Assembly (NCBI GenBank): GCA_030323885.1
Contig: JASIRB010003884.1
Coordinates: forward strand, 1 to 64,000
Reading direction: 5' to 3'
Source: Branchipolynoe longqiensis
Taxonomy: Eukaryota > Annelida > Polychaeta > Phyllodocida > Polynoidae
DNA length: 64,000 nt
Shown here: positions 1 to 64,000 of the stretch, piece after piece
How positions within the stretch are numbered: the first letter of the stretch is position 1
Layout: each line of letters starts with the position of its first letter
The notes under the pieces: generated by a model
The model's input: only the letters and a program-made list of their open reading frames with translations
What the model was told of the DNA's origin: nothing
Database searches by the model: none
Made by a program: the position numbers and the translations under genes

Positions 1-147
1 GCAGTTTTAGATCGTATACGGGAGGTGTGTACTAGGCATAACACTAGTCTGAGTGCCAAGATATTTCTCAATCTAAATGCAGATGGTATAAGATGTGCTC
101 ATTATATTGATGTAAATGCAATGCTGGATAACAGATTAATATCTTAA
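1..147 (+). CDS. 3' end of an unrecognised open reading frame (partial)
   Basis: Frame 1 is open from the first base of the window to a TAA at 145-147, giving a 48-residue C-terminal segment that includes KIFLNLNADG and ends NRLIS. It has no start because it runs off the left edge. I do not recognise the family. Forty-eight sense codons in AT-rich DNA are mildly unusual but can occur by chance. It could be the last exon of a host gene (a TTTTAG near base 10 could even be a splice acceptor) or the end of a transposon ORF. Confidence 0.2.
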   Translation, partial: AVLDRIREVCTRHNTSLSAKIFLNLNADGIRCAHYIDVNAMLDNRLIS

Positions 148-535
148 TTTATTATATATATTTCTTTAGTTGGTATTCTATGTTTCAAACAAGAGCTAAG
201 ATGCGCTGAAACTAGCACATTTCATAGCTGCACCCAATGTATTAGCATCTGCCATGTGCTTCTCGGGCTTTTTCCCCCTCCATGCAGCCCACAATGCACC
301 GCGCCGCTGGAATGGCGATGTAGTCTATCCATCATGCACGTCGTTGGCTCACTAGATAGGAAACCGGAAGTGACCCATTGACCCTTCCAACCGCCGGCGG
401 CAGCTTCCGTCAAACACATCCATTACGTAGGTAGCCGCACGATTGTGTCAACAGTCTGCCCGAGAACGAGGCAAAGACTAATCAGCAAGCACTAAATGCA
501 AGCAAAGACTAAATTTAAAGCAACACCATTCACCG
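148..535. other. no gene seen
   Basis: Unique-looking sequence with no credible reading frame. The short open stretch on the minus strand at 222-419 shows no domain. Confidence 0.4.
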
Positions 536-539
536 CCTA

Positions 540-735
540 CTTTAGAGTGTGGCTCTAGATACATTATCCATATGTTGAGAGAAAACCTTCATCCGTTCCC
601 TATCCTAGCAAAGGCTAATGCCACGCTAGGAAGCGAAAAAGTGTGACTGGTCAACGGATTCGAACCCACGCCCACGGGAAGTTAGTCAGCGCTTTTACCG
701 ATTCCACCACCCCGTCCGTTGAGTCTGTACAATTA
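540..735 (-). mobile_element. SINE-A copy, degenerate, minus strand
   Basis: On the minus strand, 721-655 gives a tRNA-like head with a box-A-like GGTGGAATCGGTAAAAGCG and a box B GGGTTCGAATCC. It is followed by the family landmarks 'cttcctagc' and 'gctaggatagg' in weakened form. It is more diverged than the other copies, so probably older. Confidence 0.5.
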
Positions 736-759
736 GGTCAGACGTGAGAGAGTGAATGG

Positions 760-1092
760 TTTATTTGTGTGTTTGAACTTGACATCCTGGCAATATCTAT
801 GGTCATAGCAGGACCGGTACCTGTGTACCGACTTGTGACAGTGCACACTCCCGGCGACTTTATAGTGCTGTCCCACTGGGAAACTAGGGCACCTGCAGCG
901 TTACCTGCTTTCGAGCCCAGCCACATTATCCTGATACTAAGATAACCAGTCCTTGCTCTATCCTAGTAATGCTGCATGCCAGGCTAGTTAGCGACAACAA
1001 TAAATTTGATAAGGCATTGGTAGACAGGGATGCAAACTTCCGACCTTCTGCATGGAAACTTGCGCTCTATCGATTTTAACCGTGTCTGGTTA
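760..1092 (-). mobile_element. SINE-A copy, full length, minus strand
   Basis: All family blocks appear in order on the minus strand: a tRNA-like head near 1090-1020 (ATCGATAGAGCGC, then GAAGGTCGGAAG), the 'aggatagagcaaggactggtt' region, 'cagtgggacagcactataaagtcgcc', and the end block 'gtcacaagtcggtac' to 'gatattgccaggatgtcaa'. There is no coding capacity. Confidence 0.7.
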
Positions 1093-1270
1093 GAATTAAA
1101 TGAGGCTGGCAGAAAGAGGACATAAGTACTACCCAATTAGCAACTCTACAACTTGCACTGACGTAGAAGACCCACATACCGACAAACACTCCATGTAGAT
1201 TACCAAAGTCCAATTCACACTTGCTAATCAAATGCCATTGAAGACAGAAACATCAAATTTCCAATGATTT

Positions 1271-1612
1271 TGTTTGTTGTTGTTGTTTTACATCCTAGCA
1301 ACATCTAAGGTCATATCAGGACGGGTACCGACTTGTGACAGTGCGCACTCATGGCGACTTTATAGTGCTGCCCCACTGGGAGACCAGACTGCCAGTACCA
1401 TGACTTGATATCCCACTCAGTCACATTATCCTGACACTGAGCTAACCAGTGCTTGCCCTATGCTAATAATGGCGAACGATTGGCTAGGAAGCGACACGTA
1501 TAGATTTTTAAGTCATTGGTTTGAATCGACCAGGGTTTGAACCAACAATCCTACGGTCTACCAACGTGGGAGACGGATGCTCTAACTCATTCGGCCATCC
1601 CGTCTGGTTGAA
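1271..1612 (-). mobile_element. SINE-A copy, full length, minus strand
   Basis: Read on the minus strand it begins with the tRNA-like head ACGGGATGGCCGAATGAG and ends in the family tail 'gttgctaggatgtaaaac' plus an (AAC)n run, seen on + as gttgttgttgtt at 1275-1286. The head belongs to the 'gatggccgaatgagtt' subtype shared with 12048-12390. Confidence 0.75.
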
Positions 1613-2030
1613 TTTCCAATGAAGATTTGATAACTTTGTCACTGTCAACAGCTTAGAAACTTGTATTCCCAGGCCTATCATAGGCGGGAGATGGCCTACT
1701 GCTTGGTTATCTACGGATCATCCTCAGCCAATGAGAAGCCTGGAATCCTTATCTATTGTGAACGTACAATATATCTGCACTCATGTGCATACTGTGGGAT
1801 GAAAGAATAAAGCATTGGATGTTATTTGAAAGGAGTGAAGAAAAAAAATATTGTGAATTCCAAGAGCTCCCGGATTTACCTAATCCAATATTTTTATATG
1901 AGGTTGGGCAGCTTGGGAAGACGGTCACAAGTCAGTAGCCATCCTGATACGACCTTAGAAGTTGTTCAGATATAAACATAAGGGAGAGGCTTATAGGGTA
2001 TTGCATGCTTAATTCCACATGGTGGACATT
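1613..2030. other. no gene; SINE-A tail fragment
   Basis: Positions 1918-1980 match only the 3' end block of SINE-A on the plus strand ('cacaagtcagtagccatcctgatacgacctta'). Nothing else is recognised. Confidence 0.4.
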
Positions 2031-2042
2031 GCTCAATCTATC

Positions 2043-3287
2043 TAAAACATTGATTGATTGATTGATTGGTGGTTGCTTTACGCCGTGTCTGCACCATAGG
2101 CCATATTCACCGCAAGAAATGTTTGTTTTTTGTTCAAACCATCGCTTTTACATGTAAAAGCAGACAATCAAATATGTGCCAATAGACACTCATTAAATTA
2201 GGAAGCTCACAATCATATATTTGTGGTCAAGGGAAACAAATTCCCATAGAAAAAGAAAAGTTTGATTAATAATTGATATAATCTATTTAGTAAACTATAT
2301 GAGGTGGTACAATCCAGCTGCCCTCAAAAAGGCTAAAATGTTTTCCTGTTTTACCTTAGTAAAAAGGGCATGCATACTGTCTGCAGTGTAGAACTGTTGG
2401 TGCAGGGCCAAAAAATCAACGCAACTTAGTAAAATGTGTTTGAGTGTCAGCGGGGATGACACCCAATACATTCAGGGGGAGGTTCCCCCTTGTGCAGAAA
2501 AGCATGTGTAAAGCCACGAGTGGCCATACGGCAGCGGCAAGGACCACTTGTTCCCGCCGACCTCCCGCATGAGTCTGTAGTGGCTTTCCCACAGATGGTT
2601 CAATTTCTTTAAGTTTATTAATGTTTTCATCCCACTCATGTTGCCATTTGGATTTTATGTGGGTGGCTATTATTGGTTTCAGATCAGAGTGAGGGATCAA
2701 ACACGGTTCAAGATCAAAGTTCAGGGCCTTCCTCGCAGCCCGATCAGCTCGTTTGTTTCCTTGTAGGCCGGCATGGCCAGGCACCCAGCACAGGTGGATG
2801 TCATACCCATCCGTCATCAGTTGGTTCATTTTATAAATGACCATTGCTAGAATATTGTGATTCATTTTCAGTCCAGCAACAGCCAGGAGGCAAGAGAACG
2901 AATCACTGTATATAACATAGTTAGTGTGGTTGGATACCTCGATACACTCCAATAAGAGAATGAGTGCTCGGGCTTCTGCAGTGGCTTCTGCAGTATCTAA
3001 AACAAGAAGACATGTTAGCCTTTTTGAGGGCAGCTGGTCTATACCACCTCATATAGTTCATTAAAACAATTTTTATTAATTACTTCTTTCATCTATTTTA
3101 TTTAATTATATGATTTTGAGCGTTTAGATATTCATAAGTGTCTATTGACACATAAGTGATTGTATGCTTTTACATTATATGCAAAGGCGATGGTTGAATA
3201 AAAAACAAACAATTTTCACCGTTAATATGGCCTATGCTACCGACACGGTGTAAAGAAACCACCAATCAATCAATCAAGCTCAATCTA
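2043..3287. mobile_element. Head-to-head pair of truncated non-LTR retrotransposon ends
   Basis: The block is flanked by an exact 12-bp direct repeat, GCTCAATCTATC, at 2031-2042 and 3288-3299. Each end carries an outward-facing (ATTG)n-type tail: TTGATTGATTGATTGG on the left and CCAATCAATCAATCAA on the right. About 285 bp inside each end (2050-2340 and 3005-3287) are the same 3' UTR in opposite orientation. The left unit is longer and includes an RNase H coding fragment. The two units meet near 3000. One target duplication around both copies implies one insertion event. A variable-length duplication plus a short-repeat tail is typical of target-primed reverse transcription. A foldback DNA element with a captured LINE piece is the alternative. 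Confidence 0.6.
2416..3000 (-). CDS. RNase H domain of a non-LTR retrotransposon pol (5'-truncated)
   Basis: The minus-strand frame is open from about 3000 to a stop at 2416. It begins with an Ala/Glu-rich stretch ending in AEARALILLLECIE and continues with IYSDSFSCLLA, then the hallmark CWVPGHAGLQGNKRADRAAR. The E of 'ECIE', the D of 'YSDS' and the D of 'KRADRAA' are the expected acidic catalytic positions of a type-I RNase H, the domain that removes RNA from the RNA:DNA hybrid. RNase H after RT is typical of the I/Jockey-related LINE superfamily. The C-terminal part, with Cys and His at 'LHMLFC', is the usual tail. The RT and endonuclease parts are absent, so this is a truncated copy. A TTG rather than ATG at 2950-2952 confirms that it is an internal fragment. 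Confidence 0.8.
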   Translation of the reverse strand, partial: LDTAEATAEARALILLLECIEVSNHTNYVIYSDSFSCLLAVAGLKMNHNILAMVIYKMNQLMTDGYDIHLCWVPGHAGLQGNKRADRAARKALNFDLEPCLIPHSDLKPIIATHIKSKWQHEWDENINKLKEIEPSVGKPLQTHAGGRREQVVLAAAVWPLVALHMLFCTRGNLPLNVLGVIPADTQTHFTKLR

Positions 3288-3299
3288 TCCCCGGAGGGA

Positions 3300-3950
3300 C
3301 GAGTTAAATGTCCATAGTCCGATGCTGTTGAGTTTCTGTCATTTTTCTGAGTTACATGTGTTAGGTTGATCGACGTAATTTACCTACTTTAGGTTGAAGT
3401 TAGTTATTTTATTAATGGCCACAAACAGGGTTTCCCCAAGGGAGAAATCTGGACCACTTTTAGTAGATAACAAACAATAACAAGAACTAAAACCGTTACC
3501 GATCTAATGGTCCTTCCCTATTTCGGATCGACCTTGGATAGCCAAACCCAACACAAAAGAAGCTCAAACAGCTACAGATACTAAATAATCACCATGTAAC
3601 CACAAAGGGCTACTACAGCAAATAATGTGCCACTACTAAAGCAGACCAGAAGCCAAATAAAAGATCATGAGAGAAGCACGTTGGTAATGGCTACCAAGGT
3701 GTGGAATGCCCAAACGGTAAAGGAATGACAAACTCCTGACCTAAAAACTTACAAAAAATATCTGTGCAAAATAAGGCTAGGAAACCCCCACTAAGCTGCA
3801 CTGCAAAGGGCATGTGATATGTCATGGCCCACCAGCGGGATGCCCAATGGAAGGTAACCATGCCAAAAGTAGCCAGATAACACACCACACAGCTACGTAC
3901 AAGCCTATGATACGTAAATAGGAGTAGGCTAGTCAAGTAATAAGAGTAGA
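3300..3950. other. no gene seen; possibly more of the LINE 3' UTR at its right
   Basis: The sequence leads without a clear boundary into the LINE 3' end at 3951. The minus-strand open stretch at 3691-3975 is hydrophobic only because of base composition and overlaps this repeat. Confidence 0.35.
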
Positions 3951-4180
3951 GCAAAATAAAATACATATATGCCAAGAAAATCCAAAAAAGCTAACGTAGG
4001 CTACTAACCATACCAACCAATTATCTATCTGCTACTGAAATGCAGGCAATCAAATACCTTATCAGCAGCTACTGTGTGGTAAGATAACACCAACACTACA
4101 ACTGGCCAGCATTGAAAACAAGCCTGGGTACCCAGGCTTATATGCTATGGACAGTATAAATACAGCCTCAATAAAAACAA
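3951..4180 (+). mobile_element. 3' end of a poly(A) LINE family (LINE-P)
   Basis: This segment recurs at 58588-58823: both contain 'ctatctatctgctact', 'atcagcagctactg', 'ctggccagcattgaaaacaagcctgggtaccc' in pieces, and end in 'ggacagtataaatacagcctcaataaaa' followed by A-rich sequence. A third copy of only the last ~40 bp lies inverted at 14697-14740. A shared, fixed 3' end with an A tail is the mark of 5'-truncated retroposition. No coding part is seen. Confidence 0.6.
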
Positions 4181-4755
4181 AAATTTTAAAATGGCTAACT
4201 TTGGAGATATTTAAAATGTGAAAAATAAAGTTTGTGTGTGTGTCAAAATTCTGACACCATATACTTCAGCAGTAACACTAACAGGTTCAAGACAATTACC
4301 TGACTCTTTCACTTTCACGCAGCAATAATTGCCTAACACAAGTAACAGTAACATGGTTTTGAAAATTTGATGATTTGATGATTTTCTCGGACTATGCATA
4401 TACCAAAGCCTTGCAGAATTCAGAATCTCGCGCTTGACATGACTAGGATTAGATTCCCGATAATGTGACTGACTGGGATGTTGGATCAAGGTGCCGGTTG
4501 TAGTGTAACCAAGCGGGGCAGCTAGATAAAGCAGCTCTAAGTGCAGCCTGCCAGATATGTCCAGATATGACCTTATGTGTAGCTAGGGTAGATAAGCTCC
4601 AACCCATTACTTACCAACAGAAGGTCCTGCCTCTTAGTTCCAAAAGCACTTAATGTTCTTAGGTAGCATGAACTGTCACTCTCAGGAACCATGTTAACGT
4701 CTTCCAACAAATAGGTCATTATAGATTACCTTCCAACAAATAGGTCATTATAGAT
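4181..4755. other. no gene; short tandem duplication at its end
   Basis: No supportable reading frame. Around 4701-4755 the phrase 'cttccaacaaataggtcatt' plus 'atagatt' occurs twice in tandem (about 28 bp apart), just before a SINE-B head. Confidence 0.4.
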
Positions 4756-4757
4756 TC

Positions 4758-4998
4758 TCTGTGGCGGAGTGGTTAGAGTGTCTGACTTTTTTCTAGGTCG
4801 GACTCCTAATCTGAAGGTCAGTGGTTCGATTCCCCGTTCCCCCAGCTCTGCCAGTTTGGATTTACACCGCTGTGTATAACTTACAGCGTCATCAAAGGCT
4901 GGTTGCTCTCATACCATGTCTATGTGGTGTGGGAGGTTAAAAATCCCTTGGGTTGGTAAAAGTGGAGGCTCGGGCTTTCTATCGACAGACTGTCTAAT
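4758..4998 (+). mobile_element. SINE-B copy (tRNA-derived)
   Basis: The head GGCGGAGTGGTTAGAG (box A) and GGTTCGATTCCCC (box B) encloses an anticodon-loop-like CTCCTAA. A body with 'tgctctcataccatgtctat' and 'gtgtgggaggttaaaaatccc' follows. The same unit recurs at 60815-61125. An extra 'ttttttctag' block sits between the boxes in both copies, so it belongs to the family. The CTCCTAA loop suggests a tRNA-Arg(CCT)-like ancestor, which is inference. Confidence 0.65.
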
Positions 4999-5149
4999 GG
5001 TGAAAACAAGTCTATTCAGACTTATCCATGATAGGCAGGATAAGTCTTCAAGAAAAAACCACTATACAAGTTTAAAGGGGCAGTAACATGACAAAGGCAA
5101 CTGTACTTACTCAAAAGCAGCGTGATCCAATATGCCTAGTCATCAGCTT

Positions 5150-5412
5150 GTATGTGTTTGTTTACTGGGGATTTACGTCCAAGCAACATCTACAGGCATA
5201 TCAGGACAGGTGATAGTGTGCATTCGTGGCACCTTCATCGTACTGTCCCACTGACAGATCAGGTCAGCAACATCATGACTCAATATCCCACTCAGTCACA
5301 TTATCCTAATATCGAGCTAACCAGTCATCGCCCTATCCTTGTGATGAAGAGTGCCAGGCTACGTCGCGACAAGTATCAATTGTGTAAGTCTTTGGTTTGA
5401 CTCGGATACGTA
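5150..5412 (-). mobile_element. SINE-A copy without head, minus strand
   Basis: The landmarks 'gttgcttggacgtaaat', 'gtgggatattgagtcatgatg' and 'cactcttcatcacaaggatagggc' are readable on the minus strand. The tRNA-like part is missing at the right end. Confidence 0.6.
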
Positions 5413-5437
5413 CGATCTTCAGACCTTTTTACACGGT

Positions 5438-5492
5438 CCGGACACGGTGGCCTAATCGGTAGAGCGCTGGCTTCCCGTGCGGAAGGTCTGTG
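5438..5492 (+). mobile_element. tRNA-like SINE-A head fragment
   Basis: 'gacacggtggcctaatcggtagagcgctggcttcccgtg' in pieces matches the SINE-A head, but box B and the body are missing. It is too incomplete to be a tRNA gene. Confidence 0.45.
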
Positions 5493-5648
5493 CTGTTTGT
5501 GATATCAGTGTGATATGAGCTAGTTATCTTGATAGTTGGTGAGGAAAACCTCTCAGAATATTTGCTATGTTTTCATTTGGATGGTGGTATTTGCACTGAG
5601 AGCTCTCGGAGTCTCTTTCTTTATGAATGGGTTCCTTGTGTTCGGCTT

Positions 5649-5650
5649 TC

Positions 5651-5685
<35 letters not shown>

Positions 5686-5686
5686 A
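5649..5686. repeat. (AT)n microsatellite
   Basis: An almost pure alternating AT run with one GT interruption. Confidence 0.9.
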
Positions 5687-5687
5687 A

Positions 5688-5747
5688 CAGTAAAACCTCT
5701 TTAACCGACCACCTCCATGGACCACTTAAAGTTAACAGATTTTACTG
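5688..5747. mobile_element. 60-bp palindromic MITE with pogo/Tigger-like ends
   Basis: It opens CAGTAAAACCTCTTTAACC and closes with the approximate reverse complement (GTTAACAGATTTTACTG). Termini of the form CAGT...ACTG with AACC blocks are typical of pogo/Tigger-type Tc1/mariner relatives. It lies between two AT runs, so a TA target duplication cannot be judged; the left neighbour reads AA. Confidence 0.5.
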
Positions 5748-5755
5748 TATATACA

Positions 5756-5757
<2 letters not shown>

Positions 5758-5810
<53 letters not shown>

Positions 5811-5812
5811 GC
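5758..5812. repeat. (AT)n microsatellite
   Basis: Alternating TA of about 55 bp with one GT interruption. Confidence 0.9.
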
Positions 5813-5815
5813 TAG

Positions 5816-6185
5816 AACGTATGGGTGATGTTGGGAGGTGTAATATAACAGTACTCAAACAAATTGTTTTTGGTTCTTTGAAGATTTAAAGAAAAAGAAT
5901 TGTTTAGGGGCAGCTCAAGTAAAACTAAGACATACCCAAGTGAAATGTTTGAACACGTTCATTTCCTAGAACACGAAGGGTAGCTTACCGCATAAGATTA
6001 AGCCAAACAAGTAATTATGTATTACCTAATATGTGCTGATCATGATATACCATGCAATACTATGTATTATCGTTTAAAATCACAATAGCACCTGTTTATC
6101 CCTAATGACAAGTGATTTTAATTGACCCGCAGGAAGTCGATGGGGCACAAGAGCTGGGAGACATCGAGGATTTGTAGCGCGTGGG
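5816..6185. other. no gene seen
   Basis: Ordinary AT-rich sequence between the AT run and the G-rich array; nothing recognised. Confidence 0.4.
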
Positions 6186-7365
6186 TGCGAAGATGGGTGG
6201 GGTGCGAGGAGGGGGTCGGGGATGGGTGGGAGGGGGGTGGGTGCGAGTAGGGCGAGGGGTGAGGAGGGGTGGGTTGAAGAGGGTGGGGGTGTGAGGATGG
6301 TGGGGTATGAGGAGGGGTGGGGGGGCGAGGAGGGGGGGGTGCGGGAGCGAGGAGGGGTGAAGAGGGGAGGGGTTTGGGGTGCGATGAGGGCGGGTAGGGC
6401 GAGGTGAGGAGGGGGTGGGGTGTGGGGTGGGGGGGTGGAGGATGGGTGCGAGGAGGGTGGGGGTGAGGGGTGGGGAGGGGTGGTGGGGGGGGAGAAGGGG
6501 TGCCGATGCGGGGTGGGGGCGAGGGGGGGGGTGTGAGGGGGGTAGGGGGTGCGAGGCGAGGGCGAGGAGGGGTGCGAGGGTGGGTGTGCGAGGGAGGGGG
6601 TGGGGGGTGGGGTGCGAGGAGGGGGGGAGGGGTAGGGGTGGTAGGGGGTAGGGGTAGGGGGTGCGAGGAGGGGTAGGGTGGGTGGCGAGGAGGGGTGGGG
6701 GGTGCGAGGAGGGGGGGGCGAGTGGGGAGGGGGGAGAGGAGGGGTGGGGTGCGAGGGGTGGGTGGGGGGCGGTGGGGGTTGGGGGTAGGAGGGGCGGGGG
6801 GCGAGAGGGGTGGGTGCGAGGAGGGGTGGGGTGGGAGGAGGGGTGGGGCGGGGGACAGGGTCAGAGGGGTGGGGGTGCGAGGAGGGTGGGTGCGAGAGGG
6901 GTGGGTGCGAGGAGGGGGCTGGGGTGCGAGGAGGGGTGGGGTGCGGGAGGGAGTGGGGGCGAGGGTGGGAGGGGGGTGGGAGGTGGGGTGGGAGGGGGTG
7001 GCGAGGGGCAGGAGGTTGCGAGGGAGGGGTGGGGGGAGGAGGGGTGGGGTTCGAGAGGGGTGAGGAGGGGTGGGGTGCGGAGGAGGGGGGTGGGGGCGAG
7101 GAGGGGTGGGGTGCGGGATGGGGAGGGGGAGGGTTGGTGCGAGGAGGAGGGTGGGGTGCGAGGTGGGGTGTGGGGGTGCGGAGGAGGGGTGGGGTGTGAA
7201 GAGGGTCGGGTTGCGAGGAGGGGTGGGGTGTGATGAGGGGCGGGGGTGTGAGGAGGGGTGGATGCGAGGAGGGGTGGGGTGTGAGGAGGGGTGGGGGTGC
7301 GAGGAGGGGTGGGGTGCGAGGAGGGGTTGGGTGCGAGGAGGGGTGGGGGTGCGAGGAAAGGGGGG
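6186..7365. repeat. G-rich minisatellite, ~18-19-bp unit (GGGGTGGGGTGCGAGGAG)
   Basis: About 1.2 kb of imperfect tandem repeats with nearly all G on the plus strand. Units vary between 16 and 30 bp through changes in G-run length. Frequent runs of four or more G on one strand make G-quadruplexes likely. On the minus strand the repeat lacks stops and yields a long Pro/Ser/His-rich frame (6080-7450), which I treat as a by-product of the repeat and not a gene. Confidence 0.85.
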
Positions 7366-7504
7366 ACTTCGTAGATAGGTGAGGAACCATGAAGAGGAGG
7401 GAACAACGAAGAAGGATAGGGAACAACACGAAGGAGTGTGAATGAAACAATGGAGAGGTGCTTAATTTGTAATAATTTAAACTTGAGAAAGTATAACCAC
7501 CACC

Positions 7505-8100
7505 TCTAAGTTATTCACTCGGACAGATAACGACAAGTATATGAGTAACCCTCAGGCAGGTCACTCATCTCAATACAGTGTGTGTGGCAAACATAACCTG
7601 CAGGCAGGTTGATCATCTCGATAAAGTGGGCATGGCGAACATATCTTGAGGCAGGTCCATCATCTCGGTACAGTGTGTGTGGCGAACATAACCTGCAGGC
7701 AGGTTGATTATCTCGATAAAGTTGGCATGGCGAACATATCTGGAGGCAAGTCCATCATCTCGGTACAGTGTGTGTGGCGAACATAACCTGCAGGAAGGTT
7801 GATCATCTCGATAAAGTGGGCATGGCGAACATATCTTGAGGCAAGTCCATCATCTCGGTACAGTGTGTGTGGCGAACATAACCTGCAGGCAGGTTGATCA
7901 TCTCGATAAAGTGGGCATGGCGAACATATCTTGAGGCAGGTCCATCATCACGGTACAGTGTGTGTGGCGAACATAACCTGCAGGCAGGTTGATTATCTCG
8001 ATAAAGTTGGCATGGCGAACATATCTGGAGACAAGTCCATCATCTCGGTACAGTGGACGTTCAATCTCGGCAACATGTACAAGGAGGCCTAGTTTCATCT
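7505..8100 (+). repeat. 95-bp tandem repeat, five full copies
   Basis: The phrase 'acataacctgcaggcagg' starts at 7591, 7686, 7781, 7876 and 7971, exactly 95 bp apart. Each unit is a dimer of two related ~47-bp halves, one with 'gttgatcatctcgataaag' and one with 'gtccatcatctcggtacag'. The array ends in 'tacaaggaggcctagttt' near 8079-8096. Confidence 0.9.
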
Positions 8101-8384
8101 ATATCGGCAAAGATAGGCAATATTTGAATCAAGAGTCAATCAAACAATCAAGTAAACAAACATATCAGAAGAAATAACTCAATAATGTACAGATCGAAGT
8201 AGATAGTTTAAAGCAGTCCCGTGAGTGAGGAATTTAACCAGCACTCATCTCTAGATGGGATGCAGGGTGGGTGAAGCAATGTTGTCGGTATAGTAACCAG
8301 AAGCAAACTCAGGACAGGGCAGCAGTCACATGGACCAGTAACTAGGTCGCCTGACCTCGTATATGAGTTATCCATATATTTAAC

Positions 8385-8625
8385 GGCAAAAATAACCTGC
8401 GGGCAGGTCGAACATCTCGATACAGTGGGCATGGCGAAAATATCCTACAGGCAGGTCAATCATCTTAATACAGAGGGTGTGGAGAACATAACCTGGAGGA
8501 GGGTCGACCATCTCGATTCACGGGGTGTTGCGAACATATCTGGAGGCAGGTCCATCATCTCGATACAGTGGGTGTTCATTCTCTGCAATGTATACAAGGA
8601 GGCCTAGTTTCAAATAATCAAGAAT
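8385..8625 (+). repeat. Second, more diverged cluster of the ~47-bp half-repeats
   Basis: Five half-units ('cctgcgggcaggtcgaac', 'cctacaggcaggtcaatc' and so on) lead into the same end sequence, 'tacaaggaggcctagttt', as the first cluster. The shared right border suggests that both clusters are parts of one dispersed element. Confidence 0.75.
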
Positions 8626-9066
8626 AGAAGCAAGGGGACCCCACCACGCTAACAATTACAGATATGTCGCCGTGTCCAGCCCAGTTCACTCACGATCCAC
8701 CCACGTTTGTAAAAAAACAATCGAGACACATAAACACCACAATGCAGCGGATCAGAGGAACAACACGTCCCGCCGGCCGGCAATCCAAGGGATCAGTGAG
8801 GCGCTCACAACCAGGGCAGTGTGCACGCAGCCCCATCAACCACCAATATGGCGCCGGTGTAGGACGTTCAAAACACTACCCCGTTCAGAACACTACGGTA
8901 GTGTTTTGAACCTAAGTTCAAAACACTACCGTAGTGTTCTGAACTTAGGTTCAAAACACTACTGTTAAGTTCAAAACACTACCCATACGTACGTTGAAAA
9001 CACTACCCAAGTTCAAAACACTCATGACATGGCAGGAGCATAAAGTATACAACCAAATTATATTTA

Positions 9067-9300
9067 TTGTACAATTTGTGTAATAAACATGCCGATATTG
9101 TTTATGGGTTCAAATCAGTGAAAACTATGAGTAATTACTATTTCTTGATGTATTTTGAAATTCATATATTAAATGATCAGTGGAAACATTTAACTGAACC
9201 ACAAGTGATGGTTGAATATGATGAACGGCATTTCACGTCAGGTTACTATGGTTGCGGCGAGGAGTTTGCAGTTGAACATGTTACCAGAGAGAGTATATAG
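9067..9300 (+). CDS. Unrecognised 77-residue open frame inside the foldback element
   Basis: The frame opens at 9067 with TTG rather than ATG. The product has a hydrophobic middle (YYFLMYFEIHI) and an acidic C-terminal half (MVEYDERHF, GCGEEFAVEH). There is no recognisable domain. Its position between the two motif clusters means it belongs to the element if it is expressed. It is most likely a chance frame or a relic. Confidence 0.15.
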   Translation: MYNLCNKHADIVYGFKSVKTMSNYYFLMYFEIHILNDQWKHLTEPQVMVEYDERHFTSGYYGCGEEFAVEHVTRESI

Positions 9301-9334
9301 ATGAGAGGGACAACTCTCATACTGGCCAATGGTC

Positions 9335-9525
9335 ATGTGCAATCTTGCTACAGAAAAAGTGAAATATCTCTAAAACCACATCACCTAGAAGCAAATCGCA
9401 TGGTACACATATAGAAAACATGTTTACCGAAAGGATTATATTAAATTTATAAGGTTACAGTTCTGGATTTCTATTAATTTTGAATAAAATAAAAGTTTTG
9501 CACTGCACGTACGGCAAACTCACAG
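9335..9525 (+). repeat. Dispersed repeat R1, copy 1
   Basis: Blocks such as 'agtgaaatatct', 'aaaac...catcacctagaa', 'ttttgaata' and 'gttttgcactg...cggcaaactca' recur in the same order at 23165-23365. It is non-coding. It lies inside the foldback element, so either that element carries R1 or R1 marks a second copy of its interior. Confidence 0.5.
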
Positions 9526-10109
9526 CTTTAAGCAGTTTTACTATAGAACAAAGGGGCCAAAAAGGTGCTGATTTTCCCAACTTCAAATCAACATAATTTT
9601 CTTGATATTAACTTTAGAAAAATAATATGGTTACCATGATTAAGTTCCTGTCAAGCTCTTTCCATTGGTATATGTTTCATTGAGATCAAATGCATTCTCA
9701 AAAATGTTCGCACATACCTACTATAAATTCGCCCATGAGTGTGCACTGTCACAAGTCGGTGCCCACCCTAATATGACCTTAGATGTTGCTAGGACATAAA
9801 ACAACAATCAACAACAACAACCCCTACTGCCCCACCTTACTGAATTCTATCCCACCTTACTGCATACTGCATCACGCTACTACAAATGAAACTGAATATG
9901 CAGCTATTATAACATATTTTTTAGAGTAGTGTTTTGAACTTAAGGGTAGTGTTTTGAACTTAATCATAGTGTTTTGAGCGTGGCCACAGTAGTGTTTTGA
10001 ACCTACCTTCAACTAGGTTCAAAACACTACGGTAGTGTTTTGAACCTAGGTTCAAAACACTACCGTAGTGTTTTTGTGGGGTAGTGTTTTGAACTTACTA
10101 CACCGGCAC

Positions 10110-10412
10110 CGCAGCCCCCGCTAGTTCCCCAACCTCGGCTAACGGACGCCCGGAATCCATCAGACAATCGCCACCGGTAAAGTTAAGTTCCAATGCGCCC
10201 TGACCAAAGCACAGCAAACCGACGTAATGCTTAAAATTCAGGAGAGGAGAGGCCTGGAGTAATGGAAAAGCGCTGTAAACAGATGGAAAAACACGCAACA
10301 TGCCAAGGCAAAGCCCCTCCCACCTCCCCCCCCCCCCTCAACACCCCCCACCCCCCAGAGGCAACGGCCGCGCTCACCGCCGTGTATTCGTCCGTCGAAC
10401 GGATTCCTACCA
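10110..10412. other. no gene; C-rich tract
   Basis: There is a run of C with a few T and A at 10319-10353. Open frames here are short and show no domain. Confidence 0.4.
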
Positions 10413-10490
10413 TGATTGTGCACTGTCACAAGTCGGTACCCATCCTGAATTGACCTTAGATGTTGCCAGGACGTGACACTCCAACAACCA
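10413..10490 (+). mobile_element. SINE-A 3' end fragment
   Basis: Contains 'gtgcactgtcacaagtcggt' and 'accttagatgttgccagga' only. Confidence 0.6.
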
Positions 10491-10625
10491 TCCAACAACA
10501 TCGCATATCGCGTAATATGTTATTGTTAGTGGAATTCCGGCTTTAGTACCGTCCAACCAGGATCATCATGGACCGCATCATGCAGCGGTCCGCAACACAG
10601 CAGTGATATTGTTATCGTAATCTAA

Positions 10626-10972
10626 TATAATAGAACACATGGATAGTAATAGAGCATGTGGAGAGGAATAGAGCATGTGGATAGGAATAGAGCATGTGGA
10701 TAGGAATAGAGCATGTGGATAGGAATAGAACACGAGGATAGGAATAGAGCATGGAGATAGGAATAGAGCATGTGGATAGGAATAGAGCATGTGGATAGGA
10801 ATAGAGCATGTGGATAGGAATAGAGCATTTGGATAGGAATAGAGCATGTGGATAGGAATAGAGCATGTGGATAGGAATAGAGCATTTGGATAGGAATAGA
10901 GCATGTGGATAGGAATAGAGCATGTGGATAGGAATAGAGCATGTGGATAGGAATAGAGCACGTGGATAGGTA
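10626..10972 (+). repeat. 19-bp minisatellite (AGAGCATGTGGATAGGAAT)n, about 18 copies
   Basis: Very regular head-to-tail units with single-base variants (catttgg, catgtggag, cacgagg). The minus strand is open in three frames with a Ser/Ile/Pro-type repeat, an effect of the unit composition. Confidence 0.92.
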
Positions 10973-11394
10973 TGGAGGGATGGATGGGGGTGGGGGGGAT
11001 GGTGGCAAGTAAAGCAGGTAGGGTTCAGGATGGCGCTCCCTAGTGGATCGATGTTTGACGGAAGCGAAATGGTCAGCGCTAGTTCCGGATAGCGGGGACT
11101 CATGGAACTACCCAGGTAGTGCGATAATAATATAGGCATATTAAACAAATAATGAAGACATTTATTTAACTTAATTACCAATTGTTCAGTGACACTTAAT
11201 GTGTGTAGTCATTCAATCCGTTGAAGCTAATGAGAATAGAATGCAGGATAGCTGGCGATGATAATGATAAATAAATTGTGACGCGACATAAAAGAAAAGG
11301 TACAACCATCCCATTCTCAGGCCAGCTTCACCAGAAAAAAAACCGACAACGTCTACAATCTGCAGCAACGTTCCCACCTGAAAACTCACCTCCA
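10973..11394. other. no gene seen
   Basis: A short G-rich stretch at 10985-11010, then ordinary sequence. Confidence 0.35.
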
Positions 11395-11772
11395 CCCACA
11401 CCCACACCCCACATCCACACCCCCACCCCACCTACACCAACACACCCACCCAAATCCACACACCTACACCCCACCACCACCCACATCCCACCACCACCCA
11501 TATCCCACCACCACCCGCATCCCACCACCACCCGCATCCCACCCACACCCACACTCACACCCCACCTCCACCCACACCCACACTCACACCCCACCTCCAC
11601 TCACCCTCGCACCCAACCTCAACCCACATGCACACACCACCTCCATCCACACACCCCCGACATCCACGCACACTCACACCTCACCCACACCCACACCCAC
11701 GCCCACACCCACACCCACACCCACACCCACACCCACACCCACACCCACACTCACACCCACACTCACAACCGA
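11395..11772. repeat. CA/CCA-rich minisatellite ending in a pure (CACACC)n block
   Basis: 'cccacac'-type units of variable length, becoming a clean 6-bp repeat at about 11685-11765. C-rich on the plus strand. Confidence 0.85.
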
Positions 11773-12047
11773 CCTCCATGGTGAGGGGTTTTCCTTTGTC
11801 GCTCGCGTGGTATCAGATTTACGGGTGATTTTACGCAAAGGTGCCGAACAGGATATTGCCACACAGGGTTCAGAGTGTGCTCACCTCCAACCATGACTAC
11901 TGTGCTCCCAAACCGCACCTCCCCCTCCCCCTCCCCCCACCATCCCCTCCCGCCACCACCCCCACCCTACACCTCGCCCACAACCCCTAACGTGACACAC
12001 ATGCATTATCGGGTGTCCACTGGATGGAGACCACGGGACCTCCTTGA
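11773..12047. other. no gene seen
   Basis: A short C-rich stretch at 11918-11975; otherwise nothing recognised. Confidence 0.35.
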
Positions 12048-12392
12048 CTAGACGGGATGGCCGAATGAGTTGAGCGTCCGTCTCCCGTTTTGGTAGATCG
12101 TGGGATTCGAACCCACCGGTTTGAACCCTGGTCGAGTCAAACCAATGACTTTAACATTGATACTGGTCGCTTACTAGCCAGGCGTTCGGCATTAGTAGGA
12201 TAGGGCAAGGACTGGTTGGCTCAGTGTCATGATAATGTGACTGAGTGGCATATCAAGTCATGGTGCTGGTGGATTGACATCTCAGTGGGGCAGCACTATA
12301 AAATCGCATTGAGTGCACACTGTCACAACTCGGTACCTGTCCTGATATGACCTTAGATGTTGCTAGGACGTAAAACTCCAATAACCAACCAC
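12048..12392 (+). mobile_element. SINE-A copy, full length (reference copy, subtype 2 head)
   Basis: The head is ACGGGATGGCCGAATGAGT (box A) with GGGATTCGAACCC (box B). The body is 'gagtcaaaccaatgact', 'aggatagggcaaggact', 'aggataatgtgactgagtgg' (here 'catgataatgtgactgag'), 'gtggggcagcactataaa' and 'cactgtcacaactcggtacc'. The tail is 'gttgctaggacgtaaaac'. Pol III boxes with a fixed end and no coding capacity define it as a tRNA-derived SINE, presumably mobilised by a LINE. At about 345 bp it is long for a SINE. Confidence 0.8.
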
Positions 12393-12527
12393 GTGACCTT
12401 CTGGAATAGGACACCCCCCACCAAATAAGGATGGAGAAGGGGCAGGGCCTTAATTGAAAACCCAACTGCTTGTCCTGCCACCAAAACTCTTGCTCATAAA
12501 TCATCACAAATTAGGACACCTTGCGCG

Positions 12528-12850
12528 AGGGCCGAATCGGTAGAGCTCAGGCTTCTCGTGTAGAAGGTCGGGAGTTCCAATCCCAGCCGAGTCAAACCAA
12601 TAACTTATAAAATTGATATGTGTCACTACCTAGCCTGGAACTCGGGATTACTAGGATAGGACAAGGACAGTTTAGCACAGTATCAGGATAATGTGACTGT
12701 GTGGGGAAATCGGGTCACGGTGCTTACAACCTGGGCTTTCAGTGGGGCAGCACTCACTATGAAGTCGTCATGAATGAACAGTCAAAAGTCGATACCCATC
12801 CTAAAATTACATTAGATGTTGCCAGGGTGTGAAAACCCAACAAACAAAAT
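12528..12850 (+). mobile_element. SINE-A copy, full length, subtype 1 head
   Basis: The head 'gggccgaatcggtagagctc' with 'ggtcgggagttccaatccc' shows a damaged box B. The body and the tail 'gatgttgccagggtgtgaaaac' are complete but diverged. Confidence 0.75.
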
Positions 12851-13105
12851 ACATCACAAATCAGTCAATATACACTGTTATCGCGTCTTGCATCGTTTCA
12901 ATCGAATACATTATCAATTGACAGGGAACCTTAGGTTTATAATGAAGCATATTAAATGTCAATTTAATAATTAAAGCAAATCAACAAAGCAATGTAACAT
13001 TTGCAATGATCTAAGGGCAAGACTCCTTCCCCACAGTACGTTAGCTGTCAGCAGATTTCTTTTATAATTAATTGGAGTTGGTGGAAATCGCCTATGAAAT
13101 TGGTT
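12851..13105. other. no gene seen
   Basis: AT-rich spacer without a recognised feature. Confidence 0.35.
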
Positions 13106-13107
13106 TG

Positions 13108-13365
13108 GTTGCTTGCTGGAGTTTTACATCCAGGCAACATTTAAAGTCAAAACAGGACGGGTACCGACTTGTGACAGTGCGCACTCCTGGCGACTTTATA
13201 GTGCTGCCCCAGTAGGAGACCAGACTGCCAGCACCATGACTCGACAGATTATCCTGACACTGACTCAACCAGTCTTTGCCCTATCCTAATAATACCAAGC
13301 GCCTGTCTAGGAAGCGACAAGTATCAATTTGTAAGTCATTGGTTTGACTCAACCAGGTGTAAATT
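13108..13365 (-). mobile_element. SINE-A copy lacking head, minus strand
   Basis: On the minus strand it runs from 'gagtcaaaccaatgacttac' to the tail 'tgttgcctggatgtaaaac'. There is a deletion of about 12 bp at the usual 'gtgactgagtgggatatc' block (13235-13250). Confidence 0.7.
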
Positions 13366-13930
13366 CGTCATCTGGCAGCTGTAGTTGTGTTGGCAGGCTA
13401 TATGAAATCAAGACGGGCAAGGAGAGAAAGGAAGAGTATAAAGAGTGAAAAGTAGAGTGAGAGCTTGCACCCTCAGGTTTATTATTATATAGTGGTACAT
13501 GGATCTGATATGGCATACCACCTGACCATTATCTTCAATCAGCAACAAGCATTTCTAGTTCCACCAATGAACAGTAAGCATTCCTGTATCACCATGGCTA
13601 CTGTGATCTATCCACCACCACCATGCAGGGTGGCTGCTTGGCCTGCACCTGCCTGCTATGTGTGTATGTAGTGATCCATGACTAACAGTTGGGGGGGGGG
13701 GGAGGGTAGTGAGTGGAGCTATTGAGCTCCTTACACACTAACAATAATGCCCCTCTCACACTATCTATTTAATACACAATGACTATTGAATACAAGTAAA
13801 GAGTCACCAGCAACTACATATATACATTCCTGCACCTGGCCCTGTACATCATTTACATTAATATAACATTTGTACTCCTTTATAGACCATTTCACATTCC
13901 CCACCAATGCGTTTTATCGGAATATTTTAC
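13366..13930. other. no gene; poly-G run
   Basis: A run of twelve G lies at 13690-13701. The plus-strand frame at 13465-13671 shows no domain. Confidence 0.35.
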
Positions 13931-13932
13931 AC

Positions 13933-14005
13933 AGGGTTTGAACCCACGATCTACAAAAACGGGAGAGAGACACTCAACTCATTTGGTCATCCCGTCTGGT
14001 CCTAT
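13933..14005 (-). mobile_element. SINE-A head fragment, minus strand
   Basis: Reverse complement gives 'gacgggatgaccaaatgagt' and 'gatcgtgggttcaaaccct', the subtype 2 head alone. Confidence 0.55.
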
Positions 14006-14690
14006 TAAATTGGGAGTGGAGCAGCTGGTACTGAGTGGGAGAAGTTAATGCTTCATCGCTTTGATGTCATATTAACTGCTAAAAGCATTTAATTGGTGAC
14101 AGGAGCCAGAAGGCCAGATGGCCAGATGGCAAGACCCGGGTCCCTGAGACAGTGTCTATAGATAGGCAGTTTTTCCTCCCTCATATGAACCAACAAACAG
14201 GCAACACTAAAGTCTTAACTCTACCTTTATTATTTAGTTTTTTTTTCCTTTTCACAATTTAACAAGGTTCTAAATATATCCTTCTGTGGTTTTATCAGTG
14301 TTCCTTGCACAGACTCGAATGGATTAATAAGGGTCCTAGAGCATTAGAATTGATCGCTGATTGATGATAGATAAATGCCATGTGGTCAGGAAGGGCCATA
14401 TGCACAGGTTAGTGGAATTTATTCTGTCCATTTTATTAATCACATTTATATATTTACATTGAAATTTACACACAAATCTGAAATGGTCAGATTAGTGGCG
14501 AATGAGAGCGAACATGATCTCAGATGGAATTTTCACATGGTTATTGGATTTGACTTTATATATTTCCCAAGTTAACCCTTTAAAAAGTAAAAGGTACTTC
14601 AATCTGAATGAAAGTAGATTATAACGACACAACTAATATATCTATATACATTTTTTTCTTTTTTTTCCTTCTTTTTTTCCTTTTTAAATA
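14006..14690. other. no gene; T-rich low complexity at its end
   Basis: Poly-T/CT stretches at 14650-14703. The plus-strand frame at 14375-14575 has no recognisable domain. Confidence 0.35.
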
Positions 14691-14696
14691 ATTTTT

Positions 14697-14740
14697 TTTT
14701 TTTTATTGAGGCTGTATTTATTCTGTCCATATACATTATT
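14697..14740 (-). mobile_element. LINE-P extreme 3' end, minus strand
   Basis: The reverse complement reads 'atggacagaataaatacagc' followed by 'ctcaataaaa' and a long A run, matching the ends at 4180 and 58823. Only about 40 bp remain. Confidence 0.55.
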
Positions 14741-14969
14741 TGGCAGATATTCAAAGTCATCACACTAGGCAACTTTAATGGTTTGTGACTCCTTCTCAAT
14801 GCAGACTAGTACTCTCGTCCCCCTGAAATAGTAAGTATCTTAAGTGTATTACAATTTACATCTATAAGTTGCTTACTGTTTACAATGGGGAGCTTTCATG
14901 AGCCATTTCTCTCGCTATGCACTTGGTGGCAGCACCCGTTCCCGGTCCAAGTCGACCATCATGGTTGGA

Positions 14970-16255
14970 TAGAAAGGTGTAGGTGTGTGTGTCTGTTGGT
15001 GGTGTAGGTGTGTTGTGGTGGTGGTAGTATGTGGAGGGGGTTTAGGGGTGTGGTGGGGGTGTAGGTATGTGTGTGGTGGGGGTGTAGGTGTGTGTTGGGT
15101 GTGTGTGGTGGAGGGTCTGTAGGGGTTTTGTGGGGGAGTGTATTAGTAGGCGTTGTGGTGAGGGTTTAGGGTGTGGTGGGGGTGTAAAGTGTGTGGTGGG
15201 GTTGTAGGTGTGTGGTAGTGTGTGGTGTGTGCGTTGTTTGTTGGTGTGTGGGAGGGCTTATGGTGTGGTGGGTGTTTATGATGTGGTGGGGGTGGGTTTT
15301 TGTAGGTGTGTTGTTTGTTGTGGGGGGTGTTGGGTGTTTGTGTGTAGTGGGGGTATAGATGTGGGTGGGGTTTTTGGGGTGTGGTGGGTGGTGTAGGCAT
15401 GTGGTGGGGGGTTGTAGGTGTATGTGGTGGGGTGTAGGTGTGTGGGGGAGGCTTTTTTGGTTGTAGGTGGGGTTAGGGATGATGGTGGGGGTGTAGGTGT
15501 TGTGGTGGGGGGTGTAGGCATGTGGGGAGGGTTTAGGGGGTGTGTGTGGTGGTGGTGTAGGTGTGTGGTGGGGGTGTAGGTGTGTGGTGGGCGTGTAGGT
15601 GTGTGGGGAGGGCTTATGGTGTGGTGGGGGTTTATGGATGTGGTGGGGGTGTAGGTGTGTAGTGGGGGTGTAGGCATGTGGGGAGGGTTTAGGGGTGTGG
15701 TGGTGGTGTAGGTGTGTGGTGGGGGTGTAGGTATGTGGTGGGGGTGTAGGTGTGTGGTGTGTGTGTGGTGTAGGTGTGTGGTGGTGGTGTGTGGAGGGGA
15801 GTGTAGGTCTGCATGATTGAGGTGTAGGTGTGTGTGGTGAGGGTGTAGGTGTGTGTGGTGAAGTTGTAGGTGTGTGTGTGGTGGTGCAGGTGTGGTCTGT
15901 GTGTGGTGAGGGTGAAGGTGTGTGTAGTGGATGTAAGCGTGTTGTGGCGGTTTAGGTGTATGGTGGGGGTGTAAGGGGTACTGGGGTATAGGTGTGTCAT
16001 GGGATGTAGGGGGTATAGGTGTGTGTGGTGGGGTGTGTGGTGGGGGTTTTTTTGGTTGTGGTTGTGTGGGGTGGGGGGTTGTGTAGTTGTGTGGTGGGGG
16101 TGTAAGTGTGTGATGGGGCTTTAGGTGTGTGGTGGGGGTGTAAGGGGTACCGGCGGTATAGGTGTGTCATGAGGTGTAGGGGGTGATTGGGTGTGTGGTG
16201 GGGGTTTAGGGCTGTGATGGGGGTGTAGGTGTGTGGTGGGGGTTTAGGGATGCTG
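14970..16255. repeat. GT-rich minisatellite, G-rich strand on plus (GTGTGGTGGGGGTGTAG-type)
   Basis: About 1.3 kb of imperfect units of 15-20 bp built from 'gtgtgtggtgggggtgtaggt' variants in pieces. The array is one-stranded in base bias. Long open frames in it reflect the lack of stop triplets only. Confidence 0.88.
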
Positions 16256-16284
16256 AATATTGTGAGGTGCTGAGCTGCAAGACA

Positions 16285-16405
16285 CCCCTACACCTCCACC
16301 ACAAACCACCTACACCTCCACCACAAACCACCTACACCCCCACCACACACACCATCAACACCCACCCCACACACATACACCCCCACCACATCCCTAAGCC
16401 CCCAC
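16285..16405. repeat. Same minisatellite in inverted orientation (C-rich on plus)
   Basis: After a ~30-bp non-repeat spacer (16256-16284) the unit reappears as 'cacccctacacctccaccac', the complement of the previous array. It is interrupted at 16405 by the Ty3/gypsy insertion and resumes at 21268. Confidence 0.85.
16401..16405. repeat. Left target-site duplication CCCAC of the 4.9-kb Ty3/gypsy
   Basis: CCCAC here and at 21268-21272 directly flank the two LTRs. Five bp is usual for Ty3/gypsy integrase, although the surrounding CCAC-rich repeat makes a chance match possible. Confidence 0.7.
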
Positions 16406-16539
16406 AGTAATATATGTAATGTACAAACGCCCTGTCATAAAATTGTATGACGTCGCTACGACGTATGACGTCACTACGAAGGAGAACCAATAAACTCAGT
16501 TACGTTACAAGAACTCACGGTGTTAAGACGTCCTTTACA
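16406..16539 (+). repeat. 5' LTR (134 bp)
   Basis: It matches 21134-21267 at about 129 of 134 positions. It ends in CTTTACA. Its first base is A where the 3' copy has the canonical T of TG, so the terminal dinucleotide is mutated. It contains CCAATAAA near 16488, a possible poly(A) signal, and a near-palindromic GACGTCGCTACGACGTATGACGTC block. Confidence 0.88.
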
Positions 16540-16552
16540 TGGTGTCAGATAT
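16540..16552 (+). other. Primer binding site
   Basis: TGGTGTCAGATAT begins directly after the LTR. TGGTGTCAG is the kind of complement expected for a tRNA-Leu 3' end in metazoan gypsy elements. The primer assignment is inference from memory. Confidence 0.6.
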
Positions 16553-16570
16553 TGCGGGTATTCGACTGTA

Positions 16571-17950
16571 ATGGCCCTACACGGATTAAAACCCCCAGGA
16601 CCATTAATTTTAGATGAACACATGGCAATAAGTTGGAGATCGTGGCTTCACTCCTACGAGATATGCGCCACAGCTGCCGGAGTATCATCAAAAATGGAGA
16701 AGGTACAATGTTGTGTCTTTTTACATGTCGCTGGAGTGGACGCTCAGAAAATACACCAAACATTTGAAATTGTAAATGCGGATAAAGACAAAATAGCACC
16801 GTTAATTGCCGCATTTCCACATTACTGTGAAGATAAAACGAATATAACAGTCGTAAGATATGAATTCAACACATTTAACCAAACAAGTGAAAATATGGAC
16901 ACATATATACGAGAGTTAAAGCACCGAATACAGTTCTGCTGTTATGAGACGCTAGAGGCTTCTCTATTGTGCGATCATCTCGTGTGCGGAGATAAAGACA
17001 ATGACCTGAGGAACAAACTATTACAATCGCCTAAATTATCATTGGAGACATGCATTCAATTGTGTCGATTGAGTGAAAATACAGCGGCGCAAGTGACGAA
17101 TAATGTCGAAAGTCAAATTGATGCTGTTGATTCTCATTACGTCAAGCATGAGGGACCAGTGCAACGAACGTTGCCATGGGTACCGCGGACAACAACTCGG
17201 TATCAACAACATCCCCAGCGGTCACAACAGCCCACTACAAGATGTGATCGTTGTGGTTATCATCATACAAGAGGGAGCTGTCCTGCAAAAGGCAAAGAAT
17301 GCGCGGGATGTCACAGAATCGGCCACTTCATCAAGGTATGCCGTCAACAAAAGAGACAACAACAAAACGTGCCAGTGTATGGAATTGATGTTACTCCGGA
17401 TCATACGTTTGACAGTGAGGATCGACATGTGCAACAACAGATGGATGATGGGGAGTACAATTTATTTGTGGGTACCATCTACGACAATGACGCGCATCAC
17501 AATGATCTATGGTATGAGACAGTCGTCGTCGATGGCCAAAATGTGTCTTTTAAACTAGACACTGGGTCTGAGGCAAATATTTTGCCTCTCAGTGTCTACG
17601 AGTCAATCCAGGGTGCTGCCTTGGAAACGTCAAAATGTCAACTAATTACATACGGAAGCCACAAAATCAAGCCTGTTGGAACGACAACACTAACTATCAA
17701 CAACATCAAGACGAAATTTCAAGTCACCGATGTTGGATGTGCGATACTAGGAAAGCAGGCTTGTGTCAAATTAGGACTGCTAGCACGAATTGACACAATA
17801 AACACTGATCCTGAAGTTGAAGATGCAAAGAACATGGTAAAGAAATATTCTGATGTATTTGAGGGTTTGGGTTTAATAAAGTCAAATGCAAAAATATATG
17901 TTAATGAAAATATACAACCGGTTATTGACCCACCTAGCAGAGTACGTTAG
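16571..17950 (+). CDS. gag-pro: Gag-protease polyprotein of the Ty3/gypsy element
   Basis: The first ATG after the primer site is at 16571, giving 459 residues up to TAG 17948-17950; the frame is open further upstream only into the LTR. Residues ~15-190 form the capsid-like region. Two zinc knuckles follow at ~225-257 (CDRCGYHHTRGSC, then CAGCHRIGHFIKVC, a CX2CX4HX4C motif), which bind the RNA genome. The retropepsin site is LDTGSEAN with its Asp near residue 330. The C-terminal segment leads toward RT but stops just before it. Gag and protease share one frame, as in K02A2.6-type elements. The TAG comes from a frame change near 17945, since RT sequence continues at once in another frame. Confidence 0.88.
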   Translation: MALHGLKPPGPLILDEHMAISWRSWLHSYEICATAAGVSSKMEKVQCCVFLHVAGVDAQKIHQTFEIVNADKDKIAPLIAAFPHYCEDKTNITVVRYEFNTFNQTSENMDTYIRELKHRIQFCCYETLEASLLCDHLVCGDKDNDLRNKLLQSPKLSLETCIQLCRLSENTAAQVTNNVESQIDAVDSHYVKHEGPVQRTLPWVPRTTTRYQQHPQRSQQPTTRCDRCGYHHTRGSCPAKGKECAGCHRIGHFIKVCRQQKRQQQNVPVYGIDVTPDHTFDSEDRHVQQQMDDGEYNLFVGTIYDNDAHHNDLWYETVVVDGQNVSFKLDTGSEANILPLSVYESIQGAALETSKCQLITYGSHKIKPVGTTTLTINNIKTKFQVTDVGCAILGKQACVKLGLLARIDTINTDPEVEDAKNMVKKYSDVFEGLGLIKSNAKIYVNENIQPVIDPPSRVR

Positions 17951-19932
17951 CAATAACTGAGGAAGTACAAACAGAGTTAGACCGTATGGTAACTTTAGGT
18001 ATAATAGTAAAACAAGAGGACCCAACTCCTTGGGTCAGTTCTATAACAATTGTACGAAAACCGGGTAAAATCAGAATTTGCCTAGATCCTACCAAACTAA
18101 ATCAAGCTATTTTGAGGGGACCATACCCAGTACGAACAGTTGAGGAAGTTGTCGCAAACATACATGGTGCTAATTACTTTTCTGTATTAGATGCAAATAG
18201 CGGGTTTTGGCAAATCCAGTTAGACGACCCCAGTTCACTATTATGTACATTTAACACACCGTGGGGACGATTTAGATACACACGTCTACCATTCGGTATC
18301 AAAACGGCTGGCGATATATTCATTCAGGAAATGAATACTATATTATCCGGGTTGCCTGGTGTTCACGTAATTTCGGATGACATTTTGGTACATGGAGTCA
18401 CAGTACAAGAGCATAATATGCGTCTAGAGTCTGTCTTAAAATGTGCTCGTGAGGTTAACCTCAAATTAAACCCTAAAAAGTCGAAAATTTGTAAAACAAG
18501 CGTAAATTACGTAGGACATTTAATCACATCAAAAGGGCTTCAACCAAACACAGACAGGATCCAAGCTATCATTGACATGCCAGTACCGACAGATAAAGCT
18601 GCGATCCAGCGGTTTTTAGGGATGGTTGGTTATGTCAGCAAATTCATTCCGAATATGGCACATATTAGTAAACCATTGAGAACTGTTATTCAAAAGAATA
18701 TTGCATGGCACTGGGATTCGGAACAAGATAAAGCTTTTATGGAATTGAAGGACCTATTGACTACTGCACCTGTATTGCAGTATTTTAATAAACATGAACA
18801 GATTGTTATCCAAGTAGATGCATCGAAATATGGGTTGGGCGCAACATTATTCCAAGGTGATAAGCCTGTGGCCATGGCATCAAAAGCACTGGATAAAGCC
18901 CAGATCAGTTATGCAGTAATCGAAAAAGAACTACTGGCCATATGTTTCGGTTGCCGAAAATTTCATAATTACATTTATGGTAATGAAGTTATTGTACACG
19001 CAGATCACAAACCACTAGTATCCATAATGATGAAACCCATTCATCAGTTGTCTGCAAGAATGCAGAGAATGAGAATGAGATTACAAAATTACAACATACA
19101 CGTAACATATTTAAAGGGGTCAAACTTATTCTTTGCAGATACACTTTCACGAGCTCACACTGCAGACATAACCCCAAACGACCTCTACGACCAAGACTCC
19201 TCGGTGGCTTCGATCAGTCTGAGTACAGATATTTTCCAAAGGATACAAACAGATACAAATTTGGATAAAACGTTACAGGGTGTAAAAGAATTAACATTGC
19301 ATGGGTCGCCATCAAACAACAACAATCTCGACCCTTCTGTTAAACCGTATTTTACGTTCCGGCATGATATCACATGGTTTGATAATGTATTGTTAAAGGG
19401 AGAACAGATAATAATACCAAAGTCGATGCATCACGAAATATTAAATAAATTGCATGAATCCCACTTAGGGATTATGAAATGTAAGCAGTTGGCTTGGGAC
19501 ACAGTGTTTTGGCCTGGTTTAAACAAGCAAATTGAAGACCAGGTATCCAGGTGCCATGTTTGTCAAGTTTTTAGAAATGAACAAGCTAAGGAACCATTGT
19601 TGAGTCATTCTCTAATTGACATACCATTCTATAAAGTAGGTATTGACTTATTCCATGTGAATGGTTTAAATTATATTATAATTGTAGATTACTATTCCAA
19701 ATTTCCTGAAGTTATGGAACTAATGTCAACTACGAGTAAGGCAGTTATTGTTGCATTGAAGCAAACTTTTGCGCGATATGGTATACCCCGGTTTGTCATC
19801 TCGGACAATGGTCCACAATTTTCAAGTACAGAATTTAATACATTTTCTTCCGAATATGGTTTTAAATGCCTGTTCACGAACCCATGCATGCCCAAAGCAA
19901 TGGGCAAGTCAAATGTTATGTTCAAACTATGA
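17951..19932 (+). CDS. pol: Reverse transcriptase-RNase H-integrase (broken) of the Ty3/gypsy element
   Basis: The first ATG is at 17986, but homology begins at about 17951 in this frame, consistent with a lost fusion to gag-pro. RT: LDANSGFWQIQ, LPFGIKTAGDIF and SDDILVHG (the Asp pair at residues ~131-132 from 17986). RNase H: QVDASKYGLGATLF, EKELLAICFG and HADHKPL. Integrase: an H-H-C-C zinc module ending RCHVCQVF, first Asp in VGIDLFHV, second Asp in SDNGPQF (residue ~607). The frame is lost near 19890, before the third catalytic residue, and it ends in an artificial tail at 19932. It would copy and insert the element if intact; it cannot do so here. Confidence 0.88.
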
Positions 19933-20486
19933 AGCGGATGATAAAAAAATGTCTTAAAGGTAATCAAGATGTAAATTTGGCTCTGCTAAATTATCGTAAC
20001 ACAACACTGGATGGGATTGGTGCATCTCCGGCGCAATTATTAATGTCTAGAAAGTTAAGGACAAGACTTCCTATATTAGAATCCGCACTCAGGGCGACTG
20101 CCCAGCCATCTAAATTGAATCAAATGAAAGATAGGCAAATCATACAAAAATCCTATTTCAACGCACATGCCGGCAAAGATCACCCTTTATTAAAGATAGG
20201 GGACACAATCCGGTATAAGAATTATCGAGATGAATGGAAACAAGGTAGAATTGTAGGCACTAGTAACAGTGCACGACGAGACTACCAAATACTAAATGAA
20301 CATAAAACGACATTACGATGTAACAGGAAATTTATATATAAATGTCCAAGTGATAATACCGGTGTGACAAGAAAAACTCCGGGGGAATATCACATGAACA
20401 AAGTTAACGACCCACATAAATCTTTAACACAAACTATCAGGTATGGTAGGGTAGTTCGTCCTCCAATCCGTTTCGGGAGGGAGTAA
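19893..20486 (+). CDS. pol: C-terminal part of the integrase in a shifted frame
   Basis: The integrase resumes in a different frame at about 19893 (AQSNGQVK, then VQTMKRMIKKCL). It continues through the usual C-terminal region: LLNYRNTTLDGIGASPAQLL, a basic helix region, and IGDTIRYKNYRDEWKQGRIV, the SH3-like fold that contacts target DNA. In the family the residue after 'NGQV' is the catalytic Glu of DDE; here it is Lys. The open stretch formally starts at 19866, but its first residues are out of register with the family. It ends at TAA/TAG near 20486 after RPPIRFGRE. Confidence 0.8.
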   Translation, partial: QSNGQVKCYVQTMKRMIKKCLKGNQDVNLALLNYRNTTLDGIGASPAQLLMSRKLRTRLPILESALRATAQPSKLNQMKDRQIIQKSYFNAHAGKDHPLLKIGDTIRYKNYRDEWKQGRIVGTSNSARRDYQILNEHKTTLRCNRKFIYKCPSDNTGVTRKTPGEYHMNKVNDPHKSLTQTIRYGRVVRPPIRFGRE

Positions 20487-21120
20487 AAATACAAGTCGGG
20501 TGTCGAGTCATAGAATTTAGTATTCTGGTAGCGTCTCTGAGGTATGTATGTATATATATATATATATACTAGACCAAAATACACGAGGTATTGCAACAAG
20601 TTTAGGGATATTGTATAGTCAAGGTATTCTTAGATTGTATAAGAGATTAACGAAACAGCCGCATACAGGAATCAACAGTCACGAAAATAAAGTCAAACAA
20701 AGAACGAAACACAACAATTACACACATGAGAAACAACGACTGAAATACACTAAAGGAAAACAATGTTGTATTCATTCGCATAGCGGTCCTGCTCACCACG
20801 ACAATTCAGTGCCATGTATTTAGTGCATTGAAATGTAGCCTGTATGAATGTTAGGTTTTAACACATGTTTTTGTAGATCTTTCTAGACAGGATAATGAAA
20901 TAGTATGTTTAATGTTATGATCGTCCACGATAGTGGTATGATGCGTAAATGTAATCAAGTTACATTGATGTTTGCAACATTATCGTGTTTGTCAAGAAAA
21001 TAGTACACAGAAATAAACGATAAGTATTAAGTATGTTACGCATATCACACCAATATGCTCATCAAATGACATGTAATAGATCTTGAAGGTCAGGCAGAGA
21101 TATATATATATATATATCAT
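20487..21120 (+). other. 3' untranslated region of the Ty3/gypsy element
   Basis: AT-rich, with two short (TA)n runs at 20552-20568 and 21101-21117. The 91-codon frame at 20548-20823 has no recognised domain and no expected role. Confidence 0.55.
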
Positions 21121-21133
21121 TGAAAGGGGAAGA
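21121..21133 (+). other. Polypurine tract
   Basis: TGAAAGGGGAAGA lies immediately before the 3' LTR, the site where plus-strand DNA synthesis is primed. Confidence 0.8.
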
Positions 21134-21267
21134 TGTAATATATGTAATGTACAAACGCCCTGCCATAATATTGTATGACGTCGCTACGACGTATGACGTC
21201 ACTACGAAGGAGAACCAATAAACTCAGTTACGTTACAAGAACTCATGGTGTTAACACGTCCTTTACA
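21134..21267 (+). repeat. 3' LTR (134 bp)
   Basis: It begins TGTAATATATG and ends CTTTACA. It is flanked on the right by CCCAC at 21268-21272, the duplicate of 16401-16405. Confidence 0.9.
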
Positions 21268-21660
21268 CCCACCACACCCCTACACCCCACAACCCACCAT
21301 ACCCGCTCACCAGACATGCCTACACCCCCACCACACACCCATAAATCCACATACACCCCCGCCACACCCACCAAAATCCTCACCACACCCATACACCTCC
21401 ACAACACACCCACCACACAAACATACGCCCCCACCACACACCCAACATACACACCTGCATCCCAACCATACCCACCACACCATACCCACTCTCCACACAC
21501 CCCTACACCCTCACTACACACCCACCACCCACCCACCATACACACATACACCCCAACCACCCCACCATACACACTCACCACACACCCCTACATACCCCTA
21601 AATCCCACCCACCACACACACCAACATCCTCACCACACCCGTACACCTCCACCACATCCA
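21268..21660. repeat. Continuation of the C-rich minisatellite arm
   Basis: 'cacacccctacaccc'-type units continue the array cut by the retroelement. The array becomes irregular and ends near 21660. Confidence 0.82.
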
Positions 21661-21904
21661 ACCAAAGCATTACAGAGACCGCATGGTGTGCCATCTGACC
21701 AGAGACCCATGCAAAGTGAAAGGTCCCCATTATAGACATACAATCAATGTATTGTACATACAGATATATACACACACAGAGCAAGTTACATTCCATAGAA
21801 GCCTTAACATGTACATTTTCCAGGTCAGGGAACCAGTATTGTGGTAGAGTTGCAGCACTAATGAGACAGTACAGAAACTGGCTTGCACAGTATCAGGATA
21901 ATGT

Positions 21905-22980
21905 AGCGGTAAAGTAAGCGACAGCAGCAGCAGCTCCAATGGCAGAGTCAGCGGCAGATTAAGCGGAAGTGGGAGAGTTAGTGACAGCAGCAGAGTCAGC
22001 GGCGGCAACAGAGTCATTGACAGCAGCAGAGTCAGTGACAACAGCAGAGTCATTGACAGCAGCAAAGTCAGTGGCAGAGTCAGCAGCAGAGTCACTGACA
22101 TAAACAGAGGCAGCAGCATCAGCAGAGTCAACAACATCAGCAGAGTCAGCAACATCAGCAGAGTCAGCAACATCAGCAGACGCAGCAGCAGCAGAGTGAG
22201 CAACATCAGCAGAGCGAGCAACATCAGCAGAGTCAGCAACATCAGCAGAGTCAGCAACAGCAGCAGAGTCAGCAACAGCAGCAGAGTCAGCAACAGCAGC
22301 AGAGGCAGCAGCAGAGTCAGCAACATCAGCAGAGTCAGCAACATCAGCAGAGGCAGCAGCAGCAGAGTCAGCAACATCAGCAGAGGCAGCAGAAGCAGAG
22401 TCAGCAACATCATCAGAGTCAGCAACAGCAGCAGAGGCAGCAGCAGCAGCAGAGTCAGCAACATCAGCAGAGTCAGCGACATCAGCAGAGTCAGTGACAA
22501 CAGCAGAGCAAGTAGCAGAGTGGGGGACAGTGGTAAAGTCAGCAACAGTGGCAGACTGATCATACAACGTAAGCTGAGCAACATAGTAAGCAACAGAAGC
22601 AGAGTCAGCATCATAGGTAGAGTCAGTGACAGGAGCAGAGGCAGTGACAGGAGCGGAGTCAGTGACTGGATCAGAGTCAGTGACAGCAGCAGAGTCAGTG
22701 ACAGCAGCAGAGTCAGTGGCAGCAGCAGAGCCAGTGGCAGAGTCAGTGACAGTGGCAGAGTTAGTGACAGGAACAGATTCAGCAGCACCAACAGACTTAA
22801 CAACAGCAACAAAGTCATCGACTGCAACAAAGCCAACAACTGCATCAAAGTCAGTGACTGCCACAAAGTCAGCGATTGCATCAAAGTCAGCGACAGCAAC
22901 AAAGTCAGTGACAGCAACAAAGTCAAAAACAGCAACAAAGTCAAAAACAGCAACAAAGTCAGTGGCAACGTCAGAGTCCT
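21905..22980. repeat. CAG-type minisatellite (CAGCAGAGTCAGCAACAT-like units)
   Basis: About 1.1 kb of units in multiples of three bases (9, 12, 15 or 18 bp) built from 'gcagcagagtcagcaaca'. The period is a multiple of three and the triplets lack stops, so several frames on both strands stay open (for example minus 21730-22968, Leu/Thr-rich; plus 22196-23026, Ser/Asn/Arg-rich). No start context, domain or flanking exon supports a protein. Confidence 0.85.
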
Positions 22981-23164
22981 AGTAACAGCACTTCAGAGTC
23001 AGAGTCAGCGACAACAGAAGAAGTAGCAATACAGCACCGTCACAGGCACAGTGACCAAGAGGCACCTGGCGGCAATATACAGGGTGCCGGTATAGGTAAT
23101 TAGGTCAGTGCGCGCACAAGTTGGCTCCAAAACAACATGCGGTTGCACTACAAACTCTATGTCC

Positions 23165-23365
23165 TTGAGCAATCTTCATACAGAAGAAGTGAAATATCTA
23201 TAAAACTGCATACCCTAGAAACCAAAAAATTGGCACACAAAGAGATAACATGTTCAACGAACAGATTGTAGCAAGTTTATATGTTTATTTTCTGTATTTC
23301 CTTTAATACTTTTGAATAGAATTGAAGCTTTGCACTGGGTGTATCGGCAAACTCAATGGCTGTGC
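23165..23365 (+). repeat. Dispersed repeat R1, copy 2
   Basis: Matches 9335-9525 in order ('gagcaatcttcatacag', 'aagtgaaatatct', 'accctagaaacc', 'gctttgcactgggtg'). Non-coding. Confidence 0.5.
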
Positions 23366-24250
23366 GCATTGCTCTTGCATCCAACGTGGGTGTGCATAAG
23401 CAATGATTCTCAACATTGAAAGGGGTCTATACAACCACTGCTAATTACATCCAAGTGTATGCACAGGTAAACCCACAGCAGGTGAGTAATTACAGCGAGT
23501 CACTTTAGAGACAGCAATCTAACCGAAAAAGTGCACCTGTCAATGCAGTTGACACTTGGATGACAACCCAATAAGCTGATACAACCCAATAAGCTGATAG
23601 CTAACTGCATTTCATTAGTGCACACAGGTTGCATCAACAGGTAATCCAAGCCTGACAGGTGAATAATTCACGACACGACAAGGGGGCTACATGACATCGC
23701 TTTATTCAATAAACAGCCCTAGAGCCAACGTGTTGAACCTTAGGGCGATGTGGTTACAGTCGCATGAATCAATAATTACAATTGAGTGCATTGGTAATAT
23801 AACAGTGTGTTAAATCAATTGCCGAGAAAGCTGGTGTTTCTTGTCGGCCCGGCGTCTGGAGTCGATGTGGAGGTGTCCGGTCCTGGGCTGAGGTTATATC
23901 AACTCGGAATGCCGAGATCTCGTGAGGGGAGATGTGGTCTCGCTGGGCGAGAGTGGTTCTCAGAGGCCTGATAGAGGTGTTTAGGTATCGAGTTCGAATC
24001 CAGGCGGCGCCACCGTCACTGTAGCCCACGTTTGCGCGCGAATTACCCATGTTGCCGAACAACATGTACAATTAACCACAAGTCACCGAGCGTGCGCAGT
24101 TAAAATAAATTAATTCTATTAAAAGGTGTTATATATATTGGAGAATGTCAAAGTAATATAATGCTTGTATCATTCAGATGAAATTATAAATGAATTGTAA
24201 GTGTGCATTACACAAGATTAACTTAAGCGTCAAGTATTTTCAACTTGTAT
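23366..24250. other. no gene; possible minus-strand LTR or SINE-like debris
   Basis: 'aataattcacgacacgac' at about 23665 is followed by 'cgctttattcaataaaca' (a reversed AATAAA). A tRNA-3'-end-like GTTCGAATCCAGGCGGCGCCA lies at 23992-24012. A similar arrangement occurs at 25085-25420. No coding sequence is recognised. Confidence 0.3.
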
Positions 24251-24267
24251 TAGTAGTTAGTTCTAGG
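24251..24267. repeat. Left target-site duplication of the mollusc-type SINE
   Basis: TAGTAGTTAGTTCTAGG here is repeated exactly at 24609-24625. Confidence 0.85.
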
Positions 24268-24608
24268 GAGCGGGACATTAGTCAGATGGTGGAGTGTCCA
24301 CCTGTGAAGGTGTCAGTCATCCTATCGATCATGCTCAGTTGACCCATTTGCAGTTTGGGGCTATTTTCCGTTCCAACAAGGGGTCCGCAATTGGTTCATC
24401 AAAGGCGGCGGTATCTACTGTTCCGTCTCTGGGAAGTGCATATAAAAGACCCCTGGCTACTTATCAGAAAGAGTAGCCTATGTAGCAGCAGCTCGTTTCC
24501 TCCAAAGAAATATGTCAGAATGAACATAATTATGTTTGACGTCCAATAGCTGATGATACAAAAATCAATGTGTTCTAGAGGTGTCGTTAAATAAAACAAG
24601 TTTGACTT
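24268..24608 (+). mobile_element. tRNA-derived SINE with 17-bp target duplication (SINE-D)
   Basis: The head contains 'cattagtcagatggtggagtg', a weak box A. The body has 'gtatctactgttccgtct' and 'tgcatataaaagacccctgg'. The end block is 'atgtttgacgtccaatagc' ... 'gtgttctagaggtgtcgtt' 'aaataaaac'. From memory, this end block closely resembles SINEs that are extremely common in molluscs. The exact 17-bp flanking duplication proves retroposition of the 341-bp unit. Confidence 0.8.
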
Positions 24609-24625
24609 TAGTAGTTAGTTCTAGG

Positions 24626-25650
24626 TGGTGTCATTAACATGGTGGAGTGGTTCTATTAAAAGAAGAATGAAATTACTTATATTTATCCATGTTGCCATTA
24701 GTCATTATTATATGTTGTAGTTCACAACAAACCTAGTAGGGCCTATATAGGTATGGTTCAACAGTCTTTGCATTCAAGGATTTTAAGAAATTTCTTGTTG
24801 ATGGAGTTGCAGTTCCTGTACTTAGGCCTAAGCACACCGTCTTGATATGACCTTAGATGTTGCTAGGACGTAAAACAACAACAAACAAACCTAAATTTGG
24901 TTCGAGATGAATCCAACATTTCTGTAATGTTGCACTGCGGATTCAGAACTATGACAACTTCGAACAATAATCTCATCTGCATCATTCTTTAATTATGGTC
25001 ATTGCATAATAGGTGTCTGGAGAAAGTTGATCCCAAGACCTCCCGCACCGGAAACAAGCACTCTCCTGGGTCTGCCATCCCGTCCTAATTCACGACGAGA
25101 CAGGAGTGGTACAGTAGTGCTTTATTAATCAGGGCAATAGAGAACAAACTGTCAGATTCAATAAACAGGTTAATCACACACTCATGACTCTCCTCTAGCT
25201 TAATCTCTTGTTGTAGTTGAAGGGTGGGTGGTGGCAAATTGTAGATCAGCCTGACCTTGTGGGTTCCTGTCCAGGCAGCAAGTGACAGAGAACCCGGAGG
25301 AAGGCTAATTCGCACTGGAGGAGAATCCTGACGCTAGGTGGCAGCATATGTATATGGACAGTCAATGTATAACTATAATGGTTCCGACCCAAACTGATAG
25401 GTGGCGCCAATTGTCAGCGGTGTAATATGTTAGGCCGACCAGCACCCGTCCTGCCGAGAATTATCCATGTTAATCTAAGATGACCATAGCTGATCTATGA
25501 GCAGTGTGCAGAGGTCATAGGGTCACGCTTAAAGTGACCAAATTCTCTAACAATTAAACTGGTGTCAACACTGAGCCTGTTTGCGGCCCCTGCCTCGTTC
25601 TGATGTTCACTGGCAACTTGTTAATAGATAAAAACGGACCGATGTACCAT
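24626..25650. other. no gene; SINE-A tail and LTR-like debris
   Basis: 24841-24890 is a SINE-A end with (AAC)n tail. 25018-25085 resembles a reversed SINE head. 25085-25420 starts with 'aattcacgacgagac', has a reversed AATAAA at about 25121, and contains GGTGGCGCCAATTGTCAGC at 25400, whose complement would fit a TGGCGCC-type primer site of a minus-strand retroelement. This is too weak to call an element. Confidence 0.35.
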
Positions 25651-25654
25651 GGTG

Positions 25655-28035
25655 GACATGTGTGTTTATGTGGACATGAGTGTGGATGTTGGTATGGGTG
25701 TGGACATGTGTGTGTGTATGTGGAAATGAGTGTGGATGTTGGTATGAGTGTGGACATATGTGTGTGTATGTGGAAATGAGTGTGGATGTTGGTATGGGTG
25801 TGGACATGTGTGTGTATGTGGAAATGAGTGTGGATGTTGGTATGGGTGTGGACATGTGTGTGTGTGTCGAAATGAGTGTGGATGTTGGTATGGGTGTGGA
25901 CATGTGTGTATGAGGAAATGAGTGTGGATGTTGGTATGGGTGTGGACATGTGTGTGTGTGGACATGAGTGTGGATGTTGGTATGGGTGTGGACATGTGTG
26001 TGTATGTGGAAATGAGTGTGGATGTTGGTATGGGTGTGGAAATGTGTGTGTATGTTGAAATGAGTGTGGATGTTGGTATGGGTGTGGACATGTGTGTGTA
26101 TGTGGAAATGAGTGTGGATGTTGGTATGGGTGTGGACATATGTGTGTATGTGGAAATGAGTGTGGATGTTGGTATGGGTGTGGACATGTGTGTGTATGTC
26201 GAAATGAAGGATGTTGGTATGGGTGTGGACATGTGTGTAGAGGAAATGAGTGTGATGTTGGTATGGGTGTGGACATGTGTGTGTGTGGACAATGAGTGTG
26301 GATGTTGGTATGGGTGTGGACATGTGTGTGTATGTGGAAATGAGTGTGGATGTTGGTATGGGTGTGGAAATGTGTGTGTATGTTGAAATGAGTGTGGATG
26401 TTGTATGGGTGTGGACATGTGTGTGTATGTGGAAATGAGTGTGGATGTTGGTATGGGTGTGGACATATGTGTGTGTATGTGGAAATGAGTGTGTATGTTG
26501 GTATGGGTGTGGACATGTGTGTGTGTGGAAATGAGTGTGGATGTATGTATGGTTGTGGACATGTGTGTGTATGAGGAAATGAGTGTGGATGTTGGTATGG
26601 GTGTGTACATGTGTGTGTGGATATGAGTGTGGATGTTGGTATGGGTGTGGACATGTGTGTGTATGTGGAAATGAGTGTAGATGTTGGTATGGGTGTGGAC
26701 ATGTGTGTGTATGTGGAAATGAGTGTGGATGTTGGTATGGGTGTGGACATGTATGTGTGTATGTGGAAATGAGTGTGGATGTTGGTATGGGTGTGGACAT
26801 GTATGAGTGTATGTGTATGTTGAAATGAGTGTGGATGTTGGTATGGGTGTGGACATGTATGTGTGTATGTGGAAATGAGTGTGGATGTTGGTATGGGTGT
26901 GGACATGTATGTGTGTATGTGGAAATGAGTGTGGATGTTGGTATGGGTGTGGAAATGAGTGTGGATGTTGGTATGGGTGTGGACATGTGTGTGTGTGTGT
27001 GGAAATGAGTGTGGATGTTGGTATGGGTGTGGACATGTGTGTGTATGAGGAAATGAGTGTGGATGTTGGTATGGGTGTAGACATGTGTGTATGTGGAAAT
27101 GAGTGTGGATGTTGGTATGGGTGTGGATATGTGTGTGTATGTGGAAATGAGTGTGGATGTTGGTATGGGTGTGGACATGTATGTGTGTATGTGGAAATGA
27201 GTGTGGATGTTGGTATGGGTATGGACATGTGTGTGTATGTGGAAATGAGTGTGGATGTTGGTATGGGCATGGACATGTATGTGTGTATGTGGAAATGAGT
27301 GTGGATGTTGGTATGGGTGTGGACATGTATGTGTGTATGTGTATGTGGAAATGAGTCTGGATGTTGGTATGGGTGTGGACATGTATGTGTGTATGTGGAA
27401 ATGAGTGTGGATGTTGGTATTGGTGTGGACATGTATGTGTGTATGTGGAAATGAGTGTGGATGTTGGTATAGGTGTGGATATGTGTGTATGTGGAAATGA
27501 GTGTGGATGTTGGTATGTGTGTGGACATGTGTGTGTGTGGAAATGAGTGTGGATGTTGGTATGGGTGTGGACATGTGTGTGTATGAGGAAATGAGTGTGG
27601 ATGTTGGTATGGGTGTAGACATGTGTGTGCATGTGGAAATGACTGTGGATGTTGGTATGGGTGTGGATATGTGTGTGTATGTGGAAATGAGTGTGGATGT
27701 TGGTATGGGTGTGGACATGTATGTGTGTATGTGGAAATGAGTGTGGATGTTGGTATGGGTGTGGACATGTGTGTGTATGTGGAAATGAGTGTGGATGTTG
27801 GCATGGGTGTGGACATGTATGTGTGTATGTGGAAATGAGTGTGGATGTTGGTATGGGTGTGGACATATGTGTGTGTATGTGGAAATGAGTGTGGATGTTG
27901 GTATGGGTGTGGACATGTATGTGTGTATGTGGAAATGAGTGTGGATGTTGGTATGGTTGTGGACATGTATGTGTGTATGTGGACATGAGTCTGGATGTTG
28001 GTATGGGTGTGGATATGTGTGTGAGTATGGGTGTT
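25655..28035. repeat. 2.4-kb minisatellite, 48-bp modal unit, about 50 copies
   Basis: The core phrase 'gaaatgagtgtggatgttgg' + 'tatgggtgtggacatg' recurs throughout, joined by a variable 'tgtgtgtatgtg' linker that gives units of about 32-60 bp. The minus strand contains no TAA, TAG or TGA in most units, so all three minus frames stay open for 766-810 codons with His/Thr-rich or Pro/Ser-rich repeats. The plus strand reads Cys/Trp/Met-rich. I treat it as non-coding. Confidence 0.93.
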
Positions 28036-28308
28036 TGGGTGTGGTTGTGGGTATGGATGTGGCTACAGATTTGGGTGTTTGATTATTCGATTGTTTGGGT
28101 CTTTGGATACGAAGTGAACCTTTGTATATATATATGGTATAACCCCATTAAACTAAACTTTAAGGGACCCTAGAAATGTGAATTAACCGATCATTTGTTT
28201 AACCAAGCTTTGGCTTCGACTTTGACTTGGCTTTGGCAAAAACGTGGGTGCATTATGAATGTAATATACAATGTATGTGAACACTTTGGTTAATATTTTT
28301 TATGTCTA
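28036..28308. other. no gene; partial copy of the MITE family
   Basis: At 28137-28210, 'ataaccccattaaac' and 'gaattaaccgatcatttg' resemble the interior of the MITE just downstream. Confidence 0.4.
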
Positions 28309-28310
28309 TA

Positions 28311-28636
28311 CAGTTTAACCCCGTTAAACCAAGCTCGGTTAAACCAAACAATTGGTTAATCCAAACTTTTTTCAGCATCCCGGCAAAATACTACCATTTA
28401 TCATATAAAAAAGTCTCAGGTGACCTTATAACCACATGGAAGTTTAGTTTAACCATACAGGAAGTGGCCTGGGGTCCGATAATTTTGTTTGGATTAACCG
28501 ATAATTTGAATTAACCGACTTTGGTTTAACCAACTTCTTTATATGATAAATGGTAGTATTTTGCCGGGCCGCTGAAAAAAGTTTGGATTAACCGATCGTT
28601 TGGTTTAACCGAGCTTGGTTTAACGGGGTTGTACTG
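28311..28636. mobile_element. pogo/Tigger-like MITE with ~100-bp inverted repeats
   Basis: Left CAGTTTAACCCCGTTAAACC and right GGTTTAACGGGGTTGTACTG are inverted copies. The homology continues inward for about 100 bp (28311-28412 against 28534-28636) to 'ctaccatttatcatata'. TA flanks both sides (28309-28310 and 28637-28638), the expected target duplication of Tc1/mariner/pogo transposases. At 326 bp it is non-autonomous. Confidence 0.8.
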
Positions 28637-28766
28637 TATATGTAATGAATTATATATATATATAAATGGGCGGTGTGGGGGGGGTCCCCCCTCTTCGGTT
28701 ATTTTTTGGATGACTTGATGTTTGATGATTTGATGATTTGATTAAAACATTGTTTATTGACCAATC

Positions 28767-28770
28767 AGGT
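28767..28770. repeat. Left target-site duplication AGGT of the 14.9-kb element
   Basis: AGGT here and at 43695-43698 flank the outer LTR ends. This fixes the LTR borders as TGTA...TATA. Confidence 0.8.
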
Positions 28771-28957
28771 TGTAAAAATATACGGATTTTCGGTTTAGAA
28801 TTAGATAGTGGCAGGGAGCATCTTTATTAGTAAATGACAGTGTTGTGACAATGTTATGTAAACTAACAAGTAAGGATGAGTTACGCAGCGTATGACATGA
28901 TATAAAGTAACGAAATATATGTCCTGTATGCTGCCTAGGATTGGAGAGGAGCTGTGT

Positions 28958-28965
28958 TATATAAG
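28958..28965 (+). promoter_or_regulatory. Candidate TATA box of the LTR promoter
   Basis: TATATAAG is conserved at the same place in the other two LTR copies ('gttatataag'). Upstream DNA is the presumed U3. The start site is not determined. Confidence 0.45.
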
Positions 28966-29021
28966 ATCCAGTTTAGGGGGATGGAAAAGTTCTCGGTTGA
29001 GTCCTAGCATGTGCCACCGCG

Positions 29022-29309
29022 GTGGAAGGAGGGCCAGGTTGTAGGGGAAAGCTGCCAAAGGATGGAAATTTCCTATGGTGCCTCCAAACATGTACCCGCA
29101 CCAAGGAAGGGACTTTCTCGGTCTCTATATATGGAGGTGTATGGATGAATGTAACTGTATCCAACTGCTGGTTCACCCCTGTGGCCGTAAGCGAGGCCCA
29201 GCCTCAGCCTTATTTGCATATATACTCTGGGTGGCACCTGCAGCTGAGTAGGGTGGTAACCACCTCCACTGGGGGGTTGGCTCCCACCCCAAGCTGTGGG
29301 GCCGCCTGA
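29022..29309 (+). CDS. 95-codon open frame within the LTR
   Basis: ATG at 29022 opens a frame that reads MEGGPGCRGKLPKDGNFLWC and contains VSIYGGVWMNVTVS and YLHIYSGWHLQLS. The solo LTR keeps the same 95-codon frame (45636-45923) with four or five replacements, and the 3' LTR keeps all but its start, which a ~60-bp deletion removed. I do not recognise the product. It lies downstream of the TATA box, so it would be the first ORF on the transcript. Preservation could simply reflect recent common descent. Confidence 0.25.
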   Translation: MEGGPGCRGKLPKDGNFLWCLQTCTRTKEGTFSVSIYGGVWMNVTVSNCWFTPVAVSEAQPQPYLHIYSGWHLQLSRVVTTSTGGLAPTPSCGAA

Positions 29310-29680
29310 GTGGCTGAGGGTGGAACTGCTCAGTCACCTACACTGCCTTGACTAACTGACCACACTAAATATAGGAGATGCACCGCATTTATCTAAATGA
29401 AGGATCGATGCTCCAGGCATCCTGGACACCGGCACTCTAGTCCTGGCTCTGGAGTGAAGCACACATACTCTTGAGCAGGAACCCCAGACACTCTGTCTGA
29501 TGCTACCTAAATTCACCTATTCAAATTGAGTGTATCCACAGCCATAGGACTCCTGTCCCATGGGCTGTGGGCACTGCTTTCAGTATACAGGCTAAGTGGT
29601 AATGAGAATTAGTGTGGACAGAAGGTGAGGAGTGCGGGTGCTAGGTCACATGTAGGGGAATGGACAGTAGTTGTTGCTCC

Positions 29681-29686
29681 AATAAA
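29681..29686 (+). terminator. AATAAA polyadenylation signal of the LTR
   Basis: 'ctccaataaagcac' occurs in all three LTR copies, about 170 bp before the LTR end. Confidence 0.5.
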
Positions 29687-29855
29687 GCACAACTTATTCA
29701 CTGTTCATTTGTGTGTCTAGTTTTCCTTCCTCTTTTCAGTACTGATTCATGAGTTGGTTTGATTAGGCTATTGGCATCACAGGTGATATGAAGGGGAGAG
29801 TTTCGTAATCTCACGGGGTGCTCACAGCGGCAGAGCATTCTTGTGTTTTTATAAT

Positions 29856-29873
29856 TGGCGACCACAACGAGAC
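29856..29873 (+). other. Primer binding site
   Basis: TGGCGACCACAACGAGAC starts two bases after the LTR end. TGG is the expected complement of the tRNA CCA end. The tRNA species was not determined; an Arg or related tRNA is a guess. Confidence 0.65.
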
Positions 29874-30241
29874 TGCGAGCCTCATGAAGACGAAGTGATG
29901 CGTGAGGACTGCGGGAAGTGCTGCGATGAGTGCCACGACCGGGGCGATGACAAACACCATCACGGGTCAGGTAGGGTCCGGGTTACTAAGAATGCTTGTC
30001 TGGAATGCTGGGTGTCGACGCGGGTGTGACATGATGTACCATGGTGTGAACGTATAGGCAGTACGGTGTATGTGAGCGTTACTATATATGTGTGGATACT
30101 ATTGTTGATATATGTATGTATGTGACCAGGGCAACACAACCACACGGCATACACACCGCCCGCATTCATACAATACACCACAAACACTAAGGAATGTGTG
30201 TGGAAATGCATATGTCCTGTGCAGAGGTATGTATGTAGGAG
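29874..30241 (+). other. Leader between primer site and the pre-gag frame
   Basis: No long frame. CAG|GTAGGG at 29968-29977 would fit a splice donor for a subgenomic env RNA, as retroviruses and gypsy use. This is speculation from one motif. Confidence 0.3.
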
Positions 30242-31168
30242 ATGGAATGGGAGTATGAGTACGAGGATGAAGGGTTTTGTGATGAACGGATCGTGTGGCT
30301 TGAGCCACCGCCCTTAATAGACCTGCCCATAGTGGTGCAGAGAGAACAGGAGGAAAACGAGTTAGAGGAGCAACTAAATTGGGATTGGGAGCATTCAGAA
30401 GAGGGAAAAGAGTTAGAAGAAGAACACCAACAGGTGCAGCGGTCAGTAAGGGCATGTGAAAAGGAAAAGGAAGAGTGTACCAGAGTATGGGAACAGGAGG
30501 CCTTAGACCGGGTGAGAGTGAGAGAAAGGGTAATAGAAATACAGTGGGATAGGATCCATTTGCTAGAGGAAGAATACCTGGAGATAGTAGAAAGAATTAA
30601 GGCAGATAGCGAGAAACAAAAGGAGAGAGAAGAGAGATATAGGAAAGAATAGAGAGAAATGGCTGAGTGGATCTGTGTGGAGGAGTATGAAGGGATTAAA
30701 GTGGGCATTAATCCATGGGAGGTACCATTTGTAATAGAATACGGCGCTGATGAGGGTTTTGAAGAGGAAATAGAGATTGTAGCTCCGATCCCAGCTCCAG
30801 ATTCGGATACAGATTCGGATACAGACTCAGAAACAGAGGAGGAGAGAGAGGTAGACTCCGACCTAGAACATAGATACGAGGAAATGCAAGAAGAAGAGCA
30901 GGACTTAGAGTTGGAGCAGCGATTAAAGTCATGGGGAGGTACCATAGACAGTAGACAAGTGGAAAGGGAAAGAGACCAGTATGTCGACTTAATGTGGGAG
31001 GTGGTAGCAAAGAAGGAACAATTCAAAAGGACATGGGCGCAGGAGGATTTTGAGGGGGTGAAGGAAGGCGAAAGACGGGCGGACAGACAGTATGAATATT
31101 ATTTGAGATTGGCGGATGCGGTCGGAGCGGTAGAAAACGAAATTCGGGAAGCAAGGCGGGAAGAATGA
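30242..31168 (+). CDS. Acidic coiled-coil pre-gag protein, interrupted by one TAG
   Basis: The frame runs from ATG 30242 to TGA 31166-31168, with a single in-frame TAG at 30650-30652 dividing it into 136 and about 172 residues. The downstream half restarts in the same frame at ATG 30659. The protein is highly charged: the first half has long E/R/K/Q heptad-like stretches (EEQLNWDWEHSEEGKELEEE) that predict a coiled coil. The second half has an acidic Asp-Thr/Ser repeat (DSDTDSDTDSETEEE), then another coiled region ending REARREE. No known domain is recognised. A frame before gag is not part of standard errantiviruses. It could be an accessory protein or an N-terminal Gag piece. TAG may be decay or readthrough. 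Confidence 0.5.
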
Positions 31169-31598
31169 ATGCAGGTGAAAAAGAATAGGATCGAGGTATC
31201 CTTTAGTTAGGACCGTAGGCCATTGTCCATCCAGTTCGGGCCTGCTATATAGATTTATAGGTAAAGTTGGGGGGTGTTGATAAACATTGTACGGCAGGGG
31301 TGAAAGGAAGTAGGCCACCGAGAGAGCTAGACCTGTTGCCAGCCTAGATGCATCAATCACCTACCCACAGCTGGACCGAGTTGTATCCAGCAGGGAGGCC
31401 GACCCGACGAGGTCAGCGGACCCGGGGCGTGTAAGTGCAGGGGAGTAACAACAGGAAGTTGTCGGGTGTGTTGAAATCAACCGATACAGGTTGGTTTGAG
31501 ATATAGCGCTGCCTTACTGTACTTAAAGTAACCGTGGGTAGATAAAAAGAAATAAACTGGATAGATTCAGATCTTCCAGGGACAGCTCCCGAGCTTCC
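31169..31598 (+). other. Spacer before gag
   Basis: No frame of note. Sequence is ordinary up to the gag ATG. Confidence 0.4.
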
Positions 31599-32759
31599 AT
31601 GGAAAAGGATTTAGATCGAAGGAGGGGCATTGTGCCAGATAACCGTACAGATAGCACCATGGCAGAAGCGGAATTTAATCGTGGGTTTGCCGACTGGTTA
31701 GCAAATGGAAGGGCAGCGGGACAGATACCCACAGATGGCGACCAGTTGCTGTATATGAGCAAATATGCAGCAGGGCAGTTAGAGTCACAGTCTAAGCTGC
31801 TTCGAGAAACCAGGGAGTTTGGAGTCGGTCTCAAGCAAGAGAAGGCGCAACTCCTGCGCGATAAGATAGTGGGAGAAGAAAGGCTGGCAATGAGACGAGA
31901 TCGGCTTAAAGAAGAAGAGAGAGCTGTAAGAGATCTCCGGGAGCAGGGCCGGCTGATCGCCACGGTGGATGGGTCCGATTTGGGGGTGTTGAGGACATGG
32001 GTAGAGCAGGTGGGCAGAGCAGGTAGAGTGGCTGGGGCAAGGGGAGTGGACGTAGTAAAGTTTGCACTCAGCCACTCCAAGGGCAACCTCCATGAGGTCA
32101 TATACTCAGTATATGAGAATGATGCAGATAGCTCATGGGAGGAGGTCAGGGAGCGCCTGGTTGGACTGTTCTTGACCGCCAGGGAAGCTACTGCCTTGGT
32201 GGATATCGTGTTCACCCTGAAGCAGGAAAAAGGAGAGCTGATGTCAGCATACTGTATGCGATACAGTATGGCTGTACAGAGAGCGTGGCCCGAGAAAGGG
32301 TTGGTAAAGATGGGCGCAGTACATGACATGGTGATTAAGAAGTTCGAGGACTCCTTGATTGAACCAGTAGTAAGGTTGGCAGTGCGCCTGGCCAAGGCGG
32401 GTATCCTAGAGGCTGCCATGACGGTGGCCAGGGAAAATGAGGAGGGACTGGCCGGGCCAGGGGGCAGGCTGAGCGGGGCGCATAGGAGGGAGGAGCCCAT
32501 GGAGATTGGGGCCATAGAAGGGCATGCCAGGGGGGAGCCCGGGGCGTCCGGCGTAGACAGGGCCGCCTTTAAAACACTCCAGGGTGAGATAAAAAGCCTC
32601 TGGAAAATGATGGTAGAGCGTGCCGAGCGCCCAGTGCAGGCTGCCCAGGTAGCAGTTGCACCGGCACAGCCCTCCACGGTGGTGGTACAGACTGCACCCG
32701 CACTACCCGGTAATAATCAGGGGAATAGAGGCGAAAATCGAAGGCGCCACGCCAGGTAG
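31599..32759 (+). CDS. gag: Gag (matrix/capsid part) of the errantivirus-like element
   Basis: ATG 31599 opens 386 codons to TAG 32757-32759. A second ATG at 31659 is possible. Residues ~60-115 are a charged coiled coil (LLRETREFGVGLKQEKAQLL). Residues ~120-250 form the capsid-like helical region, with the retroviral/gypsy pattern SWEEVRERLVGLF, then LKQEKGELMSAYCMRYSMAV. The C-terminal 80 residues are Ala/Pro/Arg-rich. The protein would assemble the particle and bind the genome. The nucleocapsid zinc finger is not in this frame; it lies directly downstream in the next frame. Either a programmed or a mutational frame change follows gag. Confidence 0.8.
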   Translation: MEKDLDRRRGIVPDNRTDSTMAEAEFNRGFADWLANGRAAGQIPTDGDQLLYMSKYAAGQLESQSKLLRETREFGVGLKQEKAQLLRDKIVGEERLAMRRDRLKEEERAVRDLREQGRLIATVDGSDLGVLRTWVEQVGRAGRVAGARGVDVVKFALSHSKGNLHEVIYSVYENDADSSWEEVRERLVGLFLTAREATALVDIVFTLKQEKGELMSAYCMRYSMAVQRAWPEKGLVKMGAVHDMVIKKFEDSLIEPVVRLAVRLAKAGILEAAMTVARENEEGLAGPGGRLSGAHRREEPMEIGAIEGHARGEPGASGVDRAAFKTLQGEIKSLWKMMVERAERPVQAAQVAVAPAQPSTVVVQTAPALPGNNQGNRGENRRRHAR

Positions 32760-32925
32760 TGGGTCGCTTTCCTAGACAGGGTTTTCAGGTCCCAGATACG
32801 GTCAGGTGTGAGTATTGTGCCCATAATTATCACCGAGATTTTATTCACACCCATCAACAAAGGTGTAGACAGGTGCGCCAGAACACACCCGTAAGGCGGG
32901 GTCCGGTGCAGTCGGGAAACTAGGT
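32760..32925 (+). CDS. gag: Nucleocapsid-type zinc finger in a shifted frame
   Basis: The frame beginning at 32762 carries C-EY-C at 32807-32818, followed by His residues (YHRDFIHTH) and a final Cys at about 32864, an atypical CX2C...H...C finger. Basic residues surround it (RCRQVRQ). The frame stops at TAG near 32921-32923. Position between gag and protease fits the nucleocapsid. It is neither in the gag nor in the protease frame, so at least two shifts separate it from its neighbours. Confidence 0.5.
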
Positions 32926-34119
32926 CAGGCATCAGATCTAAGGCCGTGTATTCAAGTGGAATTTGGCGGAATTTCATATTCAGGGCTCATTGATACTGGT
33001 GCCAGTAAAAGCATGATGAGAAGTAAAGTGTATAACGCATTAAAAAGTACAGGATATACAAAGGGCGAATTAGAGGAAGGACTGATGCTTCGCTCACTCT
33101 CGGGACATTTGATTCCTACAAGGGGAGTGGGGAAGGTCACCTTAGTGGGGGTTGAGTGTGATTTTTGTGTTGTGGGGGAGTTACAACATGATATCCTGAT
33201 CGGGACAGACGTCATGCAGCGGTGTGATGCGGTGCTGTCTTACACGGACATGAGTATTGTCCTGAATGGAGAAAAGCATAGGTGGTTTGGTACGGAGGCC
33301 ACATGTGCTAGTATATCGGGTATAGTATCGGAGGTGGAATACTGGAGAAGAAAATTCCCCACCGTGTTCCCCAAGCAGAGGGCTGCCCTGAATACCACCG
33401 ACGTGGTAGAAATGACCATAGACACTGGGGATGCCCGCCCCATTAATCAAAGGCCCTATAGAATACCACTCTCTAAGATGAAATTGGTGGAGCAGGAGCT
33501 GGAAAAGATGTTGAAAGAAGACATAATAGAGCCGAGCCGCAGTGCCTGGGCCAGTCCTGTTACGGTTGTACCAAAGAAGGATGGCTCTATTCGGTTATGT
33601 GGGGATTATAGGCGTCTAAATGAGGTGACTCATAAGGATGCCTACCCACTACCCAGAATTCAGGATATCTTCGACCAACTTTCGGGTGCCAAAGTGTTCA
33701 CCACAATAGATCTGAAATCAGGGTACTGGCAGGTGCGAATGCACCCAGACAGCAGGGAAAAGACGGCCATCAGTACCCACAGGGGACTGTTCCAGTTTAA
33801 ACGAATGCAGTTTGGTCTGACGAATGCGCCTGCGGTATTCCAGCGCATGATGAATTCCGTATTGGCCAAGTTCCTGGGCAAGTCATGTCTGATCTACCTG
33901 GATGATATAGTGATTTATTCCAGAAACGAAAATCAACACCGGGCACATGTGGCAGAGGTATTGGCCAACCTGGGAGAGCCGCCCCTGGTCATTAAAGAAT
34001 CCAAATGTTCCTTTGGCCTGCGGGAGGTTAAGTTGTTGGGTTTTGTGGTATGTGCGGAGGGTCTAAAAGCGGATCCCGATAAAGTGGCCGCGATCAGGGA
34101 TATGGCCCCCCCCCACTGA
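32869..34119 (+). CDS. pol: Protease and reverse transcriptase of the errantivirus-like element
   Basis: The frame is open from 32869. The first usual start-like codon is GTG 32956 and no ATG fits, as expected for a pol reached by frameshift. Protease: LIDTGASKSMM. RT: YRIPLSKMKLVEQELEKML, WASPVTVVPKKDGSIRLCGDY, TTIDLKSGYWQVRM, LFQFKRMQFGLTNAPAVFQ and the catalytic IYLDDIVIYS with Asp at 33901. The RT is a canonical Ty3/gypsy type. The frame breaks in a nine-C run at 34106-34114, and a TGA follows at 34117-34119. Homology continues at once in another frame (KKGVRRLLGSANYYR). Single-base slippage in the C run is the simplest cause, in the genome or in the assembly. Confidence 0.9.
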   Translation, partial: TGAPEHTRKAGSGAVGKLGQASDLRPCIQVEFGGISYSGLIDTGASKSMMRSKVYNALKSTGYTKGELEEGLMLRSLSGHLIPTRGVGKVTLVGVECDFCVVGELQHDILIGTDVMQRCDAVLSYTDMSIVLNGEKHRWFGTEATCASISGIVSEVEYWRRKFPTVFPKQRAALNTTDVVEMTIDTGDARPINQRPYRIPLSKMKLVEQELEKMLKEDIIEPSRSAWASPVTVVPKKDGSIRLCGDYRRLNEVTHKDAYPLPRIQDIFDQLSGAKVFTTIDLKSGYWQVRMHPDSREKTAISTHRGLFQFKRMQFGLTNAPAVFQRMMNSVLAKFLGKSCLIYLDDIVIYSRNENQHRAHVAEVLANLGEPPLVIKESKCSFGLREVKLLGFVVCAEGLKADPDKVAAIRDMAPPH

Positions 34120-34777
34120 TAAAAAGGGAGTACGTCGTCTGTTGGGATCGGCCAACTATTATAGATAGTTAATGGTGAATTATGCCGATGTAGTGGCACC
34201 ACTCACCAATTTGACGAAAAATGCTGTGAAATTTGAGTGGGGATCTGAGTGCCAGAAAGCCTGGAAAGAGTTGAAACAGCTCCTATTGGACTGTGTGATA
34301 CTTAAATTTCCCGATCCCACAAAACCATACAAACTCTATACAGATGCCTCCGATTACAGTATAGGTGCTATATTGGTACAGGAGGACGAGAATGGCATAG
34401 AAAGGCCAGTCCATTTGATTAGTGGACGGCTAAATGCAGCCCAACTGAATTATCCCACCATTGAAAAGGAGGCCTATGCTATGATATTTGCACTCATTAA
34501 ATTAAGACCTTATTTGTATGGTGCTGAGTTTGTGATCTATACGGATCATAAGCCTTTAAAATGTTTATTCCAGAAGGAAATGAAAAACAGCCGCCTACAA
34601 AGATGGGCTGTGTTGCTAGCCGAATATTCGGCCCCAATTCAGTATTTTGCGGGTGCTTCTAATGTATGGGCTGACATGCTGTCTAGGCTGAGACCCACTA
34701 TTGTAGCCGAGGAGCCCGAGCAGATGTCGGTGGTAGAAATGGCCGGCCTCGAGGAAGAAATGCCATTTGAATACTAA
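34120..34777 (+). CDS. pol: RT thumb end and RNase H of the errantivirus-like element
   Basis: In this frame the tether after RT is readable from 34120, but a TAG at 34166-34168 interrupts it; a clean frame restarts with ATG 34172. RNase H motifs: LYTDASDYSIGAILVQ, YPTIEKEAYAMIFAL and IYTDHKPLKCLF, which supply the Asp, Glu and Asp needed for RNA cleavage; the domain ends near WADMLSRLRP. TAA at 34775-34777 then stops the frame. The integrase follows in the same frame, so this stop is an in-frame interruption and not a natural end. Confidence 0.88.
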
Positions 34778-36865
34778 AATTTAGATCATGCAAACCTGCA
34801 GAGATTGCAGGCGGATACCACACAGGCAATCCTGGCAAGGGAGGATCAGGATGATTATATCCTGATGGATGGGTTAGTGTATTCACTAATACCGCCACCA
34901 GGGCGGAAGAGTTATCCCAGATTATTTTTGCCAAGAGAATACAGGGAACAAGTAGTCGAACGGGCTCATAAGGACGTTGGGCATATGGCAATGATGAAAA
35001 CACTGCAGAGGGTACAGGAGCATTTCAGATGGCCGGGCATGAGAGGAGATATCGCTAAATTTATAGCAAGATGCCGACCGTGCTCCTTAAATAGGGTGAA
35101 GCGGGATTATCCGCTACCCACGGAAATGCCACTTCCAGTAGCTCCCGGATTGTTGGTAGCAGCAGATCTGACAGGGCCATTCCCAGAAAGCCGGGAAGGA
35201 AATAAATACCTACTCTCGATAATAGACCACTGCACGGGATGGGTAGAGGTAAAAGCACTCCCGAATAAGTCAGCACAGGGGATCTATGATTATTTAGTGA
35301 GGGAGTACATACCCCGATATTCAGCACCAAAGGTTTTCCTAACAGATAATGGGCTGGAATTCAAAAATAAACTTATCGCGGGATATTTGGAAGAACTGGG
35401 TGTGGAGGTAAGACACACCACCCCATACCACCCACAATCTAATGGCATGGTGGAACGTTTCCATAGAACACTAAAAAGCATGCTGGCCAAATTGGTTAAT
35501 GCTAGGTCATCAGAGTGGGAGGAATATTTGGGGGATGCACTATTGGCATATAGATGCACGGCTCTGGGTCCCACTGGATTCTCACCATTCTATTTACAGT
35601 TTGGGAGACATCCAAATAAACCACAGTCCCATTTACTATACCGACAAACTGGGGAGGTGTCATCAAATGCCGCCAGGCGAATTGATGAATTAGCGGATTC
35701 GCTTCAGGAAGCAGTACGTAATAGGGCCATTAGTAGGCATTATAATACCGCCCGAGCGGTTAACAGGGCGAATGCACTGCAGTTAAAGGTGGGCGATGCA
35801 GTGTTGTTATTAGTTAATGAGCCAGGGCCATTGGACAGGCAATTTGATCCGGGCTTTATAGTGACGGATGTAAGGGGAGCTGTGATTACGGTAGTGGGCC
35901 CCGAGAACAAGAAAAGAGTAGTGAATAGGGATCAAGTGAAGCTGGCAGATGGGGAGATGGAATGGGATATGATTAATTCCAGATTGACCCGGGGTCAAAG
36001 AAAAAAGCAAAGGCTGCAGCAGAAGCAGTCTCGGAATCAACCGCATATGGCTAGGGATGCACAGTTGGGAAATCATAATGCTGGCCAGTTGCCACATCGG
36101 CAGCTTCAAGGGCGAGTACCTAGTACATTCAGAGATTGCGGGAAGTTCAAGGGAGTGAGCGAGCGTAGTGACCGGGGATTGAACCCAAGCAATGCGGGCC
36201 ATAGCAAACCCGGAGATAGCCAGCGTGGTGACCGAGGATTGAACCCAAGCAATGCGGGCCATAGCAAACCTGGAGGTAGCCAGCATGGTGACCGAGGATT
36301 GAACCCGGCCGATGCGGGCCATGATCACCCAGGAGATAGTGAAGGGATGCCTGGGGGTTCAGGAAACGCAAAGGGCAGGCAGGGGGCATTGGACCGCACA
36401 GATGGTGAAATAGAGAGTGCATGGAGTGATCGGCATGTAGTGACTGAGAGGAATGGCAAGGCATGTGTGAGTGGGGAGGGTGATGATGATTGCATGGGTG
36501 AGAGTGAAGGGTTGACTGATGGTACTGATGTGTTGCGCACGTGTTTGCTTCCCCGGTATTCCGGACAGGTGTTGGGGCGGGATGAGCAGAGCTCAACCCG
36601 TGAACCCATGAACTCGACCCGTGAACCCGTGAACCCCAGTCGACCCGTGAACCCGGCCAGCCGGCCGCGGGGCTGTAAAAGGAGCTACACCCCCTCCCCC
36701 GAGGCGACGAGTGTGGGGGCAGGCCCGAGGGAGGCGTGGCGTGAGATAGGGCGATATATGGTGAGTGCGCCCCGGCAGATGCCCACGCGGCGCACACACC
36801 ACCCCTGCAGCGCGCGGACTGGTCAGCCACCCCCCCCACCACGCACCCACGCCACGCGGAGCTGA
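34778..36865 (+). CDS. pol: Integrase with a long repeat-bearing C-terminal tail
   Basis: The same frame as RNase H, open from 34778; first ATG 34805 (686 residues). Zinc module: H..KDVGH (residues ~58-64), then CRPC (~97-100). Catalytic core: Asp in VAADLTGPF (~121), Asp in LTDNGLEF (~181), Glu in GMVERFHR (~217), exactly the DD35E spacing, all three intact. A C-terminal SH3-like/GPY-F region contains LKVGDAVLLL and DPGFIVTDVRG (~330-360). From about residue 400 a tail of nearly 290 residues extends beyond usual integrases, with three 20-residue repeats (36170-36349) and Pro/Arg/Ser-rich low complexity. The frame ends after a C-rich stretch at 36830-36840, and similar composition continues in the next frame to 37166. 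Confidence 0.88.
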   Translation, partial: NLDHANLQRLQADTTQAILAREDQDDYILMDGLVYSLIPPPGRKSYPRLFLPREYREQVVERAHKDVGHMAMMKTLQRVQEHFRWPGMRGDIAKFIARCRPCSLNRVKRDYPLPTEMPLPVAPGLLVAADLTGPFPESREGNKYLLSIIDHCTGWVEVKALPNKSAQGIYDYLVREYIPRYSAPKVFLTDNGLEFKNKLIAGYLEELGVEVRHTTPYHPQSNGMVERFHRTLKSMLAKLVNARSSEWEEYLGDALLAYRCTALGPTGFSPFYLQFGRHPNKPQSHLLYRQTGEVSSNAARRIDELADSLQEAVRNRAISRHYNTARAVNRANALQLKVGDAVLLLVNEPGPLDRQFDPGFIVTDVRGAVITVVGPENKKRVVNRDQVKLADGEMEWDMINSRLTRGQRKKQRLQQKQSRNQPHMARDAQLGNHNAGQLPHRQLQGRVPSTFRDCGKFKGVSERSDRGLNPSNAGHSKPGDSQRGDRGLNPSNAGHSKPGGSQHGDRGLNPADAGHDHPGDSEGMPGGSGNAKGRQGALDRTDGEIESAWSDRHVVTERNGKACVSGEGDDDCMGESEGLTDGTDVLRTCLLPRYSGQVLGRDEQSSTREPMNSTREPVNPSRPVNPASRPRGCKRSYTPSPEATSVGAGPREAWREIGRYMVSAPRQMPTRRTHHPCSARTGQPPPPPRTHATRS
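36170..36349 (+). repeat. Three 60-bp tandem repeats in the integrase tail
   Basis: Units start at 36170, 36230 and 36290 and encode DRGLNPSNAGHSKPG-type 20-residue repeats. Period 60 keeps the reading frame. The third unit is the most diverged. Confidence 0.85.
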
Positions 36866-37166
36866 GGGCACTGCACAGGGCGGTACTTCACCTAGCACCG
36901 GCGCAGACAGCGGCCGAGTAGAGCATGCGTCCCTGGAGGCAACCCGAGATTTAGGCTATCGCCGCACAAGCACAGGAGCGACCAAGCGCCCACCGCCACC
37001 TCCGGATAACGGTCAAACCTATAGCACACGAGTGTTACGGTCCCACACCCGAGAGAAGACGAGGCTGCTGGAGATAGTCCCACACCCAGAGGAGCAACAG
37101 TTGGCCAAGCGCGCCTGCATTGCTTGTGTGGAGGTCTTCTGTGGAGGCCCCTACAGGAGGGAGTAG
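36866..37166 (+). CDS. Possible continuation of the pol tail in another frame
   Basis: An open frame (formally from 36765) overlaps the end of the integrase frame and ends with TAG 37164-37166. It encodes a basic Pro/Thr/Arg-rich segment with KRPPPPPDNGQTYSTRVLR and a Cys-containing end (KRACIACVEVFCGG). The C runs at 36830-36840 could have caused a shift from the integrase frame. There is no known domain. Confidence 0.3.
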
Positions 37167-38740
37167 AGTGTGTGTATGCGTGAAGGTTATATATAAATTC
37201 ACGAAATCGGTCATAGAGGACACAGGATATTACACACACTAAACAGTCCTATGGTGAGTCACGGTAAGAGTAAGTGCCAAAGATAGACTGGGTGGAGCCA
37301 GCACTCATAGACATTGGTGAAGTTCCACAGTAGGTGAGGGTTCGACACACATGGTGCGTTGACAGAGATTTAAAAGGAAATGGTGTGCAAGCGCAGATTG
37401 AGTCTAATCCGTAAGATACATCACCTAGTCATACCAGCTGTTGAAACAGACATTGTGTTAAGATAAAGCCAGATGAACATTGTATGGCGTGGCAGACCGG
37501 TGCGTTCTAGAGGGATGGTATTGTGCTTTGCCTGAGGACAATGATCTGACATTAGATACACAGACATTTAGTAAGTGTTGCAGTGCATGACAGACGTTGT
37601 GTGGTCGTGCTGCTCGCAGTGATCAGTATCATATATAAATATATATAATTGTATTGTATGTAAAGCACCGAAGCGCTCAAAGGAGATAGCTGCAGGAGCA
37701 TGGTGCTTTCATATAGGTGTTGAGGGGTGTACGGTGCCTTATGTGTTGCTAGGAGGCTAAACACCACATCAGCGCGGGATTTAAAACCCAAGAGGCAACC
37801 ACCGTTCAGGCCGAGCTGATACGAATAAGTAGAGGATAACACGAACATTGAGTGCAGTCCCTGCCGTAAGGGGCGCAACGGAGTAGGCGTTGTCATTGAT
37901 GCAGGCTTGTGAGTGCCTACAGCGTGTCTAGGAAAAGAAAGCTCCACAGGAAGGCGGCGACCTAGGAGATTAGAGAGGAGGTCGTGATTATATGAGCATA
38001 CGTATTGGCTGGTGAATATCAGCAGAAGTGATCATTTCACGAGAAAATAGGTGCTGATGGTGCGTACATGAACATTGTGTGCACTCCAGAAGCAAGGAAA
38101 TGATTTATAAATTGTTATTAGCTACTGATTAGAATTAACATAGACATTGGTGTTTCTATCTACTGCTAAAAATACAGTGAGTATTTACATGAACGGTGCC
38201 AGGTTAGAGCAGCAGGCGGGTGCCGATCGCGTGTGGAGGCTAAACGCTTGACCTCTGAGGCCACGGTCAAGGCTGGCCTAGAGAGGCCGCAGGAGTGGAT
38301 ATAGGTCAGACGGCGTCCCGTTTAAACTAGGTCACCAGGGTCGCTTGCACCGCCGTGAAGACTAGACGTAGAGCGTATGCAAGTCTGAGAGGAGGCGGAG
38401 TGAGCCGGCCAGCGAGCGAGGAGAAGAAATAGGTACGGGAATTCAGTGTGCAGTCAGTAGGAAGACAATAATGTAGACACGCTAGAGTGTGTGTGGTGGA
38501 GGCCAAGGCATGCGTGAAGGACGGAAAGTGAGTGGAGCGCGCCAGGAAAATAAAGGTGAAGTGACATCGCGGTGGATTGCGCCCGTTGGTGAGTTGTTCG
38601 GGATATACCAGGTCGGTGTCTGCAAGGATTGGCAGTGTCGGGATTGATAGGAGGATCTGCCGGGTCGCACTCCCCAGATAGTGCTGCATGATAAGATTTC
38701 TGGAAACTTATCGCCCGGACACTGCATATTAGTGTCAATC
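37167..38740 (+). other. 1.6-kb spacer between pol and env
   Basis: No convincing frame on either strand. The minus-strand open stretches at 38327-39243 lie antisense to env and its leader and have no domain. A splice acceptor for env would be expected here: 'cactgcatattag' at 38721-38733 is a candidate. Confidence 0.4.
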
Positions 38741-38751
38741 CGATTTGTACC

Positions 38752-39078
38752 ATGTGGTATTTGTACTGGCAGGTGGGCGTCATCTGGTGCTGCCTGCCAG
38801 CGGGCAACAGCACCGACCTGTTTAAGGAGGATGGTGTTCTGGTGGAAAGCCAGGGTGAGGTGAGGACAGTGTCTGCGGTGTGGCAACTGGTGGTGCTGAT
38901 CACACCGCCGGAACGACCACCGGTCGGACAATGGATCGCACAAGCTCGGGAGCTCATGGACATGTTGAAGGTGGCACGGTGGTATGTTGGCGTTCATCAT
39001 TGGGAAAAGAAGCTGGATTTCCTGCGGAGGAAGGTGCAGGAGGATACCGCACAGGGGGTCCGTCCGAGGGCGCAGCGA
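38752..39078 (+). CDS. env: Envelope N-terminal (F2-like) subunit
   Basis: ATG 38752 begins with a hydrophobic, signal-peptide-like stretch (MWYLYWQVGVIWCCLPAG). The region DGVLVESQGEVRTVSAVWQL followed by VVLITP resembles the start of baculovirus F proteins and gypsy-type Env, where a short strand motif precedes 'W-x-LVV'. A cluster of Leu/Lys/Arg helices leads to a basic site, RPRAQR, at 39061-39078, which fits furin-type R-x-x-R cleavage. The subunit is about 109 residues, a short F2 as in F proteins. The frame (open to 39165) loses register immediately after the cleavage site, in a G run at 39079-39082. The product would mediate attachment and fusion if intact. Confidence 0.65.
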
Positions 39079-39079
39079 G

Positions 39080-39652
39080 GGGATTGCGGCAGTGGGGGAG
39101 GCGGCATCATGGATGTTTGGGACGGTAAGCCAGGCACAACTGAACAAGGTGCAAAATGCTGTTAGTACCCATAGCCTACAGACGCAGGCCCTGAGGCATA
39201 ACCAACAGCATATGCTTTCAATGATGGATCGAACAAGGAACATTCAGATACAATTGGCCGAGCATGTGTCATTGGTGGAGCGGATGATGAAAGCGGCACA
39301 GAAAGAAACAGAGGAAGGCTTGCAGTTGGGCAGGGAGGTTGAGCTGGTGTTGCGCGTAAGACTCGTGGTGGACGAAATTGAGAATGTAGTGGACAATTAT
39401 GTGGCTAAAAAGGCCCTACACCATCGCATGGTGATGCAGCTAGAGCGCGGAATGTTGACAGAGATACTGTTGATGCCGGCGCAGCTGGCATGGGTGATAA
39501 AGGCGGCGGAAGATGCGGGATTTCAAGGTCTCGACCCCCATTGGTATTACCAACACGCAAGCGTGGAGCCAGTGTGGGTCCGGACGCCGCGGTGGGCTTC
39601 CACGTGGGGATACAGATGGTCAGCCCCGACACGTATTGGGCGTACCACTTGA
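39080..39652 (+). CDS. env: Envelope fusion subunit, first part (shifted frame)
   Basis: In the second frame the sequence right after the cleavage site is a small, Ala/Gly-rich hydrophobic segment ending ASWMFGT, matching the fusion-peptide pattern of F-type proteins (Gly/Ala-rich, then LFGT). A long helical region with QAQLNKVQ, LRHNQQHMLSMM and VERMMKA follows, typical of the heptad-repeat A coiled coil. Family register is kept to about 39575. From there the frame becomes nonsensical and stops at 39650-39652, while the homologous sequence goes on in the first frame. It would drive membrane fusion in an intact copy. Confidence 0.65.
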   Translation, partial: GIAAVGEAASWMFGTVSQAQLNKVQNAVSTHSLQTQALRHNQQHMLSMMDRTRNIQIQLAEHVSLVERMMKAAQKETEEGLQLGREVELVLRVRLVVDEIENVVDNYVAKKALHHRMVMQLERGMLTEILLMPAQLAWVIKAAEDAGFQGLDPHWYYQHASVEPVWVRTPRWASTWGYRWSAPTRIGRTT

Positions 39653-40530
39653 CATATCTGCCGGTGCTGCTGGACGCGGAACATATAAGGACGGTTGTGG
39701 GTAGGTCGGTGGTAGCAGTGAGCACGAGAAGGACGGCAAGCTTCTATCCTGAGGCATGCATGGGCAGTGTGCCAACCGTATGCTATCCTGCGATGGAATC
39801 GACCTATCAGAGCTGCGAAGCGGCGCTCGTGACGGGAACGAAGCCCGAGGACTGCAGGCTTCGAATCAGCAAGATTCAAAAGACGGTGTCAGCCACCGTG
39901 GTGGCACCTCGAGAGGGCATGGGTCAGGTGAGCATAGCTCCCCATGAGCCTCAGTTGAACGTCAGGATTCGTTGTGTGGAGAAGCCCGCGATCAACAAAA
40001 TCATCGCTGGCCCGACGTTCCTGGAAGTGCCCGAGGGATGCACGGTGGAGGGGAGAGGCTGGCTGTTGAGAACATTGACCGTAAAGCATGAGACAGTGAA
40101 CATTAAAACAATGCCGGCAAGGTTGGAACTGCCAGCCTTGAATGTCTCATGGTCTCCTGCCCTCCACCGAGTGATGAAGGAGCAGCTCGAGTGGCTGCCA
40201 GAGCTGCAGGTGCCCCTGATGTCAATGGACGGTCTAGTGGAGGTGCCGGACGATTACGTCCGTGTGGAACATTTTAGCACATTGTGGTATTGTCTGTTGG
40301 GTGCCGCTGGCATCATTGTTTTGGGTTGTACCATCTTGATGTGTTACAGGTGCAGGAAGAAAGGTAAGGGATGGATAGGCCCAAGAAAAAGGCAGAGCAA
40401 AGAAAAGAGGATGCACGAGATGAGAGAGCCTACTGCTCCCTCCTCGTTGTTGGTAGCAGCAGAGAGTAGGGTGGCGGAGGATCCGGATGGAGCAGTGTTG
40501 GAGTTGGCCGAGCTGCCGTTTAGGGGATAA
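39575..40530 (+). CDS. env: Envelope fusion subunit, second part with membrane anchor
   Basis: Frame 1, formally open from 39490 but in family register from about 39575, ends at TAA 40528-40530. It has a Cys-rich ectodomain in the order expected for F/Env proteins: YPEACMGSVPTVCYP, SCEAALVTGTKPEDC, a further pair around IRCVEKP and EGCTVEG. A second helical region is MKEQLEWLPELQ. One transmembrane helix is at about 40282-40350 (WYCLLGAAGIIVLGCTILM), followed by a basic stop-transfer (CRKKGKG) and a cytoplasmic tail of about 60 residues. This type-I topology confirms a viral-type glycoprotein. Two frame changes in total mean no functional protein is made here. Confidence 0.75.
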
Positions 40531-42652
40531 AAAGGGTAGTAGTGTAGGTGGTCAGCGCCCGTAAAATCGGAACCGACAAATGACGGGGATGAGCGGGGAC
40601 ACTGGATAGGTTACATAGTAATTAAGACAAGTTCCGAGCGATCTACGAAAGGTAGCGGATGTCGCGATTCATTATATACAGTCGTCGGCCATCAGAACCA
40701 AGAAGGGGAGGGATGAGCAGGGACGTTGTATCAATTTCGAAAAGGAAATAGTATATATCACTTCGGCATAAGTAATCGATCAGAATTGACCGATGTTATG
40801 TACCGGAGTGCTAATCGCTCGGAACCGCTAGAGCTTGCCATCAGGGATTTCTAGTCACCTACTCCTAGCCCCTCCCAAGCCTTTCGGACGGGCGACGGGT
40901 GGCTGACAGGGGATCCTGGTAGTGCTCGGGGTATTAGGGAATAACGGGAAATTAGGCTCCCCGCCCATCCCACAGGTAACAAGTAAGGGGGGGAGGATTT
41001 AATTAACAGTTGAGTACCTCTCTGTTTCCTGCTTGTAGGAGACAAGTATAAGGGGGGGGGAAGCTAATTATGACAATTGGTCGTCCCTCGGATTCCTGCT
41101 TGTGAGGAACCCGCAGTAGCAAAGTAAGGGGGAGAGGATTTAATTAAACATTATGCACCTCTCTGATTCCTGCTTGCATGGAACTGGCGTGGGTATAGCC
41201 ATGGGAAGGTCGTAGCGGCCACCCGACCCATCGGCGCAGAATGAGCCATAGACGAGTTCGCGCCTCGGGCTGCTCATAGGATCGAACGGGGCGATGCTGT
41301 CCGGCAGGGACGAGTCCGCGTGTAGAAGGATCAACAATGGGAGTGAGAAAGGAAGTAAGGAGAGAGGGGAGAGGATTAGGATCATAGGATCGAATGGGGC
41401 GATGCTGTCCGGCAGGGACGAGTCCGCGTGTACAAGGATCGAAATGGAAGAAAGAAAGGAAGGAAGGAGGGAGATGACAGGATTAGGATCATGGGATTGA
41501 TCGTGGATGCGGAATTGACGGGGTCAAGAAGACGTAAGGCCACAAGGCTGACGGGGTCAGTAGATTGACGTGGTCAGTAGATTGATGGGGTCAGTAGATT
41601 GAGGGGGTCAGTAGATGCAGGGAACCAACCGGTGGTTGCAAAAGAAGATTGAGTGTCTTGGAGTAGTTGTAGAGAGGGGAACTGGTTGATTGGGGCCATT
41701 CAGGGGATGGAGCAAGTGGTCGATGATTGTTAGAAGCAAGCATGGCTGAGAAATGGTTTATTCATTATCTGTCTTGGATAATTGTTGAGTCATTAGGTGG
41801 CATGCTAAACAAGGTCGCATTAATGGATCAATCACTGATAGAGATATTTCAAGTTATTGTCTTATGCAAGATCTGCCCTGTCATGGTTCCCTGCTTGTGT
41901 TGCTATTCTGTCCTGCTTACCCTAGTTTTTTAAAATTCATTGTTACTTTATTTTTATTTTTAATTATCACGAGTTTTAAAGGGGGCCTGGGCGCGCAAGA
42001 GAATTGGCACACACAACCCGGACAGTGACAGGAGGATAAAAGACATCTTTGCAGGATATCAGTGTGATATTGATTAAGGTTATAATATCAATGTAATATC
42101 GGTCAGTGTTATAATATCAATGTCATATTGGTTAATGTCGAATATCAAGGTCATATGCATTCCTTGTAGAATATCGATGTAATGTTAATTCAATTCAGAA
42201 TCTCCATGCTATATGTATTGCTTGTTAGGAGCAATGTATAGTAATGAAGGGGAGAGTGAAACTAGTATAGATAAGTAGTAACCTAGCCGGTTCAAAGCCA
42301 TCGTCTCCAGTGGGACCGCCATCCTAAAGATAGATTTTGGGGCTGTTCTTGTCTAAAAACCAGTACTTTCAACAAATAGATAGGAATGGTCTTCAAGGTG
42401 GTGGCGAACTGGAGAAAGACAGAAAATTACTAGAAAAGGGGGTTAACAGTGAATAAGGGAGGAGTGGCCAAGAGGAAGGGACAATATACTTAAGTTAAAA
42501 TAGGATGCATGCGCATGCAAGGAGGAGGCTAACAAATCTTATAAAGTGTTGTAACATTCATACGGCCCCCGGGTATGGCACTCGCTCTGGCTTGTCCGCA
42601 AAAGACATAATGTTTAAGGTCTTCCATTTTGCTTGTCCTTTTTGCCCAAGTA
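40531..42652 (+). other. Repeat-rich 3' region of the provirus after env
   Basis: No gene. 40980-41170 holds three similar ~65-80-bp blocks ('aagtaaggggg', 'tttaattaa', 'cctctctgattcctgcttg'). 41276-41490 holds two ~110-bp direct repeats containing 'ggggcgatgctgtccggcag'. 41545-41620 has about four ~20-bp units of 'ggggtcagtagattga'. 42050-42190 has loosely repeated 'atatcaatgt'. This kind of 3' repetition could be regulatory or replication-slippage sequence. Confidence 0.6.
41276..41490 (+). repeat. Two ~110-bp direct repeats
   Basis: 'ataggatcgaacggggcgat' at 41276 and 'ataggatcgaatggggcgat' at 41385 start two near-identical units, each with 'ggacgagtccgcgtgtac/g' and 'aaggatc'. Confidence 0.85.
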
Positions 42653-42667
42653 GAAATGGAAGAGGGA
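42653..42667 (+). other. Polypurine tract
   Basis: GAAATGGAAGAGGGA lies three bases before the 3' LTR, the expected plus-strand primer site; it holds a single T. Confidence 0.65.
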
Positions 42668-42670
42668 CGT

Positions 42671-43694
42671 TAGAAAAATATACGGATTTTCGGTTTAGAA
42701 TTAGATAGTGGCAGGGAGCATCTTTATTAGTAAATGACAGTGTTGTGACAATGTTATGTAAACTAACAAGTAAGGATGAGATAATCATAGTATGACATGA
42801 TATAAAATAACGAAATATATGTCCTGAATGCTGCCTAGGATTAGAGAGGAGCTGTGTTATATAAGAACCAGTTCAGGGTGTTGTAGGGGAAAGCTGCCAA
42901 AGGATGGAAATTTCCTATGGTGCCTCCAAACATGTACCCGCACCAAGGAAGGGACTTTCTCGGTCTCTATATATGGAGGTGTATGGATGAATGTAACTGT
43001 ATCCAACTGCTGGTTCACCCCTGTGGCCGTAAGCGAGGCCCAACCTCAGCCTTATTTGCATATATACTCTGGGTGGCACCTGCAGCTGAGTAGGGTGGTA
43101 ACCACCTCCACTGGGGGGTTGGCTCCCACCCCAGCTGTGGGGCCGCCTGAGTGGCTGAGGGTGGAACTGCTCAGTCACCTACACTGCCTTGACTAACTGA
43201 CCACACTAAATATAGGAGATGCACCGCATTTATGTAAATGAAGGATCGATGCTCCAGGCATCCTGGACACCGGCACTCTAGTCCTGGCTCTGGAGTGAAG
43301 CACACATACTCTTGAGCAGGAACCCCAGACACTCTGTCTGATGCTACCTAAATTCACCTATTCAAATTGAGTGTATCCACAGCCATAGGACTCCTGTCCC
43401 ATGGGCTGTGGGCACTGCTTTCAGTATACAGGCTAAGTGGTAATGAGAATTAGTGTGGACAGAAGGTGAGGAGTGCGGGTGCTAGGTCACATGTAGGGGA
43501 ATGGACAGTAGTTGTTGCTCCAATAAAGCACAACTTATTCACTGTTCATTTGTGTGTCTAGTTTTCCTTCCTCTTTTCAGTACTGATTCATGAGTTGGTT
43601 TGATTAGGCTAATGGCATCACAGGTGATATGAAGGGGAGAGTTTTGTAATCTCATGGGGTGCTCACAGCGGCAGAGCATTCTTGTGTTTTTATA
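42671..43694 (+). repeat. 3' LTR (1024 bp)
   Basis: Matches the 5' LTR throughout but lacks about 60 bp (corresponding to 28978-29038). It starts TAGAAAAATATACGG where the others have TGTAAAAATATACGG, so the terminal TG is altered. It ends TTTTTATA and is followed by AGGT. Confidence 0.9.
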
Positions 43695-44829
43695 AGGTGT
43701 CTATGTATTCCAGCCTATTTGCTGCGGGCCAGCTGGATAGGCCTTGTGGCGCCACCATGCACCCATTTCGCCATTCCTACCTGTACTCAGTGCTCATTCG
43801 CACCTGTATTTTACTATATATGTGCTCTATAATCCATTATGGGAATTTAAACAAGGAGACTACCTATCTTCAGTTCCCTATGTAATAGGATAGCACTGTA
43901 TCCTATCTAACTGCCTCTGTGTAGTATGACATGGGCCACACTGGCGCCACCTGTGAGGGGCTCTAGGCACTGTATGCCAGCTGCGCTTGGCCGTTAACGC
44001 CTATAGGCCCGTCGGGACAGTCAACACATACGTCAGACCTGCTTTCCATTTGTTTCCATCACGACCACGACACGACCACGACACGACGCGATACTATACA
44101 TAGAACACTACACCCTTCATTATCCATTCTATTTATAACCTCCTATACTATCAAACTATAGGTAGAAGCTGGTTGTAATGAACCTTAGGGTAATTATTCA
44201 ATATGATTGCGCTGTTAGTAAGCGTACACATACCGATTGTGTCCCAGCCATATGTATGAATATGTATTTAAGCTATGCACTAGTAAACATGGGGAGACTG
44301 GCCGATGTATTTTATTCGGAGATTGCATATTCATACATCTTCATATACGCTGTTTGAAAGGTGTCGACTGAGCCATCAGTTAACACTTTATTGGTAATAT
44401 CTATGATAATCTTTGTTGTCAAAACCCCTCTGTCTGGCCCAACACATTAGTGTGATACAGCAGGGCACGACCCCCTGCATGGGAATGACATTCATGTTTA
44501 ACACCACCTGACTGAGTTATCCTTACTTTCCTAATATATGAGACCAATGGCTTAGGTTTTCCTGGTTTGCAGTAATGTTTTGTTGAGTTTAAAAAGATTA
44601 CTTTTAATTATTTTATTTATATATACTTCTTAATCTGTCTTTTGGTCAAACAGAGGTACCAACTGATTTAGGAATTGATCTTCAACATCTAGAGTGGGAC
44701 ATTGCACAGTTATAAGTTGTTGGCTGATGCCTGGCATGCAGAGGACATTGATGCAGGTTGGAGAGTAACGTTTGGATCCTGTATCGAACGATTCATGGCT
44801 GGGAATGATCCTATTTAATACTGTCATGG
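43695..44829. other. no gene seen
   Basis: Begins with the AGGT target duplication. A short direct repeat 'cacgaccacgacacgaccac' occurs at 44061. Nothing else is recognised. Confidence 0.4.
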
Positions 44830-45001
44830 GGGTGATGAAAATGGGAAATATTGCGCCTAGAGTGGGACTCGAACCCAGATCTCTTTGCATTCCGGGCCAG
44901 TGTGCTAACCATTACACCACCTAGGCTCCCTGATATCAACACACTACCCACGCCTACTTGTCTATATGGCTCCTTGCCTGAGAGGACAGTGCAGACCACT
45001 A
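44830..45001 (-). mobile_element. SINE-C copy 1 (tRNA-derived), minus strand
   Basis: On the minus strand: CCTAGGTGGTGTAATGGTTAG (box A, like tRNA-Gln/Glu) and GGGTTCGAGTCCC-like box B, then 'gcgcaatatttcccattttc'. The tRNA-like part is at 44858-44928. It shares its flanks with the copy at 45148, so it is a SINE and not a tRNA gene. Confidence 0.65.
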
Positions 45002-45147
45002 CACTCGTCCCCCTGGAATTGTAAGTCTTTTAATGCTTACAATTACATACATACAAGCAATGCACTTACACATACACAGGGTAGGTTCAACAACTATATA
45101 GCGTGTAGCTTGTACAGGATCATGGTCACGGCAACCAGTGTCGTGGG

Positions 45148-45322
45148 GAGTGATGAAAATGGGAAATATTGTGCCTAGAGCGGGACTCGAACCCACATCT
45201 CTTTGCATTCCGGGCCAGTGTGCTAACCATTACACCACCTAGGGTCCCTGATATCAACACACAACCCACGCCTACCTGTCTATGTGGCTCCTTCCCTGAG
45301 AGGTCAGGGCAGATCACGACAG
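45148..45322 (-). mobile_element. SINE-C copy 2, minus strand
   Basis: About 95% like copy 1 by eye over the whole unit, including 'cctgatatcaacacac' and 'acccacgcctac' upstream of the head. Box B is GGGTTCGAGTCCC. Confidence 0.65.
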
Positions 45323-45382
45323 TACCATGTGGCTGGACAAAAATAGACTGACAAAAAAGTGGATAGTGATAAACCCTTTATC

Positions 45383-46471
45383 GCATTGTAAAAATATACG
45401 GATTTTCGGTTTAGAATTAGATAGTGGCAGGGAGCATCTTTCTTAGTAAATGACAGTGTTGTGGCAATGTTATGTAAACTAACAAGTAAGGATGAGATAC
45501 GCAGAGTATGACATGATATAAAGTAACAAAATATATGTCCTGCATGCTGCCTGGGATTGGAGAGGAGCTGTGTTATATAAGATCCAGTAGGGGGATGGAA
45601 AAGTTCTCGGTTGAGTCCTAGCATGTGCCACCGCGGTGGAAGGAGGGCCAGGTTGTAGGGGAAAGCTGCCAAAGGATGGAAATTTCCTATGGTGCCTCCA
45701 AACATGTACCCGCACCAAGGAAGGGACTTTCTTGGTCTCTATATATGGAGGTGTATGGATGAATGTAACTGTATCTAACTGCTGGTTCACCCCTGTGGCC
45801 ATAAGCGAGGCCCAACCTCAGCCTTATTTGCATATATACTCTGGGTGGCACCTGCAGCTGAGTAGGGTGGTAACCACCTCCACTGGGGGGTTGGCTCCCA
45901 CCCCAGCTGTGGGGGCCGCCTGAGTGGCTGAGAGTGGAACTGCTCAGTCACCTACACTGCCTTGACTAACTGACCACACTAAATATAGGAGATACACCGC
46001 ATTTATGTAAATGAAGGATCGATGCTCCAGGCATCCTGGACACCGGCACTCTAGTCCTGGCTCTTGAGTGAAGCACACATACTTTTGAGCAGGAACCCCA
46101 GACACTCTGTCTGATGCTACCTAAATTCAGCTATTCCAATTGAGTGTATCCACGGCCAGCGGACTCCTGTCCCCTGGGCTGCGGGCACTGCTTTCAGTAT
46201 ACAGGCTAAGTGGTAATGAGAATTAGTGTGGACAGAAGGTGAGGAGTGCGGGTGCTAGGTCACATGTAGGGGAATGGACAGTAGTTGTTGCTCCAATAAA
46301 GCACAACTTATTCACTGTTCATTTGTGTGTCTAGTTTTCCTTCCTCTTTTCAGTACTGATTCATGAGTTGGTTTGATTAGGCTAATGGCATCACAGGTGA
46401 TATGAAGGGGAGAGTTTTGTAATCTCACGGGGTGCTCACAGCGGCAGAGCATTCTCGTGATTTTATAGCAT
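45383..46471 (+). mobile_element. Solo LTR of the giant element, with GCAT target duplication
   Basis: LTR 45387-46467 (1081 bp), from TGTAAAAATATACGG to GTGATTTTATA, flanked by GCAT at 45383-45386 and 46468-46471. It keeps the segment deleted in the 3' LTR at 42671, so it is closer in structure to the 5' LTR. The distinct target duplication proves an independent insertion, later reduced by LTR-LTR recombination. It keeps the 95-codon frame at 45636-45923. Confidence 0.9.
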
Positions 46472-46865
46472 GTAATAAGTTCTGCAGTGTCCTGCCTATC
46501 CCGCCATCATGCTGGGGGTTGGCTGTTCCGGGGGTGGGAGGGGGGGGGGGGTGTCATTCAACAGTCCAACCCCCGTGCGGGGTGGGAGACTCCACTCGCT
46601 GAGAAGTATATTTTATATCTAGTTTGACATGACATCTGCTATGTCAGAACAACATTGGTCTGGAGGTGGGTTCTGCTGAGAGGCACTACTGTCCGTGTAA
46701 AATAGTGGCTTCTAGACTAGTGGATGGTGAAATGACTTATAATGGATTCTCTAATGAGGAGTGGTCGAATTGGATTGACGGCAGTCCTTTGAATACAGGT
46801 ACAAGTGTACTTGTATTATAGTCAATAAAGAGCTAAGCATCCATATAATGTGTGCTACCACGGTG
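46472..46865. other. no gene; G run
   Basis: A poly-G stretch at 46531-46551 sits between short inverted G/C-rich pieces ('ggggttggctgttcc' and 'aacccccgtgcggggt'). Confidence 0.35.
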
Positions 46866-47080
46866 GCCAGGCGCTCGCCATTATTAGGATAGGGTACGGA
46901 CTGGCTGGCTCAGTGTGAGAATAATGTGACTGAGTGGGATATTAGGTCACGATTTGATTGGTGGCCTGGTCTCCCAGTGGGGCAGCACTATCAAGTCGCA
47001 ATGAGCGTACACTGGTCGGTACCCGTCCTGATATGACCTTAGTTGTTGCCAGGAGATAAAACTCAAACAACCAATCAAGC
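46866..47080 (+). mobile_element. SINE-A copy, head missing
   Basis: 'ggatagggtacggactggct' to the tail 'gttgttgccaggagataaaac'. The upstream quarter is absent. Confidence 0.65.
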
Positions 47081-47580
47081 TACCACTGCGTATACCTGCT
47101 GTGTCTGACATGTGCTCTGCGCTAGTTGTATGTCTGGATGCAGGGTGTTCCCATATCACACTAGCCTGGCCAGGATTCTGATGTGAGGCCTGTTGGGTAC
47201 CAGCTTCAGCATCTCCGAAGACCTGTACTCATGGCAACCGCGGAGGGAGGGAGCTGAGGGGAGGGAATACTGTATGGTGGTGGGGTATCGGGCACCAAGA
47301 GGTGACTCAGTCTTTATGAGACAGGTTGATTTGTGCTCATTAACAAGCTGTCCAGAAAACAAGTAATGAAAAACACGCCAGCGGAGAGTGTTCATACCAG
47401 CCCAGCCATGAAGTGTGCAGCTGACAGTCACAGGGAATGCTGGGTAATCGGTGCACAGCCAGATAGCAACGCATGTGGGCCGCTGGACCAGGTACATATC
47501 AGGGTCGTGGACTGGATGCTGTGGCCGAATTTGTGATGCGCGAAAAGGAAGAAGGCAAGGCGGGGGTGGAAAAAAGAGGC
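47081..47580. other. no gene seen
   Basis: 'aagctgtccagaaaacaagt' + 'aatgaaaaac' at 47347-47376 recurs at 51855-51885. The meaning is unknown. Open frames here show no domain. Confidence 0.35.
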
Positions 47581-47581
47581 G

Positions 47582-47587
47582 TTTATT
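47582..47587 (-). terminator. AATAAA signal of the minus-strand gag-like unit
   Basis: 'tttatt' on plus reads AATAAA on minus, about 800 bp after the end of the gag-like frame. Confidence 0.45.
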
Positions 47588-48378
47588 GGGACGCCTCAAC
47601 ATCATACAAGCTATACAATAGGAGAGTACAGAGAGGACGCTCCGAAGGAGCGAGCGTATAAACAAGATAGGACAAAGGAGAGTAAAAAGAGGAGCTCAGA
47701 AGGAGCGATAACGTATAACTTAACTAGGGTAGCAGGAGCTCGTGGGAGCTTAGAGTTCAGAGGAGGGGCGCCGAGGAGCCCTCCACCAAAAAGGAGGAGA
47801 GGGCTCGAGGCGCGCCCGAGGGGCGAGGCGGGGCACGAGGCGGGGACCGCCTCTGAGGTCCAGGTGCCCTGCGCCAGGATGTCGCCAAGGGGCACCCCGG
47901 CGGGGTGGCAGGGCCTGGGCGGCGCCTCGGCGGAGGCTGTGAAGGGTGAAGCTCTGGGTGTGGTGAGTCCGGGCCTACGTCGACAGGGATGCGGGGAGCC
48001 AAAAAGTTCGGGAGGCCCGCTCCCTGGAGAGCTGCGGTGAGGAGGTGCGGCGAGGGTCAGAGAGGGAGGCAGTGAAGTCCTCAGGGCTGGGGGGAGTGGG
48101 GGTCGGGGTCGGGTCGGGGGGGTTGAGGAAGGCGGTGTCGTGGAGGTCGTGATGGTTGGTGTGGAGGTCGGCGGCTGTGGTGTCTCGGGAGGGTTTGTGG
48201 TCAGTGTAGGCGGCGTCTGGGGCCTGCGGCGCGAGGTGATGGTCGCCGGCTGTACTCTGGATGGCGTTTCGGACGGTGGTCGTTACGGGGTTGTCGGTGG
48301 AGGTCAAGGGGTTGTCGGCGGAGGTATAGGTGAGGCGCCGGTTATGTCCCCCCGGGCCGGCCGGGGGAGGCCGGGGGA
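47588..48378 (-). other. GC-rich 3' part of the gag-like unit
   Basis: Minus-strand frames at 48382-47975 (Thr/Asp/His-rich: LTYTSADNPLTSTDNP) and 47895-47611 show no known domain. They could be the start of a second ORF or 3' UTR. Two ~55-bp direct repeats ('ggagagta', 'aaggagcga') occur at about 47621-47730. Confidence 0.35.
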
Positions 48379-49505
48379 TCAAAAATCCGCCGAGGCGGCC
48401 GGGGTCTGGCGCTCACGGGCTTGCTTGGTGAGGCACAGGGCCTCGCTGTGCATGGTAAGAATGCGCCTCACGTTAGCACAGTATATGTGCCGGTGTCTGT
48501 CCCCCAGGTGGGCTCGCGGTTCCAGGCGGCGCAGGGAGCCCCGTGAGCCTCTCAGTTGTAGGTGATGCGGGTGTCGGCTTGGGTCTGGGGCTGCTGTGCG
48601 CCTCGGGGAAGGTCCGCGCCTCGGGGGGGCTGGTGCTGTCGGGACGGCCTGGGGGGCGGGCATGGTGAGAACCTCCATTCTCACCAGGTTCAGGGCAACC
48701 GGGTCGTGCCATCCGTGGGGGAGCCTGCCGTCCGCGATCCAGGTGAAGATCATCTCCGAGTACCGGTGGACAGTAGGCCACGGATAGACCAGGTTGTCCC
48801 TGAGCACGGTGAGGGTGTGGTGGTGCAGGCCTGGCAGGGAGTGTGCAGGGAAGCTTGGGTGGCTGACGAGGGTGGTGAGGGTGAGGCTGTACTCGTCTTT
48901 GGTGGCCTCGCCCCTCTTTACCGACTTGCGTTCAGGCCCCCTTTCCACGAGGTCAGAGGGGAAGAGGTAGTCGGGGGAGATACCCTTTCTTCTCCCGGTG
49001 TGGTGCGCCTCGGACGATGCCAGGATCTCTCTTACGGCGTCGGCCGTGGATGCCGGGGTATGGTCGACGGCCTCCTGGAGGTAGGCCGGGGGCGGGGCGG
49101 CCGACGACTGCGCAGTAAGGCGGCTATAGCGTTCATACTGCGGGTGGACCGCCCCCGGGAGCGGCGCTTGAGGTGGCGGCGGAGGGTGAGCCCCCCTGAG
49201 GACGTGCGCCCGAGGTGCTGGGATGGGCGGCGAGCTGTAGGCCGGCTGCCATCTCGGCGCGGGCGGGGGGTCTCCTGGGTCCCGAGGGCGGCCCCGCACT
49301 CCAGGACGTCCAGGCGGCTGGTTATCTGCAGCAGTGCCTGGAGTATGGCGGCGTCGGTGCCCGAGGGTCGGTCCCTAGGTGCCGGAGGGGAACCCGGGGC
49401 CGAGGCAGGTGAGGCGCCTCCCGCCGTGCCCGAGGAGGGTCCCGGCGTGCCCACGGCAGTCGTCCGGTCTCCCTTGCGTCCTTTGCCTTTGCCGTTTCCA
49501 GGCAT
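48379..49505 (-). CDS. Gag-like protein of an unidentified retroelement (frame change inside)
   Basis: The minus-strand frame opens at ATG 49505 (MPGNGKGKGRKGDRTTAVG, Gly/Pro/Ser-rich), with a short helix LQALLQITSRLDVLE. Near 49290 the sense continues in another frame to TGA 48379-48381. The second part has a Pro-rich linker, then GISPDYLFPSDL, a 'KSVKRGEATKDEYSLTLTTL' segment, and a helical block with VHRYSEMIFTWIADGRL followed by a His/Cys end (DRHRHIYCA). From memory, this order (basic segment, helical domain, 'I..G.L.W.D', C-terminal His/Cys finger) resembles ORF1 proteins of DIRS/Ngaro-type or related retroelements. No RT or tyrosine recombinase is visible nearby. The region is far more GC- and CpG-rich than its surroundings. 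Confidence 0.45.
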
Positions 49506-49789
49506 GATGTGGGTCAGCCCGAGGGTGTTGGAGCGGTCCGAGGTGAAGAAATTGGTGCTGCAGGGAGGACGGCTGGAAGGCGAGTGACTGAGGGAGGCCG
49601 GCGGGTGGCCTTATAAGGGAGGGAGCTGGACGGCGAGGGCGGGGGAGGTGAGAAAGAGGCGGGGCAGGGCGAAGGGCGCGGGAGAAAGCTGAGGGGCGGA
49701 TGACAGGGCAGGTGAGAAAGCTGTGCGACGGCAGGACAGGCGGGGAGAGGGTCTCTTCCTTTCCTCGCATCAAACACAATGCGAGTATT
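49506..49789. other. Upstream region of the gag-like unit
   Basis: GC-rich, with repeated 'ggcggggcaggg'-type motifs on plus; it may hold the promoter of the minus-strand unit. No TATA box is obvious. Confidence 0.3.
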
Positions 49790-50025
49790 ACGAGCAAGAG
49801 TGCTGGCTTCATGTGTAGAAGGTTGGGGGGTTCAAATCCTGGCGCGAGTCAAACCAATGACTTACAAAACTGATAACTGTCACTCACGAGCCCGGCACTC
49901 AGCATTACTATGATAGAGCAAAAACTGGTTATCTCAGCATCAGGATAATGTGAATGAGTGGGATGTCAAGTCATTGTGCCCACTGCCCGGTTTACTAGTA
50001 GGGCAGCAGTATAAAGTTGATGACT
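49790..50025 (+). mobile_element. SINE-A copy, 3' truncated
   Basis: The head ends in 'ggttggggggttcaaatcc' and the body runs to 'gggcagcagtataaagttgatgac'. The 'gtcacaagtcggtacc' end is missing. Confidence 0.65.
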
Positions 50026-50071
50026 TTATAATGTTAGCAACTCTATCCTGAGGATAGTATCTATCACCCGG

Positions 50072-50228
50072 ATCATCATCATCATCATGCTGTCGGTCGC
50101 GATGCGACAAAGACTGCTTTCATTACTTGACTGCCACTCCCCATTTAGCTCTCTGCTGTGAGAGTTGCGTCCATGAGTCGGTCTTAATGTGTCTCAGCTT
50201 CAGGTTTCTCTTGATGGTATCATTTCAT
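50072..50228 (-). mobile_element. 3' end of an RTE-like LINE, copy 1, minus strand
   Basis: The same sequence as at 55193-55543. On the minus strand it encodes the end of a reverse transcriptase ORF (RNLKLR, DSWTQLSQQRAKW-like) and ends in an (ATG)n tail, seen as 'atcatcatcatcatcat' on plus at 50072. 5'-truncated. Confidence 0.65.
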
Positions 50229-51016
50229 GAAAGTTGGCTGCAAAAGTGTTGAAGTGCTGCTGGCTTTTGCAAGTTACCAGAGACACTCTCTCGGGGAGCA
50301 AATAGAGGTTTCACACCGGCAAGAACATGTCAAGGCAGGTGCACAACTATTTGTCCCTGCAGTGGCTGGTCAGGAGATGTTGGGAGTTCCATACATCAAC
50401 CGCCCTTAATGCTGCCACAGCGACATGGTTTTCTGTTTATGGTTTGCTCCCTTAGCCTTCGGTTCAGTCAAGAACCTGTACCACAAGGCAGTGCTTTACA
50501 ACTCTGCAGGGCAGGGGCGTCAAACTCCCTGAGGTATTGCTCTACCTGCAACACCCGATGGAACAGTGTTAGAGCTGTCCACGCAATTCTATCCCGTGTT
50601 AGCCTATCCCTCTTTTGTATCTGGGTTAGCGCTATCCCGGTGAGCATAGCTGTAGATTCAAGATGGCCGCACTTATATATCAGCAATATCTACAACTGTA
50701 GGTAGCCTGAACAAAAACTGAAATCTGTCAACTTTAATGTTGTTCAAAATGCCACTATCCACACCCCATTATCAGCAAAGCTAACCCCCCCCCCCCCCCC
50801 AAATCCGCATTTTTGTGCGCAACGAAAAATGGCATGCTGAAGAGTGATGATGTCACTGCGCGACTTGAGCAGGACCAGGAAGCGCCGTTGGGTTTCACAG
50901 CATTTGGTACAAGCTGAACTGACTCACTGATGAGAATGCATGCAGGCATCAGTTAGAGGGAAACCCCAAATCTAAAAATAGCCACATGGATAGGTATCCT
51001 TGCTATGATTCACGAT
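50229..51016. other. no gene seen
   Basis: A poly-C run at 50787-50800. Open frames up to 98 codons have no domain. Confidence 0.35.
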
Positions 51017-51391
51017 AAAGACCCTATAATACTAAGACGGCTCACTCCCTATCTCTCCAATGGTAATGTAAATTTTGCAGTGCCACCTTGTGGTGGGTTT
51101 GATCAGCCCAGCTGCTGGTTGGTGTTTCACATGTAAACACATACAATTATATTATACATGAGATAGGTAAGTATGAGTACACATAAATATGAAATTGCTA
51201 TGAACAAATACACATCATCATCAGCATCATCATCAGCATCACCATACATATTTCACGTTCATATATACACTTATACATATAATATAGCACCTGTTTAACC
51301 AAGAGAACAGCCAGCGCACCAAGTGGTGGGTTTGATCATTTTGATTACACAATACAGGCTGAGTGAGCCGTCTTAATATTATAGGGTCTTT
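51017..51391. mobile_element. MITE with 31-bp terminal inverted repeats
   Basis: Left AAAGACCCTATAATACTAAG... (51017-51046) and right (51361-51391) are inverted copies with one mismatch (AATACTAAG against AATATTAAG), both leading inward into 'gacggctcactc'. The 375-bp length and the lack of coding sequence fit a non-autonomous DNA transposon. The family is not recognised. Confidence 0.6.
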
Positions 51392-52552
51392 GTTCACACT
51401 CATGCATTTGAAATCAACCGCACCATATTCTCGCGATAGCTATCCTGGGGATAGCATCTATCACTGGGATAAACTAACACCGCTTCATGCATATAGCCCC
51501 AGGTTCCTTGTTTTGCACGTCCACTCAGTGACTGAGGCTTGCCAACATACATGAGGAAATTACTCAGATCGATATAGGTGCTGGATTTGGGGCTTCATTA
51601 TGCATTGAAGCAATTTTCCACTGTGTAGCCACGATGTCACAGTGACTGAATTCAGTGAGCACCTCAATATTGTTCACCCCTAGACTTGCCCGCTGCCCGC
51701 CATCAAAATAGACTTGCCAAAAACCCCCATGCTTTTATTTTATTATTTATGATTAAAGTTGCATAGTCCGATGGTTTTGGGTTTCTGCTATATAAGGCAT
51801 AATATTGATCATTTGATGATCTACTTTGAACATGCTATAGTGTGGTGTGGGAACAAACTGTCCAGAAAACAAGTAATGAAAAACAGGCCAGACAGATAAC
51901 CAGTTTTTGCTGTATCACAGTAATGCCGGGTGTCGGGCTCGTGAGTGACAATTATCAGGCCTTCTACACAGGAATCCAGCTAGTTTGAACATAGCTTATA
52001 TTTTAAATGGCTAAATTATGATATATTTAAAGTGAAAATATGTCCAGTTCTGCAGCAGCAAAGTTCTGACGACATCAACCACCACCAATCAAGCAATCAG
52101 CAGAACTGGTTCTGACGACATCAGCTTCAGTAATACCAGGTTCTATTAAATTAGCAACAGATGCTTAGCCAGTGCACAAGTATGTGAGTTTGACATGTAG
52201 GTTCAAATCTAGGTGAGTGCCTTGGTTTTGAAATTGGATGCTTTCATCGGACTATGCAGAGGAGATTTCAATTGCGTTCAATTTGTCTCCACCATCCAAC
52301 CCTTCTGCTGCTCCTTTAATGGGTTCATCTGGCTTATGCAATTGCATGAAATATCTCTCTCTTATTTTGGTGAATGTTTCTTATTCTACCAAATACAAAA
52401 TATATATAATGTGCATGACATATAAGCAGGGATAACATATAAGTATTATTCCAATGTTTTCTATGTAGTATTATTCATGATTATTTATTCATGTACACGA
52501 TATGCTTGGCAATGTGATGTTACAACGATTAACTTACAATCTAGTTAAATAG
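51392..52552. other. no gene; SINE-A fragment
   Basis: 51890-51985 is a minus-strand SINE-A fragment ('gtagaaggcctgataattgt' ... 'agcaaaaactggttatctg'). 'caccaccaatcaagcaatca' at 52079-52098 resembles the tail of the head-to-head LINE. Otherwise nothing is recognised. Confidence 0.4.
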
Positions 52553-52735
52553 AGACTGGTTGCCTCAGTGTCAGGATAATGTGACTGAGTGGGATATCAG
52601 GTCATGTTGCCGGTGACTTTGTCTCCCAGTGGGGCAACACTATAAAGTCGCCATGAGTGCGCACTGTCACAAGTCGGTACCCATCCTGATATGACCTTAG
52701 ATGTTGCTAGGACGCAAAACAACAACAAACAAACA
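52553..52735 (+). mobile_element. SINE-A copy, 5' truncated
   Basis: Starts at 'gactggttgcctcagtgtca' and ends in 'gttgctaggacgcaaaac' plus (AAC)n. Confidence 0.7.
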
Positions 52736-52838
52736 CAAGTTAAATAGAAATGTATGCTAAGGTCTTCGTGCTGATCATGTGTCTAAATGTTTTGAGGGTA
52801 TTCGTCTAAGTTTGTACCAGATTTGTTGAAAATGTTGA

Positions 52839-52932
52839 CTATAAAGTCGCCATGAGTGTGCACTGTCACAATTTCGTACCCGTCCTTATATGACCTTAGA
52901 TGTTGCTAGGACGTAACACAACAACAGACAAA
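52839..52932 (+). mobile_element. SINE-A 3' end fragment
   Basis: 'actataaagtcgccatgag' to 'gttgctaggacgtaacacaa' with an (AAC)n-like tail. Confidence 0.65.
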
Positions 52933-53068
52933 ACAAAACAGAACCTCCACAGCATTTGGTGCACCCGAAAGCACTAATATCATTTACTGCTTTTGAGTCT
53001 GAGGCAATAACAGTGAACGCGTAAGATAAACAACATATTTGTTAACATTAAAAACATCATAGTGATAC

Positions 53069-53514
53069 CTTTTTCTTGATCTTGTTCTGGGAGCGCACCT
53101 CCGACTCGATGCGCTCCCCAGGAATGGCTGAAGACCACAACTGGTAGATGATGAGTGAGTAAGTGATAGTCATGATGACGACGGGCAGGAAGTAGAGCAC
53201 CACGGAAATGAACGTGTAGTAGACCATACGATGTGGGTGCGAGACGACCGTCATGTTTGTCACCGCCTCCATTGTGTTCTGCACCGGCCATGTGTCCTGG
53301 CACCAGATCTCTGTGTGGTTCAGCCAGTGGCGCGTGTCCTGCTCACGGAATATCAGCATTGGTGAGGATATGCTGATGGCGACGATCCAAATAAGGAGAA
53401 GCGACGCCGTTGAGCGGCGCTCGGTCATGTAGGCCTTCATCGCAAAGACGATGCCAAAGAACCGGTCACATGAGATGAGGGTGAGCGTCAAGATGCTGGA
53501 GACGAGTGACAGCA
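53069..53514 (-). CDS. Internal exon of a rhodopsin-family (class A) neuropeptide-type GPCR
   Basis: Minus-strand exon from acceptor TTTTCCAG|TG (AG at 53516-53515) to donor AAAAAG|GTATCA (GT at 53068-53067): 446 bp, entering in mid-codon and leaving at a codon boundary. It encodes the end of TM3 with the DRY-type motif as DRF (LTLTLISCDRFFGIVFAMK), TM4 (LLLIWIVAISISSPMLIF), an extracellular loop with two N-glycosylation sites (NHT, NMT) and the conserved Cys in IWCQDTW, and TM5 (YYTFISVVLYFLPVVIMTI). It ends in loop 3 with KIKKK. TM1-2 and TM6-7 should lie in flanking exons that I cannot see. The loop pattern suggests a peptide receptor of the orexin/NPY/trissin-like group. It couples ligand to G proteins at the plasma membrane. 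Confidence 0.85.
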
Positions 53515-53639
53515 CTGGAAAACCAATGGAGTAGCGGTTAGATTCAAGATCAAAATTTCAAAGTGTTTTTTTAACTTATTTTTGTGTGAAATTTATTTGA
53601 GGGAAGAATAATTTGTGCAACCCAGCTGTTGTAGGATCC

Positions 53640-54140
53640 CAGCTCCCTACCTCACAGGTGCTGGTTGTCAGCTGTCAGCGGTCGACTGTCAGCAGTTAGC
53701 TATCAGCGGTCAGCACTGTCTGGTCAGCAGTCAGCATTGTCATGGGTCAGGGCTGTCAGCGGTCAGCACTATCAGTGGTCAGTGCTGTCAGAAGTCAGTG
53801 CGGTCAGAGGTCAGTGCTGTCAGCGGTCAGTGCTGTCAGAGGTCAGCGCTGTCAAGCAGTCAGTGGCCAGTGGAGAGCATGGTAATTGGTCAGCACAGTA
53901 AATGGGCAGTGTTGTCAACTGTGAGTGCTGTCAACAACCAGGGCTGTCAGTGGTTAGCGGTCAGTGCTGTACGCAGTCAGGGATGTCAGCAGTCAATGGC
54001 CAGCGCTGTCAGCAATCAGGGATGTCAGCAGTCAACGGTCAGCCGTGTCAGCAGTCAGGAAGGTCAGCAGTCAGCGCTGTCAGCGTACACTGCTGTCAGA
54101 TGTCAACAGTCAGCGGTCAGACAGTGGTCAGCTATCAGTT
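53640..54140 (+). repeat. GTCAGCNGTCAG-type minisatellite in the GPCR gene
   Basis: Irregular units of about 12-24 bp built from 'gtcagcagtcagtgctgtca'. It lies in the intron upstream of the GPCR exon on the minus strand. The plus-strand frame (53615-54142, Ser/Gln/Val-rich) is a repeat by-product. Confidence 0.8.
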
Positions 54141-55192
54141 AATTATTAAGAGCCATTCCAGCCAGTAAACAATTTAAGAAGAATTAGATCCAGTTTCTTT
54201 GAAGTCTTCTTCACAAATTATTTCAAGGAGGAGAACTAATGTACATATATATGTTGTATAATTCATTACGTGAATATAAATCACACATTTGTGTGTGAAT
54301 ATAGATCACAAAGGTGATCACATGTATATTATCGTCCTGCATATGGCCTTTGCTGCTGGAGCGATGCAGAAACCAGCACCAATCAAGCAATCAACATGTT
54401 TATTATATATATGATGTTTCATTCAATTAATCAACATGTGTATTATATATTTGCTATTTCGCCCACTACCCGGTACGGTACACACGACCCCTGGCGCCCC
54501 CTGAAGTAGATTGTCTGTACTACCATCGCATCGCGAATCATCCAAGTTCAGGTAAGAATATACATCCTCTAAAAGGACTTATGCGATTATAAATAATGTA
54601 AGTTCCTAATGTAATTTATCTATTACCGATTGTTCTCTAAGAAGCCCAAACCCGATGTCTAATCCCACTATCTACTCACTATTGTGTTAGCGCTAGATAA
54701 CATTTTCTTTTAGACAAAGTGCTGATGGGATCAAATATTCAACCCCAACTCATAACAACTATCACTAAGTCCAAGCAAAAAATGATTTGCCAGGAATCAA
54801 CTCTTAAAAAGAGGTAGGCGACCTGGTTCCAGCATGCACTGTTTATCCATATTGGCATAGATTTGATGAACTTGGAGAGAGTGATACATATATGAGATGC
54901 GGGCCATGAGATGCTCCACATTTGACTTTTAAGGCCTATTATTCTACATGATTTCATCAATTCTTCATTCCAAGCACAACAGGGTATAGTAAATAAGCAT
55001 TTCAATAATATACCTAGTGCGTTAGATTGCAAATGCATGTGGTTATATCCAGAACCCAACTTCCCAACACTTTGTCTTGTTTTTCTTTCCTAAGCCCTGT
55101 CCTGGAGGCAGCGCTGTAGAAGCAACTAGGTGCTGATATCAATGATAACTTCTTGCCAGATATTTTGCAAGTATAATGAATGCTCGATATTC
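54141..55192. other. no gene; LINE-type end fragment
   Basis: 54340-54400 ('tatggcctttgctgctgg', 'accagcaccaatcaagcaat') resembles the 3' end of the LINE at 2043-3287. Otherwise unremarkable, presumably intron or intergenic. Confidence 0.4.
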
Positions 55193-55543
55193 TCATCATC
55201 ATTATCATGCTGTTGGTCGCGATGCGACAAAGACTGCTTTCATTACTTGACTGCCGCTCTCCATTTAGCTCTCTGTTGTGAGAGTGATGTCCATGAGTCG
55301 GTCTTAATGTCTCTCAGCTTCAGGTTTCTCTTAATGGTATCTTTGAACCGGAGACGAGGGCGCCCTCTCTGTCATCATCATGCTGTTGGTCGCAATGCGA
55401 CAAAGACTGATTTCATTACTTGACTGCCGCTCTCCATTTAGCTCTCTACTGTGAGAGTGATGTCCATGAATCGGTCTTAATGTCTCTCAGCTTCAGGTTT
55501 CTCTTGACGGTATCCTTGAACCGGAGACGAGGGCACCCTTTCT
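55193..55543 (-). mobile_element. Tandem pair of RTE-like LINE 3' ends, minus strand
   Basis: Two near-identical units, 55193-55370 and 55372-55543, in the same orientation. Each encodes on the minus strand the tail of a non-LTR RT ORF: RGRPRLRFKDTIKRNLK, then TDSWTSLSQQRAKWRAAVK and a stop, followed by an (ATG)n-type tail. The pattern 'G+++LRYKD..K..L+...I....W...A.+R..WR' is familiar from RTE/CR1-like endonuclease-RT proteins. Each unit is cut at almost the same 5' point. A third copy is at 50072. Confidence 0.7.
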
Positions 55544-56055
55544 AGATAGGTTCAATTAACCCATTTAGCAGTAGGAACGAGCGAACCACACAATACGGGA
55601 TGACAATCTAAATACTACACACATGTTATGAAATAAAATAAAATTGGTTTTAAACACAAATAAACTGGGCCAAATGCCCCAAAAAGTGTTTAAAAAAGGC
55701 GATGATAGAGCAATAAACCAGGGTGAATGGGTTAATTCATTGGCGGTTTCCATGGACTAGCCCCCCCTCTCCGCTCCTCACCCTGCTTCAAGCATCACAC
55801 TCTCCAAACATATCAGGCATTCCGGTCGCTATCGGTGGAAAACCGAGCTAGGTTTGTCCCGGTTACATAGACAAACACTGCCCCCCTTTCCCCCTCCCCA
55901 TCCCTCCTCCCACCCCTTCTCCCTACCACCATCCCCTCTACCCCATTGCCCCTCCCCCCTCCCCCCTTCTCCCTCCCCTCCCCCCCCCCCCCTACCCCGT
56001 TCCCCCTCCCCCTCCCCCCTACCCACTTCCCCATGAAAGACCTGGGACCAGCACC
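55544..56055. other. no gene; C-rich tract
   Basis: 55880-56030 is a C/CT-rich low-complexity tract ('cccctccccc'). Confidence 0.45.
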
Positions 56056-56395
56056 GGGTGCGCTGGCTGAATCGGTAGAGCGCAGGCCTTCCGTGCGGAA
56101 GATCGGGAGTTCGGGTCCTGATCAAGTCAAACCAATGACTTATAAAATTGATACTTGTTGCTTCCTAGTCTGGCGCTCAGCATTATTAGGATAGGGCAAG
56201 GACTGGTTAGCTCAGTGTCAGGATAATACAACTGAATGGGATATCGGATCATGGTGCCAGCAGCCTGATTTCCCAGTGGGAAAGCACTATAAAATTGCCA
56301 TGAGTACGCACTGGCACCAGTTGGTACCAATCCTGGCATGACCTTCGATGTTGCCAGGATGTAAAACTCTAACAACCAACCAACCAACCTCGGGC
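56056..56395 (+). mobile_element. SINE-A copy, full length, subtype 1 head (best preserved head)
   Basis: GTGCGCTGGCTGAATCGGTAG (box A region), then 'cgtgcggaagatcgggagttc' (box B region). The body and the tail 'gatgttgccaggatgtaaaac' + (CAACCAAC)n are complete. Confidence 0.8.
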
Positions 56396-57837
56396 CAGCA
56401 CCCATTACACAGGCCGTGGGGGGATGCCGGGACGCCGCATTGCCAGAGTGGGAGGTGTGCGTTTACGAAGTGGGTGATGGAGTAGGCATGGCAACGGTGA
56501 TCCTCTAGAGGTTGTCACAGAGAAATTCTATATTTCAGTAGGAGGCCGAACCAATTAATCCCCCCCACTACGGGTATTCAGAGTTTCGCTGGTCCCTCAG
56601 GAAGGACTGAAGCTGGAACCTGGCGTGTCCTGTCGGTCGCAGCCGCAGCTTCCGTGGTGGAACATGGAGGAGTGGGCACATAAGCATATTCAGTGCTAAA
56701 CGGAGCGACCGAACCAGCCAAGGTTGAACTCGTTTGAGCCCATTTGAACTTGCCTGAAATAGACTTTCCTCTTCTCGTGTTCGCGAGAACTCAGTGAGGT
56801 AGATTAGTTATCCGCTTTATTGATATATTATAGAACAGAAATACTTGACAATAAACATTAACTTTGTTATTACTTTATAATGATACTTATTTCAATTATC
56901 ATAATCATGTGTTGTGTTCTTTTTTATTTATTGCAAATAGCAGACCCCATAAGGGGCGCTCAAATGATGGAAAGATCACATTATTTTTCTAGTAGTTTCT
57001 TGTTCAGACATAGTTACACATATATATGTATCTTTTGCACAGATTAAAGTGCTTGAAGTATATTTTTAATTTATCAACATCGACTTCTGTTTAAATCACA
57101 CAATATCAGGACTTAAAGAATGGGAAACTCATCCTGCAAGGGTATGCTCAATATGACTCAGTGGTCAGCCGTTTTTGCTCCTTTCATCGCTGTGGACCCT
57201 TCTCGAGATGGGTAGTGTATACACATACGCAAAGTGGTCTTTTATCTCATGTAAACTATTTTCTAATATAATGTCACTAAGATGTACATTAGGAATAAAT
57301 GTACGTCAACAATCCTACCAAGTTTGGTCTTCAGGAGGCATGTGGTTATCGGTGCAAAATGAGTTTAAAGGATACGGTCTATACTGATGAATATTGCTGG
57401 GAAGGGGCATGACCCCAACTTCCGCCGCGTAAGCTGGAGCTAAGGACCCAGCATGCTGGGTCTTACCTTCAGTCCTCCCTGAGGGACCAGCGGAACCCGG
57501 TACATGTATATTAAGACCCTGGCTCACCACAACCTTTATTTGGGGGAAAGTGTTCTCTTCAGAAGGTCACGTGGTGCTGCGCCCAGGGTTGTTTCTCCGG
57601 CAGTCTGACACTCCATGATTTTTCTGATGCATAATGTGTCGAATTGCTGGATTATGAACGTTTTCTCACCCCTCCTCACTCTAAGAAGCTAAATATACTG
57701 CTGATATACTTATGTCTTTCTACGCTAGGAGTGCACAATTGATGAAAGCATGTACATTCATAGGTTTTAGACGTTGGATGAAGAGAATCTAGTGGCCACT
57801 ATTTTGGTAGGGTGGCATGCTCTTCCTGTTCAGCAAT
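56396..57837. other. no gene; one inverted repeat pair
   Basis: 'tcgctggtccctcaggaagg' + 'actgaag' at 56586-56612 has an inverted counterpart at 57466-57492. The ~0.9 kb between might be a non-autonomous element, but the match does not extend. No coding sequence is recognised. Confidence 0.35.
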
Positions 57838-58275
57838 GAGGGGCGTAATCGATTAATCAACTCGGGTCACCTGAGCCACTTTTTGGCGCATGCGCACATC
57901 CTCCAGACTCGGGTTGAATGAATGAATACGCTCGGGGTGGAAAAATGGTGGCTGAATCTAAAACTTAATATTTTTGTTCAATAAACGATATAAGTACAGC
58001 AAAATAGGATTTAATGTATTTTATGATTGTAGAAGCTGACAATCTGGGTTATTTTGTTTAAATGATTAAAATTAAACGTAGGTCCTGTTATTCTGCAGGT
58101 ACCTGTGATGTCATCGCTCCTAGCAAACCCCAGCCAAGAGGTGGGTTACTCGGGTTGTGTTTTTTGCACACGGCCCGTGTATTTCTCGACTCCACTCGCG
58201 GTGTTCGATTTGAAATTCTGACGACTTGCGTGACCCGAGTGGGTCGCCCGAGTCGTGTTAATTGATTACGGCCTC
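57838..58275. mobile_element. TIR element T1, copy 1 (438 bp)
   Basis: Left GAGGGGCGTAATCGATTAAT and the reverse complement of the right end GAGGCCGTAATCAATTAA match over about 35 bp (then 'ACTCGGGtcACC'-like). The middle has 'aaaataggatttaatgtatt' and 'tgatgtcatcgctcctagc'. A second copy starts at 63602. No transposase. Confidence 0.7.
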
Positions 58276-58587
58276 TATCTCAATGTAGCTCACACCCTGC
58301 TGCATGTAACCAGTACCTCCATACACTGTTTACAGTGGTTTCTTATCAAAGTAGCTTTTCCTTGGAATTGCAGAGGACACCCACAATTATATGACTTCAA
58401 CACTCCATCTACATCCATATATATGTATGCAAACAAATTGTTTTTTTTTACCATAACAAGCTAGCATTAGAGGCCCAATATGACCTAAATCAGCCAGAAG
58501 AGGATATGTAAGTTAATCTGTGAGTTAATATGTAAGGTCACCAATACTAACACTAACATAGAACCTTAAGAAAACAATTAACATAGT

Positions 58588-58823
58588 AATAAGAATAGAA
58601 CAAAAATACAATGCCAAGAGGGCCCCCAAAAAACCTAACATAGACTACTAAACATACCAACAGACTATCTATCTGCTACTTAAATGCAGACAATCAAATA
58701 ACTTATCAGCAGCTACTGCTTGGTGAGACAACACCAAAACTACAGCTGGCCAGCATTGAAAACAAGCCTGGGTACCCGGGCTTACATGCTATGGACAGTA
58801 TAAATACAGCCTCAATAAAAAAA
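58588..58823 (+). mobile_element. LINE-P 3' end, copy 2
   Basis: Matches 3951-4180 and ends 'cagcctcaataaaaaaataa' in an A-rich tail to about 58842. Confidence 0.6.
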
Positions 58824-58842
58824 TAAAAATAAAAATAAAAGA

Positions 58843-59579
58843 CTGGAGGTGAATATTGTAGCTACCTCTAGTGTAGGTACAAGATTCACCCCGTACTGCT
58901 GCAGTAGGGGTGCAAACCAACCCTATGTAAGAGGTGGCGAAAATGCGGGTAAAAGAATTGAGGGCCTAATTTAATAATCTAAGAAGCAACAATTATTCTT
59001 TACATCTGTTTTATTATTTACCCGCTACCTTTGAGTTGAAAAATATAATATAATATCTAGTTTAATAAGATTTAAAAGTGAAATCGACAGCGTTCTGCGG
59101 CCGCCATCTTGTCTTTTTTGCATTCTCTCCCATTTCACCAACTCTGTGCCTATATGCATAATATGGGTATCCATTTGATACTGGAGCCACTGACTGGAGC
59201 CTCACTTCCATACTAACGCTATTTTCGCCCGTATTTACATAAGGCTGGTCTTCACCCGCGTACTACAAGTACCGGGGGAATCTTTTATCTACCTCTAGTG
59301 TTGATGTTTATAGTCATACCCTTGACCTTCAATCACACAGAAAGGTCAAATCGGTAACACCACTGCTTTCGCATGCAGAAGGTACTGTGTTCGACACACA
59401 CACACAAACAAACAAAACTTAAATTCTAGGTTTTCAGCCCAACAATTGAATGCGCTACAACTATATATCAAAGTACAGTTGATAGGCCAGACCTATAGCG
59501 GGAAATTGTGACCTGCGCTCAGGATTTGCAGGGTGGTGATTGGGTGGGGAGTGAAAACTCTAAAATACACCATTCCCAC
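58843..59579. other. no gene seen
   Basis: Ordinary sequence; 59396-59410 is a short (CA)n. Nothing recognised. Confidence 0.35.
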
Positions 59580-60430
59580 TACCAGGGCGCCCTCTGACAG
59601 CAATGGGAAGAACTACTGTTGTGAGTAGCACCTCAGTGTACAGCATGCTTTTTGAGAAAAATGTCCTATATACGATTTCCACCACCAATTCGCCCCCTGG
59701 TGACAGCAGTAAGAACTGATTCGATAAGGAACAACACCGACAAGGAAGTGCACCTAAACAGTTCGCCCTCTGATGTCAGTGGAAATAACTAATGTTATGG
59801 GTAGCAGATAGCTCTGCTGAAGGCCATGTGGAAGAGGACTTATATAGAGGCTTTCCACCACTAAACTATATTCTAATGACAGTGCCAAGAACTTATGTTG
59901 TGTGTAGCAGCTCACCGTGCAGCATTCCCTGTGGAAACGGTCTTATCGACGATTTCCACTACCGATTAGCCCTCTGATGGTAATAGGGAAAATTACTCTT
60001 GTGGGTGTCAGCAGCTCACAGTGCAGAATGCTCTGTGGAAAATGCCTTATAGATGATTTACACCACCAATTCATCCTCTGGTGAGAGTACCAAGAACTAC
60101 TGTTGTGAGTAACGCTAACAGCTTGGTCGTGCAGCATTCTCTGTGGAAAAGGTGTCATAGAGGATTTTCACCACCAGTCCGCCCTCTGGTGACAGTGACA
60201 AGAACTAATGCGAGTAACAGCTTGATGACGCATCATTCTCTGTGGAAAAGGTCTCATATAGGATTCTCATCACTCGTTCTCCCTCTGGTGACAGTGGCAA
60301 GAACTAATGTGAGTAACAGCTTGATGACGCACCATTCTCTGTGGAAATGGTCTCATATAGGATTCCCATCACTCGTTCTCCCTCTGGTGACAGTGGCAAG
60401 AACTAACGTTGTAGCCAACAGATTGCGACA
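59580..60430 (+). repeat. Diverged ~100-bp tandem array, about eight units
   Basis: Units begin with 'cgccctctggtgacagtg' variants: 60182, 60281 and 60380 are exactly 99 bp apart; older units (59585, 59690, 59763, 59860, 59970, 60074) are 75-110 bp apart and more diverged. Each contains 'caagaacta', 'gtgagtaacagc' and 'ctctgtggaaa...ggtct'. The array grows more similar toward its right end. Confidence 0.8.
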
Positions 60431-60552
60431 TTAACAACCATGCTGAATTGTTGGTAATCCTATATAGTCAGGTAGCAGGTTTTTAAATTATCACACATTT
60501 TTGTTAGAAGCTGGAAACTGGCAAATATCATATATTTGTGAGCAAAGACAAT

Positions 60553-61252
60553 CACCGGACGCGGTGGTCGAATCGGTATAGCGGAGGCTTCCCTTCCGGT
60601 CGGTCTCGAGTTCGATTCCAGGTCGCGTCAAACCAATGACCAATTGGTACTTGTCGGTGCCTAGCATGACCCTCAGCATTACTAGGATAGAGCAATGACT
60701 GTTTAGCTCAGTATCGGGGTAATATGACTGAGTTGGAAATTGGAATGTGGTTCTGGCGGCCTGGTCTCCCAGTGGGGCAGCACTATAATTATAAAGTCAC
60801 CATTGGCGTTCTCTGTGGTGGAGGAGTGGTTAGAGTGTCTGACTTTTTTCTAGGTCAGACTCCTAATCTGAGGGTCGGCGGTTCGATTCCCCGTGCCCCC
60901 AGCTCTGCCAATTTGGATTTCCACCGCTGTGTATAAGTTACAGGGTCATCAAAGGCCGGTTGCTCTCATACCATGTCTATGTGGTGTGGGAGGTTAAAAA
61001 TCCCTTGGGTCAGTAAAAGTGTAGGCTCGGGCTTTCTATAGACCAGCAGTGGAGTGGGGAAGACCAGTCGTCTGTGACTGGAATTTCCCCTGCTTGGGAC
61101 AATTAATGTACCAACAAAAATAAAAGTGAGAGACAAATAAGTGTTCACACTTCCTGTCTACCATTCGCTATATAATTAACATGCACTGTCACAAGTCGGT
61201 ACCCATCCTGATATGACCTTAGCTGTTGGCAGGATGTATCGCTCCAACAGAC
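60553..61252 (+). mobile_element. SINE-A copy split by a SINE-B insertion
   Basis: 60553-60812 is the 5' part of SINE-A (head ACGCGGTGGTCGAATCGGTA; box B GTTCGATTCC). 61180-61252 is its 3' end. The two belong together because the first stops at 'aaagtcaccatt' and the second resumes at 'gcactgtcacaagtcgg'. Likely duplicated target is ACCATTGGC / ACCATTCGC. Confidence 0.7.
60815..61125 (+). mobile_element. SINE-B copy inserted in SINE-A
   Basis: Matches 4758-4998 and extends further: 'gaagaccagtcgtctgtgac' and a tail with 'accaacaaaaataaaa'. It contains box A GGAGGAGTGGTTAGAG and box B GGTTCGATTCCCC, both intact. Confidence 0.75.
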
Positions 61253-61339
61253 AACAACAAAAACACCAAAACCCAGACAATGGGTGAATTGTTTGTAACA
61301 GGTGGACTGCGTAATCAGCAGGTAGCCAAGGAACAAGCT

Positions 61340-61690
61340 GATAACAGGTGGAACAATGAGTTGAGTGTCCGTTCCCTGTTTTGGGAGATCGGGGGCTCCA
61401 AATCCATGAGATCGTTGGTTTGAACGCTGGTCGAGTCAAACCAATGACTTACAAATTTATAGTTGTCGCTTCCTAGCCTGGCACTCGGAATTACTAGGAC
61501 AGGGCAAGGACTGGTTCACTCAGTGTTAGGATAATGTGACTGAGTGCGATATCAGGTCATGGTGCTGGTGGCCTGATTTCCCAGTGGGGCAGCACTATAA
61601 AGTCGCCATGAGTGCGCATGGTCACAAGTCGGTACCCGTCCTGATATGACCTTAGGTGTTGCTAGGATGAAAAACAACAACACACAAACA
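61340..61690 (+). mobile_element. SINE-A copy, full length, subtype 2 head
   Basis: 'ggaacaatgagttgagtgtc' head to 'gttgctaggatgaaaaacaa' with (AAC)n tail. Confidence 0.75.
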
Positions 61691-61827
61691 GATAACAGGT
61701 GGACGGAAGTCACTGCCACCTTCACCGGCCGTGGTGCCGACATCCATGGGCTCTCCAGATCAGGGTTGTCCGAAGAGCTATCTATATACGACTAGTGGAG
61801 AGTAGCCCACAGGCACTGCTGAACAGA

Positions 61828-62152
61828 CCGGGTGCCGTGGCCGAATGGGTAGAGCACACGCCTCCTGTGTAGTGCGGGAGATCGGGAGTTAAATTCCCGG
61901 TCGAGTCAAACTAATGACTTACAACATTGATACTTGTTGCTTCCTAGCTTGATGCTCAGCATTAATAATAATAGGATAGGGCAAGGACTGGTCAGTGTCA
62001 GGATAATATGCCTGAGTGGGATATTGGGCTATGGGACTGGTGGGCTGATTTCCCAGTGGGGCAGCACTATGTGTGTGCACTGTCACAAGTCGGTATCCAT
62101 CCTGATATGACATTAGATGTTGCCAGGACGTAAAACTCAAACAAGCAACCAC
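61828..62152 (+). mobile_element. SINE-A copy, full length, subtype 1 head
   Basis: 'gtgccgtggccgaatgggta' head; tail 'gttgccaggacgtaaaactc'. About 15 bp are missing at the usual 'ctataaagtcgccatgag' block. Confidence 0.78.
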
Positions 62153-62267
62153 TGAACAAACATGCAAACCGGACAGTCATATAATATCCCCCTAGAAATA
62201 TGTATTGGTGTGGATTGGTTCTGGAAGTGCAGTCTTATGGCTGGACGGCACAGCGCATTTAAATTAG

Positions 62268-62462
62268 ATGGTGTAGCCGAATGAGTTCAGCGCCCGCCTC
62301 CCATCCTTCATAGGTCATGGGTTTCAGAAACGCCTGAATTCAAACCGTGGTCGAAGCAAACCAATGACTTAAAGAGTTATCCTTATTGCTGCTATCTAGA
62401 GACTTAAAGAGTTATACTTGGTGCTGCTATCTAGACTGGCATTCAGCATTACTAACACAGGC
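62268..62462 (+). mobile_element. SINE-A copy, 3' truncated, with internal duplication
   Basis: Subtype 2 head 'gatggtgtagccgaatgagt'. A ~38-bp unit ('agacttaaagagttat' ... 'gctgctatctag') is duplicated in tandem at 62365-62440. It stops at 'agcattactaacacaggcc'. Confidence 0.7.
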
Positions 62463-62564
62463 CAAGAAGGAGCAGTGGAATGAGAAAGACCAATTGTCTG
62501 GAATGAGCTGGGACGCTCATTCGGGTTCATTGCTGGGCGCAGGGACCGCAAAGCTGACACGCCC

Positions 62565-62715
62565 CCCTCACCCCCCACCCCTGCCACTGCCGCCGGGGTG
62601 GGGGGCTGGGGGGGAGGGGGGAGGGGGGAGGTGGGGGGGGGAGGTGGAGGGGGGAGGGGGGATGGGGGATGGGGGAGGGGGGGAGGGGGGGAAGGCCCCC
62701 CCCCAACCCAACTGG
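62565..62715. repeat. G-rich low-complexity tract flanked by C runs
   Basis: About 120 bp of 'gggggagg'-type sequence between 'cccccctcacccccc' and 'ccccccccaaccc'. Likely able to form a hairpin or G-quadruplexes. Confidence 0.8.
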
Positions 62716-63601
62716 CAGGGGAGGGGGCTTCCACACAGACACTCAACTCCTGCCACTGGCCAACCAATCACACAGCCACAGAATAAAAGCACCTCCACGC
62801 CAGAATACCAATCAGATCACAAACTGGAGCCCGTGTCTCCACCCCATCTAATGGTCAGTCTGCAACAGCCTCTTTGACTGTGACTGACCACACCTACACA
62901 CCGCTTATTCACCCGCCCACCCACACCTGTGGACTGATTGGCCAAGCCAATCAAAACACAAAACAACAAACCAAACAACATTTATCAAATTACCATTCAA
63001 AGACATTTGACATTTGAGTTGTTATCTACCACACAATTGACACACAAGCAATTCAACTATCAAATTGGTATGATATTCAACAAATCATAACTATATTGTT
63101 CATTTACTTCTCTCATCACGAATATTATTCGCTGTGCTTGTTAAATGTTATCTTCTCATATAATCACTTCTTATTGCTATGTTATATCATCATATGTGGT
63201 GCATGTTACATCTCATCCCATGAACTGATCATATAACATGACCTTATGTCGGTCGTTGCTGCTCTCATGCCAACATAATTGATGATGATGGGGCGGAGAT
63301 GCCCGAATAAAAGCCATGTCTTCCCAAACTCAGCTTCCACGTCTTCTGTGCCGAGAGCAATGGTCTGCGATTGAACATTCCTCTTCTTAATCAACGGATG
63401 TACCCAAATAAAGGAAACGAAAAAGAGGCAACTATACAGGGTGGGGTACCTGCTGGCTACAAATCTTCTTCTTTTTCTGTTTGTTGTTGTTTCTAATTGA
63501 TCACTCCTGTTGCGTGGTCTCATAGATTGCTGATTGAAATTAGAAGCCAGGCATGACATAATTCATGCAGATTAACACATACATCCCACCCTCCCCCCTC
63601 A
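62716..63601. other. no gene supported
   Basis: A 117-codon minus-strand frame (63559-63206) includes KRRRFVASRYPTLYS and LFFVSFIWVHPL. I recognise no domain, and it is probably chance. Confidence 0.3.
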
Positions 63602-64000
63602 CCATGGGGCATAATCGATTAATCAACTCAGGTCACCCGAGCCACTTTTTGGCGCATGCGCACATCCTACAGACTCGAGTCGAATAATCGAATACGCTTC
63701 TCCGCGCTCGGGGTTGAAAAATGATTTCTTTTTTAATAACCGATAAAACTACAGCAAAATAGGATTTAAAGTATTTTATGATGGCCTAGTTTAGCTATAT
63801 TTCCATTTCATTAATCATTATTCTTTTTAAAAAACCATGTATGACTGGTACTGGTAGCTGTTATCCTGCAGGATGGTACCAGCACAAATGTGACATCATT
63901 GCACGTAGCCAACCCCAGCTACGAGGTGGGTTACTTGGGTCGGATCGTTTTGCACATGGCACGTGTATTTGGCGACTCTACACGCAGTGTTCGATTTGAA
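63602..64000. mobile_element. TIR element T1, copy 2 (cut by window end)
   Basis: 'gggcataatcgattaatcaa' corresponds to the left end of T1 at 57838. Similarity continues through 'gccactttttggcgcatgcg', 'agcaaaataggatttaa' and 'gtgttcgatttgaa' to the last base. The right inverted end lies outside. Confidence 0.7.

Follow-up and report, generated by a model that had tools for sequence, protein, structure and literature searches.

A decayed copy of an enlarged, env-bearing Ty3/gypsy provirus family in the annelid Branchipolynoe longqiensis

Gypsy-type errantiviruses are usually 7-9 kb long, and the ICTV genus Errantivirus, as first described, has insect hosts. In these elements, F-type env genes expressed by splicing have been described before: the cited accounts give a spliced env mRNA, an F-type Env as third ORF and the production of gag-pol by frameshift (PMC4276936, PMC12992720). 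Env-bearing gypsy elements are described as widespread in metazoans (PMC13172572, which mentions 289 representative metazoan errantiviruses). Much larger Ty3/gypsy elements are reported as well, namely the planarian giant gypsy element Burro, of over 30 kb, with a giant polyprotein and an env-like region between gag and pol, and Ogre and related plant elements, of 16-25 kb, with extra ORFs and LTRs of 1.9-6.5 kb (both as outlined in PMC6431247). Troyka and Kuafuorterviruses, animal LTR elements formerly filed under Gypsy, are characterized by 3-bp target-site duplications (TSDs), an xADD motif and lengths of mostly 5-6 kb, with CG...CG ends in Troyka (PMC12440569, PMC11673190).

We analysed a window of 64,000 nucleotides from the polynoid annelid Branchipolynoe longqiensis (assembly GCA_030323885.1, contig JASIRB010003884.1, positions 1 to 64,000), which contains a 14.9-kb LTR element. 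The family to which it belongs resembles the errantiviruses (gypsy, ZAM; Metaviridae) and their non-insect relatives in its LTRs, frameshift gag-pol, third-ORF F-like Env and probable spliced env mRNA. It differs from them in its length of about 14-15 kb, a two-ORF pre-gag region, a long integrase tail, a spacer, a post-env region and a Baculo_F match under the cut-off. Burro is likewise an enlarged animal Ty3/gypsy element with an env-like region, but env is separate and follows pol here, and the element does not have the characters that set Burro apart. Ogre shares the enlargement and the extra ORFs, but has plant hosts and much longer LTRs. In view of the sizes given for Burro and Ogre in the cited source (PMC6431247), the expectation of the initial annotation that this would be among the largest Ty3/gypsy genomes is not supported. 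A Troyka or Kuafuortervirus identity was rejected, the window element having a 4-bp TSD, TG...TA ends, YLDD and a length of about 15 kb.

The element spans positions 28771-43694 (14,924 bp). LTR alignment and flank comparison bore out both LTRs, the AGGT on both outer sides and the primer site as first read. The LTRs (1083 bp and 1024 bp) differ by 18 substitutions in 1024 aligned columns (K2P 0.018) and by 59 gap columns. The features are as follows.

28767..28770: left target-site duplication, AGGT
28771..29853, + strand: 5' LTR, TG...TA, 1083 bp
29855..29873, + strand: primer binding site (PBS), directly after the 5' LTR, beginning TGGCGACCAC; seen in several copies
29968..29976, + strand: candidate env splice donor CAG/GTAGGG, its motif conserved in the leaders compared
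30242..30652, + strand: pre-gag ORF a, 136 aa, ending in a conserved TAG
30659..31168, + strand: pre-gag ORF b, 169 aa, its ATG 6 nt past the ORF a TAG
31599..32923, + strand: gag region, with a frame change near 32756 in the window copy
32869..34116, + strand: pol piece, protease and reverse transcriptase (YLDD), by Pfam
34169..34774, + strand: pol piece, RNase H, by Pfam
34778..36862, + strand: pol piece carrying integrase (H2C2, DD35E) and the beginning of the long tail with 60-bp repeats
36765..37163, + strand: end of the pol tail in a different frame, lying within the open pol frame in other copies
37170..38751, + strand: spacer between pol and env
38752..40530, + strand: env region, spread over two frames in the window copy
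40531..42670, + strand: post-env untranslated region, kept in all eight close copies fetched
40980-41046, 41047-41113 and 41121-41187, + strand: three tandem 67-nt hairpin modules
42651..42668, + strand: polypurine-rich tract (PPT), GAAATGGAAGAGGGACG, ahead of the 3' LTR
42671..43694, + strand: 3' LTR, 1024 bp
43695..43698: right target-site duplication, AGGT

The designation as an env-bearing Ty3/gypsy provirus is upheld by PR-RT-RH-IN in pol together with a separate env, and YLDD and D-D-35-E are present by eye in the translations. The description as complete holds for the structure (LTRs, TSD, PBS, PPT, PR-RT-RH-IN and env) but not for the coding regions: the window copy is decayed, with the gag, pol and env frames disrupted. 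A third LTR, at 45387-46467 and 1.7 kb downstream of the element, is a solo LTR with its own duplication GCAT.

To place the window copy within its family, copies were sought in the 1.85-Gb genome from which the window derives, and eight other close copies were fetched. Gene order, pre-gag, spacer and post-env region are common to all eight; in other words, copies lacking these segments, the result named in advance as refuting a lineage-wide enlargement, are absent from this set. Three of the eight share one identical 11.9-kb block and are probably assembly duplicates, leaving about six independent copies, and a rearranged place on C14 (L018) was excluded from the copy count. A 4-bp TSD was found in four of the five copies examined: the four with two intact LTR ends carry AGGT, ACCC, ACCT and AGCA, while in the fifth (C5:100.4 Mb) the beginning of the 5' LTR is damaged and the flanks do not match. 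Lengths are 13.8-14.9 kb among copies that differ in TSD, a sister subfamily measures about 17 kb, and a more distant subfamily is without pre-gag. The anatomy and the copies show that genomic RNA is reverse-transcribed from the PBS that follows the 5' LTR, and that new copies integrate with 4-bp duplications. Exact telomere-repeat matches numbered 225 for TTAGGG and 47 for TTAGG; all 47, and the TTAGGG places listed, are interstitial.

Pre-gag consists of two ORFs divided by a conserved TAG and, judging from codon comparisons, under purifying selection. The TAG and the following ATG are kept in the window, in the eight close copies and in one copy of the 85% subfamily, and pre-gag is present at full length in five of the eight, an assembly gap interrupting it in the other three; one fetched copy has an additional stop early in ORF b. 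Between subfamilies, dN/dS is 0.15 for ORF a and 0.14 for ORF b (out-of-frame controls on ORF a only, 102 and 108 codons), compared with 0.10 for gag and 0.25 for env. ORF b may be reached by stop-restart or readthrough at the conserved TAG. The two ORFs are 24% identical over 74 aa (E 0.005, in a single comparison of charged sequences), and none of 40 candidates in a search for ORF b homologues reached E 1, under size limits that could miss longer fused forms. Ogre also carries an ORF ahead of gag.

The post-env region carries direct repeats. Its block 40801-41300 is 83-95% identical to a distant subfamily, and the hairpin modules within it may act as a signal for RNA export or packaging. A transfer between subfamilies by recombination, in place of constraint on an RNA element, has a little less than an even chance of explaining this identity, which leaps to 0.83-0.95 across the block and declines on both sides; the block also folds no better than its shuffles (z -0.95, 21 of 100 equally good). 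Against recombination, two-sided changes among paralogous modules preserve pairing at 4 of 16 predicted pairs, counted on 10 units after omission of 5 of 15 distinct units as near-duplicates, although one or two units fail to pair at several of the positions.

The pol pieces gave Pfam matches to RVT_1 (9.6e-37), RT_RNaseH (2.9e-38), Integrase_H2C2 (5.2e-16) and rve (1e-11). The order PR-RT-RH-IN between LTRs, with the protease matches falling under the curated cut-offs, and the short TSD (4 bp, in the copies described above) are as found in Metaviridae. In the window copy, the pol frame shifts between 34116 and 34169, a stop codon interrupts it at 34775-34777, and the pol tail resumes in another frame; a relative, P0001, ends similarly to the tail at 36765-37163. 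Gag ends in GGGAAAC-TAG at 32914-32923, and pol overlaps it in the -1 frame. GGGAAAC just ahead of the gag stop would permit the -1 frameshift that yields Gag-Pol, as in Errantivirus.

Env lies as a separate gene after pol, as first proposed and as in Errantivirus; the ORF, broken in the window copy, is open over 616 aa in six of the eight fetched copies, its relatives being about 600 aa. Seven Env relatives have a furin-type site (RPKR/RPRR) followed by an F-like fusion peptide, GL..(V)G...LFGT, and, by eye, a TM segment. The initial description of Env as F-like is supported in kind by these features and by Baculo_F matches in all seven (E up to 0.1, best 1.9e-4), every one of them under the curated Pfam cut-off. 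An AlphaFold2 model of one relative, from an alignment of 4, had a mean pLDDT of 33. A PDB sequence search with one Env sequence gave no match, the three designed dTor proteins and one unrelated enzyme retrieved with a 7-sequence profile were judged chance matches, and no relatives of env or integrase turned up in scans of viral_contigs.

With good confidence, the window element is a decayed member of an animal provirus family that is multicopy, env-bearing and of the Ty3/gypsy type (Metaviridae), enlarged by extra segments; its Gag-Pol would be made by frameshifting and its F-like Env from a spliced mRNA. It is unlikely, though worth weighing, that env was captured independently by a pol from another Ty3/gypsy clade, the family lying outside the errantivirus clade and resembling it by convergence. 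No insect gypsy or errantivirus name occurs among the 120 integrase matches listed of 294; the named matches, about 30-40% identical, belong to fish, sponge, sea slug, sea cucumber and chytrid. The LTRs end in TG...TA. The missing names are weak evidence, since most matches are nameless and only 8000 word-sharing candidates were scored, and the F-like env, env splicing and -1 frameshift are common to errantiviruses.

Splicing of env is recorded in the sister subfamily by one LTR-env-LTR element with TSD GGGT and LTRs 99.5% identical, whose deletion fits a GT...AG intron and leaves the junction GAGTG/TGTGG. It is the sole such copy in 26 scored places and belongs to a sister subfamily without pre-gag. 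On this sequence evidence, the element is an integrated reverse-transcribed copy of a spliced env mRNA, the subgenomic message expected of an Errantivirus. An ordinary internal deletion by template switching or recombination, with no spliced RNA, would account for there being a single copy and for a junction shiftable by one nucleotide; it is nevertheless improbable, as one of the two ways of placing the junction gives precise GT...AG borders and a pyrimidine-rich acceptor, and as donor and acceptor are each intact in three of three unspliced relatives. For the window's own subfamily, a spliced mRNA in which the leader is fused with the 3' portion of the spacer would produce the F-like fusion Env. 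By analogy with the sister subfamily, this 3' portion would be the env leader; the spacer of the window element shows no conspicuously strong acceptor.

The unusual length belongs to the family and not to this copy, since the pre-gag genes and the long stretches around env recur in close relatives; the extra length comes from the selected two-ORF pre-gag, the long integrase tail, a spacer that would hold the env leader and the post-env region. That an ordinary gypsy element of 7-9 kb was instead lengthened in this one copy, by nested insertions or by capture, can hardly be sustained, even in a repeat-rich window whose post-env part has direct repeats, given the same segments at the same places in every close copy fetched, the similar lengths of copies with different TSDs, and four different TSDs, which argue against a single segmental duplication.

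It is conceivable, if rather doubtful, that this lineage evolved both its own two-protein pre-gag accessory gene, translated across a conserved junction by stop-restart or readthrough, and an export-type element of tandem hairpins downstream of env, and that its spliced env mRNA can be packaged, reverse-transcribed and integrated, so that Env could be supplied in trans by env-only proviruses. The family shows that an env-bearing gypsy provirus can be very long as a stable feature of its family, for causes that can be identified: here a pre-gag gene under selection and long untranslated parts linked with RNA processing. Through the integrated copy of a spliced env mRNA, env splicing is recorded in genomic DNA independently of RNA data, and the spacer acquires a function. 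Should pre-gag be an accessory gene, the family would allow a test of whether such genes arose in Metaviridae in parallel with complex retroviruses.

The provirus lies where the initial annotation had placed it: the LTR pair and the AGGT outer flanks were confirmed, and the element totals 14,924 bp. The features needed here are as follows.

28771-29853: 5' LTR, with AGGT outside
42671-43694: 3' LTR, with AGGT outside
inside 40801-41300: three tandem 67-nt modules with a purine-pyrimidine stem

An alignment of the two LTRs has 18 differences over 1,024 positions (K2P 0.018), with a further 59 gap columns. Counts derived from BLAST percentages give about 10 differences in the first 205 bp as against 6 in the remaining 817 (p 2e-4), so that the U3 starts (28771-28978 and 42671-42878) have diverged several times as far as the remaining LTR, and 59 bp within this region are absent from the 3' LTR. 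Local, patchy exchange with another copy is a possible source of this unevenness. The pol domains are clear except for the protease, which stays below its Pfam cut-offs. The gag frame is broken near 32756 and that of pol between 34116 and 34169 and again at 34775-34777, while env is split over two frames.

Directly upstream lies a minisatellite (25652-28023), a 48-bp unit repeated about 49 times, whose GC skew is extreme (0.9). The provirus family is also represented by a solo LTR at 45387-46467, which has about 97% identity to the 5' LTR and its own duplication, GCAT; between it and the provirus, two minus-strand tRNA-Ser(GGA) genes (44853-44926 and 45171-45244) sit within a duplicated unit about 180 bp long. 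Further out, the minus strand carries an exon of a rhodopsin-type G-protein-coupled receptor (53060-53557; 7tm_1, 4.6e-22) and an RNase H fragment (2419-3048), probably from another retroelement. Of all features in the window, the receptor exon gives the clearest indication of an animal host.

The window is contig C872 in an assembly of 1.85 Gb. Scoring of 29 candidates in the window's own genome recovered the spacer between pol and env at nearly full length in 8 further places, each of which was retrieved as two stretches and matched separately against every segment of the provirus. Gag, PR-RT, RH, IN, the IN tail, spacer, env, the post-env segment and the 3' LTR follow in this order in 8/8 copies, one of which (C11:30.79 Mb) has large deletions within env and the IN tail; pre-gag is entire in five and interrupted by a 500-N gap in three. 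Both LTRs were compared in five copies, the window's included. Four have matching duplications, each different from the others (AGGT, ACCC, ACCT and AGCA), and measure 14,924, 13,776, 14,643 and 14,723 bp, respectively; in the fifth (C5:100.4 Mb) the 5' LTR is damaged at its start and a matching duplication is lacking. The copies at C7:50.53 Mb, C7:5.46 Mb and C4:49.10 Mb (stretches L007-L010, L015 and L016) match one another at 100% over 7,077 bp on the upstream side and 4,810 bp on the downstream side. This block of about 11.9 kb adjoins the 500-N gaps, and the LTRs there differ by several percent; it is probably one sequence put in three places by the assembler, and we therefore count about six independent copies. 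None of the eight close copies lacks the pre-gag, spacer and post-env segments, which bears out the proposal that the enlargement is family-wide.

The further proposal that the element is among the largest of Ty3/gypsy does not hold: according to excerpts of PMC6431247, Burro, which has env homology, exceeds 30 kb with its LTRs, Ogre reaches up to 25 kb and foamy-like fish ERVs measure 17 kb. Env-bearing gypsy elements are widespread over metazoan phyla, as stated in an excerpt of PMC13172572 citing Chary and Hayashi 2025. The window family represents a new and enlarged form of errantivirus-like element and, as regards its RT, a candidate for formal membership of Errantivirus.

In the window and the copies read, gag ends in GGGAAAC-TAG, and the -1 frame, that of pol, stays open through this point. 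GGGAAAC is of a known slippery type. Across the eight copies, gag (460 aa) is open in seven, a 1454-aa stretch of pol in four and env (616 aa) in six, or in 5/6, 2/6 and 4/6 once the three look-alikes are merged; open-frame copies thus exist for each gene. Four Env relatives share 54-64% identity with the window's env piece. In these a signal peptide can be made out by eye, as can RPKR or RPRR with GL...VG...LFGT after it, a helical segment and a TM at the C terminus; the three open frames for Env that were read in the genome contain RPKRGL. Baculo_F matches 7/7 Env proteins with E up to 0.1 (best 1.9e-4), every match below its cut-off. Between subfamilies, env dN/dS is 0.25-0.26.

The pre-gag segment consists of two same-frame ORFs 5' of gag, whose lengths in the window are 136 and 169 aa. 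They are separated by TAG, with ATG (GAAATGG context) 6 nt on, both here and in 8/8 copies; the C5:100.4 Mb copy carries one more stop near the start of ORF b. Essentially full-length pre-gag occurs at 24 places, window included (40 scored of 70 candidates in the genome search), seven with an identity of 94-100% and 17 with one of 82-86%; the member of the latter group that was read, C5:105.35 Mb, keeps both TAG and ATG. Comparison of C13:9.35 Mb with C5:105.35 Mb gave dN/dS of 0.15 (ORF a), 0.14 (ORF b) and 0.10 (gag), and out-of-frame controls, made for ORF a only and with fewer codons, gave 1.2 and 1.5. The pre-gag ORFs look like selected genes; a Pfam search returned no family at its cut-off, and a screen of 40 candidates yielded no homologue. 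In a third subfamily, at C15:18.93 Mb, tblastn over the 5' region found pre-gag absent, which makes it a trait of only part of the lineage. This C15 copy, of a sister subfamily, runs from 18925502 to about 18942710. With 950 bp taken for its 3' LTR it measures some 17.2 kb; its leader accounts for about 4 kb.

Within the 2.1-kb post-env segment, the block 40801-41300 reaches 83-95% identity with the C8 and C15 members, as compared with 0.58-0.71 in 100-bp windows on either side. The block may be an RNA signal, with recombination between subfamilies just as likely. Pairing in the hairpin modules, analysed in 10 of 15 distinct units, shows two-sided changes at 4/16 predicted pairs and several predicted pairs broken in one or two units, and the entire block shows no gain in folding over shuffles (z -0.95).

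The spacer can be read from a sister-subfamily element of 7,550 bp in the same genome (C8:8682131-8689680; stretches L019:8198-10000 and L020:1-5747), built as LTR-leader-env-LTR without gag or pol. It has the duplication GGGT, LTRs 99.5% identical over 951 bp and an open env of 614 aa. Its leader-spacer junction reads GAGTG|TGTGG; unspliced relatives have TTTTGTTGTTGTAG|TGTGG at the acceptor (3/3; L021, L025, L026) and GAGTG|GTACGG at the donor (3/3 of those reaching it; L027, L028, L029), a fourth, L030, diverging 3 nt before the donor. With a one-nucleotide ambiguity allowed, the missing sequence fits a GT...AG intron. Since two complete LTRs and a PBS favour reverse transcription of the retroviral type over LINE processing, the element points to a spliced env mRNA copied by the former route. 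The junction is spanned at only 1/26 scored places. Gypsy env is made from a spliced mRNA, according to excerpts of PMC4276936 and PMC12992720, so the mechanism itself is not new. The subfamily to which the window's provirus belongs has a conserved CAG|GTAGGG donor motif, and no acceptor stood out when one was looked for. The fossil element on C8 explains the spacer as the leader of env.
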